DNA of 64,000 nt from Candidatus Magnetocorallium paracelense. GTDB lineage: Bacteria > Nitrospirota > Thermodesulfovibrionia > Thermodesulfovibrionales > Magnetobacteriaceae. This document shows positions 1 to 64,000 of this stretch, piece after piece. The stretch lies in the NCBI GenBank assembly GCA_029001845.1, contig JAREWP010000078.1:34305-98304 (forward strand). Direction: 5' to 3'. The notes beneath the pieces were generated by a model. It made no database searches. It worked only from the letters and a program-made list of their open reading frames with translations, and was not told where the DNA came from. A program made the position numbers and the translations under genes. Each line of letters opens with the position of its first letter. The stretch's first letter is position 1.

Positions 1-1040
1 AGTCATTACAGGGAAAAAAACCCTACAATTTTTACTATCGTATCGTAACACCGGAGGGGTCGGAAAAGATTATACACGAACAGGCAGGTGTCTCATTCGA
101 TGTTGAAGGCAAGCCTCTGAGGATGACGGGAACGATACAGGATGTTACAAGCAGAAGGAAAACCGAAGAGGAACTAAACAGATACAGAAATAACCTCGAA
201 GCAATGGTGGAGGAGAGGACTGTCGAATTAAAAAAAATAAACGATCAACTGAAAACAGAGATAACCAACCGTAAGGAGATCGAAAAGATACTGAAAACCA
301 AAACCTGTGAGCTCACTCAATCGAACGAGGAGCTTGGTCGCTTTGCATATGTGGCGTCCCATGACTTGCAGGAGCCTTTAAGAAAAGTAGTGAGTTATAC
401 GGAACTTTTCGAAAGTAAATATAAAGGTTTCCTGGACAAAAAAGCCGATAAATATATCGATTATATAATAGATGGCGCGAAAAGAATGCAGGAGTTGATT
501 TCCGATCTCCTTCGCTTTTCTCAGGTTGGCAACCATAAAAAAGAATTCGAGCCGGTGGACTGCAACAATGTACTTGACACCGTTCTTTTTAATTTGCAAT
601 TAATGATAAACGAAAATCATGCCACTGTACATTATGAGACATTACCGGAGATAATAGCGGACAGAGTGCAGATTATACAGTTGTTCCAAAATCTGATTGG
701 CAATGCCATTAAATACAGAACCAAAGAGGCGCCTGTGATTAAAGTACTGGCAAGTCCTATAGAAAACAGCTCTAAAGACAATGGAGAATCGGCAGCCGGA
801 GACAAAAATATACCTTCAAGATGGTTGTTTTCAGTCAGTGACAATGGCATTGGGATAGATGAGCAACATAAAGAAAGAATATTCTTAATGTTTCATCGCC
901 TTCATGGAAGGCTTGAGTATTCAGGCACAGGAATAGGTCTTGCCATATCTAAGAAAATAGTTGAAAGGCATGGCGGTCATATCTGGGTTGAATCGGAATC
1001 CGGGAAGGGGAGCACCTTTTACTTTTTCCTCTCTCCATGA
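1..1040 (+). CDS. Sensor histidine kinase, 5'-truncated by window edge
   Basis: C-terminal part of a soluble sensor histidine kinase; the frame is open from base 3, so the start lies before the window. The first 150 bases encode the end of a PAS fold with its PAC tail (ending GTIQDVTSRRK). A coiled-coil linker follows to about base 310, then a HisKA domain with the phospho-acceptor His in VASHDLQEPLRK (about 350-385). The HATPase_c domain has N box NAIKYR, G1 box SDNGIGID and G2 box GTGIGLAISK. No membrane segment is visible. The DLQEPLRK box is of the phytochrome-like kinase type. Only 49 bases separate it from the next gene on the same strand, so they are probably co-transcribed. The signal cannot be inferred. 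Confidence 0.9.
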   Translation, partial: SLQGKKPYNFYYRIVTPEGSEKIIHEQAGVSFDVEGKPLRMTGTIQDVTSRRKTEEELNRYRNNLEAMVEERTVELKKINDQLKTEITNRKEIEKILKTKTCELTQSNEELGRFAYVASHDLQEPLRKVVSYTELFESKYKGFLDKKADKYIDYIIDGAKRMQELISDLLRFSQVGNHKKEFEPVDCNNVLDTVLFNLQLMINENHATVHYETLPEIIADRVQIIQLFQNLIGNAIKYRTKEAPVIKVLASPIENSSKDNGESAAGDKNIPSRWLFSVSDNGIGIDEQHKERIFLMFHRLHGRLEYSGTGIGLAISKKIVERHGGHIWVESESGKGSTFYFFLSP

Positions 1041-1089
1041 TTCCCGACACTTTTTTAGAACACTGATTGTGAAGACGATGCGGATTTAA

Positions 1090-3051
1090 ATGGATAATAA
1101 AATCACAATACTTCTAATAGAAGACAACGAAGACCATGTCGACCTCTTTAAAGATAACCTGGAGATGACATCCTTCTACAACGCTACCCTGGAAATATCC
1201 GAATCGATGGCCCAAGGCGTCAATCTGCTTCAAAAACAAAAATATGACATTCTCTTTCTTGACCTCACATTAAAAGACAGCGATATTGGCGAAACATTGG
1301 AGAAAGTGAATGATTTGACAACATTTTGCCCTGTTGTCGTTCTCACCTCTTTGGATGACAGAAAAACAATTCTCGATGTTATACAAAAAGGCGCAGATGA
1401 CTGCTTACCAAAATCCGATTTATCTCCAAGCTTATTGGAAAGAAGTATTCAGTTTAATATAGATCGTCGAAAGGACAAACAGAAATTAATCGAAAGCGAA
1501 CAAAGGTTCTCGGACCTTTATAATAATTCTCCCGATATGTATGTATCCGTGGACGCAGAAACTGCCGAAATTATCGAATGCAACCAGACATTGGCAGGTA
1601 AATTAAAGTATTCAAAAGAGGAAATTCATGGAAGAAAAATATTTGAACTCTACCATCCCGACTGCCTGGATGAGGTAAAGAGAGCCTTTAACTTATTTGT
1701 TACAACCGGTGAAGTCCATGACGCTGAGCTGCATCTTATGCGAAAGGATGGCGGGAAACTGGACGTTCTGCTCAATGTCGCCGCCGTTAGGAATAAGGAA
1801 GGGAAAATATTACACAGTCGCTCCTGCTGGATAGATATTTCGGAAAAGAAAGCTGCAGAAAGAGAGAAACAGCGTGCATTCGAGAGTATGAGGCTTATCC
1901 TGGATGGTCTGGAAGCACTCGTTTATGTCGCTGACATGGAGACTTACAGATTACTTTTTGTTAATAAAAGCATAAGGGATTATTATGGAGATATCGAAGG
2001 GAGTATTTGCTGGCAGGCATTACAAGATGATCTGACCGGCCCTTGCTCTTTTTGCACGAACGACAAACTTTTAGATCACAAAGGAAACTCTAAAGGGGTA
2101 TATACTTGGGAATACTACAACAAAAAAGCGAAAAAATGTTTTTTAGTTCATGACAGGGCGATAGAGTGGGTTACAGGTAAAATCGTTAAACTCGAAATTG
2201 CCACCGATATTACCGAAAAAATGTTAATGGAGAAAAAGCTTAAAGAGCTGAATGAGAATCTTGAAAAACAAGTAGCAATAGAAGTAACCTCTCGCCTGAA
2301 AGCGGAAGAGGAGAAAAAAGCGCATGAAGCGATTTTAATACAGCAATCCAAGATAGCGGCAATGGGTGAAATGATCGGAGCGATAGCCCACCAGTGGAGG
2401 CAGCCCTTAAATGCACTGGGGATCATGATACAGGATATTCAGGACGCCTATGAATATGGAGAGTTAAGCGAAAAATATATAAACGACATCGTAAGAAAAT
2501 CGGTAAATCAAATACAGTTTATGTCAGGAACAATAAACGATTTCAGGAACTTTTATAAGACTTCTAAAATCAGAGAGACCTTCAATGTAGTGAAGGCCAT
2601 AACCTCAGCCACCTCTCTCCTGGAAGCCCAATTTAGCTTCCATACCATAAGCATAAATATGAAATCCTCAAAGAACGGAACTCTTGCCGTGACAGGTTAC
2701 TTAAATGAGTTTAAACAGGCAGTTCTGAATATTGTAAGTAACGCGGGAAGTGCGATTATTGAAGCACGGCAAGAGGGGATGTCAGTCGAAGAAACAGGCG
2801 AGATTTTAATAGATATCTCTCAGGAAAAGGAGATAATTATCATAAATATTTGCAATAGAGGCAAACACATTCCGGAAGAGATAATAGGCAGGATTTTCGA
2901 ACCCTATTTTACGACAAAAAATCCTGCCGAGGGAACCGGTATCGGTCTCTATATGTCAAAAATGATTATCGAAAAAAATATGGGCGGTAAATTGTATGCA
3001 AAAAATATTGTAAATGGAGTGAAGTTTACAATAGAGCTGTTAGGAAACTAA
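1090..3051 (+). CDS. Receiver-PAS-PAS-histidine kinase
   Basis: A 653-residue cytoplasmic two-component protein with an N-terminal receiver (residues about 4-125: acidic pair EDNED, phospho-acceptor Asp in LFLDLTLKD, KSD near the end). Two PAS-like domains follow (about 140-255 and 265-375), the second with a CxFC pair that might bind a ligand. A coiled coil leads to a HisKA-like domain with His in AHQWRQPLN (about 432) and an HATPase_c domain (G2 box GTGIGLYMSK). The HQWRQPLN box and the helix after it (GELSEKYIND) closely resemble those of the large kinase fusion at 5061-10280, so the transmitter modules look paralogous. A receiver before PAS sensors suggests a second step in a relay, perhaps fed by the upstream kinase. 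Confidence 0.9.
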   Translation: MDNKITILLIEDNEDHVDLFKDNLEMTSFYNATLEISESMAQGVNLLQKQKYDILFLDLTLKDSDIGETLEKVNDLTTFCPVVVLTSLDDRKTILDVIQKGADDCLPKSDLSPSLLERSIQFNIDRRKDKQKLIESEQRFSDLYNNSPDMYVSVDAETAEIIECNQTLAGKLKYSKEEIHGRKIFELYHPDCLDEVKRAFNLFVTTGEVHDAELHLMRKDGGKLDVLLNVAAVRNKEGKILHSRSCWIDISEKKAAEREKQRAFESMRLILDGLEALVYVADMETYRLLFVNKSIRDYYGDIEGSICWQALQDDLTGPCSFCTNDKLLDHKGNSKGVYTWEYYNKKAKKCFLVHDRAIEWVTGKIVKLEIATDITEKMLMEKKLKELNENLEKQVAIEVTSRLKAEEEKKAHEAILIQQSKIAAMGEMIGAIAHQWRQPLNALGIMIQDIQDAYEYGELSEKYINDIVRKSVNQIQFMSGTINDFRNFYKTSKIRETFNVVKAITSATSLLEAQFSFHTISINMKSSKNGTLAVTGYLNEFKQAVLNIVSNAGSAIIEARQEGMSVEETGEILIDISQEKEIIIINICNRGKHIPEEIIGRIFEPYFTTKNPAEGTGIGLYMSKMIIEKNMGGKLYAKNIVNGVKFTIELLGN

Positions 3052-3065
3052 ATGATTTAATCAAA

Positions 3066-3818
3066 CTACAACATCTTTACAAGCAAAGCGACTATAACAA
3101 TGCCTGTCGCTACGACAGCTCCCAATTTTACTGTAAGACGAAGTTCCAGAGTATCGATTCTGTTTTCAAGCTTTGAAGTCTCGCTATCGATTTTCTCCTC
3201 AAGTTCTGATTTGAGATTCCTGATCTCGCCTTCAAGTCGCGCAGCTTCCGACTCTATCTTGCCTTCAAGCCGTGCAGTTTCCGACTTTATCTCGCCCTCA
3301 AGCAGTGCGGACTTCGACTCTATCTTGCCTTCAAGCCGTGCAGCTTCCGACTCTATCTTGCCTTCAAGTCGTGCAGCTTCCGACTCTATCTTGCCTTCAA
3401 GCCGTGCAGCTTCCGACTCTATTTTGCCTTCAAGCCGTGCAGCTTCCGACTCTATCTTGCCTTCAAGCCGTGCAGCTTCCGACTCTATCTTGCCTTCAAG
3501 TCGTGCAGCTTCCGACTCTATTTTGCCTTCAAGCTGTGCAGCTTCCGACTCTATCTTGCCTTCAAGCCGTGCAGCTTCCGACTCTATCTTGCCTTCAAGC
3601 CGTGCGGACTCCGACTCTATTTTACCTTCAATCCCGGTAAGTCTTTCATTAACCTTGCCTATTTCCTCGCTAAGCCTTCTTTCAAGACGTTCTTCAGCAA
3701 TAAGAATCGCTTCATGCCTGGCTTTCACGTCTACTTCACTTATTATATCGACCAGGGACTCGGCAGCCCTGTCACCAAGCCTGTCTCTCAATGGTTCCGG
3801 AATTGTTATTACAGCCAT
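3066..3818 (-). CDS. Coiled-coil protein with 11-residue repeats and C-terminal membrane anchor
   Basis: About 250 residues. The N-terminal segment (MAVITIPEPLRDRLGD) and AEERLERRLSEEIGKVNERL match the paralogue at 10536-11081, which fixes the start at the internal ATG 3818 rather than five codons upstream. The middle holds about twelve near-identical 11-residue units of the type LEGKIESEAAR, a hendecad coiled coil. The last 20 residues are hydrophobic (VVATGIVIVALLVKML), consistent with a tail anchor. Proteins of this layout resemble the LA_3696/DUF1640-like coiled-coil group of unknown function. No Shine-Dalgarno is visible. It converges with the kinase at 1090-3051, with 14 bases between the stops. 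Confidence 0.75.
   Translation of the reverse strand: MAVITIPEPLRDRLGDRAAESLVDIISEVDVKARHEAILIAEERLERRLSEEIGKVNERLTGIEGKIESESARLEGKIESEAARLEGKIESEAAQLEGKIESEAARLEGKIESEAARLEGKIESEAARLEGKIESEAARLEGKIESEAARLEGKIESEAARLEGKIESKSALLEGEIKSETARLEGKIESEAARLEGEIRNLKSELEEKIDSETSKLENRIDTLELRLTVKLGAVVATGIVIVALLVKML
3237..3632 (-). repeat. 33-bp tandem repeat encoding 11-residue units
   Basis: About twelve in-frame 33-bp units inside the coiled-coil gene. Central units are almost identical at base level, whereas the last units and those beyond them are diverged. This suggests recent expansion by slippage or unequal exchange. Because the unit is a multiple of three and lacks stops in other frames, long spurious reading frames appear on the opposite strand. 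Confidence 0.9.
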
Positions 3819-3912
3819 GTATTTAGTATACATACTTTATACTCAAAAAACAACAGGGAAAGCCGAAACCGGCACAGGAATTATCAATGGAGTATAGCAC
3901 AACGCTATTTAA

Positions 3913-4068
3913 CTAAAAACAGCATTTAGCTGTTAGCCATCAGTTATCAGCTTTTTAATTGCAACACTTTTAGGTTCAAAACAGATTCACCCACAAGGTG
4001 AAGCTTATTATTGACATAACATCAATTCTTTCCTTAGCTGAAGGCTGACAGCTGATTACTGTTTTAGG
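3913..4068 (+). repeat. MITE-like element family 1, copy A
   Basis: A 156-bp element with imperfect terminal inverted repeats (left CTAAAAACAGCATTTAGCTG; right reads CCTAAAACAGTAATCAGCTG on the other strand) and an internal hairpin around TCACC...GGTGA. Related copies lie at 10365-10526 and 25318-25466 in inverted orientation, with partial copies at 4331-4456 and 16224-16299. No coding capacity. Confidence 0.7.
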
Positions 4069-4271
4069 TTAAAAAGACTCACTGATCCTATTGCAATATT
4101 GCAATCAGTTGCCTGCAAATAATTGCATTTTTATAAAAGTAACTTCAGGCGGCAACCTTTATAAATATAAAGAGAATCAAACTATCGACGTTCAAAAAAC
4201 TTTTTAGCGCTCATTTCCTAAATGAGCTAAACAGTGGCCAGAGTTACGATGCACTTTTTAATCCTGCCGAC

Positions 4272-4304
4272 GGACTGTTTGGGAAACAGTCCCTGCATTT
4301 TGGC
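4272..4304. repeat. Hairpin element shared with 25084-25112
   Basis: Perfect 9-bp arms GGACTGTTT/AAACAGTCC with a 3-base loop, followed by CTGCATTTTGGC. The same string with one change recurs downstream of the flagellin gene. Confidence 0.6.
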
Positions 4305-4330
4305 TTATTTTATGCATATACTGAAATTGA

Positions 4331-4456
4331 TATCAGCTATCAGCCTTCAGCTTAAGAAATACTTGACATTATGCGAAAAAACACCATCCGGCAGGCGAGT
4401 ATAATGTAGGCTGTAAGTTGTTGAAACTGAAAAGCTGACAGCTGACTGCTAAAGGC
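4331..4456 (-). repeat. MITE-like element family 1, diverged copy
   Basis: Begins TATCAGCTATCAGCCTTCAG and ends AAAGCTGACAGCTGACTGCT, matching the subterminal arms of family 1. The outermost CTAAAAACAG ends and much of the middle are lost or changed. Confidence 0.5.
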
Positions 4457-4506
4457 TTATCTTTTGGAACAAAATAGTTATAAAAATGACAAAGGGAGGT
4501 AGAATT

Positions 4507-5076
4507 ATGAGACTGTTTGTAATTTTAGTCATGGTATGCATGCTCTTTACAAGTATGGCTTCTGCAAATACGCTTGAGGAGAGGGCGCAGGCGAGCCGGG
4601 ATGCGATCAAGGAATTTATTGCTGAGCTAAAAGGAGAACTGATGAAAAGCATGAGCAAAGAAGGACCTGCAGAATCGATACCTCTTTGCCGGGAAAAAGC
4701 GCCTGAAATTGCCGCCTCCATTTCTAAAGAAAAGGGCTGGACCATTGGCAGGACGACCCTGAAGCTCAGAAACACAGCAAATGCGCCTGACTGGTGGGAG
4801 TTCAAATACTTGTTGAAATTCGAAGAGCAGAGAAAGAAAGGAAAAGGAGTATCAACACTGGAACATTACGAGATAACCGATAGAGGGGGGGAAAAGGTTT
4901 TTAGATACATCAAAGCAATCCCCATAATGCAAAAGCCCTGTCTAATGTGTCACGGAGTCACTCTGCCAAAAGATGTGAAAGATGCAATGGACAAAAACTA
5001 CCCATATGACAACGCCACAGGGTACAATGCAGGTGAAATTCGAGGCGCATTTACGATAATTCAGCCTTTGGAGTGA
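4507..5076 (+). CDS. Exported DUF3365 (Tll0287-like) c-type heme protein
   Basis: About 189 residues. A signal peptide (MRLFVILVMVCMLFTSMASA) is followed by a soluble domain with a single CxxCH heme-binding motif, CLMCHG, at about residue 150. The conserved run is of the kind seen in DUF3365/Tll0287-like heme domains, which occur alone or as periplasmic sensor domains of kinases. The start at 4507 is chosen because GGGAGGT lies 6 bases upstream and the signal peptide begins there. Its 3' end overlaps the convergent kinase fusion by 16 bases. A redox or ligand-sensing role is inferred from the family only. Confidence 0.8.
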   Translation: MRLFVILVMVCMLFTSMASANTLEERAQASRDAIKEFIAELKGELMKSMSKEGPAESIPLCREKAPEIAASISKEKGWTIGRTTLKLRNTANAPDWWEFKYLLKFEEQRKKGKGVSTLEHYEITDRGGEKVFRYIKAIPIMQKPCLMCHGVTLPKDVKDAMDKNYPYDNATGYNAGEIRGAFTIIQPLE

Positions 5077-8000
5077 TTTACATCATATCGATCTTGTACA
5101 TCTTCAATTTCAATCTTAAACTCAGCGCCGGATTGAACGTTTCTGACACTCAATCCGGCGCCCATTTCATTTTCTATGATTGATTTTGCCATGAACAGCC
5201 CGATACCTGTTCCCTGTTTCATATGTTTTGTGCTGAAATAGGGATCGAACACTCTGTCAACAGGCTCTTCATATATACCGCCTCCGTTGTCGGAAATGGT
5301 TATAATGCCATTATTTGTAAATTCCTCCCTATAAAGGCGTACTTTTATTTGACTATTTTTAACATTTCTCTCTCTCAGAATTTCCACGGCATTAACAAGA
5401 ATCTTGATGACAGCCTGAGAGAAGTCATTGGGATACCCTGTGATCGTTAAATCCTCCCTGATGTCCAGCTCTATGGTAATGTTGTAGCTTGCAATAAAGT
5501 CGTTTGTAATGGCTATACTCTTTCTCAGCGCATCTGCCAGATTGAATTTTTCCTTCTTTTTATTGGAGCAATAAACCTTTCTGAAATTATTGATTGTACC
5601 GGAGAGATGATTCAATTGGTTCATCGTTTTTTTTACCGTTTCTTTGAGATACCTTTCATTCAACTCGCCGTATTTATAAGCGTCTTCTATACCCTGCACC
5701 ATAATACCTGCCGCATTAAGAGGTTGCCTCCAGTGATGAGAAATATTCACCAATATTTCTCCCATCGTTGCCTGTCGTGACTGTTTCAACACCAAAAGAT
5801 CTTTCTCCCTGTTTCTTTCCACCTCTTCAGCGACTTTCCGCTTCAGATTTTTGTTTAACTCTTCAAGCTTTGTCGAGCTTTTATATAACCGATCATAGAG
5901 TAGTGAGTTTTCAAGAGAAATTGCAATTTGGGATAACAGCATTTTTAACAGTTCCACATTCTCCATAGTAAACGCATTGGTTGTCAGATTGTTTTCCAGA
6001 TAAAGCACTGCAATTAACCTTTCAAGATAAAAAACAGGAGTACACAGGATCGATCTCGGCTCTTTCCGAATGATATAAGAATCATGACGAAATAATTCAT
6101 CTTTCAGTGCATCCTCCATTATGACATCCTTCTTTGTGCGAATAACATAACGAACCACAGATTCGGACAGTTCGTGGCATTGACTCAATGGCTGAGACTG
6201 AAGAACGGCAATATCATCAATGTCAACGGCAGCCTTACACTCGATGACAGGATCGTTTTCAGGATTCAGTATTAGAAATCCTCTGCCGGCCCCGGCATTC
6301 TCAATGATAATCCTCATAATTTTCAGCATGAGTCGCCCAGTGTTTACTTCACCGGAGATGGCCTGAGAGGCCTTTATTACAGTAATCAAATCGAGTGATT
6401 TGAAGGGGATTTTATTTTCCATTCGTGAAAATCCGATGATAGCCTCCCCCAGAAGAGATTGAAACCTCATTGTCAGTTGAACGCTCTTGGCCTTGGCCTT
6501 CAATTTTTCGTACAATCTAAGCGCCTGACTCAAATAAAGACCGGCAAATCGCTTCTTTCCCCTTTTTAACCAGTATATGGCAGCCAATTCATTACCCAGG
6601 GCTTCATATTGTGGAAATCCGTATTTTTTGGCATTGTCGATTGCCTGGTCGTAAATATCCATTGACCCAAGAACATCTCCCTTTAAAGCCGTGATCTCGG
6701 CGAAAAATATCCTTTCAGGAGAGCTGAAATTAACATATGAAGCAGCAGCGCATTTACGGATAAATGAATAATATTTTTCAATATACTCCCCAAATTTCTC
6801 TTTCTCTTTTTCATTGGAGTTCTCATAAAGAGAAATCAACATAAGGCCGGCGTAAAAACGAATTTCCATGCCCTCCATCATAACGTCGAGTGGAGAGTTG
6901 TCAATAAAAGCCCTTTCAGGGGCGGCAGTGCAATCTTTTAACAGATAATCGTTTTGCAACTTATAAAGGTCGAACTGCGCCAAAAACATAGGAGACGAAG
7001 AAAAAGTCCGGATAAAATCTTTCTCCGAAAATCCGTTATAATCGAAATCGGTCGATATCGTGCTGTCTCCCGACAAATTCAGGAGAAAACCTTTATACAT
7101 TTGATTTAACAAATACATAGGGCTCATATGAAGTTTATCTACACAGGCAAGCACTTCTTCTACTCTTTCCAGACAGGCAGTGAAATTTTGTCCTGCCGAA
7201 ATGTATCTTCTAATACTGTTCGTCACGCAATAGGAAGTATATATAAGCTCCCCCGATTCCAAACCGGCCTCATAGGCCTTCGCCAAAAGTCGGGGACTCT
7301 CTTTGACATGCATTTTCCAGTGGCTCACAAAGCTTCCAAAGGCGTTATACAATCTGCATGTAAGTTCCCGATTATGCATTATTTCTTCATGTATCTTTAA
7401 TCCTGTGTCTCCAAATTTATAGGCTCTTTCATAATCCTGAAACTCGCTTATAAGAGTAAGCGCGTAAGCCATGCATCCCCAACCGGTATATGCAGAAATA
7501 CCATGCTCTAAGGAAAGATTCACCATCTTAACGGCAATTACCTTAAAATAAGAGGGGGCTGCATGAAAAACACATTCCACGATTGAGCTGAATATCTTCA
7601 TGATCAGATTATAAACCCTCTCTTTATTGATAGTAAGCAGTAAAAGATCGGACGGTTCCTTATTGCCCGTTCTTTTTTTGAGAAGATCGAGCTCTCTGTT
7701 AAAGTATTGATCTACAGCGCCCTCGTTATCGGGTGAAGGTAACATTATATTAAATGCGGCAAGCGCTTTTATACCCGATTGTATTGCATCCATGTATTCT
7801 CCGCGAGCCGAACATTGGACAATACGGATAATATAGAGTTGTCCCCGATCAAAATCGGAGCGACAGAACCGGAAAGCGTTTTCCAAAACGTCCAACGTCT
7901 TTTGAAAATTTCCATGTAAAAAAAGAGATTCACCATATTCTTTATGAATTCTGAAAGTTAAATCATAGTGATCGTCCCATTTATTTTCAGGTAAGAGCAT

Positions 8001-10280
8001 CAAGGTCATTTCGAAGTACTCCCCTGCCGCTTTGCAGGCGTTGGACTCTTTAATTTTAAATCCCGCTTTGGCGTTGAGTTCGGCCAGCTTCAGGCGCTCC
8101 TGCTTATCTGTTATTAACCTGCTGCCTGCATTGAATTGTTCGACGATTTCAAACAATCCTTCCGTCTCTATATAGTCAGGCAAATTCTTTAACAGCATCC
8201 GTCCTGTCATAAGATGAAAGGACTCTCGTTGATTGTCGGGAATTAACGAGTAGGCCGACTCCCGTACTCTATCGTGTATGAACCTGTAAGTATTAAGGGA
8301 TTGAATATATATGATCATTCCTGCATCCAATAAGGGCCGGAGATCGTTCGATACCTCCTTAATGGTTTTACCGACAACAGCCGAGACAGAGAGGGATGTA
8401 AAAGAGTTGCCAATACATGAAGCGGGCTTTATTAGTTTCAGTGAAGATTCCGGCAATGTTTTCATTCTGTCAACCATCAGATCGACCACATTTTCACCGG
8501 CTCTGGCCTTATAAATTTGTTCCATATCCCACTGCCAGCCGCCTATGCTTTTAAATGTTATGGAACGTTCATCATACAATCCCTGCAGAAAGGCTTTCGC
8601 AAAGAATGGATTTCCCTCTGTCCTGTCATAGACTAAATCGGAGAGACCTTCTACACTTTCTTGCGGATAATGCAGAATGTCGGCAATCAGATTGTTCACA
8701 TCTTCCCTGTTAAGCGGAGAAAGTATGATTTTATGTATAACGACCCCTTCATCTGAGATTCGATCGAGAGCAATCACAGCAGGGTGCAGGTTGTCCACTT
8801 CATTGTCGCGATAGGCGCAAATCATAAAAAAGTGATTCAGCTCCTTATCGGACATTATCAGCTTTATCAGATCCAGGCTGGCGGAATCAGCCCATTGCAA
8901 ATCGTCCAGAAAGAGAACAAGCGGATGCTCCCTGGCTGTAAAAAGCTTGACAAAATTGAGAAAAACGAGATTAAATCGGTTTTGCCTCTCGACCGGGCCG
9001 ACTTCCGGTAAGAGAGGCTGCTCTCCAATTATCAGCTTTATCTCCTCTATGACATCGGTAATTATTCTCCCGTTTACTCCAATGGCTGACAATATTCGTG
9101 TTTTCCAGACAGAAAGATTCTCTTCGCTCTCTCCAAGAAGTTGTTTTATCAAATTGCGAAATGCCTGTACAATAGCGCTATAGGCGATATTTCTTTTAAA
9201 TTGGTCAAACTTGCCAGATATGAAAAAACCCTTTCTAAGGGTAATGGGCTTACTGATTTCATGTACGAGAGTAGACTTTCCGACACCGGAATAACCTGTC
9301 ACAGCAAGAACTTCGACAGCGCCTTTTCCCGTGTTCTCAAAGACTTCCAGTAATTTCTCTATCTCGGTTTCTCTGCCATACAATTTTTCCGGGATATTGA
9401 ATTTTTCAGCAATATCGCAACCGGCGACGGGAAAATCGTTGATACAATTTTGTGTTAAAATATCGTCACGACATTTCTCAAGGTCCCTCCGTAATCCCTC
9501 TGCGCTCTGATAACGTTCTTCAGGCGACTTCGCCAGCAGCTTCATTATTATATTAGAAATTTGAATAGGGATTTTATCTGTAACTTCCGAAACAAGGGGA
9601 GGGCGCCTGGCTATATGGCTGTGTACAAGCTCCAGGGTATTCTTGCTGTCAAAGGGACGCTTTTCGGCAAAGCACTCATAAAGAAAGACTCCCAAAGAGT
9701 AGAGATCGGTGCGGTAATCGATTGAACGATTAATTCTTCCGCTTTGTTCCGGTGAGATGTAGTAAATGAAATCAATTGGCGCGTTATAGCTTACACTTTC
9801 CGGTTTTTCACGTTTTAATGTTGTGGAAATACTGAAATCGGTAATCTTGAGTTTCCCGGATTCAGGGTTAAATATAAAAGCCGAAGGCCTTATGCTTTTG
9901 TGAATGACATTGTTATTATGAATGTCTCTTACAAGAGCGGCGGCTTTTTCCGCTAAGAAGAGTATTTCTTCAATGGCAAAAACTCTACTCGACAAATAGT
10001 TTTCTACAAAAGAACCGCCTGGGTCTTCATATACAAGCTGCGGAAGGTCACCATATTTTTCAAGTGCATATGGTTTAACAATGCTGTCGTTGTTAAGAGA
10101 AAGAGCAATATTAAATTCATGTTCATACAGAGCATCATGGGACTCTGTATAAGACGCCTGTTTCGGGATTTTTAATAAAACCGGAAGATTGTCGTAATCC
10201 CTTATTGCCCTATAAATGTCATAGTAAGAGCAATCACAAATTGACGTCAATGCAGTATATCCCGCTTGAGGTGTAGACAT
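5061..10280 (-). CDS. Ser/Thr kinase-like / AAA ATPase / GAF / histidine kinase fusion
   Basis: A 1739-residue multidomain signalling protein. Domains in order: protein-kinase fold (about 8-270); AAA-type NTPase of the PknK/MalT kind (Walker A GYSGVGKST at 329-337, Walker B LVLFLDDLQWAD near 475); a long helical TPR-like region (about 650-1280); GAF (about 1295-1450); coiled coil; HisKA with His in HHWRQPLN (about 1512); HATPase_c (GTGIGLFMAK). The architecture is a known one in deltaproteobacteria and cyanobacteria. In the kinase domain the VAIK-type Lys is present (K37) but the HRDxKxxN loop reads HKSIRPSA (127-134) and DFG reads DFS (148-150). Catalytic Asp and Asn are therefore missing and this domain is probably a pseudokinase. 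No membrane segment is visible. Confidence 0.93.
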   Translation of the reverse strand: MSTPQAGYTALTSICDCSYYDIYRAIRDYDNLPVLLKIPKQASYTESHDALYEHEFNIALSLNNDSIVKPYALEKYGDLPQLVYEDPGGSFVENYLSSRVFAIEEILFLAEKAAALVRDIHNNNVIHKSIRPSAFIFNPESGKLKITDFSISTTLKREKPESVSYNAPIDFIYYISPEQSGRINRSIDYRTDLYSLGVFLYECFAEKRPFDSKNTLELVHSHIARRPPLVSEVTDKIPIQISNIIMKLLAKSPEERYQSAEGLRRDLEKCRDDILTQNCINDFPVAGCDIAEKFNIPEKLYGRETEIEKLLEVFENTGKGAVEVLAVTGYSGVGKSTLVHEISKPITLRKGFFISGKFDQFKRNIAYSAIVQAFRNLIKQLLGESEENLSVWKTRILSAIGVNGRIITDVIEEIKLIIGEQPLLPEVGPVERQNRFNLVFLNFVKLFTAREHPLVLFLDDLQWADSASLDLIKLIMSDKELNHFFMICAYRDNEVDNLHPAVIALDRISDEGVVIHKIILSPLNREDVNNLIADILHYPQESVEGLSDLVYDRTEGNPFFAKAFLQGLYDERSITFKSIGGWQWDMEQIYKARAGENVVDLMVDRMKTLPESSLKLIKPASCIGNSFTSLSVSAVVGKTIKEVSNDLRPLLDAGMIIYIQSLNTYRFIHDRVRESAYSLIPDNQRESFHLMTGRMLLKNLPDYIETEGLFEIVEQFNAGSRLITDKQERLKLAELNAKAGFKIKESNACKAAGEYFEMTLMLLPENKWDDHYDLTFRIHKEYGESLFLHGNFQKTLDVLENAFRFCRSDFDRGQLYIIRIVQCSARGEYMDAIQSGIKALAAFNIMLPSPDNEGAVDQYFNRELDLLKKRTGNKEPSDLLLLTINKERVYNLIMKIFSSIVECVFHAAPSYFKVIAVKMVNLSLEHGISAYTGWGCMAYALTLISEFQDYERAYKFGDTGLKIHEEIMHNRELTCRLYNAFGSFVSHWKMHVKESPRLLAKAYEAGLESGELIYTSYCVTNSIRRYISAGQNFTACLERVEEVLACVDKLHMSPMYLLNQMYKGFLLNLSGDSTISTDFDYNGFSEKDFIRTFSSSPMFLAQFDLYKLQNDYLLKDCTAAPERAFIDNSPLDVMMEGMEIRFYAGLMLISLYENSNEKEKEKFGEYIEKYYSFIRKCAAASYVNFSSPERIFFAEITALKGDVLGSMDIYDQAIDNAKKYGFPQYEALGNELAAIYWLKRGKKRFAGLYLSQALRLYEKLKAKAKSVQLTMRFQSLLGEAIIGFSRMENKIPFKSLDLITVIKASQAISGEVNTGRLMLKIMRIIIENAGAGRGFLILNPENDPVIECKAAVDIDDIAVLQSQPLSQCHELSESVVRYVIRTKKDVIMEDALKDELFRHDSYIIRKEPRSILCTPVFYLERLIAVLYLENNLTTNAFTMENVELLKMLLSQIAISLENSLLYDRLYKSSTKLEELNKNLKRKVAEEVERNREKDLLVLKQSRQATMGEILVNISHHWRQPLNAAGIMVQGIEDAYKYGELNERYLKETVKKTMNQLNHLSGTINNFRKVYCSNKKKEKFNLADALRKSIAITNDFIASYNITIELDIREDLTITGYPNDFSQAVIKILVNAVEILRERNVKNSQIKVRLYREEFTNNGIITISDNGGGIYEEPVDRVFDPYFSTKHMKQGTGIGLFMAKSIIENEMGAGLSVRNVQSGAEFKIEIEDVQDRYDVNHSKG

Positions 10281-10535
10281 TTCCTGGTATTCAGAATACT
10301 ATTTGTAACGGCTTAGGTGAACAAACTGAAGACTTTCAGTTAACAACAGGCAGGATCTATAATCCTAAAAAAAGCAGTCAACTATCAGCGGTCAGCCTTC
10401 AGCTAAAGAAAAAATTGATGTTATGCCAAAATAAGCTTCACCTTATGGGTGAACCTGTTTTGAACGATAACGTGTTGCAATTAAAAAGCTGATAGCTGAT
10501 GGCTGACAGCTAAGTGCTTTTTTTAGATAATTTAA
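10281..10535. other. Repeat-filled gap upstream of the kinase fusion
   Basis: Holds a single end of repeat family 2 (GTAACGGCTTAGGT at 10315-10328) and a full family 1 element (10365-10526). No gene. The promoter of the large kinase must lie in or across these elements. Confidence 0.6.
10365..10526 (-). repeat. MITE-like element family 1, copy B
   Basis: A 162-bp copy in the opposite orientation to 3913-4068. Ends are CTAAAAAAAGCAGTCA and TAAGTGCTTTTTTTAG, with internal TTCACC/GGTGAA arms. It fills most of the gap between the large kinase and the coiled-coil gene. Confidence 0.7.
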
Positions 10536-11081
10536 TTATATAAATATCTTTAGAAAAGCAAACATAGCACCTAACTGTGAAGCCCAAAAAATAAACATCC
10601 ACTTGATGATTTCTCCCTTTGACTGAACGATTTTCTCATTCACTTTGCCGATTTCGGAGCTCATCCGCTCATTGATCCTGCCGACTTCGGAGGTCATCCG
10701 CTCATTGATCCTGGCGACTTCGGAGCTCATCCGCTCATTGATCTTGCCGACTTCAGAGGTCATCCGCTCATTGACATTTCCGATTTCCGATGTAATCCGC
10801 TCGTTTACTTTACCTATTTCGATATTGACCTTCCCGATTTCCAATGTAATCCGTTCATTGACTTTATTGATCTCAACATTAACCTTTCCAATTTCCGATG
10901 TAATTCGCTCATTGACTTTACCAATCTCTTCGGTAAGCCGCCTTTCGAGACGCTCTTCGGCTATAAGAATGGCGTCCTGCCTGGCGTTCAGGTCTATATC
11001 TTTAACAATATGGACAAAGGCGTCAGTAGCTTCTTCACCCAATTTGTCTCTCAATGGTTTTGGAATCTCAAGTACAGCCAT
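10536..11081 (-). CDS. Coiled-coil protein with C-terminal membrane anchor
   Basis: A 181-residue paralogue of the protein at 3066-3818, sharing MAV-x-x-IP-x-PLRD-x-LG at the N-terminus and AILIAEERLERRL. The middle has degenerate 11- to 14-residue units based on EIGKVNERITS, predicted to form a continuous coiled coil. The C-terminus (WMFIFWASQLGAMFAFLKIFI) is a membrane anchor. Both copies flank the heme-protein/kinase-fusion pair on the same strand, so they may belong to that locus, but no function is known to me for this family. Confidence 0.75.
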   Translation of the reverse strand: MAVLEIPKPLRDKLGEEATDAFVHIVKDIDLNARQDAILIAEERLERRLTEEIGKVNERITSEIGKVNVEINKVNERITLEIGKVNIEIGKVNERITSEIGNVNERMTSEVGKINERMSSEVARINERMTSEVGRINERMSSEIGKVNEKIVQSKGEIIKWMFIFWASQLGAMFAFLKIFI

Positions 11082-11206
11082 TCCTTATTATATCTTCCAA
11101 GGAGTCTAAAAGACAAGGAGCGATTATCCGGCAAAAATCGCAATTTCTCATACTTTTCTATCAGGTGTGGCGGCCCGGATAAACTCATTATAAAACACCG
11201 TAACGT

Positions 11207-12418
11207 TCATGTTTTTAAAGGAATATTTACAATAAAAGTCGCGCCCTCTCCTTCTGTGCTCTCACATTGAATACTCCCCTTCATGCTCTGTGTCACAATA
11301 TTATATACAATATGTAAACCCAGACCTGTGTTTCCCTGAGATCGCTTTGTCGTGAAAAAGGGATCGAATATCTTCTTAATGGCAGATGGAGGTATTCCCT
11401 TGCCATTGTCACTATGCCTTATTTGCAGCTCCGATCCGCTATCTACAATATCTATCGTTATCGTTCCCTCTTCATTATCGTTGTATCCATGAGTCAGGGA
11501 ATTTGTTATAAGATTTGTAAGAATCTGGCCAAAGGCGCCGGGGAAACTCTCCAACTCAATATTGTCAGGGCAACGTAACGTTACTTTATGAGTTGTCTCT
11601 TCCAATCTTATACTAAGACTGTGAATGATATCTTCTACATAAGACTTGACATTAAATATTCTTTTGTCCTTACTTACCTGATCGATTGAAACCTGCTTAA
11701 AACTCGACACCAAGTCGGATGTGCGATTCAGGTGCAATAATATAATATCGCTTATTTCCTTTGTATCTGAAATATACTCTTCCAGGTCGGATTTTGTCAT
11801 TTCATTATTTTCATAGGAAGACTGAATTGTATGTGCTAACTTTTTCAAATGTGAAGCAGCCGTTACACCTATACCGATAGGAGTATTCATCTCATGGGCG
11901 ATCCCTGCTACCAATAATCCAAGGGAGGCCATCTTCTCCGATTGAATTAATTGCTGCTGAGTCTTTATTAGATTTTCGTTTGTAGTTCTTAAATCCTCAA
12001 CAAGTTGAGACTGTTTCATAATATTCTGCTCCAAAGTATCTCGATGCCACTTCAGGGATATATGATTTTTTATTCTCGCCTCAACAATATCTAAATTAAA
12101 GGGTTTGGTAAGATAGTCAACGGCGCCTGAGGTAAGCCCCTTGGTTTCGTCCTGCTCATTATCCTTGGATGTAATAAAGATAACAGGTATATGCCTTGTC
12201 TTGGTTCCTAATTTCAGCTCTCTGCATACCTCATACCCGTCCATTTCAGGCATCACAATATCCAGCAGGATCAAATCTGGAGACTGTGATTCTGCAATCT
12301 CAAGGGCCTTTTTACCGCTATTGGCAATTAGCGTATTGTATTTATCGTAAAGTCCCTCTGCGAGGATATTAATATTTATAGGCGTATCGTCAACTATTAA
12401 TATTGTAAATTTTTTCAT
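11207..12418 (-). CDS. Receiver-histidine kinase
   Basis: 403 residues: N-terminal receiver (VDDTP, phospho-acceptor Asp in [11 protein letters not shown], Thr in FITSK, Lys in LTKPF), coiled-coil linker, HisKA with His in [10 protein letters not shown] (about 176), and HATPase_c with DNGKGIPP and [12 protein letters not shown]. The AHEMNTP box is of the HPK4-like class. Its ATG overlaps the TGA of the upstream hybrid kinase (ATGA at 12415-12418), so the two are translationally coupled. It could receive phosphate from the HPt domain of that kinase. Confidence 0.92.
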
Positions 12419-15400
12419 AAATAATCCTCTTTAAGAAGCCTCTCTCTGATACGAGCCAAAGAGACTCCGGCGCTGTCGAAATCGAATACAGTAAGGGAGG
12501 ATTCCAGGTCATCGATTTCTTTTTGGTATTCACTTCCTGTAAGCAGATTTTTAAGGGAATTAAAGCTCATTTTTGCAGTAAAATCACCTTCTTTAAGGAG
12601 GTGCGACAACTCCTCTGCAAGTGCTCTTATTTCAGAGATATCCCTACATCGCTTATCGCCTGTTTCCCCTGCTTTTTTCTCAATGGAGAACTCACTCCCT
12701 TTCAGAGAATGAGATGATTCTAAAATCTGATTTAAATTCCTTTCAAAATTATCCAGGAGCAGGGGTAAATCATTTTGCCTGCCCTCATTAATTCCTCTAT
12801 CCAGATCATGTACAGCCTTTTGCAGGGCCGTGGCGGATATATTCCCTGATACTCCTTTAAGTGTATGAGTCAGATTCAAGGCTTTTTCCTCATCATTACG
12901 ATCCAAGGCTGCTCTGATTTCACGGGCTGTATCTGCATAAGAGCGATTGAATCCGATTAGCAGTTTTTTGAACAACTGTTTATTGCCTTTCAGACGTCTC
13001 AGGACAGTCTCGATTTCAATACCCGGAACAACCATATCCGGTGTTTCTTCGATATCCTCCTCTGTCATCTGTTTAGCGGAAGTATCTCCTTTCCGTTCAG
13101 ATCGTTCTCTCGGTTTAATCCATTTCATAAGAGCTCCAAGTAAGCTCTCTTCGTCAACAGGCTTGCTTAAATAGTCATTCATCCCTGCTTCAAGGCATTT
13201 TTTACGATCACCTGTCATTGCATGAGCAGTCATGGCGATGATTGGCAAGTCCCTGAACCTCTCTTCCATATGTATGAGTCGGGAAGCTGTATAACCATCC
13301 ATTTCAGGCATCTGTATGTCCATCAGCACGACGTCATAGGTGTTTTTTTCCACCATCTCAATCGCTTCTTTCCCGTTCTCTGCGATATCCACAATAATCT
13401 CAAAATACTCTATCATCTCTTTGGTAATCTGTTGATTGATCTCATTATCCTCAACCAAAAGCACCCTGGCCCCTCTGATCCGATGAACGGCATCTCCGGC
13501 GACAGGTGATTCAACGGCAGATTTGTGCGTTTTGGAAATATTTCGGTCAAAAAGGTTCATTATGGCATCAAACAGTAAAGAGGGGTTCACAGGTTTAACA
13601 AGAAAGGAATCCACACCGGCTTCACCGGCCTTTTGCATGACATCATCTTTACCAAAGGCGCTCAACATGATGATCTTTGGCAAAGCTGTTGCCACAGACA
13701 ACGAGTTGGTTGCACCGATTATTCCCCTTGCCGTTTCGATGCCGTCCATTCCGGGCATCTTCCAGTCGATTAAAACTAACGTAAACGGTTCGCCGGCTTT
13801 TGCACTCGCCTTGAATTTAGCGAGACCCTCTTCACCGGAATCGGCAGTAACCGATGAGATGCCGAACCGGCTCAGAGTCTCCCGTAAGATACTCAGTGAA
13901 GTCAAATTATCGTCGACGATCAAAGCCTTTACAGCAGTGATATCTTCAGGAGTATTTATTTCATGCTCAACTTCATGGTGAACTTTAAATTCTGCAGTAA
14001 AATAAAAAACGCTCCCTCTTCCTTGCAGGCTTTCCACCCAAATCCTTCCGTTCATCATGGCGACGATACGTTTACAGATGGCAAGTCCTAAACCTGTGCC
14101 GCCGAATTCCCTGGTTGTCGAACCGTCTGCCTGGATAAAGGGATCGAATATGTTTTGTACCTGACTCTCTGACATACCGATTCCTGTATCCAGCACTGAA
14201 AATTCGACACACACCCGTTCCTCTATATACTCCTGAAGAGCCGCTTTGAGTAAAATCTCGCCTTTGGATGTAAACTTAACGGCATTATTAATAAGATTTG
14301 TCAGTACCTGATCCAGTCGCAGGGGATCGCCCACGAGAAAATCAGGGATTTCCGAGGATATTGAGACGAGCAGTTCTATGTCTTTTTCGGCAGTCCTGAT
14401 CCTGAATAAATCCACAACCCTGTCTATAACCTCAGGGAGGTTAAAAGGTATGGACTCAAAGACCATCTTATCGGCCTCTATCTTTGAAAAGTCCAAAATA
14501 TCATCAATAATTCTCAGAAGCGCAAATGAGGAAGTTTTGACTTTATTCAGGGAGTCCCGGAGCTTTGGTTCCAAATCGTTTCTTAGCACCAAATCCGTAA
14601 GACCAACAATCGCGTTTAAGGGGGTACGAATCTCATGGCTCATATTGGCGAGGAATTCGCTTTTTGCTTTATTGGCCGCTTCAGCCTCTTCTTTGGCAAG
14701 ATTTAAGGCGCTTGTCCGCTCCTTTACACGATCCTCTAAGAGCAATCTTTCATTCTCCAGTTTTATTAAAAGATCGTTTATGGTAATTCCGACCTGGAGG
14801 ATTTCATTACTTACCCACCTCTTCATATCCGGTAATTGCTGTCCATCTATCCCCGGCGTCCAGTTCTTCAGGTTGGAAACCAGGAGAATCAATGGTCTTA
14901 TTAACCAGACAAGCAATAGCCATAAAAGAAACATCAGACCCAGGACAATACTGACTAAATTCACAAATTTCTGTTTCGATTCTTTCTGTAAGTATTCGAA
15001 AAACGCCCCGCTGTAGTACAAGCGAAGAAGACCTGTCGGTGTATACGTTCGATTGGAAATCATCAGTGCTTCGCTTTGAAAACCTGAAAAATCAGGCCCC
15101 GGCGCCTTATTTACAATCTTTTCACCGTTCTCCAGCTCAACCTCCACGCCTTCGAACAAGTTTTGCTTTGAAGTTGAGTCCACTGAGAGCATGATACTGC
15201 TAATCAGTCCTTCCAGTCGCGCCTGCCGTTTAATACGATCGGGGATGTCGAGGACCGTTGACATTTGTTTGGCATAAAGGGTGACTAGTAAATCTATTTT
15301 GGTCTGTTCTTCATGCTCTATTTGGTTAACCATCATTTGTTGCCAATACCAGAAAAGGCTTAGGATCAGTATTACCATCAATAAAAAAGCCAGAGAAATG

Positions 15401-15447
15401 CGAGGCACCAGCCTCCCTCGGGGAATATCTTTATAAAGGCTATTCAA
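12415..15447 (-). CDS. Membrane hybrid histidine kinase with two receivers and HPt
   Basis: 1010 residues. A first membrane helix (about 15-35) and a second (about 165-185) bracket a periplasmic sensor region of about 130 residues. A signal helix is followed by HisKA ([11 protein letters not shown], His about 269) and HATPase_c ([11 protein letters not shown]). Receiver 1 (about 505-640) has [13 protein letters not shown] and receiver 2 (about 655-780) has [13 protein letters not shown]. The HPt domain has its His in [11 protein letters not shown] (about 860). This is the BarA-like phosphorelay layout. It overlaps the upstream periplasmic-protein gene by 8 bases and the downstream receiver-kinase by 4, so the three form one operon. 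Confidence 0.93.
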
Positions 15448-16042
15448 AAGTTTTCGCCACCTTTAAAAAAAGATTACTGAATCGAATCTCCGAACGTCTC
15501 AAGGTGTTCAGATTCAGAGCAGGTAATATTTGAGCAGAAACATGAATACCTGCCAAAACACCTGCTTTAACATCTCCTTTAAAAGGGGAAAAGACAATCA
15601 CATGTCTGGCGATTCCGTACCTGATAACCTGCTTACGCTGAGAAGCTGACAGCGGTTCGGCTAAAAAAATCCCCCCGATTGAGGTATCGATGTACTTCTC
15701 GAAGGTTAAGTCCTTCGTTATTTCGACTTTTACAGGATAGCCTTTAATATTTTTTGCCGTGGCAATGAGAAGTTCCGCTGTTTTTTCTGCTTCCCTTTGG
15801 TCCTCCTGGTAAACGATCAACAAAAGAATCTCTCCTTTTGTATTACGCTTTGCATTTAAACCTTTGTCTCCGCCGGCAAGGGCGGGAAACATCTGCAATC
15901 CCAATAATAACAATTGCCGGTTCTGCGAATTGATCATCCCGCCTAAGGAGGCGTCTATATTCACGAACAGGCAAAGTAAAAGCACTGTTGTTAAAATCCG
16001 GTATATTTTCGAATTAAGGAGTTGTCCTCTTATCCCATACAT
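15440..16042 (-). CDS. Exported protein, possibly YfiR-like (DUF4154)
   Basis: About 200 residues with an N-terminal signal or anchor segment ([21 protein letters not shown]). The C-terminal part ([20 protein letters not shown] ... [10 protein letters not shown] ... FLKVAKTFE) recalls YfiR-like periplasmic proteins that control membrane kinases or cyclases, but the match is weak and from memory. ATG 16042 is preferred over 16072 because GAGGA lies 8-10 bases upstream of it. The 8-base overlap with the hybrid kinase suggests this protein feeds that kinase's periplasmic sensor. Confidence 0.6.
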
Positions 16043-16223
16043 CTTATCGTTCCTCATTAGGTATCTGTTCATAATGATCCGACAATTCCCTCACCTGAGA
16101 ACAAAAACTATATCCAATACCCAATGCGTGTCCTTTTCTTTTTTTTTTATCATTCATTTCTTATTAGTAATCTATCATTTTATTATAGATTTTTACAACA
16201 ACATGATTATCGTCTTACCATCC

Positions 16224-16299
16224 CCAAAAAGCATTTAGCAGTCAGCTATCAGCTTTTTATTTGCAAAGCTTTGCTGTTCAAAACACTTTCTTTTTTAGG
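16224..16299 (+). repeat. MITE-like element family 1, truncated copy D
   Basis: Left half of family 1 (AAAAAGCATTTAGCAGTCAG...) running into TTTTTTAGG after only about 76 bases. It is directly joined to the composite repeat at 16296. Confidence 0.5.
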
Positions 16300-16524
16300 C
16301 CCTTAGGGCATCTGGATCGACAAAAAATTGTCTATGTTGATATAAAAAAAATGGGTCAACCGGAAGGAATGTGGAACTTTTCAGGCCATTATAAGTAAAA
16401 TCGTGCGCAAAAGGGTCACAATATTTTTCTTACTTATGCCTTAAACCGTGTTTGGTGACCGTTTGCCGGGATAGGTATGATTTTAACGCAGAGGGCGCAG
16501 AGACAGCGCAGAGGACACAGAGAG
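16296..16524 (+). repeat. Composite dispersed repeat, inverted copy at 25174-25296
   Basis: Shares TAGGCCCTTAGGG, AAAAAATTGTC, CCGGAAGG-ATGTGGAACTTTT and TTTTAACGCAGAGGGCGCAG with the region downstream of the flagellin gene, read on the other strand. This copy carries about 90 extra bases (about 16385-16470) before the AACGCAGAGGGCGCAG part. Confidence 0.65.
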
Positions 16525-16731
16525 GATTATTTTTTCATTAATTCCGGAACTCAGTAATTTGGCCAAATTTTACTAAAACAATCGCAAGAAAAAATTAACC
16601 GGTGCACGAAGTTTTTAATTTTTTCTTATTTCTTCGTGTTCGTGGTTATTTAAACATAGTCTCTAAGGGCTTATTTTCGGGACAAACGCCCATGACCCTC
16701 CGGGCCACCACAAAGCATGAAAATGGTTAAG

Positions 16732-16815
16732 AAGGAGCAGTGATGTCCTGATGAAACAAGGTGGTGTTTGAGTCTGCGAGTTTCAGCTTGTTTCAGCAGG
16801 ACATTGCTGCTCCTT
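16732..16815 (-). terminator. 29-bp-arm hairpin downstream of PAS kinase
   Basis: Arms 16732-16760 (AAGGAGCAGTGATGTCCTGA...) and 16787-16815 pair at 26 of 29 positions with a 26-base loop. It begins 16 bases after the minus-strand stop at 16831. There is no clear T-run after it, so it is either a factor-dependent terminator / mRNA-stabilising hairpin or a small inverted-repeat element. Confidence 0.45.
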
Positions 16816-16830
16816 CCGGTACGTATCAGT

Positions 16831-18093
16831 TTATTTTCGGAGTAAAGGCAATATTATTGTAAAGACCGTTCCCTTGCCGCATTGGCTTTCAACGTTTAAC
16901 GATCCCCTGTGCTTTTCAATTATATCTTTCACTATTGCCAATCCAAAACCTGTACCCCTTTTCCTGGTTGTAAATAAAGGATCGAAAACTCTTTTTAAAT
17001 GTTCCTTTTTAATACCGCTTCCCGTATCTGCAATATCAATAGTAACAGCTTCTGTTTCCATATTTACTTCATCCAGCCTGCTGCTTATTGTAAGCCTTCC
17101 GCCATTTTCCATTGCCATACAGGCATTGGAAATTATATTGTTAAACATCCTTTCAATCTGAGTTTTATCCAGCAGCACCTCCGGCAGACCTTCGTCCATG
17201 ATCGTTTCCACAACAATTTCTTCAGGTTTTTCGATATGAGAAAGGACCTCCATGATGATCTTATTTAGATCATGTTTTTTAAGAGATAAAGGTTTCAACT
17301 TTGAAAAATCCAGCAGATCGTTTACAATATTTTTTGTCCTCTCTACTGCTCTGAGGATAATATCGATTTGATTTTGAACCTTCTCATTATTATCTGTCAG
17401 TAATTCGCTCAAAAAGGAAGCGGAATTATCGATAATACTAAGTGGATTTCTGAGGTCATGGCTGATACTGCCTGCCACCCTCCCCAGTATAGCCAGTTTT
17501 TCCGACTTGATTAGTTTCTCTTGCAGTTTTTTTCGTTTTGTAATATCTCTGATAACACCGATGGTGCCTGTGAATTCCTTACCCTGTCGATTGATTTCAT
17601 ACATTCCAAAGCTGTTGACTTCATAAAAAAAGGATTCTCTCTCTTTATAATCGATGACTTGTCCCCTTTCGCCCTCATTGGCGCTTCCTTTTATTGCCTG
17701 ATTTTCATTTTTCGGCAGAAGTCTCACTTCAAGGTCCGAAGACATTCTGTCGGAACTTCTTCTTTCGTCAAAGAGTTTATAATCAGCTTTTTTAGTTCCC
17801 TTTTTGTCCCTTTGATTGGATAATATTCTGTCTCTGCTTATACTCTCAATATAATCGGGATGTATGATCACGCTGAAATGTTCGCCAATAAGATCTTCAG
17901 GACAATAACCAAGATTTTTAATACTGTTATTTATAAAAACGAACTTCCCCTTGGAATCCAGACAGTAAACAATATCAGGTGCTATTGTGATGAGAGTCCG
18001 AAATCTTTTTTCCGAAATCCTTAATTCCTGAATCTCTTTTGTAAGCTCTTTATTTAAGTCTGACAGTTTTTCGTTCGTTTGCCTGTTATCCAT
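16831..18093 (-). CDS. PAS-domain sensor histidine kinase
   Basis: A 420-residue soluble kinase: short coiled coil, PAS domain (about 30-185, beginning RTLITIAPDIVYCLDSKGKF and closed by GTIGVIRDITKRKK), HisKA with His in SISHDLRNPLSI (about 211), HATPase_c with NNIISNACMAM, DTGSGI and GTGFGLAIVK. The PAS contains an insert rich in charged residues (about 95-155), longer than usual. It is monocistronic as far as can be seen: the gap on each side exceeds 600 bases. The cognate regulator is not adjacent. Confidence 0.9.
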   Translation of the reverse strand: MDNRQTNEKLSDLNKELTKEIQELRISEKRFRTLITIAPDIVYCLDSKGKFVFINNSIKNLGYCPEDLIGEHFSVIIHPDYIESISRDRILSNQRDKKGTKKADYKLFDERRSSDRMSSDLEVRLLPKNENQAIKGSANEGERGQVIDYKERESFFYEVNSFGMYEINRQGKEFTGTIGVIRDITKRKKLQEKLIKSEKLAILGRVAGSISHDLRNPLSIIDNSASFLSELLTDNNEKVQNQIDIILRAVERTKNIVNDLLDFSKLKPLSLKKHDLNKIIMEVLSHIEKPEEIVVETIMDEGLPEVLLDKTQIERMFNNIISNACMAMENGGRLTISSRLDEVNMETEAVTIDIADTGSGIKKEHLKRVFDPLFTTRKRGTGFGLAIVKDIIEKHRGSLNVESQCGKGTVFTIILPLLRK

Positions 18094-18725
18094 AAAACAT
18101 CACGGCTGCTTCCTTTCTGTATATTAAACGGAAAAATCTATAATAGCACACCTTTTCTCATTTTTTGTTGGTTTTGTACGGAAGCCATTTTGTTTGTGCC
18201 GGTTCAGACCTGTGAAGCTCTGAAATCGGCGCAAACAAAACACTTTCTTTGGGATAACTACCTGGTGTATGAACTGAAGGGCGAAGACTATGCACTTTGC
18301 TTTCACTCACGCACCCGGAAACCAGCCTGCTTTTATCCTCGATTCAACCTTACATAACAAACCAAATCAGCCTGAACAACACGACAATTATAATTTTTTG
18401 CAATACTATTCTATTTTTTTAGAATAGTCATCACATAATTTTTATATTGACATACGGTTCCCACCCCGGCGGGCTCCATATAGGGGAGTACATCTTCTAC
18501 TTTGCCGTGGACCTGAAAATGAACGGAATGATGGATGATGAGGAAGAGGGCGTCTTCTATATGGACTCCATTGTAGTGGATGTTGTAAACTAGCCGGATC
18601 ACCTCCCTCTTTCTTTCTTCAAAAGAGATAGGACAAAAAGAAACACAATTTCGAGCACGTACACCCGGTCGTGGACGTGCTCGAAATTGTCCATAGCTCT
18701 CCATCTCCTCACCTTCGCAGTACAG
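18094..18725. other. Gap with hairpin and a possible gene remnant
   Basis: No complete gene. A plus-strand frame at 18423-18593 (ending DSIVVDVVN, stop TAG) has protein-like composition but no start codon with a ribosome-binding site, and may be the tail of a lost gene. A strong hairpin sits at 18645-18690. Confidence 0.5.
18645..18690 (-). terminator. Probable intrinsic terminator of the YhaO/YhaN-like operon
   Basis: Perfect 16-bp arms (ACAATTTCGAGCACGT and its complement) with a 14-base loop, 36 bases beyond the stop of the ATPase gene. Read on the minus strand it is followed by GTGTTTCTTTTTG, a T-rich tract. Confidence 0.65.
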
Positions 18726-21700
18726 TCAAAGGAGTTCATGGGAAAAAATTCCCGCCTTTGCCTCGATTCTGTCCGCCAGCTCGACAACCCGCCGGTGGTG
18801 AGTGAAAAGCAGCACCTGTGTAACGGCTGCCAGTTCCGCCAAAACCTCAAGGCAGGCCCTTGTACGGTTGTCGTCAAAGCCTATGAGAATATCGTCTACA
18901 ACAAAGGGCATCGGCTCTCCCCTGCTTATATGTTGTTCAATGGTAGCAAGACGGAGGGAGAGATAGAGCTGATCTCTCGTGCCGTCACTCATTCCGTGGA
19001 CAGGCACCTCATCATCGTTTGGACGAACACCAAGTAAAAGGGGCTTACCGTTATCGTCCAGCTCATCACGAAGATTCGCATAAGAACCGAGGGTAAGTCT
19101 GGAAAAGAGCTCACCGGCCCTGGCCAGAAGGGGAGCCTGGTTTTTCTTTCGATAATCTTCAATTCTCTGTTCAAGTATAAGCGCAGCGATTTGCAGGCGA
19201 AGGTATTGTTCAACACCGGAAATCATGGCGGCAAGTTGTTGCTCTGCTTCTTCCGATGCATTGGCTGCCGTGGCCTTGCCGTCTTTGGCCCTGATCTCAT
19301 TTTGAATCGTTTGGCGTTGATCGCGAAGGGCGTCCCGACTCTCTTGGAGCTCAGACAACTCCGACGAGACTCTCTCCAACTCACCTTCAATGGCGTCGAT
19401 ATCCGACGCTTCCGCCTCTTTTTCCAACTCCTCGACGCTCAGGCCGTCTCCGTTGCGGGAGAGCTCCTGTTCGAGCCTGTCGAGTTTCTGCTGTAGTTCA
19501 CGTTTCATCCTCGATTTTTCACCTGCCCTTTCCAGCTTGTCGTCACTCTCGACACCGGCCAGGATTCTCAACTGAGCAAGTTGTTCCAGTGCTGTCCGAA
19601 TCGTAATGTCAGCGTTCCTGATTTCTTCCATTATATCTTTTTCCAGAGCCTTGATTTTTTTAAGACTTGCCCGATTTTCTCGCGTCTCATTCAGATCCCT
19701 GTTAAGTTGAGCAGCAATTGTCTTCGCTTCCAGGCAATCTGTTTTAAAGCCAATGCCATCGACAAACTGTAACACCCTTTTTTCAAATTTTTCTGCAACC
19801 TGGTCCATGCCGTATATGCGTTTGCGCAGTTCTTCCGATTTATCAAACTTGTCAAAAAACGCTGCCAAACGATCGAATGTCTCTGTTGCATACTCAGGAT
19901 GAACATCGGATTTCAATCCCAGGCCGTCGATTGCCTGTCCCCACTCCTCCAACCAGGCGGCGCGATCGTCCTCAATAGATGAAAGCTCTTCAAGCGTTCT
20001 CTTGAGGCGGGTGTCCGCCTCGTCCAGTGAATGCTCCAGTTGATGTTTCAAAAGGAGCGCCGATTCCTCCTGTTCGACTCGCTGCTCGCAGAGATTTATC
20101 ATCGCCTCGAGGGTCATTCCCCGTATATCTGTGGCATCGTCGAAACGGGATATCTGAAATGATATACTTTCCTTTTGCGATTTACACTCCCTGGCGAGTT
20201 CGTTCGCTTCACTAAACGCAGTATTTGCGGACCGAATATTCGCCAAAAGCCTGTCTACCCTCAGGAGCCATTGTTTCATTTCTCCGGGAGTTCCGGGATC
20301 GATCTCCAAAGGTTTCCAAACAGCGCGCCATCTCCTTTCGAGGATTTCCCTGGCTTCATTCGCCTTTCCGGCCTCTTCCTGTAAGTTACTCACAGATAAT
20401 GCAAAGCCTTCGATCTTCGCCTCGAGCTCTGCTCGTTTTACCACTTGGTCCGCATCCAGGCGGAGCCTGTCAGACACATGATCTGCGGCGTTTACTTTGT
20501 GCTCATAAAGCGACGGGAGGTCGGAATCGGAGGCAAACTCCCTGATCTCCTCTTCAACGTCAATATGATCGATGTATTTACTTTTAATCAGATTCCATCC
20601 CTTGTTTCGTACAGTTCTCGATGCTTCCAGTTCGGCAATTGCAGGGACGTCGCTTTTTAATAAAAGCGCTTTTAAGTCCTGCTCTGCCTGCTTTTGCTCT
20701 TCGTCAAGTTCCTTCTGTTTACGGTTGATATCTTTTATGTGACCTGCGATTTCATCGAGCTCTCTCTCAAAGGTATCTAACGTTTCGAACACGGGCATGG
20801 CGGTCTTTAAAAGAGCTTCCATTGTTCCTGAAAATCTTCCAAGCCTGGCAAGCTCGTTTTCGCAAGCACCTCTCTCGTCAGATGCGCGCTTTTGTGAATC
20901 TGACAACCGCTGATCGAGATTACCGGTTTTACGCGCCGCCGCAATGGCCGCCTTCAATTCGGTTATGTCCAAATTCGATCGAGACATCTCGGCAAGTCTC
21001 TTTTTTATAGACTTACGCACATCTTTGACATCCCGCAGAGCGGCCTCCGCCTTATCCCTCTTTTGAATCAGAAGGCCCTGTTTTTGCGCTAAACGGGATA
21101 TCCATTTTTTGTTATTCAGAAGCGGTCGTAATCGGCCGGAATCGGCCGGATCGATATCAGGACGTACGCCCTTTAACAGTGTCTCTGCCTCATTGAGCAA
21201 AAGACGACGTTTACCATCCTGTTGTGGTCGATCTTTGATCGTCTTTTCAACAGCCCCCAACTCTTTGTAAATGTCCAAAATTGCCTCTTCGTTGTCGAGC
21301 AATTCATAACGAACATTCAGGGATTCCGATTCTTCCTTTAGACGGGCAAGTTTTGCTTTGGCTCTCTCTTTGGCCTCACCGGCTCTTTGCAGGCTCCCGG
21401 CAGCGGATTTATATTTTTCACTAAAGTCTTCCGGCAGAAGTACAATCTCTCCCGGTTGTTCGATTTGAGCGATCACGGCGCGACGCTCCGCCAGGGCGCC
21501 TTTTACACGATTCAGACGCTCCAGACGGCTCCTTTCCCTGCTCTTTCCATTGATATTGACTTCAACATCTCTGATGTCCGACAGAGTATCTGCAAGCTCT
21601 TTTTGCAATCTTTTCCATTCGGCAACAGGAAGACTCAAATCCCTGATTTGCTTTTGGGCCTCTTTAAAACCCGAAATAGCCCGGTTCACGGGTTTTGTGG

Positions 21701-22238
21701 AAGCTCTGGGCTTGAAAAGTTCTTCAGCACCATTTTTCAGATCAGATAATATTTCGCGGAGACCTGCTGTTCCGACGGCCGCACTGAAGAGGGCCTGTCC
21801 GAGATCGCCTGACTGATTCAGCAGTTCCCGGCCCCCTGCTTCCAGTCTTTCATGATCGATTCCATAGAGTTTTGTGAAGAGAGCCTCATCAATGGCGCCT
21901 GGTAAAAAGGGCGATAAAATCAAATCCTCCAAAACGGACTCCCCGTCAGGTCCCAGGAGAGTGCCCTTTGTTCCCTTTCTCCGAAGGAATTCAAGCTCCT
22001 TGCCCTTTGAAAGCCTGAGCTTCCCGCCAATCCGAAGCTGCGGGTTGTAGTGAAGATAATTATCGCTGGTACGGGCCGGAATACCAAACAACCACGCAAT
22101 GAGCGCTCTCAATGAGGTGCTCTTGCCGGCTTCGTTGTTCCCGTATATCAGATGTAATCCGGCGTCTCCCTCTGATAAATCCAAAGATCTATTGGTAAAA
22201 GGACCATAGGCAATCAGGTCCAGGCGATCGATTCTCAT
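18726..22238 (-). CDS. AAA ATPase, YhaN/SbcC-like
   Basis: A 1170-residue SMC/Rad50-like ATPase. The N-terminal ABC-type head has Walker A GNNEAGKST (33-41). A long, largely coiled-coil centre (about 180-1010) follows, and the C-terminal head has signature-like MSDGTRDQLYLSLRLA (about 1080) and Walker B PFVVDDILIGFDD (about 1110). The N-terminus RIDRLDLIAYGPF and the lack of a zinc hook point to the YhaN subgroup rather than SbcC. It overlaps the upstream phosphoesterase gene by 4 bases (ATGA-type), so the two proteins probably form one nuclease-ATPase complex acting on DNA ends or repair intermediates. Confidence 0.9.
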   Translation of the reverse strand: MRIDRLDLIAYGPFTNRSLDLSEGDAGLHLIYGNNEAGKSTSLRALIAWLFGIPARTSDNYLHYNPQLRIGGKLRLSKGKELEFLRRKGTKGTLLGPDGESVLEDLILSPFLPGAIDEALFTKLYGIDHERLEAGGRELLNQSGDLGQALFSAAVGTAGLREILSDLKNGAEELFKPRASTKPVNRAISGFKEAQKQIRDLSLPVAEWKRLQKELADTLSDIRDVEVNINGKSRERSRLERLNRVKGALAERRAVIAQIEQPGEIVLLPEDFSEKYKSAAGSLQRAGEAKERAKAKLARLKEESESLNVRYELLDNEEAILDIYKELGAVEKTIKDRPQQDGKRRLLLNEAETLLKGVRPDIDPADSGRLRPLLNNKKWISRLAQKQGLLIQKRDKAEAALRDVKDVRKSIKKRLAEMSRSNLDITELKAAIAAARKTGNLDQRLSDSQKRASDERGACENELARLGRFSGTMEALLKTAMPVFETLDTFERELDEIAGHIKDINRKQKELDEEQKQAEQDLKALLLKSDVPAIAELEASRTVRNKGWNLIKSKYIDHIDVEEEIREFASDSDLPSLYEHKVNAADHVSDRLRLDADQVVKRAELEAKIEGFALSVSNLQEEAGKANEAREILERRWRAVWKPLEIDPGTPGEMKQWLLRVDRLLANIRSANTAFSEANELARECKSQKESISFQISRFDDATDIRGMTLEAMINLCEQRVEQEESALLLKHQLEHSLDEADTRLKRTLEELSSIEDDRAAWLEEWGQAIDGLGLKSDVHPEYATETFDRLAAFFDKFDKSEELRKRIYGMDQVAEKFEKRVLQFVDGIGFKTDCLEAKTIAAQLNRDLNETRENRASLKKIKALEKDIMEEIRNADITIRTALEQLAQLRILAGVESDDKLERAGEKSRMKRELQQKLDRLEQELSRNGDGLSVEELEKEAEASDIDAIEGELERVSSELSELQESRDALRDQRQTIQNEIRAKDGKATAANASEEAEQQLAAMISGVEQYLRLQIAALILEQRIEDYRKKNQAPLLARAGELFSRLTLGSYANLRDELDDNGKPLLLGVRPNDDEVPVHGMSDGTRDQLYLSLRLATIEQHISRGEPMPFVVDDILIGFDDNRTRACLEVLAELAAVTQVLLFTHHRRVVELADRIEAKAGIFSHELL

Positions 22239-23500
22239 TTTGCGCTATCCACAGTCAACAACCTGCCGACCAACATCTGTTTGGCCTCCTCAAGCAGACG
22301 CTCGATCGTTTGATTTTCATTGAGGTTCAAGAGGGAGTCGGCGCCAAAGGCTTCTGACGGAACTTTCCGCCTGATATCGGCAATCACTTCTCCAAGACCG
22401 ATAACTTCGTCAGAATCACCGGATGTCGACAATATCTCCTTGAGCAACTGACCGAAGGCACTGTTGTCAGACAACATCGAATCCAAATCGAGCTTACCTG
22501 TAACTGCATTTTCGACACGCTCTATCCATAAATCATCACCTGCAATCTCAGCGGCAAGGGCTTTGATTTGCTGTTCAAATTGTTCCGGATAGGCAGCAGG
22601 CTCATCTGATATCCGGGTTGCTCCTTCAAAACGGATGCGCATTGAAACAGGACGCCCCTCCGCCAATACCAGCTCCTTGTCGATGGCTTTTCGCGCACGT
22701 TCCAGCATCTCTCTCATTTCAACAACATCTGTTACATCGACAGGGCAAAGTACCCAGCGCAAAACATCGAGAGGAATTTTTTCTACTTTCTTTACAGCGT
22801 TGTCTTCGACAGAGACAAGCATGCAACCCTTGGCGCCGGTTTCTCTGATATGGCGTCCCTGAATACAGCCTGGGAACACGATCCAGGGAGATTTCGAGAC
22901 AAACTCCTCCTTGTGAATATGACCCAATGCCCAATATTGATATCCCTTGGAATATAAATCATCTATTGTGCAGGGAGCATACGCAGCATGTCCCTCTCTG
23001 CCATTAAGAGAGGTATGAAGAAGGCCGATATTGAATACGCCTTTATCAGCGAAAGGAAATCCTGCGGCAAGGTTTTCATCGACATGCTGCGTCCCGAAAC
23101 TTCGCCCGTGAATGGCGACAGACAGATCGTCAAGCTTTACCGTTTCAACCTTCCGAGATGAGAAAATTTTCATGTTGGCAGGGATATCCAACGCTTTCGT
23201 CATTCGATTGGAAGCGTCATGGTTTCCCAAAACAGTGAAAACCGGAATATTGTGTCTGCCTAATCGGCCCATTTGTTGACTGAGGAAAATACCGGTGCTG
23301 TAATCCTTCCAATCGCCGTCATAGAGGTCGCCTGCCAACAAAACAAATGCGACCTTCTCCTCGATGGCCAGTTCCACCATGTTCTCAAAAGCCCTTCGGC
23401 ATGCATCTCTAATGGATTCCGCCGGTGCTGACTCATAACGGGACAGTCCGCGCAAGGGGCTGTCTAAATGAACATCAGCCCCATGAATAAACGTAAACAT
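22235..23500 (-). CDS. Metallophosphoesterase, YhaO/SbcD-like DNA exonuclease
   Basis: About 421 residues. All calcineurin-like metal motifs are present: GADVHLD (D9, H11), LLAGDLYDGD, VLGNHDAS and GHIHKEE. The C-terminal capping region fits the YhaO/SbcD/Mre11 exonuclease group. ATG 23500 is chosen because GGGAGGTGT lies directly upstream and the canonical N-terminus MFTFIHGADVHLD begins there; a longer open frame extends to 23608 without a ribosome-binding site. First gene of a two-gene operon with the YhaN-like ATPase. Confidence 0.9.
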   Translation of the reverse strand: MFTFIHGADVHLDSPLRGLSRYESAPAESIRDACRRAFENMVELAIEEKVAFVLLAGDLYDGDWKDYSTGIFLSQQMGRLGRHNIPVFTVLGNHDASNRMTKALDIPANMKIFSSRKVETVKLDDLSVAIHGRSFGTQHVDENLAAGFPFADKGVFNIGLLHTSLNGREGHAAYAPCTIDDLYSKGYQYWALGHIHKEEFVSKSPWIVFPGCIQGRHIRETGAKGCMLVSVEDNAVKKVEKIPLDVLRWVLCPVDVTDVVEMREMLERARKAIDKELVLAEGRPVSMRIRFEGATRISDEPAAYPEQFEQQIKALAAEIAGDDLWIERVENAVTGKLDLDSMLSDNSAFGQLLKEILSTSGDSDEVIGLGEVIADIRRKVPSEAFGADSLLNLNENQTIERLLEEAKQMLVGRLLTVDSAK

Positions 23501-23575
23501 GACACCTCCCTGTAAACCATTATAAAACATCAAGAGGACAATATCAAGGTACTTATTATAGGGCAAAATTAATAC

Positions 23576-23698
23576 CATTAACTTAAGGGGTGAAACACCT
23601 TCCGACAAAAGCGAGTCATGTTTGAGAAGGCGCAGCGAAGCGGAGCCTTCGAGTTTAGCCGCTGAAGGCGGATGGTGCTTTGCTCCTTTAAGTTAATG
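23576..23698. repeat. Inverted-repeat element with CATTAACTTAA ends
   Basis: Perfect 11-bp termini CATTAACTTAA / TTAAGTTAATG, with inner GGTGAAACACC and GGTGCTTTGCTCC segments and a GAAGGC...GCCTTC hairpin. A short relative with the same GGTGCTTTGCTCCTTAAG core lies at 61221-61254. Confidence 0.55.
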
Positions 23699-23934
23699 AC
23701 ATTGAGGGTAAAATACTGACCTGATTTGTAATTTAAATGCATGAAATTCATCGATTGAAAACATTAATTTGACAATCGATTACTATTAGGATATAATTAT
23801 CTAAAGGGTCGAGTTGAATTAAACTTAATTGCTATGATTTACATTAGACTATATTGAACCGACATCCCCTGCCCTTTTTAAATTTACAATTACAGTAATC
23901 TGTTTTTCAATACCTTTGCAAATTAAGATTTTTT

Positions 23935-24086
23935 GTAACGACTTAGGTGTCCGGACTGAAGGCTGAAGACTGTTAGGTAAAACATGAGTTATCGATAAAA
24001 CTTTATGTTTTTTGTTGGTCACACCCCCAAGTCATTTGATTTTTTGCTTCAGCCTTCAGTCTTCAGCCTAAATACCTGTGTAGTAA
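23935..24086 (+). repeat. MITE-like element family 2, copy upstream of flagellin
   Basis: A 152-bp element. Left end GTAACGACTTAGGT then GACTGAAGGCTGAAGACTG; right end CTTCAGCCTTCAGTCTTCAG then ACCTGTGTAGTAA. The right end touches the flagellin GGAGG. A second full copy is at 53091-53245; single ends occur near 10315 and 25292. Confidence 0.7.
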
Positions 24087-24099
24087 GGAGGTGACTCTT

Positions 24100-24981
24100 A
24101 TGGGACTTAGTATTAATACAAATATTCCTTCCATCAGATCGGGAAACGAGATCAATCAGATACACAACAATCTTAACAGCAATATGGCAAAACTCTCTTC
24201 CGCCCTGAGAATCAATTCAGCCAAGGACGACGCCGCAGGACTTGCCATAGCAACACGAATGACCTCTGAGGAGAGATCACTGATGACTGCCGTTCGAAAC
24301 GCAAATGACGGCATGTCGATAACACAAACCGCAGAGGGCGCAATGAACGAAATGACGAATAATCTGCAAAGAATACGAGAGCTTTCCATCGCAGCAAGAA
24401 GCGGACAGTACAGCGAAAGCGACATAAACAACATGCAGCAGGAGGTCGACGCCCTTGTCGGGGAAATCAACAGAATATCGGAGCAAACGACTTTTAATAA
24501 TCGTCAGTTGCTTAACGGCTCATTTTCTGCTTCCATAAGCCTTAGCGACGATCCCGGCGAGGGCGGAATCGATATAAATGTCGACAATCTTGGAGTTGGC
24601 AGTCTTGGCGCCGACGGCGGAAGAACTCTCGATACCATCATGTCCTCCGAGGGTGCTCAATCAATCGGATTATCCACCGGAGGCGGAGAAACTCTTACAT
24701 CAAATCCCGCAGGCGCAGTGGAAATAGTAGACAGTGCTCTAAACCAAATAATGAGCACCAAATCGTCATTGGGAGCCATCACCAACAGGTTTGAGGCTGC
24801 CGCAAGAAATATCGACAATAATCTTGTATCCACAACAGCCTCCAAATCAAGAATTATGGACGCCGACATGGCAACGGAAACTGCGAACAATACAAAGAAC
24901 CTTATTCTCCAGCAGGCCGCTGTTTCAGTACATGCTCAGGCAGGCAGACTGCCGCAGAACATACTTTCATTGTTACAATAG
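24100..24981 (+). CDS. Flagellin
   Basis: A 293-residue flagellar filament subunit, exported through the flagellar type III apparatus. The N-terminal D0/D1 region has SSALRINSAKDDAAGLAIA, the conserved ARSGQYSESD segment and QTTFNNRQLLNGSF. A short, Gly-rich variable centre (about 150-200) follows, and the C-terminal D0 ends LILQQAAVSVHAQAGRLPQN-ILSLLQ. The start at 24100 follows GGAGG with an 8-base spacer; a start nine bases upstream would overlap that site. It is short for a flagellin, with almost no outer D2/D3 domain. No other flagellar gene is in the window, and a MITE-like repeat abuts its ribosome-binding site. Confidence 0.95.
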   Translation: MGLSINTNIPSIRSGNEINQIHNNLNSNMAKLSSALRINSAKDDAAGLAIATRMTSEERSLMTAVRNANDGMSITQTAEGAMNEMTNNLQRIRELSIAARSGQYSESDINNMQQEVDALVGEINRISEQTTFNNRQLLNGSFSASISLSDDPGEGGIDINVDNLGVGSLGADGGRTLDTIMSSEGAQSIGLSTGGGETLTSNPAGAVEIVDSALNQIMSTKSSLGAITNRFEAAARNIDNNLVSTTASKSRIMDADMATETANNTKNLILQQAAVSVHAQAGRLPQNILSLLQ

Positions 24982-25083
24982 GGAAAGCAATCCGAGGTTG
25001 GACCTGAGTAGAACTTGATTCCAAATGAGCAAAAGGTTGACTCTCCTAACCTCGTTCCGCTCTTCCCGTAACCACTGACAGAG

Positions 25084-25112
25084 TGTTTGGGAAACAGTCC
25101 CTACATTTTGGC
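25084..25112. repeat. Hairpin element, second copy of 4277-4304
   Basis: GTTTGGGAAACAGTCCC followed by TACATTTTGGC; 27 of 28 bases match the copy upstream of the heme-protein gene. Confidence 0.6.
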
Positions 25113-25173
25113 GCCTTATTGAAATGCCTTAACGCCAACTTAAGCTGCCCCTGGCAGCGACTTTCCTCTTACT

Positions 25174-25296
25174 CCCTCTCTGTGTCCTCTGCGCCCTCTG
25201 CGTTAAAATAATACCCAAAAAGTTCCACATCCCTTCCGGTTTCCCCATTTTTTAAATACAACATCGACAATTTTTTGAGTCAACCCTAAGGGCCTA
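25174..25296 (-). repeat. Composite dispersed repeat, inverted copy of 16296-16524
   Basis: Read on the minus strand it runs TAGGCCCTTAGGGTTGA ... GTGGAACTTTTTGGG ... AACGCAGAGGGCGCAG. It lacks the about 90-base segment present in the other copy. Confidence 0.65.
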
Positions 25297-25317
25297 AGTA
25301 GTTACAAACCATTAATT

Positions 25318-25466
25318 CTAAAAACAGCAGTCAGCTATCAGCCTTCAGCAAAAGAAAGTATTGATCTTATGCCAATAATAAGTTTCACCTTAACGGTGAA
25401 TGTATTTAGAACCGTAAGTGTTGCCATTTAAAAGCTGATAGCTGACAGTTAAATGCTTTTTTTAGG
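25318..25466 (-). repeat. MITE-like element family 1, copy C
   Basis: A 149-bp copy, ends CTAAAAACAGCAGTCAGC and GCTTTTTTTAGG, internal TTCACC/GGTGAA arms. It ends about 60 bases before the gatA ribosome-binding site. Confidence 0.7.
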
Positions 25467-25534
25467 TTAATAAATGGTAGAATATCCCACTCACACACTA
25501 AACTCGCCCGAGTCCGAAACAACAGGAGGTTTCA

Positions 25535-26980
25535 TTGGAATTACACGAACTTGATATAACGGAGGCATGTAACATGATTACCGGGAAGGAAGTTTCACTG
25601 AAGGAACTTTCCAGCGCTTTTTTTGAACGTATAGATAAAGTTGACGATAAAACATGCGCCTTTGTTACTGTAAGCAAAGATTATGCTTTTAAAAGAATAG
25701 ATGTTCTCTCAAAGGAGAGAAGTGAAAACCCCTTATACGGAATACCCCTTGCCGTTAAAGACAACATTTGCACAAAAGGGATAAAGACTACCTGCTCATC
25801 GAAGATACTGGAAGATTTCATTCCCCCCTATGAAAGCACGGTAACGGAGAAGCTCCTTAATGCAGGTTACGTGCTGCTGGGTAAGACAAACCTTGATGAA
25901 TTCGCAATGGGCTCTTCAACAGAGAGTTCGGCCTTTAGAATCACAAAAAATCCCTGGTCTCCGGACAGAACCCCCGGGGGCAGCAGCGGCGGTTCGGCAG
26001 CGGCGGTGGCTGCCGATGAATGTATTGCCGCACTGGGCTCCGACACCGGAGGATCGATAAGGCAGCCTGCTTCCTATTGCGGAGTTGTGGGACTTAAACC
26101 CACATATGGCAGAGTCTCCAGATACGGTCTTGTGGCCTTTGCATCGTCTCTCGATCAAATCGGACCAATCACAAAAAATGTAAGAGATTCCGCTCTCCTC
26201 TTACAGGTCATTTCGGGCCATGACAAACGGGACAGCACCTCTGCATTGGAGAGTTTACCCGATTTTACCGGGTCTCTTACAGGTGATATAAAGGGAGTTA
26301 AATTTGGCATACCTGAAGAGTACTTTACCGAAGGGATAGATTCCGAAGTGAAAGAGTGCGTTAAAAATGCCGTTAAAAAAATAGAATCCCTTGGCGCCGA
26401 AATAGTGGAAATAAACCTTCCCCACACGGAATACGCAGTAGCCACCTATTACATACTGGCGACATCGGAGGCTTCTTCCAATCTGGCAAGATACGACGGG
26501 GTAAAATACGGGCTCAGAGTGTCGGGAAAGGAGCTGTCGGATATGTATCTGAATACCAGAGCCCGGGGGTTCGGCACGGAAGTAAAGAGGAGGATCATGC
26601 TTGGTACATACGCTCTCTCATCGGGCTATTACGACGCCTACTATAAAAAAGCACAACAGGCAAGGACACTCTTTATAAAGGATTTTAAAGAAGCCTTTAA
26701 AAAAGTAGATATCATAATTACTCCCACCACCCCTGATACGGCATTTAAAATCGGCGAAAAAACAGAAGATCCCCTTCTTATGTATCTTAATGACATATGC
26801 ACACTCTCTGTAAACCTTGCAGGCGTACCGGCCATTTCAATTCCCTGCGGCTTCGATTCCGCAGGAATGCCTGTTGGTCTTCAGATAATAGGAAATTATT
26901 TTGCCGAAGACAGGATACTCAATGCAGCATATGCTTACGAACAATCTGTCGAATGGAGCAAAAGGAGGCCTGCCATATGA
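25535..26980 (+). CDS. gatA: Glutamyl-tRNA(Gln)/aspartyl-tRNA(Asn) amidotransferase subunit A
   Basis: A 481-residue amidase that releases ammonia from glutamine for transamidation of mischarged Glu-tRNA(Gln) or Asp-tRNA(Asn). The amidase signature is complete: Lys in AVKDNI, and the Gly/Ser-rich [13 protein letters not shown] and [13 protein letters not shown] segments with the cis-Ser and nucleophile Ser. Length fits the family. Translation starts at TTG 25535, four bases after AGGAGGT; no in-frame ATG fits better. The stop overlaps the gatB start (ATGA at 26977-26980). gatC, which commonly precedes gatA, is not found in the 550 bases upstream. Confidence 0.97.
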
Positions 26981-28419
26981 AAAGGAAACTCGAAGCAGTT
27001 ATAGGACTTGAGATACATGCACAGATGAAAACAGACACAAAGATATTCTGCGGCTGTTCTACTGAATTCGGATCAAAACCCAACACACAGACCTGTCCTG
27101 TATGCACCGGACTTCCGGGCGTACTTCCCGTATTAAACAAAAAGGCATTGGAATTTATAATAAAAGCAGGTTTGGCAATGAATTGCAATATTGCCCGTAA
27201 CAGCCGTTTTGCAAGAAAAAACTACTTTTATCCCGATCTGCCTAAGGGATATCAGATAAGTCAGTATGAATTACCGATATGCGAATATGGCTATGTGACT
27301 ATAGAGAGTGAGACAGGGGAAAAGAGGATCGGCATTACAAGAATACATATGGAAGAGGACGCCGGAAAAAACATCCACGAAGGCGCGCATGAATACAGCT
27401 TTGTCGATCTGAACAGGACCGGCGTGCCTCTTATGGAGATCGTAACGGAGCCTGAAATTGCTACATCCGGGGAAGCTGCCGATTTTATGCGCAAACTGCG
27501 AAGTATTCTGAGATACCTTGATGTTTGCGACGGTAATCTCGAGCAGGGCTCCCTGCGATGCGACGCCAATGTCTCTGTCAGACCGGAAGGATCAAACCAA
27601 TTGGGAGTTAAGGCGGAGATAAAAAATATCAACTCTTTCCGTTTTGTCGAAAGGGCGATTGAGTATGAAATCAAGAGGCAGATCGATCTGGTCGAATCCG
27701 GAGGCGCCGTTATTCAGGAAACGAGGCTCTGGAATTCCGTTACCAATACAACGGAATCAATGAGGTCCAAGGAAGAAGCCCATGACTACAGATATTTCCC
27801 CGATCCCGACCTGGTACCTGTGATGATGGCTGATGAAGAGGTGGAAAGAATAAGACAATCCATACCGGAGCTACCGGATGAAAAGAGAACCCGCTTTATT
27901 AGTGAATACGCTCTGTCCGAGCAGGATGCAGATATGATCGTCGCTGAAAAACGCACGTCCCAATGGTTCGAAGAGGCTGTTAAACTGGGAGGAAAACCAA
28001 AGGTGCTGTGCAACTGGATGACAGGTGAATTTACAAGGTTGCTTAACGATAAAAGTATCGATATAGACGATTCCAAAGTGAAACCGCATCACCTTTGCGA
28101 CCTCTTAACCCTTATAGATAAAGGCACGATAAGTGTTAAAATCGCAAAAACGGTTTTTGAAGAGATATTCGAAATCGGCAGAATGGCTGAAGAGATCATA
28201 AAAGACAAGGGTCTTATTCAAATCAGTGACTCAGAAGAGATAGAAGCACTTATTGACGAAATTATTTCAAAGAATCCCGATGAAGTAAACAGGTTCAAAG
28301 CAGGCGAAAATAAACTCATGGGATTTTTCGTGGGTCAGGCGATGAAAGCCACAAAAGGAAAGGCCAATCCAAAAGTGGTTAATGAAATCATAGGGAAGAA
28401 ATTGTCATCTCAGGCATAA
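26977..28419 (+). CDS. gatB: Glutamyl-tRNA(Gln)/aspartyl-tRNA(Asn) amidotransferase subunit B
   Basis: 480 residues; the tRNA-binding and kinase-like subunit of the GatCAB complex. The N-terminus [14 protein letters not shown], the zinc-type Cys cluster (CGCS ... [15 protein letters not shown]), [19 protein letters not shown] and [19 protein letters not shown] are hallmark segments. The C-terminal YqeY-like tail ([20 protein letters not shown]) is intact. The start at 26977 is preceded by GGAGG and overlaps the gatA stop. A longer open frame upstream is an artefact of gatA coding sequence. Confidence 0.97.
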
Positions 28420-28514
28420 TAAAAATTGCTACTTACCCATGTTGAGCCACACAGGATCGAGTCAAAGAAAAGTTGTAAATTTATTTCTAACTCGCCCCAT
28501 AGTTCAGGAAATTC

Positions 28515-31500
28515 GTGGAAACAACAGATAAAGATATTATAGACCATATAAAATCCATCCCCTCTTCCATTATCTATACTTTTGCTGACAAAGATACCAT
28601 CAAAGAGGCTTTTTCACTTTACAACAGGGACATTGTGAAAGATATCCAACGCAGCGCCGGCGGAAATCTGATCTCCGTTGAAGTGGGCTCACATTTTGGC
28701 CGACTCGTCAATATGTACGTAGCCGACAATAAGCTGCAATTCGATTGCGAATGTAGAGGCGCCGGTGAATCGAAAATGTGTTCCCATACCGTATGCGCCT
28801 TTATGACAGTAAAGAACGTTCTTCAGCCTGAAGTATTCAGAATCCGGAGAAATGGGCCTGACAAGAGAAACCGGTTTCTGAAAATTCTTTTACAAAAAGA
28901 AAAATCCCTCTCCTCACCTGCTCCGAAATACGCTTTTTCTATTGAAAGGGAAGAAGACAAAACAACCGTCTTCTTTAAAGTAAACGGAGAGAAAATAACC
29001 TCCCCTTTGTACTACTACAGGGTACCGTTAAAATTAAAAAACTTTTTCAAAAGCGCCTATTCAAGCACCTTATGGAAAGATTCTTTTATCGCTTTTCTCA
29101 AGGAAGGGAATCCTGTGGTTCCTGTTTTTTTTAAAGATTCCGATTCCGAAGTTCCCGTAACACTGGACACTTCTATGGAAACCGAAACATTTACGGAAAT
29201 CAAAATGACAAAAGAGAGTGTCACTGTCAGTAAAGCCTGTCATTTAAAAAACAACGACAGTAAAGAATTAACAATCGCCGGTGACTTCATCGTTGATAAG
29301 GAATCAGGGAAATTCAGTGTAATCAGGAATAAAACAGGATGGAATATTTGGGAGCTCATACACCGCGCCTGTGACTATTCGATTTACTATAACGCCTATA
29401 CACCCTTTTACATCGGAGGGAAAAAATCTTTTACAATTTCAACCGAAGTTTTTAACAACTCTCAAGTCAGATTTTCCATGAGTACAAAAAAGAAGGCTCT
29501 GGACTCCATAAAATTTACAGTGGAAGGTACGGAGTATCTTGTAAAGAACGTCATGCCCCTGTCATATACAATGAACATTCAGGAGAGGGGCGAATTTTTC
29601 CTTTTAAAACCTCAGGGCAAAGCCGGAGATTGTGAGATATCCGCATCCAGGATCCCTTACGCTCTCTTATCCTCCAATCTGCCCCATGGAATTAACTCTG
29701 CCGGTAAGAAAAGGCTCATTTATAAGATATTTTTCGAAACCCTTACATGTGAGACATCGAAAGAACGCGATAAGATCATAAATAAGGGCCTTACAGCAGG
29801 GATCATAAAGAAGAGACAGAACCTGCAGGCAGCAAAAAGCATTCTGCGACAATACGGTGGTCAGCCCTCAAAAAAACTGCTTCACCTCTGTTGTCATAAG
29901 GGTGAGTGGAAAGTCGTTCAAATAAATCAGGAAAGGGAATCATACCTCTATTCAATACCATATGAATTATTCGGAGAATCGGTTTTTAAGGAGATGGCTG
30001 ATTACGACGAGATTTACTTAGATAAAAAAGTGCTCCTCCCTAAATTGTCCGAACTCGTTGCAAGACTGAAAGATCACGATATTTCCGTAAAATTTTCAGG
30101 AAAGCCCGTTACCACATCGGTGCTCTCCTTCTCTGTAAAAACCACTGAAGGAGATATTGACTGGTTCGAAATACGGCCCGAAATCAGATGCGACAATAAA
30201 CTCCTAAAAAACATATCTATAGAAGATATTGTAAACAATAAGGGCTTTTTCGAAGATCAGGGAGTCATTCACGCAATTGACGAACAAAGCTATAACGCTC
30301 TCTCTGCTGTCGGTAAAATGAATGTCGAAACCAACAGCAATGAAGAGAAGATCGTAAGAATTCCGAGATTACACATTCTTGACTGGATAGGTATGAGAAG
30401 GCTCGGCGTGGAAGTTAAACTTCCCCCTGCCATAGAGAAAATCATCGAAAGACTGACCCATTTCGATAAAATCGAAGACAAAACTCTCCCTAACGGACTA
30501 AAGGCCAAGCTCAGGCGTTACCAAAAAGAGGGTTACCACTGGTTGTCATTTTTATATGAACATAGATTCGGCGCCTGCCTTGCCGATGATATGGGTCTTG
30601 GAAAGACAATACAGGCAATAACGCTGCTTGCCGGGTTAAAAGAAGGTCTCATAAAAAAGCATAAAAGAAAAAAACTCCCTTCCATGATAATCGTCCCTCC
30701 CACTCTGCTTTTTAACTGGGAGAGCGAAATCGAAAAGTTTTATCCCAATCTCAAAGTATATTTATACAGAGGAAAAGAGAGAGACTCCGATTTCAGGAAG
30801 TGCGATGCTGTTCTCACTTCATATGCCATTGCAAGAAACGATATTGTGAAACTGGAACAGATCGAATTCGATGTGATAATATTCGACGAAGCACAGGCCG
30901 TAAAAAATATCCATGCAGATACCACCTCGGCAGTAAGAAGGCTGAAAGCCTGCTTCAAACTGGCAATGACAGGCACACCGGTGGAGAACCACATAGGAGA
31001 ATACTACTCCATAATGGATATCTCCCTCCCCGGACTCCTTGGCGAATACAAAGAAGTAAAAAAAGAGGTCAACAAAGAAGCACTGGAAAAGGTTGTACAA
31101 AGAACAAAACCATTTATTCTCAGAAGGACAAAGCAAAAGATACTGAAGGACCTGCCTCCGAAGACTGAGAGCAACATCTACCTCGATCTTACGGAAAATC
31201 AAAAAGCACTCTACAACAAAACAGTTAAAGAGGTGAAAGGCGCAATAGAAGAGGCCTACTCTACAAAAACCGCTTCCCAGGCCAAGATTATTGCACTTAC
31301 TGCTTTATTGAAACTGAGGCAGATATGCCTCAGCCCGGAACTTCTGAAATCGGAGAGAAAGAGAAAATCGCCGAAGCTGGAGTTTATAAGAGACCGCCTC
31401 GTTGAACTCATTGACGAGGGGCACAGCGCCCTTGTCTTTTCCCAATTTACGACCTTTCTGGATATTGCAGAGAGGGAGATAAAGGATAGCGGCCTGCTCT

Positions 31501-31889
31501 ATTACAGGCTCGACGGCTCAACTCCCGTTGGAAAAAGAAAAAAGTTTGTAAAAGAATTTCAGGAATCGGAAAATCCCGCCATCTTTCTACTTAGCCTCAA
31601 AGCGGGCGGTCAGGGACTAAATCTTACAAAGGCCTCATATATATTCCACCTCGATCCCTGGTGGAATCCGGCAGTGGAAAATCAGGCATCCGACAGAGCG
31701 CACAGAATAGGGCAGAAAAACAAAGTGATTATTACGAGACTGTTGATGAAGCACACCATAGAGGAAAAAATTATGGAGCTTAAAAGAAGAAAACAAAATC
31801 TTTACAACGCCATCATGGAAACACCGGGGAAATCGGGTAAAGCGGCGATTACAAAGGAGGATCTGGATTATATATTGTCTAAAGTATGA
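28515..31889 (+). CDS. SWIM zinc-finger SNF2-family helicase
   Basis: A 1124-residue SNF2/Rad54-like DNA translocase. The N-terminal SWIM zinc finger (CxC then CxH: CECRGAGESKMCSH, about 77-90) is followed by a long family-specific region. ATPase lobe 1 has motif I LADDMGLGKTIQ (about 688), DEAQ box IIFDEAQAVKN and TGTPVENHIGEYYSI. Lobe 2 has SLKAGGQGLNL, LDPWWNPAVENQASDRAHRI and GQ. The start is GTG 28515, with only a weak AGGAA before it. It probably remodels or translocates on DNA; no partner gene is adjacent. The gap to gatB is 95 bases. Confidence 0.93.
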   Translation: METTDKDIIDHIKSIPSSIIYTFADKDTIKEAFSLYNRDIVKDIQRSAGGNLISVEVGSHFGRLVNMYVADNKLQFDCECRGAGESKMCSHTVCAFMTVKNVLQPEVFRIRRNGPDKRNRFLKILLQKEKSLSSPAPKYAFSIEREEDKTTVFFKVNGEKITSPLYYYRVPLKLKNFFKSAYSSTLWKDSFIAFLKEGNPVVPVFFKDSDSEVPVTLDTSMETETFTEIKMTKESVTVSKACHLKNNDSKELTIAGDFIVDKESGKFSVIRNKTGWNIWELIHRACDYSIYYNAYTPFYIGGKKSFTISTEVFNNSQVRFSMSTKKKALDSIKFTVEGTEYLVKNVMPLSYTMNIQERGEFFLLKPQGKAGDCEISASRIPYALLSSNLPHGINSAGKKRLIYKIFFETLTCETSKERDKIINKGLTAGIIKKRQNLQAAKSILRQYGGQPSKKLLHLCCHKGEWKVVQINQERESYLYSIPYELFGESVFKEMADYDEIYLDKKVLLPKLSELVARLKDHDISVKFSGKPVTTSVLSFSVKTTEGDIDWFEIRPEIRCDNKLLKNISIEDIVNNKGFFEDQGVIHAIDEQSYNALSAVGKMNVETNSNEEKIVRIPRLHILDWIGMRRLGVEVKLPPAIEKIIERLTHFDKIEDKTLPNGLKAKLRRYQKEGYHWLSFLYEHRFGACLADDMGLGKTIQAITLLAGLKEGLIKKHKRKKLPSMIIVPPTLLFNWESEIEKFYPNLKVYLYRGKERDSDFRKCDAVLTSYAIARNDIVKLEQIEFDVIIFDEAQAVKNIHADTTSAVRRLKACFKLAMTGTPVENHIGEYYSIMDISLPGLLGEYKEVKKEVNKEALEKVVQRTKPFILRRTKQKILKDLPPKTESNIYLDLTENQKALYNKTVKEVKGAIEEAYSTKTASQAKIIALTALLKLRQICLSPELLKSERKRKSPKLEFIRDRLVELIDEGHSALVFSQFTTFLDIAEREIKDSGLLYYRLDGSTPVGKRKKFVKEFQESENPAIFLLSLKAGGQGLNLTKASYIFHLDPWWNPAVENQASDRAHRIGQKNKVIITRLLMKHTIEEKIMELKRRKQNLYNAIMETPGKSGKAAITKEDLDYILSKV

Positions 31890-32415
31890 GGCGATTCATT
31901 GTCCGTCAGCCTGTGGAATCGGCGTCAGAATTAACTTGGGACAACTGCGTAACATGAGCTTCAATCAGAGATTTATCGGGAGAACTAAATTTGTTAATAT
32001 TCCCAAACCGCTTTACCTGACGATGCCGCTCCTCATTCCCAACAAAAATGCAAAAAATTTATCATGAAATGTCCAATCCGATAAATCAATATAATCCAAC
32101 TTCCCCTCTCTCAGATCATTCAGTACCTTAATCCTGTTCTCTTCGTAAATTATCGGCATGATTTTATCTTCACTCACGGGTAACTCCTCCGGGTCTCATA
32201 AAACATGAAAATTGTTTTAAAATTGCCCTGCTATATTATATACTATGTATATCCGGAGTTTTTTAAAGTGTATTGTCCGGGTCTTGTTAAAACAATGATC
32301 ATCGCTGTTAAAGCTTGCTCTCAAGCGTGATGAAGTGCTTGCGATTTCAATGTTACAAAACTGACCTTTACTGACCTCTGATCTCAAAAACCTGTGAAGT
32401 ATTACCCATTAAACA
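31890..32415. other. Gap before the ABC exporter, with one small reading frame
   Basis: Contains the short minus-strand gene candidate at 32013-32177; otherwise AT-rich sequence. Nothing else is recognised. It marks the left edge of the peptide-modification island. Confidence 0.55.
32013..32177 (-). CDS. Small hypothetical protein (54 aa)
   Basis: A 54-codon frame starting at GTG 32177 with GGAGGAG 6-7 bases upstream. The product is charged and compact, with EENRIKVLNDLREGK and DYIDLSDWTFHDKFFAFL. No membrane segment. I do not recognise a family. It could be a real small protein or the N-terminal remnant of a longer gene, since the reading frame stops in a region with no downstream partner. 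Confidence 0.4.
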   Translation of the reverse strand: MSEDKIMPIIYEENRIKVLNDLREGKLDYIDLSDWTFHDKFFAFLLGMRSGIVR

Positions 32416-34224
32416 ATGTCTAAAATGAAATGGTCATATCTCAAAAAAATCTTCAGAAGGGAAGACACACTTACTTACACATTCAAATTCAGAGATATTC
32501 TTTTCTTTTTTAAATTTGTACGGCCCCTGGTCGCTTATATTTTCATAGCTTTCGTTTCAATCATTATACTCTCATCCTTTAACTCGCTAATTCCGTTATC
32601 AGGTAAGGTGCTTATCGACTTTATTATTTTTGACAGGGATTTCGGTGTTATAGAAAGCACCCTTACATCTCTCCACCTTGAGCTACTCATTTCACCTGTG
32701 CAATACCTTCTTAATTCAGTGGATCTGTTGCTGATCGTCATATTCGTTACAGCCCTCCTTCTAGGAACCGTTAAGACGATACAGAATATAATGATTCTTC
32801 AGTTGCAACAGCAGATCACTTTAAATGTCCAAACAGCGCTTTTTGAACAAATTCTCAGATTCCCGATCTCTTATTTCAAAAAGACGCCTGTTGGCTATGT
32901 AATGTCTCGTGTAACCGGCGATGTACAGGTCATACAAAATATGTTCACAAGAAACATGGCCTCCATCTTGACAAACACATTTTATTTTCTCTTCAGTATG
33001 CTCATCATCTGCAAACTCAATGAAAAAATGTCTTATCTAATGCTCTGCATGATACCTCTCTATGCATGGATAAACTGGTTTTTCTCAACCAGAATCAGGG
33101 GGAAGAGTTACATTCAAAGAGAAAAACAGGGAGATATTTCAAAAACCATTCAGGAAACGCTCTCAGGTATCGAGGTAATAAAGTCTCATGTCACTGAAGA
33201 GAGGGAGGTGCGGAAGTTTGCAGATAAAATAAAAGAGACGCATAGGTTAAACATAGAACAGGGGTTTTTAAGCGCCATATCCAATAATTTTATGCGTATC
33301 ATTAATTTGGCGTCAACTCTTGTAATTATATGGTTATGTACAAAAGAGGCAATGAATAAAAATATCACTATAGGTGATTTCAGTGCGTCTATACTATATT
33401 TCCACTACTTTACAGGCAGATTGAACGGTTTTTTCTCCATGATTCTCTCCCTTCAAAGCAATATGGTTTCATTTCAGAGGCTTTACGAGTTGTTTAAGGG
33501 GGTAACGGAGTTTGACGATCATCGACATTCCAAAAATCTCGAAAAGCCAGGTGAGATAGTCGGCAAAATAAGGTTTGAAGGGATATCTTTTTCTTATGTA
33601 GAGGAGGGAAATGTACTTGAAGACGTCAACTTCTCCATAGAGCCCGGTGAGGTGGTTGCATTGACAGGGGCCAGCGGCGTGGGTAAGACGACCTTGATTA
33701 ATCTCATACTCAAGTTTTTTATTCCCCAATCGGGTCATATTTATATTGACGATATAGATATTGGCAATCTTGATACAAAATGGTTAAGGAGTAAAATCGG
33801 TATCGTAGGGCAGGATATATTTATCTTTAACGATACGATAGAAAACAATATTAAGTACGGCAACCCCTCCGCTACAATGGATGAGGTAATCAATGCTGCA
33901 AAAAAGGCCCATATTCATCAGGAGATTATGACTTTTAAGGAGGGATATGACACTGTAATCGGAGAAAGGGGCGGCACGCTCTCCATCGGACAGCGTCAAA
34001 GAATATCCATTGCCAGGGCTTTTATCAGAAATCCCTCCCTCCTCATTTTGGATGAGCCCACATCTTCCCTTGACGTTGAGACTGAAAATCGTATTAAGGA
34101 AAGCCTCAGGGAAGTTATGAAGAACAGGTCCACATTAATCATAACCCATAGATTGACTCTGGCTGAGATAGCGGACAGAGTGCTTTTTTTTAAGGATCGA
34201 AAAGTTGAGGTGAAATCGTTTTAA
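32416..34224 (+). CDS. ABC exporter, fused permease-ATPase
   Basis: 602 residues. The N-terminal ABC transmembrane type-1 domain (about 30-345) has roughly six membrane helices. The nucleotide-binding domain has Walker A GASGVGKTT (about 418-426), Q-loop VGQDIF, signature LSIGQRQRISIARA (about 522) and Walker B LLILDEPTSSLD (about 545), with the H-loop in ITHRLT. No N-terminal C39 peptidase is present, so leader removal would need another protease; an S26-type peptidase is encoded at 40918-41544. As first gene of the island it is the natural candidate for exporting the modified peptide, an inference from position. Confidence 0.9.
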   Translation: MSKMKWSYLKKIFRREDTLTYTFKFRDILFFFKFVRPLVAYIFIAFVSIIILSSFNSLIPLSGKVLIDFIIFDRDFGVIESTLTSLHLELLISPVQYLLNSVDLLLIVIFVTALLLGTVKTIQNIMILQLQQQITLNVQTALFEQILRFPISYFKKTPVGYVMSRVTGDVQVIQNMFTRNMASILTNTFYFLFSMLIICKLNEKMSYLMLCMIPLYAWINWFFSTRIRGKSYIQREKQGDISKTIQETLSGIEVIKSHVTEEREVRKFADKIKETHRLNIEQGFLSAISNNFMRIINLASTLVIIWLCTKEAMNKNITIGDFSASILYFHYFTGRLNGFFSMILSLQSNMVSFQRLYELFKGVTEFDDHRHSKNLEKPGEIVGKIRFEGISFSYVEEGNVLEDVNFSIEPGEVVALTGASGVGKTTLINLILKFFIPQSGHIYIDDIDIGNLDTKWLRSKIGIVGQDIFIFNDTIENNIKYGNPSATMDEVINAAKKAHIHQEIMTFKEGYDTVIGERGGTLSIGQRQRISIARAFIRNPSLLILDEPTSSLDVETENRIKESLREVMKNRSTLIITHRLTLAEIADRVLFFKDRKVEVKSF

Positions 34225-34227
34225 TAA

Positions 34228-34401
34228 CAGAACGCAGGTGAGGCGGATTTTCAGGATTTACGCAGATAATTTTTAAACTGTTTATCCCGAAAATAAGTCC
34301 TTGGTAGCTTCGTTGTTAAAGATACCATGTTCTTCAATCACTATATATTTTCATGCTTTTATGGAAGTTTATCCTGTAAATCCATTCAATCTGCGTTCTA
34401 T
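34228..34401. repeat. Island palindromic repeat 1
   Basis: Arms CAGAACGCAGG...GGATTTTCAGGATTTACG and ATCCTGTAAATCC...AATCTGCGTTCTA, separated by about 90 bases. Fills the gap between exporter and PqqD-like gene. Confidence 0.75.
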
Positions 34402-34460
34402 TATAAGCCTCATTTGTGTTATGATTTAAGGAAAAATGGATTTGCAGGAGTAGAATAATT

Positions 34461-34760
34461 ATGAAAGATGAAGAGATAGTCCCGGATCTGGATACGATTT
34501 TGTGTCATAGTGAAAATCAGGTGTCGAGCGAGATGGACGGGGAGTATGTGATGATGAATATTGAAGAAGGAAGCTATTTCGGCGCCGATACGATTGGCGG
34601 CAGGATATGGGAACTTCTACAGGAACCCCGTTCTGTAAAAGATATATGCGATGTTCTTATGAAGGAGTATTTGGTTCAAAGAGAGGAGTGTGAAGTCGAT
34701 GTTTTGGATTTTGTTAAGGCGTTATTTTCGGAGGGGCTTTTGAGGATTGTAAGCACTTAA
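34461..34760 (+). CDS. PqqD-like peptide chaperone (RRE), first copy
   Basis: A 99-residue PqqD-family protein. Such proteins form a winged-helix RiPP recognition element that binds precursor leaders. Visible family features are the MMNIEEGSYFGADTIGGRIW beta-strand/helix core and the C-terminal helix VLDFVKALFSEGLL. It follows the exporter and precedes an HprK-like protein, a trio common in lasso- and radical-SAM peptide loci. It differs clearly from the ScmD-like protein at 49413-49694, so the island encodes two recognition proteins. Confidence 0.85.
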   Translation: MKDEEIVPDLDTILCHSENQVSSEMDGEYVMMNIEEGSYFGADTIGGRIWELLQEPRSVKDICDVLMKEYLVQREECEVDVLDFVKALFSEGLLRIVST

Positions 34761-34766
34761 TGTATT

Positions 34767-34831
34767 AAAACGCAGATTCAGGATAACATTATCTGAGAAA
34801 ATCCTGTAAATCCCGAAAATCTGCGTTCTAT
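34767..34831. repeat. Island palindromic repeat 2
   Basis: Compact hairpin: AACGCAGATTCAGGAT...AAATCC...AATCTGCGTTCTA, followed by a T-rich run up to the ATG of the HprK-like gene, which has no Shine-Dalgarno. Confidence 0.75.
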
Positions 34832-34851
34832 TTATTGTTTTTTTTAATTTC

Positions 34852-35760
34852 ATGGATAACAACGGCACATACAAATACAGCGCTTATGGACTGAATATCG
34901 TTTCGCCTATCCCCCTCCCGGAGCTTTTGCCTTCTGCTCATGATCCCGATGTAAGGATTGGTTTTGGAAATGTACCGCTTTCACTCGATGAGGTAAAGGA
35001 AGAAGGTGTCTGTTACCAGGCGAATCACAGCACTTTACTTCTATTGATAAACGGTGTCGCCAGGTTCCTCGTATCAGGGGGGAATGAGATTGTAATAGAG
35101 CCTCATCCCGATTGCGATGAAGATTCCCTTCGTCTTTTCCTTCTTGACGCCGCCTTTGGCGCTCTCCTCCATCAAAAGGGATTTCTGGTTCTCCATGGGA
35201 GCGCTATAAAAACAGGGGATCTGTGTATCTGCCTGGCCGGTGCGACGGGAACCGGGAAATCCACGATCGCCGGTGCTTTTATGAAACGAGGATATCGACT
35301 GCTGACTGACGATATATGTCCTGTAACGACTAAAAATGGAGGAGCGCCCTTTGTACTTCCCGCTTATCCCGTATTAAAGCTTTGGTTCAATTCTCTGCAC
35401 AAACTGGGAGAGGACCCGAAAGCATATTATCCTGTTCGCCCGACTCTTAAAAAGTACGGCATGCCCGTTATAGATCATTTCCATGATAAACCGCTTCTTC
35501 TTACACACATATATGTTATTAACACAAGCAACCGGGATGGTGTTGAATTGACTCCTGTTGAGGGTTTTCATAAACTCTCGGTTTTAAATAATCAAACCTA
35601 TCGATTTCACTACATTAAAGGTTTAGGGGTTCATAAGAGTCACTTCAAACATTGCACTAACCTCGGGAAGGTTGTAAAGATGTCTCATATAACAAGGCCG
35701 CAAATTCCTTTTATGACAGACGAGATCGTAGATGTGATTGAGAACGACTTTAAAAAATAG
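34852..35760 (+). CDS. HprK-like kinase domain protein
   Basis: 302 residues, HPr-kinase/phosphorylase-like P-loop protein. Seen: LVLHGSAIK strand, Walker A GATGTGKST (about 130-138), and acidic LLTDDICPV (about 155), as in HprK-like proteins of lasso and other RiPP loci. The N-terminal about 110 residues are specific to this subgroup. In RiPP clusters such proteins may phosphorylate a peptide or act as modification helpers; substrate unknown here. The start is reached through a T-rich run from the preceding repeat without a Shine-Dalgarno, and the TAG stop is the first three bases of the next repeat. Confidence 0.8.
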   Translation: MDNNGTYKYSAYGLNIVSPIPLPELLPSAHDPDVRIGFGNVPLSLDEVKEEGVCYQANHSTLLLLINGVARFLVSGGNEIVIEPHPDCDEDSLRLFLLDAAFGALLHQKGFLVLHGSAIKTGDLCICLAGATGTGKSTIAGAFMKRGYRLLTDDICPVTTKNGGAPFVLPAYPVLKLWFNSLHKLGEDPKAYYPVRPTLKKYGMPVIDHFHDKPLLLTHIYVINTSNRDGVELTPVEGFHKLSVLNNQTYRFHYIKGLGVHKSHFKHCTNLGKVVKMSHITRPQIPFMTDEIVDVIENDFKK

Positions 35761-35790
35761 AACGCAGATTTTCCGGATTCACAGGTTAAG
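35758..35790. repeat. Island palindromic repeat 3 (half copy)
   Basis: Single arm TAGAACGCAGATTTTCCGGA followed by TTCACAGG. Its TAG is the stop codon of the HprK-like gene. No second arm nearby. Confidence 0.7.
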
Positions 35791-35923
35791 CAAGATAAGA
35801 CTTTTTTTATAGGATATGAATCAGATGTTCTATTGTGGACTTTTGTTTTTTTATTTTCCGGAGAAATCGGGTTTGTCAGTTTCAGACAATAAATCGATAG
35901 CCGAATGGCGGCGACTTTTTTAC

Positions 35924-36430
35924 TTAAGGACGAAGAACTTTGGACGCGGTTTGTTGTGGAGGGATCAGTTTTTCGATAAGAGTTTTCAGGAATGCGATTT
36001 CATCCCTCTGTGTCGCTAAGGATGACTCCATTTCAACTTGTTTGCTCTGCATTTTCCATTGAAGCCTTAAAACAAAACCCAATATCACCAGAGCCAATGT
36101 TATAAAAATACCAAACATCCATTGCATTACACTAAACCGACTTATCATTTCCAATCGCAAATCGTCTATCCGTCTGTTCGTGTCGTCTATCCGTCTGTTC
36201 GTGTCATCTATTCGCTTATCCATAGCAGCCATGCCTTCCTCTAAGCGCTTATTCATAGCAGCCTGACCATCCTCTAAACGCTGATTCAGAGCGGCCTGGC
36301 CTTCCTTTAAAGATATGAGTGACTCTATGATTTCTCTGTCCGTTATTCTCTCCGCTTTTTCAATGGCATGGGTATATTCAGGTAAAATAAAGAGACAGGA
36401 AAATACTATTGTAATTATAATGCTTTTCAT
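35924..36430 (-). CDS. Membrane coiled-coil protein, copy 1
   Basis: 168 residues: signal-like N-terminus (MKSIIITIVFSCLFILPEY), EKAERITDREIIESLISLKE, then repeated units GQAALNQRLED / GMAAMDKR and RIDDTNRRIDDTNRRIDD forming a coiled coil. A membrane helix (MFGIFITLALVILGFVLRL) and a short cytoplasmic tail follow. A close paralogue is at 49885-50355. Function unknown. It is antiparallel to its neighbours and may be a passenger rather than part of the peptide pathway. Confidence 0.7.
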   Translation of the reverse strand: MKSIIITIVFSCLFILPEYTHAIEKAERITDREIIESLISLKEGQAALNQRLEDGQAAMNKRLEEGMAAMDKRIDDTNRRIDDTNRRIDDLRLEMISRFSVMQWMFGIFITLALVILGFVLRLQWKMQSKQVEMESSLATQRDEIAFLKTLIEKLIPPQQTASKVLRP

Positions 36431-36530
36431 ATGCTTATTGTAACAAATTGAACATCTCAGGTCAAATCATCCAATTCAGAATCCAAAGCAGTTTTAATCA
36501 AATCCATCCCCTTTTTCAGATGTTCTGAAA

Positions 36531-36629
36531 TAGAACGCAGATTTTCGGGATTCACAGGATTGTCGGGAAAAAAATTAAATAAATAATTTATCTGCGTAAA
36601 TCCTGAAAATCCGCGTCATCTGCGTTCAA
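36531..36629. repeat. Island palindromic repeat 4
   Basis: TAGAACGCAGATTTTCGGGA ... ATCCTGAAAATCCGCG ... CTGCGTTCAA. Lies between the two minus-strand genes that follow the HprK-like gene. Confidence 0.75.
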
Positions 36630-36651
36630 TATGCTTTTTTAAATATGCATT

Positions 36652-36852
36652 TTAAACGATCTTTAACTTCGTAACCTTAGGATCATAAATTACTTCATCA
36701 TGTTCAAAATCAAGCTTCATACGCCAGGACAGCATTGTTTTGGCGCCTATTATCACTTTGTCGGAGAGTCCTTCAAGGACCATAAATTCATCTGAAAACC
36801 TGTCACCATTGAGGTAGAAGTTAATACTAATTCTATATTTAGCTTTAATCAT
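36652..36852 (-). CDS. Short protein resembling the C-terminal half of a retropepsin-like fold
   Basis: 66 residues, with EFMVLEGLSDKVIIGAKTML followed by WRMKLDFEHDEVIYDPK, a pattern reminiscent of the second half of bacterial aspartyl-protease-like domains. The catalytic DTG half is absent, so it is either a distinct small protein or a truncated one. GAAGAAGGT precedes the ATG. The last 25 codons recur, nearly unchanged, as a remnant at 39161-39236. Confidence 0.45.
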   Translation of the reverse strand: MIKAKYRISINFYLNGDRFSDEFMVLEGLSDKVIIGAKTMLSWRMKLDFEHDEVIYDPKVTKLKIV

Positions 36853-37232
36853 GTGACCTTCTTCCCCATTGCTTTATCTTTTATTGAAATACAACTCTGA
36901 TTTACAGGGCTTACGGGATTATGTTTATGTTATATTATTATAACGAATCTGGTGGATAGGCTGAAAGTTGAGTTTTTATGTTAAAGCAGGGGAATGACCC
37001 TTTGGGGAGTATTCAATAATAAATAGAACGCAGATTTTCGGGATTTGTAGGATAAACAGGATTAGATAAAATTTATAACTTATCTGCGTTCAATTTTTTT
37101 AAATGTTAAAAATCATCCGGTTAGATCGTTCCGAAAAAAAGTTCAACAGTTCAGTAGGCGCATTGGGCTCAAGGTGGAGGGGGTTACACTCCGGCGATGT
37201 GGGGGTATAGGAGGAGAAAAAGGAGGTAAAGT
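36853..37232. other. Gap upstream of the Rpn-type nuclease gene
   Basis: Contains repeat 5 (37024-37092) and a GC-richer segment with AGGAGG-type ribosome-binding sequence at its right end. No gene is seen. Confidence 0.55.
37024..37092. repeat. Island palindromic repeat 5
   Basis: TAGAACGCAGATTTTCGGGA ... TATCTGCGTTCAATTTTTTT; inner ATCCTG arm is lost on the right. Confidence 0.7.
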
Positions 37233-38093
37233 ATGGAGATAGCCAATCCGATATACGATGGTGTGTTTAAGTATTTAATGGAAGATAATGAAATCGCTAA
37301 ACTGATAATATCCAACATTATAGAGCAGGAAATAATTGAATTGGACTTTTTGCCACAGGAGAGGAGTACAAAGATAGAACATAACCGGCGTTTTTTTACT
37401 GTTTTCAGAATGGATTTTTCTGCTACGATTAAAGTAAAAGATCAAAGCTATAGGAATATTATTATTGAGATACAGAAGGCCAAGCTTCCCACGGACATAA
37501 TGAGATTCAGGCGATATTTGGGAGACAGGTATAAAGATAAGGCAAATGTCTATACAATAAAAGATGATAAGGGGGAGGCCAGGAAAAAGGCAATCCCCAT
37601 ATTCAGCATTTATTTTCTTGGATATGAATTGGAGCGTATAAAGGATGATCCTGTGATAGATGTGCATAGAAGCTATTACAGCAGGAGATCGGGCAGGAAG
37701 ATAGAGGAGAGAGAAGATTTTATAGAGAGTTTAACCCATGATAGTGTAGTGATTCAGATACCATTTTTAAAGAAGAGATACGTAACGGAGCTGGAGAAAT
37801 TATTGAGCGTATTTGATCAAAGTTGTATAACATCGGATGAGCACATATTGAATATAAAGGAGGAGGAATATCCTGAGAAGTATGGGAGAGTAATCAGGAG
37901 ATTACAGAGGGCGATTTTAAGCAAGCAGATAAGGGATGATATGGATGCAGAGGATGATGTAATAGAAGAGTTAAAGGAGCTGGAAAGAGATGTAGCAAAA
38001 AAGGATAAAGCATTGGAGGAGAAGGATAAAGTAATAGAGGAAAAGGATAGAATAATAGAAGAATTAAAAAAAAGATTGAGTAAAGGAGAGTAA
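37233..38093 (+). CDS. Rpn-family PD-(D/E)XK nuclease / putative transposase
   Basis: 286 residues. The N-terminal PANPIYDGVFKYL-type motif (here IANPIYDGVFKYLMED) is typical of Rpn/PDDEXK_2 proteins. The nuclease core has Asp in FRMDFSATI (about 50) and E-x-Q in IIIEIQKAK. The C-terminus is a charged coiled coil with KDKxxEEKDK repeats. GGAGG sits just upstream of the ATG. Rpn proteins promote RecA-independent recombination and are scattered in repeat-rich genomes. Its presence may relate to the repeat density of this island rather than to peptide chemistry. Confidence 0.85.
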   Translation: MEIANPIYDGVFKYLMEDNEIAKLIISNIIEQEIIELDFLPQERSTKIEHNRRFFTVFRMDFSATIKVKDQSYRNIIIEIQKAKLPTDIMRFRRYLGDRYKDKANVYTIKDDKGEARKKAIPIFSIYFLGYELERIKDDPVIDVHRSYYSRRSGRKIEEREDFIESLTHDSVVIQIPFLKKRYVTELEKLLSVFDQSCITSDEHILNIKEEEYPEKYGRVIRRLQRAILSKQIRDDMDAEDDVIEELKELERDVAKKDKALEEKDKVIEEKDRIIEELKKRLSKGE

Positions 38094-38094
38094 A

Positions 38095-38181
38095 GCGAAG
38101 TTGATTTTCCGGATTTACAGGATTAACGGTATAAAAAAATAATCTGCGTAAATCCTGAAAATCTGAGTTATCTGCGTTCAA
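38095..38181. repeat. Island palindromic repeat 6
   Basis: GATTTTCCGGATTTACAGGA ... AATCTGCGTAAATCCTG ... TCTGCGTTCA, then a T-run and the ATG of the sulfotransferase gene with no Shine-Dalgarno. Confidence 0.75.
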
Positions 38182-38192
38182 ATTTTTTTACA

Positions 38193-39053
38193 ATGTCCAA
38201 AATAATCTGGTTGGCATCCTATCCCAAGTCCGGTAATACCTGGTTCAGGGTTTTTCTGACCAATTTACTTGGAAACAGGGACGAACCGGCTGATATTAAC
38301 AGATTGGGAGGAGGCCCTATAGCAAGTGCAAGGGAAATGTTTGAAGAAGCTACCGGCATTGAATCATCCTGTTTAACAATGGATGAGATAGAGAGGCTTA
38401 GACCTGCAGTATATGAATATCTGGTGGAAAAGGCGGAAGATACGATCTATATGAAAGTACACGATGCCTATACATTCACGAATCATTCCACACCGTTGAT
38501 TCCAACAAAAGCCACAAAGGGTGTGTTATATATCGTAAGAAATCCTTTGGATGTAGCCGTATCCCTGGCTCATCATGAGGCAACGGACATAGATAGTGCA
38601 ATAAAGGAGATGTGCGATGACAAGTATGCCTTTTGTATAGGTCCAAATATGCTCTTTGATCAATTGAGACAATGGCTTCTGACCTGGAGCGGACATGTGA
38701 TCAGTTGGGTGGACCAGGGGAATATTCCTGTTCATGTAATAAGATATGAGGACATGAAGCTGAATTCATTGGATACTTTTACAGGGGCTGTTAAGTTTGC
38801 CGGTATAGAGAGGAGTGAGGAAGAGATAGCAAAGGCTATAGAATTAAGCAGTTTTGAAACATTAAGGGGCCAAGAGAGGGAGAAAGGATTCAGGGAAAGA
38901 TCTCAAAAGTCAGAATCTTTTTTTAGAAAAGGCGAAACAGGGTCATGGAGAGAGGTATTGAGTGATCAGCAGGTGGAAATGATAGTTTCTCACCACAGGG
39001 AGGTAATGAGGAGGTTCGGTTATCTTGATGAGAACAATGAAATTGTTTTTTAA
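38193..39053 (+). CDS. PAPS-dependent sulfotransferase
   Basis: A 286-residue sulfotransferase-1-type enzyme transferring sulfate from PAPS to a hydroxyl or amine. The 5'-phosphosulfate loop SYPKSGNTW is at residues 9-17, the 3'-phosphate site is IVRNPLDVAVSLAHH, and the C-terminal RKGETGSWREVL matches the conserved GxxGxW loop. The N-terminus starts directly with the strand before the loop, so it is cytoplasmic and complete. In this island a tyrosine or other side chain of the peptide is a conceivable acceptor, but small-molecule acceptors cannot be excluded. Confidence 0.88.
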   Translation: MSKIIWLASYPKSGNTWFRVFLTNLLGNRDEPADINRLGGGPIASAREMFEEATGIESSCLTMDEIERLRPAVYEYLVEKAEDTIYMKVHDAYTFTNHSTPLIPTKATKGVLYIVRNPLDVAVSLAHHEATDIDSAIKEMCDDKYAFCIGPNMLFDQLRQWLLTWSGHVISWVDQGNIPVHVIRYEDMKLNSLDTFTGAVKFAGIERSEEEIAKAIELSSFETLRGQEREKGFRERSQKSESFFRKGETGSWREVLSDQQVEMIVSHHREVMRRFGYLDENNEIVF

Positions 39054-39054
39054 T

Positions 39055-39139
39055 GGGACGCAGATTTACTGGATTTGCGGGATTATCAGGATAAAATTAT
39101 CTGCCTATATCATGATAATCTGTGTCATCGGCGCTTATT
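39055..39139. repeat. Island palindromic repeat 7 (diverged)
   Basis: GGGACGCAGATTTACTGGAT ... TTATCTG...AATCTGTGTCATCGGCGC. It starts one base after the sulfotransferase stop. Confidence 0.6.
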
Positions 39140-39160
39140 ATGACCGTTTTATGTGGGTTT

Positions 39161-39236
39161 TAAACAATCGTTAATTTAGTAACTTTAGGATCATATACAA
39201 CTTCATCATGTTCAAAGTCCAGCTTCATACGCCATC
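39161..39236 (-). pseudogene. Remnant of the retropepsin-like fragment gene
   Basis: Minus-strand reading encodes RWRMKLDFEHDEV then VYDPKVTKL and a stop, nearly identical to the C-terminus of the gene at 36652-36852. The 5' part is gone, replaced by the start of the arginase-like gene. It indicates that a segment including this gene was duplicated and then truncated. Confidence 0.65.
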
Positions 39237-39249
39237 TATTTAATTTGTA

Positions 39250-40209
39250 ATGAAAACAACAACTCTTTTTATTATTGAAGAACATCACGAAGCTTTTTTT
39301 ATTTGGAATTATTGCGTTGGAACTGGAAAGATAAAACCATCATGTAATACACTATTGCATGTTGATTATCATTCCGATTTTGCGCTTCCCCTTTTACAAA
39401 CCTCTCTCTACTCTTTAAATGGAAACAACAAAGCAATCAAGGAGTTTACTTACCGGGAATTATCCATATCCAATTTTATTGCTCCTGCAATTTATCTGGG
39501 AATATTCAATGAAGTTTTCTGGATAGACCAAAAGAAAGAACGTAAAAAATCACTATCAACCGACAACATCGACTTTTTACCGGTAAATAACGAGAACAGA
39601 GTAATGAAGCAAAAAAGAGTTGAAGGCTTTCTGCAGTCAAAAAACAGAGACGGTAAAAACCTTTTAATTCAGGAGCTTGTACCGGCAATTAAGGCAATTC
39701 AATATCCATGGAGAAGGGAGTTCGTTTATTATTATACAAATGTTCCTTCTGCCATATTTCCTTCCGGCCCCATAGTATTGGATATTGATCTTGATTACTT
39801 CTCCTGTTGGACTGCTCCTAAGAGATCGATAGAACTTAAAGTTGAAGTTACTGAAGAAGCTTACAACCTACTACAAAACCCATACCATCCTGTGAATCTG
39901 CTTGAAAAAAGAGTAGTATTGGAAAAAAGCGGTAAGAGATTTTTTGTTCATTTCAACAGGGTCGATAAAAATTTCCATTCAAATGCAAAAGTAGATAGAG
40001 ATGAGATACTTGGCAGAATCGATCTCTTTATTTCCTTTCTTAAGGAAAACAATATTTATCCTCAAATAATCGATATTTGCAGATCGAGATATAGTGGTTT
40101 TACACCGCAGGATCAGTGGGAGTTTATTGAAAAGAGTTTAATCGAAGAGTTGAGTCAGCTCTACTCATTAGAGATTGTTTTACCTGATGATTTACAGGAT
40201 ATTTGTTGA
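39250..40209 (+). CDS. UPF0489 / peptide-arginase-like protein (OspR type)
   Basis: 319 residues. EEHHEAFFIWNY near the N-terminus and two metal-binding motifs typical of the arginase/deacetylase fold are present: DxHxD in LLHVDYHSDF (D39, H41, D43) and DxDxD in VLDIDLDYF (D178, D180, D182). UPF0489 proteins in RiPP clusters include OspR-type peptide arginases, which turn Arg residues of a precursor into ornithine. That role is inferred here from motifs and from the surrounding peptide-modifying genes; the Cys-rich candidate precursor carries five Arg after its leader. No Shine-Dalgarno precedes the ATG. Confidence 0.7.
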   Translation: MKTTTLFIIEEHHEAFFIWNYCVGTGKIKPSCNTLLHVDYHSDFALPLLQTSLYSLNGNNKAIKEFTYRELSISNFIAPAIYLGIFNEVFWIDQKKERKKSLSTDNIDFLPVNNENRVMKQKRVEGFLQSKNRDGKNLLIQELVPAIKAIQYPWRREFVYYYTNVPSAIFPSGPIVLDIDLDYFSCWTAPKRSIELKVEVTEEAYNLLQNPYHPVNLLEKRVVLEKSGKRFFVHFNRVDKNFHSNAKVDRDEILGRIDLFISFLKENNIYPQIIDICRSRYSGFTPQDQWEFIEKSLIEELSQLYSLEIVLPDDLQDIC

Positions 40210-40242
40210 TTACATGTGTTGGTTCATATGGTAGGAATGTTT

Positions 40243-40857
40243 TTAGGAAAACTCCAGAATCGCCATCATATATTCAGGCCTGTCCGGATCTACTGATCCC
40301 TCAATCAGTTGAACGCCACAAGGGGATATATCTTTTTGTAACTGGTCTATATTCTCAAAATACAACTGGTTTTGATTCTTTTTACGATGAAATGATGTCA
40401 CAGCTCCCAGAAGTATAAGCCCTCCTGGCATTAAAGTGTGGCGCAAGCCCTTGAGAATATCTAACCTTCGCTCTGCTGCAAATGAATAGCATGAAAAAAA
40501 AATAAAATCAAAAACTTCTTTTTTAAGTGGAAGATGTTCCATATCAGCCTGCACAAAATGTACATTTCCTATATTTTTCTCGGCAACCAATTTATTTCCG
40601 CTCTGGAGGTAGAGAAAACCGATGTCAATGCATATGATATTACATTGATGATGGTGGATCGGGTATGCTTCACGTCCGTTTCCTGAACCTAGTATTAAAA
40701 CATTATTCGGAGATTTCAGATATTTTTCAACAAGATATCTTTCTGTGGTAAGATAGCCCCACTCAAAATTTTTTCGCTTGCCAAACATAGCCCCCCATGG
40801 GGCATGTTTTTGATATATGCTCGCTAAGTGAGTTGTGAGATCAAATGAATTTTTCAT
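40243..40857 (-). CDS. Class I SAM-dependent methyltransferase
   Basis: 204 residues with a Rossmann methyltransferase core: motif I VLILGSGNGRE (about 53-63), acidic end of strand 2 in CIDIG, FVQADMEHLPL (motif II-like) and MPGGLILLGAV (motif III). It belongs to the broad Methyltransf_11/25 group. It lies 60 bases downstream of the S26 peptidase gene on the same strand and likely shares its transcript. Substrate unknown; in this setting a peptide or a sugar is possible. Confidence 0.8.
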   Translation of the reverse strand: MKNSFDLTTHLASIYQKHAPWGAMFGKRKNFEWGYLTTERYLVEKYLKSPNNVLILGSGNGREAYPIHHHQCNIICIDIGFLYLQSGNKLVAEKNIGNVHFVQADMEHLPLKKEVFDFIFFSCYSFAAERRLDILKGLRHTLMPGGLILLGAVTSFHRKKNQNQLYFENIDQLQKDISPCGVQLIEGSVDPDRPEYMMAILEFS

Positions 40858-40917
40858 TTAGATTATATGGAACCTATTATCGATTGTTTAGAGAAGCGTG
40901 AAATCAATTTCTTATAA

Positions 40918-41544
40918 TCAGGTTATTTCTCTTTTTGTATTCAATTCAATTTCTTTTAGATATCTATCATTAAAGATAAGCCTGAACGGCTTTTTGATGA
41001 GCCACTCATTACTGTCAGCCAGTCGTCTGCCTATTATGTAATTACGGGCCATTATTTGAATTTCTACGCCTTTTTCACTCCTGAAGGTCAGAATACGTGG
41101 ATTGAACCACTTTAGAAATATTGTAAATATACCGCTATTGGAGAGGTACATGTAAGGGTTATGCAGCAACTCATTCAGGAAGATTTTATACTTATTTACA
41201 CTCCGGCGCCAAAGTCCTGTCAATCGGCCATAATAACCGCCGTAAATTTTAAATCTCCTTTTTCCTCTTTTGACGAAAACTACACGTCCCTGTACATCTT
41301 GCGGTTTTACAATCCAACTGTCTGCATCTCTTCTGTTATCGCCTTTGGTCCTAATCGTACCGGAATCGATATTGATGATTCGATGAACAACACTTACTCC
41401 CATATCAGGCGTTTGAAAAACAATAACATCACCCTCCAGAATCTTTCTATTATCATAGGAAATGATCTCCATGGCGTCGCCGTTCTTAAGAGTAGGGTAC
41501 ATGCTTGACCCTTTGTAATGGATCGGATCCGGGTAATTGCTCAT
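40918..41544 (-). CDS. S24/S26 family peptidase, Sec11-like
   Basis: 208 residues. The signal-peptidase Ser box is KGSSMYPTL (Ser14 before Met). Next comes GDVIVF, and at the place of the bacterial catalytic Lys there is His in VVHRII (His54), as in the ER/archaeal Sec11 class. The TKGDNRRDAD loop follows. No N-terminal membrane helix is present; a hydrophobic patch occurs late (IFTIFLKWF). Soluble S26 proteins of this kind are frequent beside PqqD/HprK-like genes. A role in cutting the leader of the island's peptide product is an inference. Confidence 0.75.
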   Translation of the reverse strand: MSNYPDPIHYKGSSMYPTLKNGDAMEIISYDNRKILEGDVIVFQTPDMGVSVVHRIINIDSGTIRTKGDNRRDADSWIVKPQDVQGRVVFVKRGKRRFKIYGGYYGRLTGLWRRSVNKYKIFLNELLHNPYMYLSNSGIFTIFLKWFNPRILTFRSEKGVEIQIMARNYIIGRRLADSNEWLIKKPFRLIFNDRYLKEIELNTKREIT

Positions 41545-41557
41545 AATGCTTGAAGGA

Positions 41558-41632
41558 TCTACGCAGATTTTACAAAATCAACATATATATGCTTAAATAT
41601 CCGGCAAATTCAGCGAACCACGCCATCTACGT
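41558..41632. repeat. Island palindromic repeat 8 (degenerate)
   Basis: CTACGCAGATTTTACAAAAT ... CCGGCAAATTCAG ... CATCTACGT; recognisable only by comparison with the other copies. Lies in the divergent promoter region between the S26 peptidase and the B12-type radical SAM gene. Confidence 0.4.
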
Positions 41633-41673
41633 ACAAGCAAAACTGTTATAACTCTTAAGATTTAGATAGATTA

Positions 41674-42987
41674 ATGCAAATTACATTAATAATACCTTCC
41701 AAAAAAGAGACTATTCCACTTGCCCCGTTGTATCTATGCTCCAATCTCGAAAAAAACGGTCATGAGGTTGATTTAAGATTAATAGATACAGATACGATTA
41801 AGTGTTGCAAGTTCAAACCAGCCAACATAAACCTATTCCTTGATTTATTGATCAACTCACATCGTATCGTTGCAATAGGATGCATGAATAATCTTCTCCC
41901 CTATATTTTATTTGCAATTAAAAGATTTAAGCAACAATATAATAAAACCATTATATTGGGAGGCCCGGGCCCCTCTGAATTCGCTTTGGAAATAATGAAA
42001 AAGTTCAGCGAAGTAGATTTTATTATCAAAGACAGAGATCCTGGCATTTTAGCAGAACTCATTAGTTATTTTGAGACAGGAAAAGAAAATGAGATTAACA
42101 TTAATGGCCTTGTATACAAACAAGGAAGCAGGATTGTATATAATCCTTCTGATGATGACTACTTTGACAGATTAAAATTCCCTGAGAATATGGAACCGAA
42201 CTTTGAGGAGATAAACGAATTTCATCTGCTCACCGTAGAGGGATGTCCCTATAGATGTACTTTTTGCAATGTAAGGCCTTTTATTTCAAGGAGCCTTAGG
42301 CGCCGGAATTTACAACAAGTTCTCGATGAGATCAAATGGACCCTAGAAAGGATTGTGAGACCAATTGTATTTATCATAGTAGACGAGGCATTTTTAGTGA
42401 ACAGGAAGAGAGTATTGGATTTTTGTTCGATGCTGAAACAGAATAACATGAAGATCAGATGGAAGTGTTACGGGAGAATAAATCATACAGACAACGAGCT
42501 TATGGCCATTATGAAAGACGCCGGTTGTGTAGGTATTTTTTTTGGTATAGAATCAGGCTCTAACTCTGTACTGCAGAAGATAAAAAAGGAGTTTACCATA
42601 GAGATTGCAATCAAAGTTTTAATTGAAGCAAAAAAATATTTTGAAGATACTGTGGCCAGCTTCATATGGGGGTATCCCTTTGAAAGCCTTGATGACTTAG
42701 TAAAAACAGTGATGACAAAAGCATTTCTGGACAATAAATCCATCAAGACACAACTAAAATTTCTTACCCCTGTAAGAGATTCAGAAATCATATCCGAATA
42801 TGGAGAACAACTCACCTTTAATGAAGAGATTCCCTTTCTGGCCGAGACTTACAATCTGATGCCTGAGAGTGCTGAATTTAAGATGTTTGTAGGGGAAAAT
42901 AAGGATATTTTCCTGGGTTATAACACTTATGTAAGTCCAGATCTGAATAAAAAAATAGAGCTGTTAAAAAAATCGGGGTTCATTTGA
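41674..42987 (+). CDS. B12-binding-domain radical SAM protein
   Basis: 437 residues. The N-terminal cobalamin-binding-like Rossmann domain (about 1-140, with IILGGPGPSEF) is followed by a radical SAM core with CxxxCxxC in EGCPYRCTFCN (Cys191, 195, 198) and GIESGS later in the barrel. The usual DxHxxG cobalamin-ligand motif is not evident, so cobalamin may bind base-off or not at all. Enzymes of this class perform C-methylation, epimerisation-like or ring-forming chemistry. Position in the island suggests a peptide substrate, but lipid or cofactor substrates are possible. No Shine-Dalgarno is visible upstream. Confidence 0.8.
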   Translation: MQITLIIPSKKETIPLAPLYLCSNLEKNGHEVDLRLIDTDTIKCCKFKPANINLFLDLLINSHRIVAIGCMNNLLPYILFAIKRFKQQYNKTIILGGPGPSEFALEIMKKFSEVDFIIKDRDPGILAELISYFETGKENEININGLVYKQGSRIVYNPSDDDYFDRLKFPENMEPNFEEINEFHLLTVEGCPYRCTFCNVRPFISRSLRRRNLQQVLDEIKWTLERIVRPIVFIIVDEAFLVNRKRVLDFCSMLKQNNMKIRWKCYGRINHTDNELMAIMKDAGCVGIFFGIESGSNSVLQKIKKEFTIEIAIKVLIEAKKYFEDTVASFIWGYPFESLDDLVKTVMTKAFLDNKSIKTQLKFLTPVRDSEIISEYGEQLTFNEEIPFLAETYNLMPESAEFKMFVGENKDIFLGYNTYVSPDLNKKIELLKKSGFI

Positions 42988-42995
42988 CTTGAGAT

Positions 42996-43084
42996 ATAGA
43001 ACGTAGGTATAGCAGTTTTAGAGGATTCAAGCCGATTAAAGAATCCTGCAAATCAGGAGAATCCAGGCCATTTGCATTCTGTTG
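42996..43084. repeat. Island palindromic repeat 9 (diverged)
   Basis: TAGAACGTAGGTATAGCAG ... AATCCTGCAAATCAGGAGAA ... TTTGCATTCTG; sits between the convergent stops of the radical SAM gene and ScmC. Confidence 0.5.
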
Positions 43085-43089
43085 CCTTA

Positions 43090-44031
43090 TCACAGCTCAC
43101 ATAATACCTCATCAACTTGTTCATGGAATCCTCCATTAAGAGAGAACTTAAGTTTATAAACAGGTACTGTTTTTCCTATTCTAACGGCATTTTCATACAT
43201 CTTTTCAAAAATTACATGAAATGGCAGCATGTTTTTATCTTTTTTCTCATATCTTTTATAGATTTGTAAAGCCGCCGCATATACATGTAAGGTACGCTCC
43301 ATAGGATTTAAGGTGCATATTTCATTCTTTAAAGATTTTTCCAAAATAAAGACTCCCGACAGTTGATGAGCTTTACGTAAATTGTATGATGGTGTTTTTT
43401 GCTCTCTGGCGCTGGTTATTGTGGGAAAGGCATGGACTTTATAGTTGGAGCTTGAGGTGGGGAGTACAACGACCTCGTCATCGCAGTGCACCATACCTTT
43501 AGAGGAAAACATTCTGCAGCAGGTACTCTTACCGCCATCAGCCTCTCCCGCCAAGAGGATAAAACGGTTGTTGTACATGACACAACCGGCATGGAGAGGT
43601 AATCCGTCGCTTTGAATACAATAATAATGAATGATTTCCAGTATGTGGTAGACAACTGTGAAGAAACAGATAACAGGATCAAGGGTGATGTTTACAGGAA
43701 TAATTATATTTGTATCATGGATTGAAGAGGTAGTGTTTTCGCAACTGTATACACTTTTCTCCCACTCATCTTTTGTAGAGCACCTTTGCAGACTATATGT
43801 AAGCCCCTCCAGGCAATCGGAGCATGATAAGTATATTCGCAGGCATTCAGAATCATTATCCGGCTTATGTGCGCCTTTAAAATATAAATTGTACATGAGA
43901 AGGTAATCATGCAACTTCGATGCGCTGTGTTCACATACCCCCAAGGCTGTTGTACAATGTAAATTTGAGGGAAGGTTGTCTCTCGCTCTGACCGGAATAT
44001 CGGGAATATAATGATAGAAGTGATAAAGCAT
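43090..44031 (-). CDS. scmC: SynChlorMet cassette protein ScmC-like, HprK-type P-loop protein
   Basis: 313 residues. The C-terminal HprK-like domain has LPLHAGCVMYNN, Walker A GEADGGKST (162-170), a CC pair after it, and VHCDDEVVVLP (DDE at 184-186). The N-terminal half carries many Cys (about ten in the first 140 residues). From memory, ScmC is the conserved non-radical-SAM member of the SynChlorMet peptide-modification cassette. Here it is the last gene of the minus-strand run, 140 bases after the Cys-rich candidate precursor. Its biochemical role is unknown; nucleotide binding and possibly phosphorylation are inferred. Confidence 0.75.
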   Translation of the reverse strand: MLYHFYHYIPDIPVRARDNLPSNLHCTTALGVCEHSASKLHDYLLMYNLYFKGAHKPDNDSECLRIYLSCSDCLEGLTYSLQRCSTKDEWEKSVYSCENTTSSIHDTNIIIPVNITLDPVICFFTVVYHILEIIHYYCIQSDGLPLHAGCVMYNNRFILLAGEADGGKSTCCRMFSSKGMVHCDDEVVVLPTSSSNYKVHAFPTITSAREQKTPSYNLRKAHQLSGVFILEKSLKNEICTLNPMERTLHVYAAALQIYKRYEKKDKNMLPFHVIFEKMYENAVRIGKTVPVYKLKFSLNGGFHEQVDEVLCEL

Positions 44032-44171
44032 TAGATAAAGAATTTAAAAACTTAAAAACACTACAATTCTATAGATATAGTAACGTATATTTCATTATCC
44101 AAACATAAAGCGTATTGAAACATCTAAGTCGGAAGCATGTAATAATGACTTTACAGGGCAAAATTTGGTTG

Positions 44172-44402
44172 TTAGCTACAAGTTCTATAACCTGCTCCAC
44201 CGGGGCAAGAGTTCCTGTTAGCAGTCCCTCCGCGACAGAGAGTAGCCGCAGCAGCACCTCCTGCGCTGCAAATATTTGCGCGACTGCCTACTATGCAGGT
44301 ACCGTCAGTAGCACCATAGCCAAATCTGCATGATCCGGCGCAAGCAGCACCGGCCGCCCCACTTCCGAATTTTACCAGTCTTGGCGCTTTCCATTTTCCC
44401 AT
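44172..44402 (-). CDS. Candidate RiPP precursor, Gly/Ala/Cys-rich (76 aa)
   Basis: 76 codons starting ATG 44402 behind a near-perfect AGGAGGT (44407-44413). The leader-like N-terminus MGKWKAPRLVKFG fits WxxPxLxxxG, close to the YxxPxLxxxG motif by which PqqD-type recognition elements bind lasso-peptide leaders. The rest is Gly/Ala/Ser-rich with seven Cys at 21, 25, 36, 45, 56, 66 and 75, spaced 8-10 residues apart after the first pair, plus five Arg, one Asp and three Asn. No signal peptide. It lies 69 bases after scmF and 140 before scmC on the same strand. I do not recognise a named family; the precursor of this cassette had not been identified to my knowledge. Confidence 0.8.
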   Translation of the reverse strand: MGKWKAPRLVKFGSGAAGAACAGSCRFGYGATDGTCIVGSRANICSAGGAAAATLCRGGTANRNSCPGGAGYRTCS

Positions 44403-44471
44403 TATGACCTCCTGATTATGACATTAAAAGGGCATACCTTTGCATTGAGCAAAGGATTATCTTTTATATTA

Positions 44472-45551
44472 TCAGTTTTTAATTATCTTCTGACGGCTTA
44501 CAGGAAACAATCCGGCCTTTTCAGCATCTTCACAGAACCAAAAGGGAGCCCATACATTTTTGTGTCTATAATAGTTCTGTGCAATACAACTGCCGCTGCA
44601 TATCACCTTCATTACACAGGTTCTGCAAACGCCTTCAAGTCGATGGGGTAAGCCTTCCCTTAGTCTATTCAACAGATCCGTATGATTCCATACATCTGCT
44701 AATAAATCATTTCGAGCATAACCGATTTTTAGTTCCGGCACACTCTCTCCAATACCGCATAATGCATATGAGCCATCGGACAATACACCCAATATGTTTA
44801 AAATACTGCACCTGCCTCTGTTGTTTCCATTTCCATAGATATGGCTCAAGGGAGCGAAAGCATCAGGGTAAGAGTAGTATAAATCGATTTTTACTTTTTT
44901 TGACAGTTCCGTATCCACCCACCTTCCCAGAGCAATCAACCGATCTATCCCTACAGTCTCTCCCGCCTTATGCATCTTGTCTCCTCTGGCTACAGGCATT
45001 ACGATGTTAAACTTTACTGAGCCCGCTCCCGAAGCTTCCGCAATTGTTACGACTTCTTCTATCTGGTTCTTATTGTCGTTCATAACAGACATAATCACCT
45101 GAGGTCTGTAACCGGCATTTACCAGATTCTTTATCCCTTTCATTGCAAGATCGAAACTTCCCTCTACACCCCTTATCCTGTCATGGGTTACTGCATTGGA
45201 GCCGTCAATACTCACTGACACATTTTGAGTCCTGCACTTTGTAATTTCTCTTGCCATGGCCGGAGTGCAATATGTACCATTTGTTTCTATTGCCACCGTA
45301 ATATCGTTCTTACGGATAAATTGAAGTATTTCAAAGATATGGGGATGCATAAGGGGCTCGCCTCCCGTCAACTTAACACCTTTTAGTCCTAAAGGGATCG
45401 CCTCTTTGATAATATGGCGGAACAGGTCAAAATCAAAAACTCTGTATTTCTTATCCGCTGTTTCAAACTTTGGGTTGATCCAGCAGTGGCGGCAACGGAG
45501 GTTACATCCTTCGGTCAGATAGAAATATAGGCGCTTTAAGGGGTATTTCAT
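44472..45551 (-). CDS. scmF: Radical SAM/SPASM protein, ScmF-like
   Basis: 359 residues. Radical SAM core with CxxxCxxC in EGCNLRCRHCW (Cys16, 20, 23), GGEP motif in KLTGGEPLMHP and VSIDGSNAVTHDRIRG. The C-terminal SPASM domain has a complete seven-Cys pattern, including GVCRTCVMKVICSGSC (CX2CX5CX3C) and the final Cys in APFWFCEDAEKAG. Auxiliary FeS clusters of SPASM enzymes support thioether or C-C/C-O bond formation in peptides. The text matches my recollection of ScmF. It precedes the candidate precursor directly. The start codon follows a T-run and an inverted-repeat arm, with no Shine-Dalgarno. Confidence 0.88.
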   Translation of the reverse strand: MKYPLKRLYFYLTEGCNLRCRHCWINPKFETADKKYRVFDFDLFRHIIKEAIPLGLKGVKLTGGEPLMHPHIFEILQFIRKNDITVAIETNGTYCTPAMAREITKCRTQNVSVSIDGSNAVTHDRIRGVEGSFDLAMKGIKNLVNAGYRPQVIMSVMNDNKNQIEEVVTIAEASGAGSVKFNIVMPVARGDKMHKAGETVGIDRLIALGRWVDTELSKKVKIDLYYSYPDAFAPLSHIYGNGNNRGRCSILNILGVLSDGSYALCGIGESVPELKIGYARNDLLADVWNHTDLLNRLREGLPHRLEGVCRTCVMKVICSGSCIAQNYYRHKNVWAPFWFCEDAEKAGLFPVSRQKIIKN

Positions 45552-45558
45552 AAAAAAA

Positions 45559-45643
45559 TTGAACTCAGAATGACAGGATGTGCAGGAACATCAGGATTTC
45601 AGATCTGCGTAAATCCAGTAAATCCTGAGAATCTGCGTTCTAT
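45559..45643. repeat. Island palindromic repeat 10
   Basis: TTGAACTCAGAATGACAGGA ... GATCTGCGTAAATCC...AATCCTGAGAATCTGCG; between the two ScmF-like genes. Confidence 0.7.
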
Positions 45644-45677
45644 TCTCCTTTCGATAATTTAAATTTGCATTAACTGT

Positions 45678-46748
45678 TTATAGTCTCCTCTGACGGCTTA
45701 CAGGAAACAATCCCAGCCTTTCAGCATCTTCACAGAACCAAAAAGGCGCCCACAGATTTTTGTGCCTGTAGTAGTTCAGGGCAATACAACTTCCATTACA
45801 TATCCGCTTCATTACACAGGTACTGCAAACGCCTTCAAGTTTATAAGGAAATTCCTGCCTAAGCCTGTTCAACAGTTCCGTATTGCACCATACATCCTCT
45901 AATTGATCCTTGCCGGCATGTCCGAATATCAGTTCAGGGAAACTCTCTCCTGTTCCGCATAATGTGTATGAGCCGTCGGACAGTACTCCCAATATTCCTA
46001 ACAGGCCGCATCTCTTTTTATTGACATTCTCTCCATACATACGGCTGAAAGGTAAAAAGGCGTAAGGATAAGTGTAGTGTAACCTTATCTTTACCTTTCC
46101 TGACAGCTCAGTATTCACCCACCTTCCGATAGTAATTAACTGATCCACTCCTATACTCTCATCCTCCCCGGCAACTCGATCTCCCCCGGAAGCAGGCATT
46201 ACCATCTTAAACTGAACTAAACTGGCGCCCAATAACTCCGACATATTTACTACATCCTCTATCTGGTCTTTATTACGGTTCATAACAGGCATCATCATAT
46301 GGGGTGTGCAACCGGCATTTACCAGGTTCTTTATCCCTTTTATTGCGGAATCAAAACTTCCCTCAACACCTCTTATCCGGTCATGAGTCTCTGCATCAGC
46401 ACCGTAAATATTCACAGACACATTTTTAGGGCTGCTCTTTCTGATTTCCCTTGCAAGAGTCGGAGTGCAACATGTTCCGTCTGTTTCTATTATAAACCAT
46501 ATCTCCTCTTTACGAATAAACTCCAGGATTTTGCTGATATCAGGATGCATGAGTGGCTCTCCCCCTGTCAGCTTAACGCCTCTCAGTCCTAAGGGCTTCG
46601 CTTCTTTAATGATATGGCGGAAAAGTTCAAAATCAAGAATCACGTAATCTTTATCCGTTGCCTGATATTGAGGCTCTGTACAGTGACAGCAGTTATGGGT
46701 GCAGCCTTCGTTGAGATTGAAGTATATGCGGTTTAAGGAGTAGTTCAT
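45678..46748 (-). CDS. Second ScmF-like radical SAM/SPASM protein
   Basis: 356 residues, a close paralogue of the neighbouring ScmF-like enzyme over its full length. Radical SAM motif EGCTHNCCHC (Cys16, 20, 23, with an extra Cys21), KLTGGEPLMHP, and SPASM motif GVCSTCVMKRICNGSC with closing Cys in APFWFCEDAERLG. Differences concentrate around the SAM cluster loop (TEPQYQATDK instead of INPKFETADK) and residues 100-130, where a second active-site wall would be. A tandem duplication with divergence is likely, giving the cassette three radical SAM enzymes instead of two. Start codon after a T-run from the repeat arm. Confidence 0.87.
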   Translation of the reverse strand: MNYSLNRIYFNLNEGCTHNCCHCTEPQYQATDKDYVILDFELFRHIIKEAKPLGLRGVKLTGGEPLMHPDISKILEFIRKEEIWFIIETDGTCCTPTLAREIRKSSPKNVSVNIYGADAETHDRIRGVEGSFDSAIKGIKNLVNAGCTPHMMMPVMNRNKDQIEDVVNMSELLGASLVQFKMVMPASGGDRVAGEDESIGVDQLITIGRWVNTELSGKVKIRLHYTYPYAFLPFSRMYGENVNKKRCGLLGILGVLSDGSYTLCGTGESFPELIFGHAGKDQLEDVWCNTELLNRLRQEFPYKLEGVCSTCVMKRICNGSCIALNYYRHKNLWAPFWFCEDAERLGLFPVSRQRRL

Positions 46749-46754
46749 AAAAAA

Positions 46755-46909
46755 TTGAACGCAGATTAACAGGACTTACGGGATTCACGCAGATATGAAA
46801 AAATTTTTTGTGAATAGACTAAAAGTTTTCATTTTCATGTTTTGAGGTGATCTATAAGGACATGAACGATTATCCAGAAAATCCTGCAAATCCCGTCAAT
46901 CTGCGTTAA
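46755..46909. repeat. Island palindromic repeat 11
   Basis: TTGAACGCAGATTAACAGGA ... AATCCTGCAAATCCCGTCAA + TCTGCGTTAA, arms separated by about 85 bases. Its left end with the T-run leads into the second ScmF-like gene. Confidence 0.72.
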
Positions 46910-47299
46910 TTATTCCTTTCTTATGTTTAAAGCTTTACGCCTTATCTCCGGTTTAGGTCCAAAATTGAGCAGCAATCCAACTTCAATCTTTGTTGCCTTT
47001 AGATAATTCAATAATTGTGCTGCCTGACCTTCGGTCAGACTCTTTGCGGCCTTTAATTCCACAATCACTCTGTTATCAACCAAAATATCGGCAAAGTACT
47101 CACCAACAACTTCATTCTTGTAATATACCTTTAAAGGGAACTGAGAAATTGCGGAGAGATTCTCATTCCTAAATTCAATCATCATGGCATTTTCATACAC
47201 CTTTTCAAGAAAACCGTATCCAAAATAATTATAGACCCTGTAAAAGATATTGATAATCTTTTCAGTTAAATCATTATGTTTAAAGTCATCATGTAGCAT
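46910..47299 (-). CDS. GxxExxY-family PD-(D/E)XK protein
   Basis: 129 residues from ATG 47299 (MLHDDFKHNDLTEKII). The family motif GYGFLEKVYENAM and the nuclease-like D...ExK core (FADILVDNRVIVELKAAKSL) are intact, with Q in EGQAAQLLNYLK. Members are common in repeat-rich genomes and their function is unknown. A longer frame to 47392 would translate the inverted repeat upstream and is rejected. It interrupts the radical SAM genes and has its own repeat on each side, so it may be a passenger. Confidence 0.8.
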   Translation of the reverse strand: MLHDDFKHNDLTEKIINIFYRVYNYFGYGFLEKVYENAMMIEFRNENLSAISQFPLKVYYKNEVVGEYFADILVDNRVIVELKAAKSLTEGQAAQLLNYLKATKIEVGLLLNFGPKPEIRRKALNIRKE

Positions 47300-47304
47300 A
47301 AAAA

Positions 47305-47392
47305 TTGAACGCAGATTTGCAGGATTTTCGGGATTTACAGGATTTTCTTCAGATCTGCGTAAATCCTGCAAATCCGGAAAATCTGCGTTCAA
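47305..47392. repeat. Island palindromic repeat 12
   Basis: TTGAACGCAGATTTGCAGGA ... GATCTGCGTAAATCCTGC...AAATCTGCGTTCAA. Its right end contains the TGA stop of scmE (47389-47391); its left end and T-run lead into the GxxExxY start. Confidence 0.78.
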
Positions 47393-48480
47393 ATCAATCT
47401 CCCTCCATTATCGAGAAATGCTCTCAAACAAGCTCCCGGATCAGGATTATTCTCTTTATTGGTCAAAGCATATGCACCGGCCGGGCAGTTGCCGGTACAG
47501 TAAGGTATGTACTCGCAGCCTTTGCAAAATTCAAATTCACCTAATGGTATGGCTCCCCGCTCTCTCAATCGTTTTAACTCACCATGTTCCAGCCAAACCT
47601 CTTTTAAAACGTCTCTGTTTATCCGACCCAGCTCTATATGAGGTATCTGGGTGCAGGGCACCATCACACCGTCAGCCCTTATGCCTATCTTATTATGAAA
47701 CCCTCCGCATCCCCTCAGGTACCCCCTTCCAGGCATTGCTTCCCTCTTCTCCTGTCTCGCCTGCTCCATATCCTTCCAAGTTATGGCCTCTGCCAACGGA
47801 CCGGCCATTGCACGTATTCTGTTATTATACTTTCTGTTTAGCCTTAACAGTGTTTCCATCGCAAGCTCTCTCTCTCTGATGGACAGGAGAATGTTATCTT
47901 TGTTTTTACTGCACAGCCCAAAGGGAGAGACTGAATTTGTAGAGAATGATTTTAAGCCCAACTCTTCCAGCAACAACCTTGCTATTTCCTCTAGATCCCT
48001 TACATTATGCTTATGTATGGTGACTCTCACAGCTAGGGGAACGTTGTGTTTTTTAAGCCTATTTATACCCTCCATGGCCTTATAAAATGATCCGTCTCCT
48101 CTGCAGGAATCATGAGTTTCAGGTCCTGATCCGTCAATAGAGATTTGAACAGTGCTGCAGCGCTTTGTAGAGATCAGGTAAGAGGCCATTTCATCTGTTA
48201 TGAGTGCGCCGTTACTCAAAATTGAAAACCTCATACGATTTTTTACGATACCGTCTATTATTTCCTTAATATCTTTTCTGAGAAAGGGTTCTCCGCCGGC
48301 TATATCTATATTCAAAACCGCACATCTGTTGAGCTCCTCAAAAAAGGTAAGCCACTCATGAGCCGGCAGATCCTGATCGACATCGCCTGCGCTCTCAAAG
48401 TGATAGCAATAACTGCACCTGAGATTGCACCTGTTAGTAATATCTATGGATACGGATTTCGGAGTTTTTAGTAAATTCAT
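47389..48480 (-). CDS. scmE: Radical SAM/SPASM protein, ScmE-like
   Basis: 363 residues. Radical SAM motif NRCNLRCSYCYHF (Cys18, 22, 25) and AGGEPFLRKD. The SPASM domain begins at GCGGFHNKIGIRADGVMVPC and continues EFCKGCEYIPYCTGNC (CX2CX5CX3C), with the last Cys in DPGACLRAF. The opening KTPKSVSIDITNRCNLRC and the ELNRCAVLNIDIAGGEPF segment agree with my recollection of ScmE. It is distinct from the ScmF pair. Its stop is provided by the repeat downstream, and its ATG follows a T-rich run without Shine-Dalgarno. Confidence 0.88.
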   Translation of the reverse strand: MNLLKTPKSVSIDITNRCNLRCSYCYHFESAGDVDQDLPAHEWLTFFEELNRCAVLNIDIAGGEPFLRKDIKEIIDGIVKNRMRFSILSNGALITDEMASYLISTKRCSTVQISIDGSGPETHDSCRGDGSFYKAMEGINRLKKHNVPLAVRVTIHKHNVRDLEEIARLLLEELGLKSFSTNSVSPFGLCSKNKDNILLSIRERELAMETLLRLNRKYNNRIRAMAGPLAEAITWKDMEQARQEKREAMPGRGYLRGCGGFHNKIGIRADGVMVPCTQIPHIELGRINRDVLKEVWLEHGELKRLRERGAIPLGEFEFCKGCEYIPYCTGNCPAGAYALTNKENNPDPGACLRAFLDNGGRLI

Positions 48481-48499
48481 AAAAAATAAAAAGATTTAA

Positions 48500-48584
48500 T
48501 AGAACGCAGATTAACAGGATTTGCAGGATTGTCAGGATATAAAAAATCCTGTTAATCCCGTAAATCCAGCCAATCTGCGTTCTA
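48500..48584. repeat. Island palindromic repeat 13
   Basis: TAGAACGCAGATTAACAGGA / AATCCTG...AATCCCGTAAATCCAGCCAA + TCTGCGTTCTA, a near-perfect long hairpin between scmE and the coiled-coil gene. Confidence 0.8.
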
Positions 48585-48588
48585 TTTT

Positions 48589-49251
48589 TTAAATCAGACC
48601 AACACTCTTTAAAGCCTTTGCCACATCCGGGTTTTGCGTTGCCATCTCTTTTAAAGCCCTTTCTATCCTATTCTCCTTCTCCTCAAGCCTGTCATCTCTC
48701 TCTTCCAACTCCTTGTGTTTCCTGATAATAGGATTTAATGTCGTACGTCTGTCCCATAATACAAAGCTTATTAATATAAAAATTCCGCTTATAACTACAT
48801 AAACAAGATCGCGTAATGCTTTTATCTCTCCACGTATTGCCTGGTTTTCCGCCTTTGAGTAGTCACGTTGTGCAGCTATCTCTTCTCGTAATGCCTGAAT
48901 CTCTATTTTGAAAGAATCGCGCATTGCCTGCATCTCAGCTTTAAAAGAGTCTCGTAATGTCTGATTATCAGCTTTAAAAGAGTCTCGTAACGTCTGATTA
49001 TCTGTATTAAAAGAGTCTCGTAATGTCTGATTATCAGCTTTAAAATCACTCCTTAACTCATCGATTCGAAGATTAACATCACTAATACGTACATTTGTAG
49101 CCTTAAGGCCTTCATCAATCTTAGCTACATTAATCTCAAGTTCTCTAAGCCTTTGTCTGTCCTCTTGTGTAAAACCGCCTTCTTCTGACAACGCAGGAGA
49201 GGCGAGTAATAAAAATAATAAGATAGTAAGTATAGAAACACTTCGATGCAT
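48589..49251 (-). CDS. Exported membrane coiled-coil protein
   Basis: About 220 residues from ATG 49251. Signal peptide (MHRSVSILTILLFLLLASPALS), coiled coil with four to five 10-residue units of the type DNQTLRDSFK, membrane helix (LVYVVISGIFILISFVLW) and a charged C-terminal coiled coil (ELEERDDRLEEKENRIER). A TTG start ten codons upstream is possible. Similar in design to the proteins at 35924 and 49885 but not closely related in sequence. Function unknown; it separates scmD from scmE. Confidence 0.7.
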   Translation of the reverse strand: MHRSVSILTILLFLLLASPALSEEGGFTQEDRQRLRELEINVAKIDEGLKATNVRISDVNLRIDELRSDFKADNQTLRDSFNTDNQTLRDSFKADNQTLRDSFKAEMQAMRDSFKIEIQALREEIAAQRDYSKAENQAIRGEIKALRDLVYVVISGIFILISFVLWDRRTTLNPIIRKHKELEERDDRLEEKENRIERALKEMATQNPDVAKALKSVGLI

Positions 49252-49333
49252 AATGTTATATTTCCTCTTATTCTTACTCAATTATAACATATCATTAACT
49301 CTTCTTTGTTTCTTTGGAAAAGTGAATAAATGG

Positions 49334-49410
49334 TACGCATATTTACGGGAATTTAATGAAATGAAAAAAATCCTGTAAATCCCGTAAATCCCGCTAATCT
49401 GCGTTCTATT
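49334..49410. repeat. Island palindromic repeat 14 (right arm kept)
   Basis: AAATCCTGTAAATCCCGTAA + ATCCCGCTAATCTGCGTTCTA; the left arm is reduced to TACGCATATTTACGGGAAT. Ends two bases before the scmD stop. Confidence 0.6.
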
Positions 49411-49412
49411 AT

Positions 49413-49694
49413 CTATACCTCAAATCCCACAAGCCCATTATCTACCAACTCATCGACAAACTCTTTTACCTCAACCATTCCGCTTTCCGGCATATCTTCG
49501 TACTCTTTTTTCAGATCAGCCGTAATATCCTCTAACGTGCTCTTACCGTTAAGCCTTTTCCATATATCTATACCTACAGGATCAATACCAAATGCCTCGC
49601 CCGTATCCGGATCAAAGAGCACCCCCCAATCATCGAACTCTTCTCTTAATACGACTACCTGGTTTACAATTGGTTTACTGTTAGATTGTTCCAT
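49413..49694 (-). CDS. scmD: PqqD-like recognition protein, ScmD-like
   Basis: 93 residues. VVLREEFDDWGVLFDPDTGE followed by AFGIDPVGIDIWKRL is the segment I associate with ScmD. The C-terminal helix VKEFVDELVDNGLVGFEV completes the winged-helix PqqD fold, which binds precursor leaders and presents them to radical SAM enzymes. It is upstream of scmE and the ScmF genes on the same strand. It is the expected partner of the WxxPxLxxxG leader in the candidate precursor (inference). Confidence 0.85.
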   Translation of the reverse strand: MEQSNSKPIVNQVVVLREEFDDWGVLFDPDTGEAFGIDPVGIDIWKRLNGKSTLEDITADLKKEYEDMPESGMVEVKEFVDELVDNGLVGFEV

Positions 49695-49884
49695 GACTAC
49701 TCCTTATTCGTTTTTTAGTGAATATTATTATATCATGAAAAAGTACTATCTGTAAATCATTAGAAATGCTAACTTTTGAAGGGTAGAGACCTTACCGGGT
49801 AAATTGAATAGCAAGATTCCATTGGTTTTGCTTTTAAAAGAAAGAGTTTCAAATTACTTACCGCCGGGAGCAGGATTTCTGAGC

Positions 49885-50355
49885 TTAGGACGCGGTTTGT
49901 TGTTGAGGGATCAGTTTTTCAATAAGAGTTTTCAGGAATGCTATATCTTCCTTTTGCGTCGCTAAAGATGACTCTATCTCAACCTGTTTACTCTGCATCT
50001 TCCATTGAAGCCTTAATACAAAACCCAGGATCACCAGAGCCAATGTTATAAAAATCCCAAGCATCCATTGCATCACACTAAATCGACTTATCATTTCCAA
50101 TCGTAAATCGTCTATCCGCCTGTTCGTGTCATCTATTCGCTTATTCAAATTGGCCATGCCTTCCTCTAAGCGTTTATTCATAGCAGCCTGGCCATCGTCT
50201 AAACGCTTATTCAGAGCAGCCTGGCCTTCTTTTAATGATATGAGTGATTCAATGATTTCCCTGTCCGTTATTCTCTCCGCCTTTTCAACGGCGCCGGTAT
50301 ATCCGGGTAAAAAAAACAGGCAGAAAAATATTAATATATTTATAATGTTTTTCAT
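49885..50355 (-). CDS. Membrane coiled-coil protein, copy 2
   Basis: 156 residues, paralogue of 35924-36430 with the same order: signal-like N-terminus, EKAERITDREIIESLISLKE, QAALNKRLDDGQAAMNKRLE units, membrane helix MLGIFITLALVILGFVLRL and tail ending LIPQQQTAS. The other copy has a longer repeat region and five extra C-terminal residues, because a stop replaces a Lys codon here. The two copies lie on both arms of the island, suggesting segmental duplication. Function unknown. Confidence 0.7.
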   Translation of the reverse strand: MKNIINILIFFCLFFLPGYTGAVEKAERITDREIIESLISLKEGQAALNKRLDDGQAAMNKRLEEGMANLNKRIDDTNRRIDDLRLEMISRFSVMQWMLGIFITLALVILGFVLRLQWKMQSKQVEIESSLATQKEDIAFLKTLIEKLIPQQQTAS

Positions 50356-50422
50356 GAGCTTATTTTAACAAATTAAAAATCTCAAGTCAAATTATCCGAG
50401 CTCTTTCCGGATAGTGAAAATA

Positions 50423-50513
50423 TAGAACGCAGATATTATGGATTTACAGGATTGTCACAGATATTTTTTAAAAATCCTGTCAATCCCGAAAATCGCGTCA
50501 ATCTGCGTCCCAT
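50423..50513. repeat. Island palindromic repeat 15
   Basis: TAGAACGCAGATATTATGGA + TTTACAGGATTG ... AATCCTGTCAATCCCGAAAA ... AATCTGCGTCC; between coiled-coil copy 2 and the tail-collar gene. Confidence 0.72.
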
Positions 50514-50525
50514 TAATAAAAATAT

Positions 50526-51143
50526 CTAATTTCTCGGAGGAAAGATTCCCGTAAGTGCAATGATATAGTATAACCCAAGAAAGGGCGGCATGGTAAAGAA
50601 AGACTCACCGCCTCCGGTTGCCTGAATAGCATTCGGACTCATGTTCGTATCAGGGACTGAGCGTGAATATGCATTTGGAGCAGGTACTGAAACCTCGGCA
50701 TCGCCTGTTGTTTGGCCTGTATACTTATCCCTTCCAGCTGTAACCTCTACCGGAATACCTGAAGGTACCACTCCCACACTCGCTGCCGCCTCCCCCCACA
50801 CAGCACCACTGGGATCTGAAGTATCCCCGCTTCTCGCTGCTACTGCCTGATGGGTATGGGAAGGCATATGAGCTATATCCAGAGTTACCGATACATCCCC
50901 GCCACTTTGTCCCCATTTGAAAGTGGGTAAACCTGGTCCCGTTCCTTGTCCCACCGGAACACGGCTCCGCAAATCGGGCAAAGCAAAGTCCGTTCTTCCA
51001 TTACCGCCAAAAGCAGTTCCAAGCAGCGCAAAGAGGGCTGAATGATCTGAAATGGACAGATGCTCACCAATACACAATGCATATCCTCTCGGGGCATAAC
51101 TAAATCCCACTAACTTGATTTCTCCTATATAAGGTTCGCTCAT
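50526..51143 (-). CDS. Phage tail-collar domain protein (microcystin-dependent-protein-like)
   Basis: 205 residues. The collar fold begins YIGEIKLVGFSYAPRGYALC, then SALFALLGTAFGGNGRTDFA, LPDLRSRVPVGQG, and after a variable Gly/Thr/Ser-rich stretch ends QATGGGESFFTMPPFLGLYY. This matches the MdpB-type tail-collar family, which occurs outside prophages together with GNAT and DUF6916 genes, as here. No other phage gene is present, so it is unlikely to be a prophage tail. Location of the product (surface or cytoplasm) is unclear; no signal peptide. Confidence 0.85.
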   Translation of the reverse strand: MSEPYIGEIKLVGFSYAPRGYALCIGEHLSISDHSALFALLGTAFGGNGRTDFALPDLRSRVPVGQGTGPGLPTFKWGQSGGDVSVTLDIAHMPSHTHQAVAARSGDTSDPSGAVWGEAAASVGVVPSGIPVEVTAGRDKYTGQTTGDAEVSVPAPNAYSRSVPDTNMSPNAIQATGGGESFFTMPPFLGLYYIIALTGIFPPRN

Positions 51144-51210
51144 AACTCAATCTCCTTTAATATTATTGTCAATAGAGGGTTAATAAAAAAGTTCAACACA
51201 ATGAAGTTCT

Positions 51211-51702
51211 CTAGTCACCTCCTTTCTCTTTAGGAAACCACTCAATAAAGTAATAGAGTCCCCTAAGTTCAATTATTTTAAAGCCCAGGCGATTGTAAAA
51301 ATTTATTGCACGGTTATAGTATTCTATATGACCGGTTACCCGCTTCCCTGTTTCGCCTGCATCCTTCATGATTCGTTGAAGCAACTGTTCGCCAATTCCC
51401 CTGTTCCTATGTTCAGGAAGAAGTGCAATGTCAATAATCCTGATCTCCTTGTCCCATCTGCCCAGGTAAAGACGCCCTATGGGAGTCTTGTGAATAAGAA
51501 TAATGAGAAACTCCGAGTTTTTCTTCAAATTCTCCATATAATATGTGTGCTGGGCATGGTGCTGCATGGCCAGAAAATCCTCTTTTTCCCTGTCACTGAA
51601 GTTTGTAAGAGAAAGCTCCTCAGTGCGTGTGGAAGCAAATACCTTATAAAGAAATCCCTGATCCTTGTCTGTTATGGGACGAAAGGTTATTCCTGTGTGC
51701 AT
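51211..51702 (-). CDS. GNAT-family N-acetyltransferase
   Basis: 163 residues with the acetyl-CoA motif IALLPEHRNRGIGEQLLQRI (Q/RxxGxG/A) and the following AINFYNRLGF segment typical of GNAT enzymes. GGGAGAT precedes the ATG. It lies between the tail-collar and DUF6916 genes, a trio that recurs in many genomes. Substrate unknown; acetylation of the collar protein or of a small peptide is conceivable but unsupported. Confidence 0.88.
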   Translation of the reverse strand: MHTGITFRPITDKDQGFLYKVFASTRTEELSLTNFSDREKEDFLAMQHHAQHTYYMENLKKNSEFLIILIHKTPIGRLYLGRWDKEIRIIDIALLPEHRNRGIGEQLLQRIMKDAGETGKRVTGHIEYYNRAINFYNRLGFKIIELRGLYYFIEWFPKEKGGD

Positions 51703-51725
51703 GTAAATCTCCCAAAAAAAATATA

Positions 51726-51811
51726 TAGAACGCAGATGACGCAGATTTACGGGATTTTCCGGATAGGAAAAATCCTGTGAATCCGGTAGATCCTGAAAAT
51801 CTGTGTTCTAT
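51726..51811. repeat. Island palindromic repeat 16
   Basis: TAGAACGCAGATGACGCAGA + TTTACGGGATT ... AATCCTGTGAATCC ... AAATCTGTGTTCTA. The TAG stop of the DUF6916 gene (51808-51810) is formed by its right arm. Confidence 0.75.
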
Positions 51812-52113
51812 TCTTCTTTTAACCTGTTAAATACGGCTTCATACAGCAATGCACTCTTTGTTTTACCTACAGGCACTATAAAAAAGCTGATATCACCCAG
51901 CTTGTGGTGCTGCATTTTATGAATCTTCTGAGGAAGAGGCCGATCCATGGGGCCCTGAAAAAGAAGGATGAAACATTCCAGCACATCCGTCTCCTTATCA
52001 ACTGCCTCGATAAGTTCCAGTTCAACGACCTCACCTTCATAAAAAATGAGATTGAATTTTGTGTTTAGATGTTCGGCAAATATCTTATAAGTAAGCTTTT
52101 CAGACATATTCAA
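51808..52113 (-). CDS. DUF6916-like protein
   Basis: 101 residues: KLTYKIFAEHLNTKF, VELELIEAVDKETD, FILLFQGPMDRPLPQKIHKM then HHKLGDISFFIVPVG. This is the small beta-rich protein that accompanies MdpB-type tail-collar genes. AAGGAGT precedes the ATG. It is the third member of the collar/GNAT/DUF6916 set and probably co-transcribed with it. Function unknown. Confidence 0.75.
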   Translation of the reverse strand: MNMSEKLTYKIFAEHLNTKFNLIFYEGEVVELELIEAVDKETDVLECFILLFQGPMDRPLPQKIHKMQHHKLGDISFFIVPVGKTKSALLYEAVFNRLKEE

Positions 52114-52124
52114 ACTCCTTTATA

Positions 52125-52354
52125 ATAGAACGCAGATTTTCTGGATTTACGGGATTTTTTCTTGTCTCGAAAATAGACCCGAAAGGACTTAATTAAACCA
52201 CTAAGATCGCGAAGGACACGAAGTTTTATAAGATTTTTTCTTCCTGCTCTTCGTGGTTTAAACATTTAGATTTTTTTTATACCAATTCTCATGTTTCGTG
52301 CTGACCCCAGGGTTACGAGCCTTTATCCTGCAAATCCTGTCAATCTGCGTTCTA
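52125..52354. repeat. Island palindromic repeat 17, with a nested palindrome
   Basis: Outer arms TAGAACGCAGATTTTCTGGA and TTATCCTGCAAATCCTGTCA + ATCTGCGTTCTA enclose a second repeat type (AACCACTAAGATCGCGAAGG ... CTTCGTGGTTTA, 52197-52264), which also has relatives near 16600-16650. The right end supplies the TAG stop of the beta-hydroxylase gene. Confidence 0.75.
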
Positions 52355-53053
52355 TTTATTTTGATTTTTTCTTTCCTTCAGTTTTTTAATCAACTCCCTG
52401 GACGTCTCACTGTCTATCTCCTCAAGGCTTGTGATAACATGATCAATATCTTCATCCCTCACTTCATAGGAAGACGTTTTTTTCTCACTCTTAATATACC
52501 CGGCTTCCTTGAACAAATCTCTAAGCCAGTCGTTTACATAGCAATCCATTACAATATGCACCCGATCACTCTCTCCCTTGTTAATAACTTTATGCCTCAA
52601 AGTAAAATTCATATACCAACACTCGCCTGCATTCATGGTGACGATGTCATCGCAGTGATAGAATTCCAAATCGGGATTGGTGGTGATCGGTATATGAAGA
52701 CGAACCTCGCCCTCTTCAAAATCTAGCCCGTCATCGCAATGCTCCCTGATTTCACTGCCAGAAGAGAGCCTCATTAGGCGAACGGAACTCTTTTCGCACT
52801 CTAACTTCGAAAGCACCTCTTTAAAATAAGAACACCTCTCAAGAATTTCAGTGGGCTGATATCTTCTCTCTGCATTGGGAACGGAATAGATAAAATTTTT
52901 ATCGCCATTAATCGCATATAAAGAGGCCACACTCCAACTGCCGGAGTAGTTATGGGGATTGTAATGACTATGCCACTCCCTATCGGCAATTGTTGTAAGA
53001 TCTTTTGTTAAGCGATCTGTATCGAATTGTAATGGTAATTTTATGTAATTCAT
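52352..53053 (-). CDS. Aspartyl/asparaginyl beta-hydroxylase-family dioxygenase
   Basis: 233 residues from ATG 53053, chosen for GGGAGG ten bases upstream. Family features: SGSEIREHCDDG (His105), VRLHIPITTNPDLEFY, NAGECWYMNFTLRHKVINKG (His154) and SDRVHIVMDCYVND, with the 2-oxoglutarate-binding Arg164. The His...His iron-binding pair without a third acidic ligand is typical of this AspH-like group. Such enzymes hydroxylate Asp/Asn in peptides, including RiPP precursors. It is the first gene of the minus-strand run leading to the SynChlorMet cassette. The C-terminal 50 residues are a charged extension. Confidence 0.85.
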   Translation of the reverse strand: MNYIKLPLQFDTDRLTKDLTTIADREWHSHYNPHNYSGSWSVASLYAINGDKNFIYSVPNAERRYQPTEILERCSYFKEVLSKLECEKSSVRLMRLSSGSEIREHCDDGLDFEEGEVRLHIPITTNPDLEFYHCDDIVTMNAGECWYMNFTLRHKVINKGESDRVHIVMDCYVNDWLRDLFKEAGYIKSEKKTSSYEVRDEDIDHVITSLEEIDSETSRELIKKLKERKNQNK

Positions 53054-53738
53054 TTTTATAAAGCCTCCCTTGAAAAAATGTATGTGTTTTGTAACTACTT
53101 TAGGTTTATAGACTGAAGGCTGAAGACTGTCAGGTAAAATATGCGTTACCAATGAAGCCTAAAGTTTTTTTATTGGCTCTGTATCCAAGTCATTTGATTT
53201 ATTGCTTCAGCCTTCAGTTTTCAGCCTAATTACCTGAGTAGTTACTGTGTTTTTTTTCTGTCCTGACATGTTCTGTAGACGTCTTTTACTACAAATTCAG
53301 TGATTTGTCATTATAAGTGCTTGTTGTAAAAAAGTCAAGTAAATTTTACTTCACAAAAATTTGAATGCCATTCACAAAATTATATTTGATAGAGAAAGAT
53401 TGCTTTGAATGCTGTGTTAATATCAATATCTGATACTTTAAATACAGCTATTATCATTAACTTAATGTCACTTGTGAGACAAATATTTAGTAAGTATATA
53501 GCTAAAAAGAATCGATGTTTTGCGCCGCGAATGAACCGTTTGTATGAAAAAAAGATGATTAACAGATGTAGAAGTTAGTAAAATATCAGTGAAAAATATA
53601 TAATCTCTATTGATATGTTATGATTAAATGAAACTATCTGAAAAAAACATGCACTACCAGATAAGTCAAATGGGGACATTATTCATGTCGCTGCTGCTAC
53701 TGTGTACTGAGTCGATAATCTTCTAACCAAAGAGTACG
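53054..53738. other. Divergent gap at the right edge of the island
   Basis: Holds the second family 2 MITE (53091-53245), then about 490 bases of AT-rich sequence without a convincing gene. It must contain promoters for the beta-hydroxylase (minus) and nucleotidyltransferase (plus) genes, but I could not single out boxes with confidence. Confidence 0.6.
53091..53245 (+). repeat. MITE-like element family 2, second full copy
   Basis: 155 bp with termini GTAACTACTTTAGGT and ACCTGAGTAGTTAC, nearly perfect inverted repeats, and subterminal GACTGAAGGCTGAAGACTG / CTTCAGCCTTCAGTTTTCAG. The centre CCAAGTCATTTGATTT is shared with the copy upstream of flagellin. Confidence 0.75.
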
Positions 53739-54938
53739 TTGAGTTTGTTTCATTTCAATAATAAGATAGAGGCGGAACCACAACTGAAAATGGCAGGCGA
53801 AGGTTTCTCCGATGTTTCGGAAAACCTCTTCTTGTATATTCAATCTCTCTTGAAAGATGAGCTTTCTGTAGAAATCGACGAATCGCCCGATACCTGGTCG
53901 ATTTTGACGGATAAACTCAGGCCCCATTCGATATTACCACTTATGTACTGGAAAGTCCGGAATCTTCCGGAGCCTTTGCAACCGCCTTTAGAGATAGTTG
54001 ACAGATTGAGAGAGACATTTTTGTGGAGTCGTATGCGATCTTTATTGTTTGAGAGGCAAATTAGCGAGATTATCGATGCTTTTAGAGCTCGGAAATTGGA
54101 TATGCTTGTTTTAAAGGGGCCGGCCCTTGGCAGAGTTGTCTACCCCGATCCTGCAGTCAGACCGAGTAGTGACATCGATTTATTATTGTCACCCGATAAA
54201 GTGGTACAGGCAGGGACGATTCTCGAAGAGTTGGGGTATAAAAACATATTTAACAGATTTGCAGGACATAAGGATTTTTCTAATGAAGAAATTTTTGTCG
54301 ATCAAAGCAATAATAAATCCAAAGTCAATGTCGAGGTTCATTGGGATTTGCATAGATTTTCGGTGCTCACCGGGGAGATCGAGTTTGAGGAGCTCTACAA
54401 TAGGGCTATAGAAGTGAATATTGACTCCGGTCCGATTTTTAGGGCTTTACATCCTGTTGACGAGCTTATAAATTCTGCTTTGCATTTAGTTACAAGTCAT
54501 CCCCAAGCCATCCGGCTTATTTGGCTTTACGATATATTCCTTCTTTCAAAAACAATTGCATATCCTTCGGAGTGGTATATTTTGCAGGAAAGGAGTCATA
54601 GGTATAATGCTCGTATAAGTCTGGAAAAGGTATTTTCCCTGGCTGCAAAATGGACGGCACTGCAATTACCTGAAGGATTCAATCATTTTCAGGAATGGCC
54701 TCAACCTTCAAAAGCCGAAATAAACACCTGGAACGATATGGTTAATAGTCAGCACAATGCAAGGAGTACATTGAAACTCTACCTGTCCGGTAGTTTGCCA
54801 CATAAGCTTAAAAAAGTAATCCAGCTTATCTTTCCGTCGTCGGAAATGGTGAAATCTGCATTTCCGAATTCGAACAGTCAAATTCTTCCTTTACTATATT
54901 TAAAAAGGTGGTGGAAATGGCTAAAAAAGCTAATATAG
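53739..54938 (+). CDS. Nucleotidyltransferase family protein (NTP_transf_5-like)
   Basis: 399 residues. The catalytic segment is MLVLKGPALGRVVYPDPAVR then PSSDIDLLLSPD (acidic D-x-D, about 150), followed by VEVHWDLHRF and a helical C-terminal region. This uncharacterised nucleotidyltransferase group (PF14907 type) is found with polysaccharide and some lasso-peptide loci. The start is uncertain: TTG 53739 has a weak AAAGAG upstream, and ATG 53790 (18 codons on) is the alternative. Adjacent to a polymerase-like membrane protein, so a role in surface glycan assembly is more likely than peptide tailoring. Confidence 0.8.
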   Translation: MSLFHFNNKIEAEPQLKMAGEGFSDVSENLFLYIQSLLKDELSVEIDESPDTWSILTDKLRPHSILPLMYWKVRNLPEPLQPPLEIVDRLRETFLWSRMRSLLFERQISEIIDAFRARKLDMLVLKGPALGRVVYPDPAVRPSSDIDLLLSPDKVVQAGTILEELGYKNIFNRFAGHKDFSNEEIFVDQSNNKSKVNVEVHWDLHRFSVLTGEIEFEELYNRAIEVNIDSGPIFRALHPVDELINSALHLVTSHPQAIRLIWLYDIFLLSKTIAYPSEWYILQERSHRYNARISLEKVFSLAAKWTALQLPEGFNHFQEWPQPSKAEINTWNDMVNSQHNARSTLKLYLSGSLPHKLKKVIQLIFPSSEMVKSAFPNSNSQILPLLYLKRWWKWLKKLI

Positions 54939-55057
54939 GACCGGTCCGGAAGTGCTCATTTGTCAGGATTTAAGACAAAAGGCAACAGACACAGGGCAAA
55001 CGTTTCAACTTCTATGTTTTCAAGTAAACCTAATTGTCGGTTTTCTTGCCATGTATT

Positions 55058-58000
55058 ATGAAAGACTCGAAAAATAGTGCTAACTTCTATCATCTCTCCC
55101 TTGGAAATACGCTGAGAAGCTGTTGTAATGCATTTATCGAGGTTGGCTGGCTGGCGATACTTATCGTGATTCCCCTTTTTTTTAATCCTTACAGTTGTCT
55201 CCCCTTTAAAGATAAGTATACATTGGCGCAAGCTGTTTCATATCTTATGCTGTGCATTTGGCTAATTAAAGTTGTTGTCCTGTCCGGCCTCTTTACTAAG
55301 AACGGAATCACAGAAACAAAAAAAAATTTTCGCTATGAGTGTCATCGTAAATCGGTGATTTCTTTCATATCCCCTCTGTTTACAGCTATTTTTCTTTTTT
55401 TATTGTCCAATCTGATCAGTACGGTATTGTCAATCTCACCTCAAATCAGTTGGACCGGGTACTATCTGCGTCCCTTTGGATTGTACACTACCTGCTCATA
55501 TTTGATTGTTTTTCTTATGATACTGTCGCATTTACGCTCATGCGATCAATTACAACGTATGCTTTATGCCATCGTGTTAACAGGTTTTTCCGTTTCCCTG
55601 GTCGCCATTGCACAGATAGGATGGTCAGAGGCGGCCTTTGTCGCAGATAAGGACTCTTCCTATCGTGTATTTTCTACGATAGGGAATCCTATTACCAATG
55701 CCGCTTATCTTATATTTACATTTTTTATTACCCTCAGCCTGTTTGTAAGTACCTTCGTTCGTCTGACAGAGGAAATTAAATACAACAGGAGTTTACAATC
55801 TCGATTTAACTCAATGTTTATGGTTTTTATCTTTTTTTTTATTCTTTGTACTCATGTTATCGCCATCATGTACACTCAAAGCCGCGGCCCGATAATTGGC
55901 TTAACAACAGGATTGTTTTTCTTCCTTTTGTCGTTATTAAATGTTTATAAACAATACAAACAGGAGAACTCCGATAAAGACGTCCTGCCAGGTAATTTTT
56001 CGATTTTCATTTTGCTGTTTTTGTTTCTGTCGATTTCATTGATAATCATCTTTTACTTTACAATTCCGTTATCCGATTCGCTTACCACTTCTCAGTTTCA
56101 TCATATGTACTCTGATCGCCTAAACTCGGTCTTCAATATCACTTCCTTAAATGAAAGTATGCGTTTTAAATCTTGGGAGGAAGTGATGCAGTTTTTTATT
56201 AACCATAACCCGATTGAAGACACATGGGGAAATAAGGATAGATTTACAGCATTGCGTGCTCTCGCAGGGTATGGTCCGGCAACGCTGATACTTATTAGCT
56301 CCCGTTTTATTTCCAAAGAGCTGAGCGGCGGTTATAATGTGGATACAATGCATAATGTTTTTTTCGATACCCTCTTTTCAAGAGGTTGGTTTGGTCTTGC
56401 CGTAACCTTTCTGTTGTTTTATTCAATATTTCATTACGCAATGGAGAAGCTTGGTTTTTTAACGTCAGGAAAAGAGAGAAAACTCTTCTTGCTGATATTT
56501 TTTGTTTTATCTCTATGTGGCATAATGTTTTTAATAGGCACAAATTTTTCGCCTCCTTTGCAGATACTGATTTTTCCCGTAAGTTTGGCGGGAAGCATTT
56601 TTGTCTATCAGATATTTTGTATTTTATTTAAAAGCCGGGATCGTGGCAACTCTGCAGGAAACGGATTGTCTCGTAATATTCTTTTGTCGGGATTGTTCTC
56701 ATCCATAATCTCCCATTTCGTGGAAATTCAGACAGGCGTGCCATCGCCGCCAACGCAGTCTCATTTCTGGATTTTTCTTGCTATCTTTATTGTTATCGCT
56801 AATAAGAGGTTGTCGATGCAACAAACGTATGAACCTGTAACAGATGAAACCAAAGGTATGAAGAATTTCCCGACAGAGAGAAATCCTACCGATATATCGA
56901 AACTGCCTGTTACAAACACTTCAGGGGAAGATAGAAATACTCTTTTTCGGGATTCCTTTATTTATGCTCTCCTTACTTTTTTTGTTTTTATTACTCTTAC
57001 CTATGACTACATGACAAACTCCGGCGGCCTGACAAATCCCTTTGGACTTATAACGACTTTTTTTTCAGAAGAGTTATTCCCCGGAGAATCGGTAAAGAAC
57101 AGTAAGGCCATCACGATTTTTCTTATAGTGCTTACTCTGTCTCTTTTTCTATTTATGCATAAAGTCATATGGGCAAATAAAACATATGGAATCCCTGCCT
57201 GTTTAAAGTACTTAGCTGTTTTTACGGGAACGGTTATCGTTTTTTTTATGCTATTTACCAATATTCACGCAGGTTATCTGGCCAAACAAACGATTCTCTC
57301 ACAGGATTCTGAAAGTTTTCTCTCATCGATACACAAGATAGCCGATTTTGTGAATATATATTATATATTTCTTCTTCTTGTATTCCTTTTCCTGACTGTA
57401 ACGATTGCGAAAATCAATTCATTACAATACAAGGCATCTTTTATCAAGTATCCAAAGACTTTTGTTGCGATTCTTTTGATAATCCCTTTGATTCTTTTTT
57501 CTAATAAATATCTTCATTTAGATCGTATTAAAGCAGAGTGTTATTGTAATGCAGGACTTAGTTTTCTGAAAATGACGGATTCCCTTGATTTCAGTCTCTT
57601 TGCTTTTGATAAGGCAATAAAACTCAGATACGGGAATGACTTCTATTACTATTTCCACGGAAAGGCTGCAGCCAAAAAGGCAATAACGACAAAACAGAAT
57701 AATCAGACTGACTACTGGTTCGAACTTGCTGTTTCAAACCTTAAAAAGGCTCAGGAAATCAATTCTTTCAATATTGACAGAATTATAGTATATTTGGGAC
57801 GTATCTATTTTAAATGGAGCACTATGTCACAAAGCAGAGATGAAAGGATGGAGAGGATTAATAAATCTTTTTATTACTACAAGATGGCTTTACGATTGGA
57901 TCGACGATCTGCTTACTTATTTGATGAAACAGGGAGATTGTATATGCACCTGGGAGATCATCAAAAAGCATTGGAATACTATAATGAAGCGCTCTCTATA

Positions 58001-58438
58001 GAACCTGATTTTGTTAACAGCTTTATTGGCAAAGGTTCTTTGTTTATGTTAAAAGCTCAGTACGCCATGGAGGCGAAACATATAAAGAAGGTGAACGCCA
58101 TGCTTGAAAGGGCTCTCTATTTTTATGAAAAAGCTCTGGCCCTGGACAAAAAGAGTGTTGATACTTATAGAGGGATCGGATATATTCATGCATTTAAAGG
58201 AAATCATGATGGGGCAATCGATGCCTATAACCGTTTACTATTGATCGACAGCGAACATTTCGAGGCCCACTTAAACCTGTCGACACTATACAAAAACAGA
58301 GGAGAGACGAAAAAGGCGCTCAACCACGCTCAAAGGGCATACGAGTTTGCTCCTGATGAAAAAAAGAGGGAAATCACTGATATGATCACTGAATTGCACT
58401 TATTGATAAAAAAGAGTGGCTCATCGATTGATCGATAA
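55058..58438 (+). CDS. O-antigen ligase/polymerase-like membrane protein with C-terminal TPRs
   Basis: About 1126 residues. The N-terminal region (about 30-530) has a dozen membrane helices with the Wzy_C/WaaL-type arrangement, including a large periplasmic loop near the segment TQSRGPIIGL. A second membrane block spans about 640-830. The C-terminal 300 residues contain four to five TPR units (GRLYMHLGDHQKALEYYNEA, GYIHAFKGNHDGAIDAYNRL). ATG 55058 is preferred over TTG 55034 for codon reasons only; neither has a ribosome-binding site. Fusion of ligase-like and TPR modules is known in protein O-glycosylation and polysaccharide loci. It converges with the radical SAM gene, overlapping by 18 bases. 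Confidence 0.82.
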   Translation: MKDSKNSANFYHLSLGNTLRSCCNAFIEVGWLAILIVIPLFFNPYSCLPFKDKYTLAQAVSYLMLCIWLIKVVVLSGLFTKNGITETKKNFRYECHRKSVISFISPLFTAIFLFLLSNLISTVLSISPQISWTGYYLRPFGLYTTCSYLIVFLMILSHLRSCDQLQRMLYAIVLTGFSVSLVAIAQIGWSEAAFVADKDSSYRVFSTIGNPITNAAYLIFTFFITLSLFVSTFVRLTEEIKYNRSLQSRFNSMFMVFIFFFILCTHVIAIMYTQSRGPIIGLTTGLFFFLLSLLNVYKQYKQENSDKDVLPGNFSIFILLFLFLSISLIIIFYFTIPLSDSLTTSQFHHMYSDRLNSVFNITSLNESMRFKSWEEVMQFFINHNPIEDTWGNKDRFTALRALAGYGPATLILISSRFISKELSGGYNVDTMHNVFFDTLFSRGWFGLAVTFLLFYSIFHYAMEKLGFLTSGKERKLFLLIFFVLSLCGIMFLIGTNFSPPLQILIFPVSLAGSIFVYQIFCILFKSRDRGNSAGNGLSRNILLSGLFSSIISHFVEIQTGVPSPPTQSHFWIFLAIFIVIANKRLSMQQTYEPVTDETKGMKNFPTERNPTDISKLPVTNTSGEDRNTLFRDSFIYALLTFFVFITLTYDYMTNSGGLTNPFGLITTFFSEELFPGESVKNSKAITIFLIVLTLSLFLFMHKVIWANKTYGIPACLKYLAVFTGTVIVFFMLFTNIHAGYLAKQTILSQDSESFLSSIHKIADFVNIYYIFLLLVFLFLTVTIAKINSLQYKASFIKYPKTFVAILLIIPLILFSNKYLHLDRIKAECYCNAGLSFLKMTDSLDFSLFAFDKAIKLRYGNDFYYYFHGKAAAKKAITTKQNNQTDYWFELAVSNLKKAQEINSFNIDRIIVYLGRIYFKWSTMSQSRDERMERINKSFYYYKMALRLDRRSAYLFDETGRLYMHLGDHQKALEYYNEALSIEPDFVNSFIGKGSLFMLKAQYAMEAKHIKKVNAMLERALYFYEKALALDKKSVDTYRGIGYIHAFKGNHDGAIDAYNRLLLIDSEHFEAHLNLSTLYKNRGETKKALNHAQRAYEFAPDEKKREITDMITELHLLIKKSGSSIDR

Positions 58439-59902
58439 TCTTTTTTCAGAGAGGAAGTTTTTTACTTTTCTGTAAAAATCAATCACCTTACGATAACCTC
58501 TATCTGTCAAAATTGTTTCCAGGTACAATTTCAAACGCCATCTCCAGGGGTGAAATATGGCGACTGATCTGTCCATCCACTCTTTGACTAAGGCTCTGTC
58601 AAAATCGTCTGTTTCGATACAGACGATATGGGAATTAAAAATTACATTTTCCTCACCCTTGAGATACCCCATACTTTTACACTCCTCATATAAGGGAGTT
58701 CCTTTATGGGGGTTCACAATAAAGGGAGCAATCTCTCTGAGTCCCCTTTTTTTTAGTTTTTGTAAAAAATGTAATGTTTTATCGAAAGAGTCAGTCGTTT
58801 CACCGGGATATCCTACCATTAGAAAAGCCACAGTATATAATTTATATTTTGAGCATATTTCCACAATCTCTTCCGCTTTTTTTAAAGATACCTTTTTGTT
58901 CATGGCTTTTAATACTTTTTCGTTTCCACTTTCCAATGCAAGGTTGAGCTGCGTACAGCCCGATTCTTTCATTTGCCTTATTAGCTCTTCATCCAGATGG
59001 TTTATCATAACACCGGAAGTGATTGCCCAGGTTATTTTTCTATTGGCAAGTAATGAAAATAGTTTTTTCGCTCTTTTTGTATCGACTGTCAGATTGTCAT
59101 CTTCAAATTCAATATGAACAGGCCCGTATTTCTCTATGAGTGCGTCGATTTCAGCAATCACATTTTCAGGGGTACGGGCTCTGTAGACTCTTCCATAATT
59201 GTTATGCAGCGTATGAAGCGAGCAAAATCTGCAATCATAGGGGCAGCCTCTGGAAGTAATCATGGATATGGCGCGTTTGTTGATTTCACCTCTGGCGGAT
59301 CTTTTAAAGTATGTCTCCATCGGCAAAAGATGGCGGGCGGGAAATGGAATTTCATCGGGATTCGTAATCGTTGAAGAGAGGCCGTTATTATTAATCCCGG
59401 TTGCATCTCTGTATGCCAACCCCTTAATGTCGCACAACCGGTTCCCTGAGAGTATTTCCAGCAATGGAATCTCTCCTTCACCTGTAACAACAATATCGAT
59501 ATTCGTGGTTAAGGCCTCCAGAGGAAATTGTGTCGGATAAATACCCCCCGCAATGATCGGTTTATCGGGATATTGTTGTTTTATGGCGGATGCAAATTCG
59601 TCAACCAAAAAAGCCATACTTGTAAAGGGGCATGATATTCCGATGAAATCGCTGTCCAAGGGGATTTGTTTCGCCGTTTCACCGGCATCAAGGCCATAAA
59701 CATAAAATGTATTTTGACTTCCATGAATCCTTCTTCTTTTTTTATAGCCCTCGGCAAAGGCGTCTATCACTTTTACGGAATGACCATGTTTTTCCAGAAA
59801 TGTACTTAAATAGGCAATACCGAGATTTTGAGAAAATCCCTCATGGCGTTTAAATTTCTCTTCCGAGAAAATCCAGGGCAGAGCGATAAAAGTTATTTTC
59901 AT
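58421..59902 (-). CDS. B12-binding-domain radical SAM protein (BchE/HpnP class)
   Basis: 493 residues. The N-terminal cobalamin-binding-like domain (about 1-150) contains IIAGGIYPTQFP and VVTGEGEIPLLE. The radical SAM core has CxxxCxxC in SRGCPYDCRFCS (Cys220, 224, 227) and LNLALESGNEKVLKAMNKK. The C-terminal extension (about 400-493) is basic. This is the common B4-binding-type Elp3/MiaB-like fold used for methylation or cyclisation of lipids, bacteriochlorophyll and secondary metabolites. Among polysaccharide genes its substrate may be a lipid or sugar. Confidence 0.87.
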   Translation of the reverse strand: MKITFIALPWIFSEEKFKRHEGFSQNLGIAYLSTFLEKHGHSVKVIDAFAEGYKKRRRIHGSQNTFYVYGLDAGETAKQIPLDSDFIGISCPFTSMAFLVDEFASAIKQQYPDKPIIAGGIYPTQFPLEALTTNIDIVVTGEGEIPLLEILSGNRLCDIKGLAYRDATGINNNGLSSTITNPDEIPFPARHLLPMETYFKRSARGEINKRAISMITSRGCPYDCRFCSLHTLHNNYGRVYRARTPENVIAEIDALIEKYGPVHIEFEDDNLTVDTKRAKKLFSLLANRKITWAITSGVMINHLDEELIRQMKESGCTQLNLALESGNEKVLKAMNKKVSLKKAEEIVEICSKYKLYTVAFLMVGYPGETTDSFDKTLHFLQKLKKRGLREIAPFIVNPHKGTPLYEECKSMGYLKGEENVIFNSHIVCIETDDFDRALVKEWMDRSVAIFHPWRWRLKLYLETILTDRGYRKVIDFYRKVKNFLSEKRLSINR

Positions 59903-60050
59903 CTTGTACCGGCTATCAGATAAAATATTTTTTGTTTATAAAGATCGCATCACCATAAAGCAATCGTCCGTCAATAGGGCTTCGAACAAGCTCGTAAAAC
60001 TGATACAGATAAAAGCTTTCTCCCTGTTGATTAGATAAAAAACATAGCGT

Positions 60051-61199
60051 TTAATATCCATATTTATACAAATCGACGATAGCTATACGTTCTATTTCTT
60101 TGACAAAAAGCTCTCCCGTGATTTCAAGATTGAGTCGGTTATTGGCGAAAAGACGGATCTGTCTCTTGATTTTGTGACGATGAGTATCTGTCGGGATACT
60201 TTCCAAGGCATTACGAAAAGACTTTGTATCGTTCATTGAGATGCTTTTCATAAATAGATTGCCGGCGCCTAAATGAATTAATTCTCTCGACACCAAACCT
60301 TCATATATTACTACAGGTAAACCACAAGCCATGGCTTCACAGGCAGATGTCCACCCGGCGGGCTGCCATGTTGAATCAACAAGTCCGGCATAGGCGCTTG
60401 CATTTTGAAGTAAGAAACGGAGGAATGGGTAACTTACTTTTTCAAACAGGAAAAATCGCTCACTTAGACCTCTTTTGTAAATTTGTTGCTTTAACCATGT
60501 GTTTTCTTCTTCCGAATACTGTGAAACCCGCACAAGGCGGAGATTGCCGGCTGCTGCAATGTCAAGTGCATCCCTGTTGCATCTTAACTCCTCTCCCACC
60601 ATTATCACATAAGGTGCGGACAGCAGCTTATCGACTATAGAACGCAGATTGTCGGGGATATCAATCGGTGTTGCGTCTGGTCGAAAAAAAGAGGTGTCGA
60701 TTCCGCAGACGAACTTCATTACAGGAATTGAGGAAGGGAGTCTTTGCCTGGCTATCTGGTATTGTTCCGATGTCATCACTACAACTCCTTTTGCAAAACG
60801 AGAAGCGATTCTTGTCATAACACCCAGTTTCACGGCTTTGATTAGGGGCATTGTGTTCAACCGGAAAATGAATGTATTTAAAAGCACTCGAATTTTGGGA
60901 TAAGGAAGAAAAAGCTGTTTGAATACGGCAGAGATGCCGAGCCCGGCCCAGAGAGAAACGATATCGACTTTCTTCATTGCCTGTGACAATTCGTTTACAT
61001 GGTAAATTTCTTCAAAAGGATAAGGATCGATTGTTTTTGAAACAGAATTATAAGTATCGACAGCGGACAGCTTGTGTCCCTGTTTAGCAAAAGCAACGCC
61101 CGGTGCATAAGCCAGTGGCAGCCTGGGCGCATTCTGTGTCGGTAAGAGTGTATTGCGCCATTCCTCAAGATTGTTATTCATCGATACCAAAAGATGCAT
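60051..61199 (-). CDS. Glycosyltransferase, GT4-like
   Basis: 382 residues with the GT-B C-terminal signature PAGWTSACEAMACGLPVVIY (E-x7-E-like) and acceptor-domain elements VCGIDTSFFRPD and YVIMVGEELRCNRDALDIA. Transfers a sugar from a nucleotide donor, probably in glycan assembly. It contains, in coding sense DNLRSIVD, a stretch identical to the arm of the island palindromic repeat (about 60635-60655). The upstream gap holds a short hairpin at 61221-61254. Confidence 0.85.
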   Translation of the reverse strand: MHLLVSMNNNLEEWRNTLLPTQNAPRLPLAYAPGVAFAKQGHKLSAVDTYNSVSKTIDPYPFEEIYHVNELSQAMKKVDIVSLWAGLGISAVFKQLFLPYPKIRVLLNTFIFRLNTMPLIKAVKLGVMTRIASRFAKGVVVMTSEQYQIARQRLPSSIPVMKFVCGIDTSFFRPDATPIDIPDNLRSIVDKLLSAPYVIMVGEELRCNRDALDIAAAGNLRLVRVSQYSEEENTWLKQQIYKRGLSERFFLFEKVSYPFLRFLLQNASAYAGLVDSTWQPAGWTSACEAMACGLPVVIYEGLVSRELIHLGAGNLFMKSISMNDTKSFRNALESIPTDTHRHKIKRQIRLFANNRLNLEITGELFVKEIERIAIVDLYKYGY

Positions 61200-61220
61200 G
61201 TATAGTCCCTATGATAATAC

Positions 61221-61254
61221 CATTCATTTAAGGTGCTTTGCTCCTTAAGTGAAT
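61221..61254. repeat. Hairpin related to the 23576-23698 element
   Basis: CATTCATTTAAGG-TGCTTTGCT-CCTTAAGTGAATG, a near-perfect 13-bp stem 22 bases upstream of the glycosyltransferase start. It shares GGTGCTTTGCTCCTTAAG with the element near 23690. Confidence 0.55.
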
Positions 61255-61305
61255 GACATTGGTCCCTATAAAACAATTCAGACAGTGTTACAGGGTAAAC
61301 TTCCG

Positions 61306-62586
61306 TTATGTTTTATAGTGATTTTTATAGATTTCAGAAGATTTAAAGGTTGATCCGATAGAGCACATAAGTAAGGAGCCGGATGCAAGTTCGAAGCATG
61401 ACGTGAGACCTGTGAGTAACCCTGAAATAAGGACCAATATATAGAAAGAACAGGATAGAGCCATTTCCCGCCGCTTTCCAATTAATCCATTGAGCACTTT
61501 TCGAGCCATAATCAACAGAATCGCTGAAAAGGAGAACAACATTGGCAAACTCCATACAAGTCCGCTCTCTTTCCACATAGAGTGAACACCCAGTTCTCCG
61601 GGTTTGCCGCCTTCTCCGATTGTCCCAAGTCCCTGCCCGAAGAATGAGACATCTTCAGTAAATAAAAGAAATGAAAAAGTTTCTTTAATACGCCTTAAAA
61701 GGATCCCCTCTTCCACAGAAGCCTTCAAATAATCTATTACAGGAAAATCTGGCATTAAAAAAAACATGCTGAAGACCGTAAGAAACGCTAAAAACAGAGA
61801 TATCAGTAAAGATAATAAGTTTTTCATCATTATAGAAAAAACAGGTTTGAAATATACAGGTATCTGAAGAATTAATAAGAGCAAAGCTAAAATAATTCTG
61901 GATCTGGCGCCGGCAATAAGTAATGCGACAATGCTGCTCGTTAGATTAAATAATATCCATAAAGAGTTGGCTCCTGTTTTGTGGTCTGATTTCAAAAAGA
62001 GTAATAAAGTAAAATAAAGTTGCATTAATCCCATTGCCGAATAGCGGTCCGCACTGGCGAAGATCGATGGCAACCTCATGAATGTGTGTTTTCCTTCAAT
62101 AAGGTTATCCAGGTTTCTTTTGATAATCCCGCCGGTATCTGAAAAACTGGTGGAAATAAGAAAGCCGGAATCCATAGAATATTGTATAAAACCGACTAAA
62201 TTTACCGGGGCCATAAATAAAAGAAAAATGTTTCCCAGTTTAATGATATCAAATTCAGGGCAGAAACGTATGATTGTAATAATATACAGCAGGGGAATGC
62301 ATATGTAAAGCACATGGACAAGGGCCTTAAAAAAGGAGCCATTAAAGCCTGAGAGTAATTGAAGTATATAAAGTAAAATAAGAAAATATATAGTCGTAAT
62401 CAGCAAATATGCTTCCGGCGTAACAGGTTGTAAGGCAATTTTACCATTTTTTAAACAGAGCATTTTATAGAGTATAAACAAAGTCAGGAAATACAAAACA
62501 ATCAAAGCTGTATTCGCCGGTAAGTATCTCTTTAACAGATCGCCATAAACGGATAATAGTGAAATGGATATATATATTTTTTTCAT
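61306..62586 (-). CDS. O-antigen ligase/polymerase-like membrane protein
   Basis: 426 residues from ATG 62586, which overlaps the TGA of the upstream glycosyltransferase (ATGA at 62583-62586). About ten to twelve membrane helices, with a large extracytoplasmic loop containing FGQGLGTIGEGGKPGELGVH, the Gly-rich stretch and His seen in WaaL/Wzy-type proteins. It would polymerise or ligate glycan chains at the outer face of the inner membrane. The translational coupling to a glycosyltransferase supports a polysaccharide operon. Confidence 0.8.
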   Translation of the reverse strand: MKKIYISISLLSVYGDLLKRYLPANTALIVLYFLTLFILYKMLCLKNGKIALQPVTPEAYLLITTIYFLILLYILQLLSGFNGSFFKALVHVLYICIPLLYIITIIRFCPEFDIIKLGNIFLLFMAPVNLVGFIQYSMDSGFLISTSFSDTGGIIKRNLDNLIEGKHTFMRLPSIFASADRYSAMGLMQLYFTLLLFLKSDHKTGANSLWILFNLTSSIVALLIAGARSRIILALLLLILQIPVYFKPVFSIMMKNLLSLLISLFLAFLTVFSMFFLMPDFPVIDYLKASVEEGILLRRIKETFSFLLFTEDVSFFGQGLGTIGEGGKPGELGVHSMWKESGLVWSLPMLFSFSAILLIMARKVLNGLIGKRREMALSCSFYILVLISGLLTGLTSCFELASGSLLMCSIGSTFKSSEIYKNHYKT

Positions 62587-63680
62587 GATATCTTTTCTGT
62601 AAAGCGATCTGCTATCTTTTCCCATGTAAAGTGCATATGATAATAATCGCGATTGCTTTTTCCCTTTTTTTCTCTTAAATTACGGTCATGAATGATTTCT
62701 ATAACGAGCTTGGAGAATTTTTTCAATCCAGGTAAGGGCGCCAGAAAAACTCCGGGGACATCATCCCAGAATCGGTCAGTCATCGCTCCTTTGGTTCCGA
62801 TAACCGGTAATGCATGCTGCAATCCGGCCATAAGCGTTCCCCTTTTCGCCGATAATCCGCAATAGTGAGGATATAGGAGAATGTCGGTTATTTGTAACCA
62901 TGCTGAAAGTTCGGAGGCGCTTATAAAGCCCGGTGAAATCACCGGGAAGTGAAAGGTAAACCACTTACCGGATACTCCGCCAAGAAGAAGCCATGTAATA
63001 GGAATGCGGTGTTTATGCAGAAATTTGTCTAAACGATTTACATAGAAACCAAACCAACGTAAAGCGTTACCACCGCCGAATAATGTCAGTACGGTATTGT
63101 CGGGCGGAATAGCATGCTCACGGCGCATTTCCAATTTAGCGACGGTATTGACCTGAAAGTTTGAACCGATTGGTAAATAATCGATATCGATATCGTTCTC
63201 CCACGTTTTTATCTCTTCTATAAGTGGTTGGGAAGCTGAAAAAACATAATCCGATGCGCATACCAACTGTTTTAAGAGCCGCTTTTGCACTGTTCCGCTG
63301 ATCCAGCACGGAGGATACCACCAGAGGCGAAAATAGGTCTCATGGAGAATCAATGAGGTTTTGCAGAGCTTATTGCATGATCGCCAGAAATCGACTATGG
63401 AAAACGGTTGCCTGCCACTGTTTGTAGAAAAGGCCAATGGCGTGTATTGTAGTACCAGATGATCGGGTTTCAGATGATTAAGTTGATGAATAAGTTTTTC
63501 AAGTGCTTTTGCGCACCAACTATCCTCAATAATTGTAATATTGTCTGAAGGTTTGCCCTGAGCTGCTATTATAACGACCTGATGTCCAAGGCTGCGCAGT
63601 GCATCGGCAAAGAAAACACTGTGATCTCCTATACCACAAATATGGGGTGGTAATCTCCTGGTAATAACTACGATTCGCAA
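62583..63680 (-). CDS. Glycosyltransferase, GT4-like
   Basis: About 365 residues if TTG 63680 is the start, which gives the usual GT-B N-terminus RIVVITRRLPPHICGIGDHS. The frame is open to ATG 63749, but that adds 23 residues with no family likeness and no ribosome-binding site. The C-terminal domain includes LLYPHYCGLSAKRGTLMAGL and LPVIGTKGA, the E-x7-E-like region with changes. It is coupled by a 4-base overlap to the polymerase gene. The IS4-type remnant just upstream may have cut it off from its original promoter. Confidence 0.8.
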   Translation of the reverse strand: MRIVVITRRLPPHICGIGDHSVFFADALRSLGHQVVIIAAQGKPSDNITIIEDSWCAKALEKLIHQLNHLKPDHLVLQYTPLAFSTNSGRQPFSIVDFWRSCNKLCKTSLILHETYFRLWWYPPCWISGTVQKRLLKQLVCASDYVFSASQPLIEEIKTWENDIDIDYLPIGSNFQVNTVAKLEMRREHAIPPDNTVLTLFGGGNALRWFGFYVNRLDKFLHKHRIPITWLLLGGVSGKWFTFHFPVISPGFISASELSAWLQITDILLYPHYCGLSAKRGTLMAGLQHALPVIGTKGAMTDRFWDDVPGVFLAPLPGLKKFSKLVIEIIHDRNLREKKGKSNRDYYHMHFTWEKIADRFTEKIS

Positions 63681-63751
63681 TATTTTCTCTATGGTTGTAT
63701 TACAACCTAACCAGGCGTAGCCGGAACCAAACATGGTTTGATGTAACACTT

Positions 63752-63772
63752 AGGAATTTCGAAGAAATTCCT
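63752..63772. repeat. Perfect 9-bp inverted repeat
   Basis: AGGAATTTC-GAA-GAAATTCCT between the transposase remnant and the glycosyltransferase start; may be part of the IS end or an operator-like palindrome. Confidence 0.4.
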
Positions 63773-63827
63773 TCAGGTCTCCTCTCCCCTTGAGGATGAG
63801 CTTTACCCACCCTTAACGCCGTGGGTG

Positions 63828-64000
63828 TCAAGGGTCTCCCTTGGGCGGAAGAAGGGCATGAGGATAAGACTTACGTATTTGAGGTAATGGTAAATGTTTA
63901 AAAATGGCATACATATCCACTGCGGTGTCCAGTCGCTGCAATCCTCGCCAGATACATTCCGTACCCGGCATGCCGTCTCTTTTACGCCCCAAATGTCCAC
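63828..64000 (-). mobile_element. IS4-type transposase, C-terminal end (runs off the window)
   Basis: The minus-strand frame starting at 63998 encodes about 56 residues, GHLGRKRDGMPGTECIWRGL followed by QRLDTAVDMYAIFKHL, and stops at TGA 63828. The GRKRDGxPGxxxxWRGLQRLxDxxxMY pattern is that of the C-terminus of IS4-family transposases. The rest of the gene lies beyond the window. A different minus-strand frame over the same bases, starting at the edge, is a shadow. Confidence 0.7.

Follow-up and report, generated by a model that had tools for sequence, protein, structure and literature searches.

The window analysed here, a stretch of 64,000 nucleotides from the genome of Candidatus Magnetocorallium paracelense, carries a SynChlorMet (SCM) cassette whose genes lie on the minus strand in the order scmD-scmE-scmF2-scmF1-[ORF]-scmC. 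The scmD gene (49413–49694, minus strand) encodes a PqqD-type RiPP recognition element (RRE) and matched TIGR04248 with 105.6 bits (cut-off 100), and scmE (47389–48480, minus) encodes a radical SAM/SPASM protein that matched TIGR04250 with 580.2 bits (cut-off 400). The other radical SAM/SPASM gene is present in two copies, scmF1 (44472–45551, minus) and its tandem duplicate scmF2 (45678–46748, minus), which scored 526.1 and 457 bits, respectively, against TIGR04251 (cut-off 400); the two proteins are 64% identical, and their DNA is 76–79% identical in aligned stretches. The CxxxCxxC motif and the complete set of SPASM cysteines are kept in ScmE and both ScmF copies. At the other end, scmC (43090–44031, minus) encodes an HPr-kinase-like protein that scored 114.5 bits (E = 5.6e-33, residues 121–310 aligned) with TIGR04249, its best match, 10.5 bits short of the cut-off of 125; its place, HprK/P fold, and catalytic residues (H147, G162, G167-K168-S169, and D184-D185) agree with an identity as ScmC.

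The scmD-scmE-scmF order is broken up by a gene for a GxxExxY protein (46910–47392, TIGR04256) and by a coiled-coil-like ORF with 33-nt internal repeats (48589–49281). Two near-duplicate coiled-coil-like ORFs (35924–36430 and 49885–50355, 87–89% DNA identity in blocks) lie one on each side of the cassette. A dispersed repeat of ~43 nt (AAATnGAACGCAGATTT..GGATT..CAGGATT) has 14 listed copies, two of them overlapping, between many of the cassette genes from 35755 to 51774, and a second repeat with nine copies in the same interval looks like its inverted partner. Elsewhere in the window, an ORF at 3066–3833 contains a long tandem GKIESEAARLE repeat.

Between scmF1 and scmC lies a minus-strand ORF of 76 codons (44172–44402) with an ATG start, 69 nt from the scmF1 stop codon and 140 nt from the scmC start codon, and an AGGAGGT Shine-Dalgarno sequence (44407–44413, minus) is located four bases upstream of the ATG. 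A preliminary description of the window had proposed a gene of this length with this ribosome-binding site, placed between an ScmF-like gene and scmC; the gene and its site were found as described, and the TIGR04251 score of 526.1 bits and the sub-cut-off TIGR04249 score agree with the neighbours named there. The encoded protein is MGKWKAPRLVKFGSGAAGAACAGSCRFGYGATDGTCIVGSRANICSAGGAAAATLCRGGTANRNSCPGGAGYRTCS (monoisotopic mass 7304.41 Da if unmodified), and no NCBIfam or Pfam family matched it. Residues 1–20 (44343–44402, minus), taken as the leader from the family consensus with a putative boundary at the first Cys, contain W4-x-x-P7-x-L9-x-x-F12-G13. Residues 21–76 (44175–44342, minus) form the core, which has five C-x-x-G units (C25-RF-G, C36-IV-G, C45-SA-G, C56-RG-G, and C66-PG-G) at a spacing of 9–11 residues, together with C21 and C75. 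The Cys positions given earlier (21, 25, 36, 45, 56, 66, and 75) are exact. Their description as seven regularly spaced residues holds for the five in the repeats, and not for C21 and C75, which stand outside the regular element.

As a single query against a protein database (5.8 billion proteins, 24 candidates scored), the window peptide matched only itself, and the profile of the peptide family described below retrieved just four proteins there at E ≤ 0.001. Since small genes are often missed in gene calling, the DNA around scmE and scmF was read directly. The sample comprised 80 loci encoding ScmF relatives together with loci taken from genomes related to that of the window (numbered with the prefix L), and the small-ORF survey covered the 67 loci that have scmE as well as scmF, or 64 distinct loci, the window included, once three repeats were removed. 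Simple filters brought out a small ORF whose product has Cys-x-x-Gly repeats behind an aromatic-x-x-Pro leader; often it lies right after scmF or ahead of scmD. Rules for the leader and for Cys-x-x-[GA], with at least three Cys for most candidates, yielded 56 candidates in 45 of the 67 loci. Ten were removed by eye as chance frames (L006 5669, L009, two opposite-strand frames of L023, L029 3541, L037, L039, L043 15210, L065 3916, and window 50725). Four copies from loci that were repeats of others (L028, L084 with two, and L088) and a second L006 frame (8878) were also set aside. After the addition of L004, in which scmE is cut off, 42 peptides were aligned, several of them with a later start codon that has a better ribosome-binding site. 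Some finds made by the profile only (L012 6427, L017, the L045 and L052 arrays, and L065) stayed outside the 42. The nearest relatives that have the cassette share their precursor peptides with loci from records titled Nitrospirae in three cases: L003, from the family of the window genome, with L028; L088, from its order, with L031; and L084, from its class, with L007.

A profile of these peptides was cross-validated six-fold, such that the model never contained peptides of the held-out loci. At E ≤ 1e-3 it retrieved 51 of 8201 ORFs in 41 of the 64 distinct loci, or 40 of 63 without the window, an outcome in favour of the preliminary description, under which similar small genes should occur at other scm loci. 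All but two of the 51 ORFs are on the scm strand; 46 lie within 1.5 kb of scmD, scmE, or scmF, and the other five within 4 kb. As a control, the same loci were reversed and searched with the model of all 42 peptides, and none of 8006 ORFs was retrieved (best E = 0.052). The window ORF was recovered in its held-out fold with an E-value of 1.7e-5, and a model built from the 41 peptides of other loci scored it at 27.1 bits (E = 1.3e-7), with 6.9 bits for the runner-up among 657 window ORFs. None of 5000 whole-peptide shuffles reached the real score, and neither did any of 2000 shuffles in which residues 1–16 were fixed and the rest mixed (best 24.4 bits). The one genome whose scm-free DNA was scanned with the family profile was the window's own, and in its 6.0 Mb this place alone was found at E ≤ 1 (18 candidates scored; the window ORF was included in the profile).

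No profile hit at E ≤ 1e-3 was found in 23 of the 64 loci. In 18 of these 23, the contig or excerpt extends less than 1.5 kb beyond the scm genes on one side; the other five (L005, L009, L051, L059, and L068) have more than 1.5 kb of DNA on both sides. L058 fell just short (E = 0.0044). When the other 22 hitless loci and L017 were searched for the leader motif followed by any core, no convincing alternative emerged, with the possible exception of L034, where a small ORF behind scmF on the opposite, minus strand (2712–2873) has two Cys-x-x-Gly units and may be another kind of precursor. In the Bacteroidetes SCM loci L045 (8305–9505) and L052 (2343–3117), several short ScmA-like genes stand in an array, and each of them has two Cys-x-x-Gly units.

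The 42 peptides share a leader and a repeated core. With the aromatic residue as anchor, the leader consensus is K-[Y/W/F]-E-K-P-x-L-V-x-L, with Tyr in 31 peptides, Trp in ten including that of the window, and Phe in one; Leu, Ile, Val, or Met stands at +5 from the aromatic residue in 36 of 42, and Leu, Phe, Met, or Ile at +8 in 41 of 42. The leader Pro is found in 42 of 42 peptides, and Gly stands at +3 from 204 of 243 core Cys (84%), figures that are inflated because rules on the leader and on Cys-x-x-[GA] had partly guided the choice of peptides. When the cores were shuffled 1000 times, Cys-x-x-Gly occurred 45.9 times on average and at most 67 times, compared with the 204 observed, and a further 20 of the 243 core Cys have Gly at +4 only. 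The peptides have 3 to 14 Cys each, mostly as a repeating array (at least three being a selection rule for most), and the Cys-to-Cys spacing peaks at 10 residues; those of L023 and L027 are examples with many repeats.

The common leader motif of lasso peptides is YxxPxL according to the available text of one study (PMC10368454), and the family consensus includes it. The window peptide carries it as W4-x-x-P7-x-L9, with Trp replacing Tyr. The WxxPxLxxxG N-terminus pointed out earlier, likened there to leaders recognised by PqqD-type proteins, is present as W4-x-x-P7-x-L9-x-x-x-G13, and the comparison supports a lasso/PqqD-type leader.

NCBIfam already holds a model for an SCM precursor, TIGR04252 (SCM_precur_ScmA, cut-off 35), so the claim that no precursor had been identified for SynChlorMet does not stand. 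The model matched the NaphS2 peptide (L020) with 69.1 bits; this peptide is a member of the family of 42 and shares the leader and the Cys-x-x-Gly repeats. The window ORF differs in that TIGR04252 did not match it, or anything else in the window's genome, at E ≤ 1. Among all 42 peptides, ten matched at E ≤ 1 and only that of L020 exceeded the cut-off, and weak matches, none above the cut-off, were found somewhere in five of seven SCM genomes and also in seven of 14 control genomes. Because the precursor model exists yet gives no match to the window ORF, we read its sequence as that of a divergent ScmA-like peptide missed by TIGR04252, and not of the first candidate ever. SCM precursors as such had already been postulated. 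What is new, as far as our searches show, is the divergent window peptide, the general leader and repeat rule, and the proposal for the chemistry of the repeats. Among CC-licensed papers in PMC, we found none on SynChlorMet, nothing related to an ScmF/ScmE/radical SAM/PqqD cassette, none linking CxxG to a sactipeptide, and, for TIGR04249–TIGR04252 or ScmA, only other meanings of ScmA among the matches listed.

ScmF1 as modelled with AlphaFold (mean pLDDT 78.6) had SkfB, SuiB, and anSME as its best solved matches, of which SkfB and SuiB are RiPP maturases. Outside the Scm families, the best models for ScmE and ScmF were WgkB (150.2 bits) and AhbD (139.8 bits), and StsB, the streptosactin-family maturase model (94.7 bits for ScmE and 94.8 bits for ScmF1), was no closer than several others. 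ScmD showed a weak match to the lasso RRE TbiB1 (5v1u, E = 0.00097), second behind a designed protein. For the ScmC model (mean pLDDT 71.4), Foldseek placed HprK/P (1kkl) first with an E-value of 4.5e-5 and modest TM-scores. An alignment of 21 ScmC sequences showed glycine-rich loops and invariant His147, Gly167-Lys168, and Asp184-Asp185; an impression gained with a strict Walker-A pattern, that many ScmC proteins lack a P-loop, was dropped on this basis.

Three further genes of the window recur at other SCM loci, as judged by tblastn at E ≤ 1e-5 against 63 loci, many of them short. They encode an S26-type signal peptidase that is a candidate leader peptidase (40918–41544, minus; relatives in 33 of 63), an ABC exporter (32416–34224, plus; 30 of 63), and an NTP_transf_5 nucleotidyltransferase (53739–54938, plus; PF14907, 149.5 bits; 25 of 63). 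A second HPr-kinase-like gene (34852–35760, 38.7 bits to HprK_rel_A) adjoins the exporter gene. Lasso clusters with a peptide kinase and a nucleotidyltransferase are known, as for paeninodin. The bsf cluster, as far as the available text of its report goes (PMC10368454), likewise combines a YxxPxL leader, a PqqD-type RRE, an HPr-like kinase motif, a nucleotidyltransferase, and an ABC exporter. The conserved lasso kinase motif given there includes residues that are aligned in ScmC, and the window ScmC keeps most of this motif, with one Gly replaced by Asp165 and a Lys-Asp distance one residue shorter than in BsfK; at the position of Asp165, the majority consensus of ScmC is another small residue or Gly. 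The SCM cassette differs from the lasso clusters in having radical SAM enzymes where these have a cyclase. A lasso peptide was rejected as the product: the window's genome has no match to the lasso B2 protease family PF13471 at E ≤ 0.001, and none of its eight matches to the Asn-synthetase-like family PF00733 is on the window's contig. In its make-up, the cassette resembles the accessory genes of lasso clusters that include a kinase, the cyclase being replaced by radical SAM enzymes.

Taken together, the place in the cassette, the family at other scm loci, and the leader with its Cys-repeat core support the candidate precursor put forward earlier, and the gene at 44172–44402 very likely encodes the ribosomal, ScmA-like precursor peptide of the surrounding SynChlorMet cassette. 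We put the probability of the following explanation as a whole at roughly 0.7. We predict, by analogy with lasso YxxPxL recognition, that the PqqD-like ScmD holds and presents the W-x-x-P-x-L leader, while ScmE and ScmF would link every repeat Cys to the alpha-carbon of the Gly three residues further on. The product would then carry sactionine rings of four residues, in tandem and unnested; the window peptide could have up to five, each with a mass change of −2.016 Da. ScmC may phosphorylate the peptide, the S26 peptidase may remove the leader, and the ABC transporter may export the product.

The pairing typical of sactipeptide loci, a SPASM radical SAM enzyme adjoining a Cys-bearing precursor, is present here, and streptosactin is the best-fitting precedent because its bonds share the i to i+3 spacing. 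Streptosactin (GggA/GggB) has Cys-x-x-Gly/Ser four-residue units in which a SPASM radical SAM maturase makes two unnested alpha-thioethers, Cys31-Gly34 and Cys25-Ser28 (PMC8172795, where in the available text Cys25 is once printed as Cys15). It differs, on the same text, in having two rings in a 14-mer made by one maturase, whereas the SCM peptides have 3 to 14 Cys each, their bonds are only predicted, and they combine a lasso-type leader with a PqqD protein and maturases of two kinds. Cys is likely the modified residue. Its assignment to an alpha-thioether with Gly(i+3), which rests on this analogy, is tentative, with somewhat less than an even chance, and the Gly at +3 may be there just to allow a beta-turn.

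Ranthipeptides also pair a Cys-bearing core with a SPASM enzyme. The window peptide could be a precursor that receives non-alpha thioethers of this type, for example from Cys to Ser/Thr at +4 or to Ala at +6, which we consider unlikely. Ser/Thr make up 44% of the residues at +4 and Ala 38% at +6, and ScmE scored higher with the ranthipeptide maturase model PapB (108.1 bits) than with StsB; however, both positions are far less constant than the Gly at +3. The PapB-type acidic acceptor is likewise missing: around the 243 Cys of the 42 peptides, Asp/Glu do not exceed 8% at any position from +1 to +8 (one of 243 at +3) or 16% from −1 to −8 (16% at −1 and 11% at −8), and the window peptide has a single acidic residue past the leader Pro. 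A PapB-type Cys-Asp pattern was rejected on these counts, and the SCM peptides differ from ranthipeptides such as SCIFF and freyrasin/PapB in that no acidic residue follows Cys at a constant distance. Thermocellin and freyrasin are the ranthipeptides named in the available text of PMC8172795.

It is also improbable, to a similar degree, that the precursor undergoes a ringless change of Cys or its neighbours, such as epimerisation, C-C bond formation, or breakdown to a small redox cofactor like PQQ or mycofactocin. SPASM enzymes are diverse in their chemistry; ScmD, ScmE, and ScmF scored well against PqqD, PqqE, and mycofactocin maturase models, and PqqE was among the solved matches. Cofactor precursors, however, are short and have one conserved reactive pair, unlike the Cys arrays of the 42 peptides, and epimerisation would find no chirality to invert in Gly. 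That the ORF is instead a decayed or chance Gly/Ala/Cys-rich frame, with the true substrate elsewhere in the genome, is very improbable. The lack of a database homologue among the 24 candidates scored and the failure with TIGR04252 speak for such a frame, whereas the leave-one-out profile, the shuffle tests, the cassette position with its Shine-Dalgarno sequence, and the lack of a second match in the genome at E ≤ 1 speak against it. Precursor status with proposed Cys-to-Gly(i+3) rings remains our preferred reading.

Besides its scmF duplication, the window locus is peculiar in having four candidate tailoring genes between the exporter gene and scmC. They encode a sulfotransferase (38193–39053, plus; PF00685, 88.1 bits), a peptide arginase-like protein (39250–40209, plus), a class I methyltransferase (40243–40857, minus), and a B12-binding radical SAM protein (41674–42987, plus; B12-binding match under the Pfam cut-off). 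The sulfotransferase, arginase, and methyltransferase had no tblastn match at E ≤ 1e-5 among the other 63 loci, many of which are short, and the B12-binding protein had weak relatives in two of these loci. On the other side of the cassette, an ORF at 52352–53152 showed a weak match (26.8 bits, cut-off 300) to the putative nonproteinogenic amino acid hydroxylase family TIGR04531, and no relative of it was found in the 63 loci.

The arginase may turn Arg into Orn, which would be specific to the window locus and is the weakest step of the scheme. Compared with the peptide arginases OspR, FlmR, and OhkR, it aligned to OspR (8brp, E = 5.3e-62) in two stretches (residues 6–101 and 174–315 of 319), with the HVDxHSD and DIDxDYFSC stretches aligned, and scored 299.7 bits with NF052474, under the cut-off of 350. 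Six other SCM genomes yielded no arginase at E ≤ 1e-10. The window core contains five Arg (26, 41, 57, 63, and 73) and ranks second of the 42 by Arg fraction; Arg richness as proof of arginase action is weakened by L019, which has the highest fraction and no arginase in its available DNA. Arginases occur with SCIFF and 'SCCRRSCN' precursors, and SCM is not among the types named in the available text of PMC12703449. Action of the arginase on the window peptide is plausible, at close to even odds.

ScmF-like proteins are common, with 3703 at E ≤ 1e-60 among 7998 candidates scored, and ScmE was found in two of 60 genomes of near relatives and six of 395 of the phylum, the window's own genome being counted in both. 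According to record titles, ScmA-like hits span Nitrospirae, Deltaproteobacteria, Chlorobiaceae, Bacteroidetes, Acidobacteria, Omnitrophota, and methanogenic archaea. SynChlorMet might represent a new kind of sactipeptide, defined by a lasso-type leader with an RRE and a peptide kinase, two radical SAM enzymes, and tandem Cys-x-x-Gly rings about every ten residues, with ornithines made by the arginase in the window version, but at present we regard this as doubtful. For the presumed substrate of ScmF, the existing database model passes its cut-off in just one of 42 peptides, and the leader and repeat rule lets others seek the substrate beside scm enzymes in many bacteria and some archaea. Once the substrate is located, the product would become testable by co-expression and mass spectrometry.
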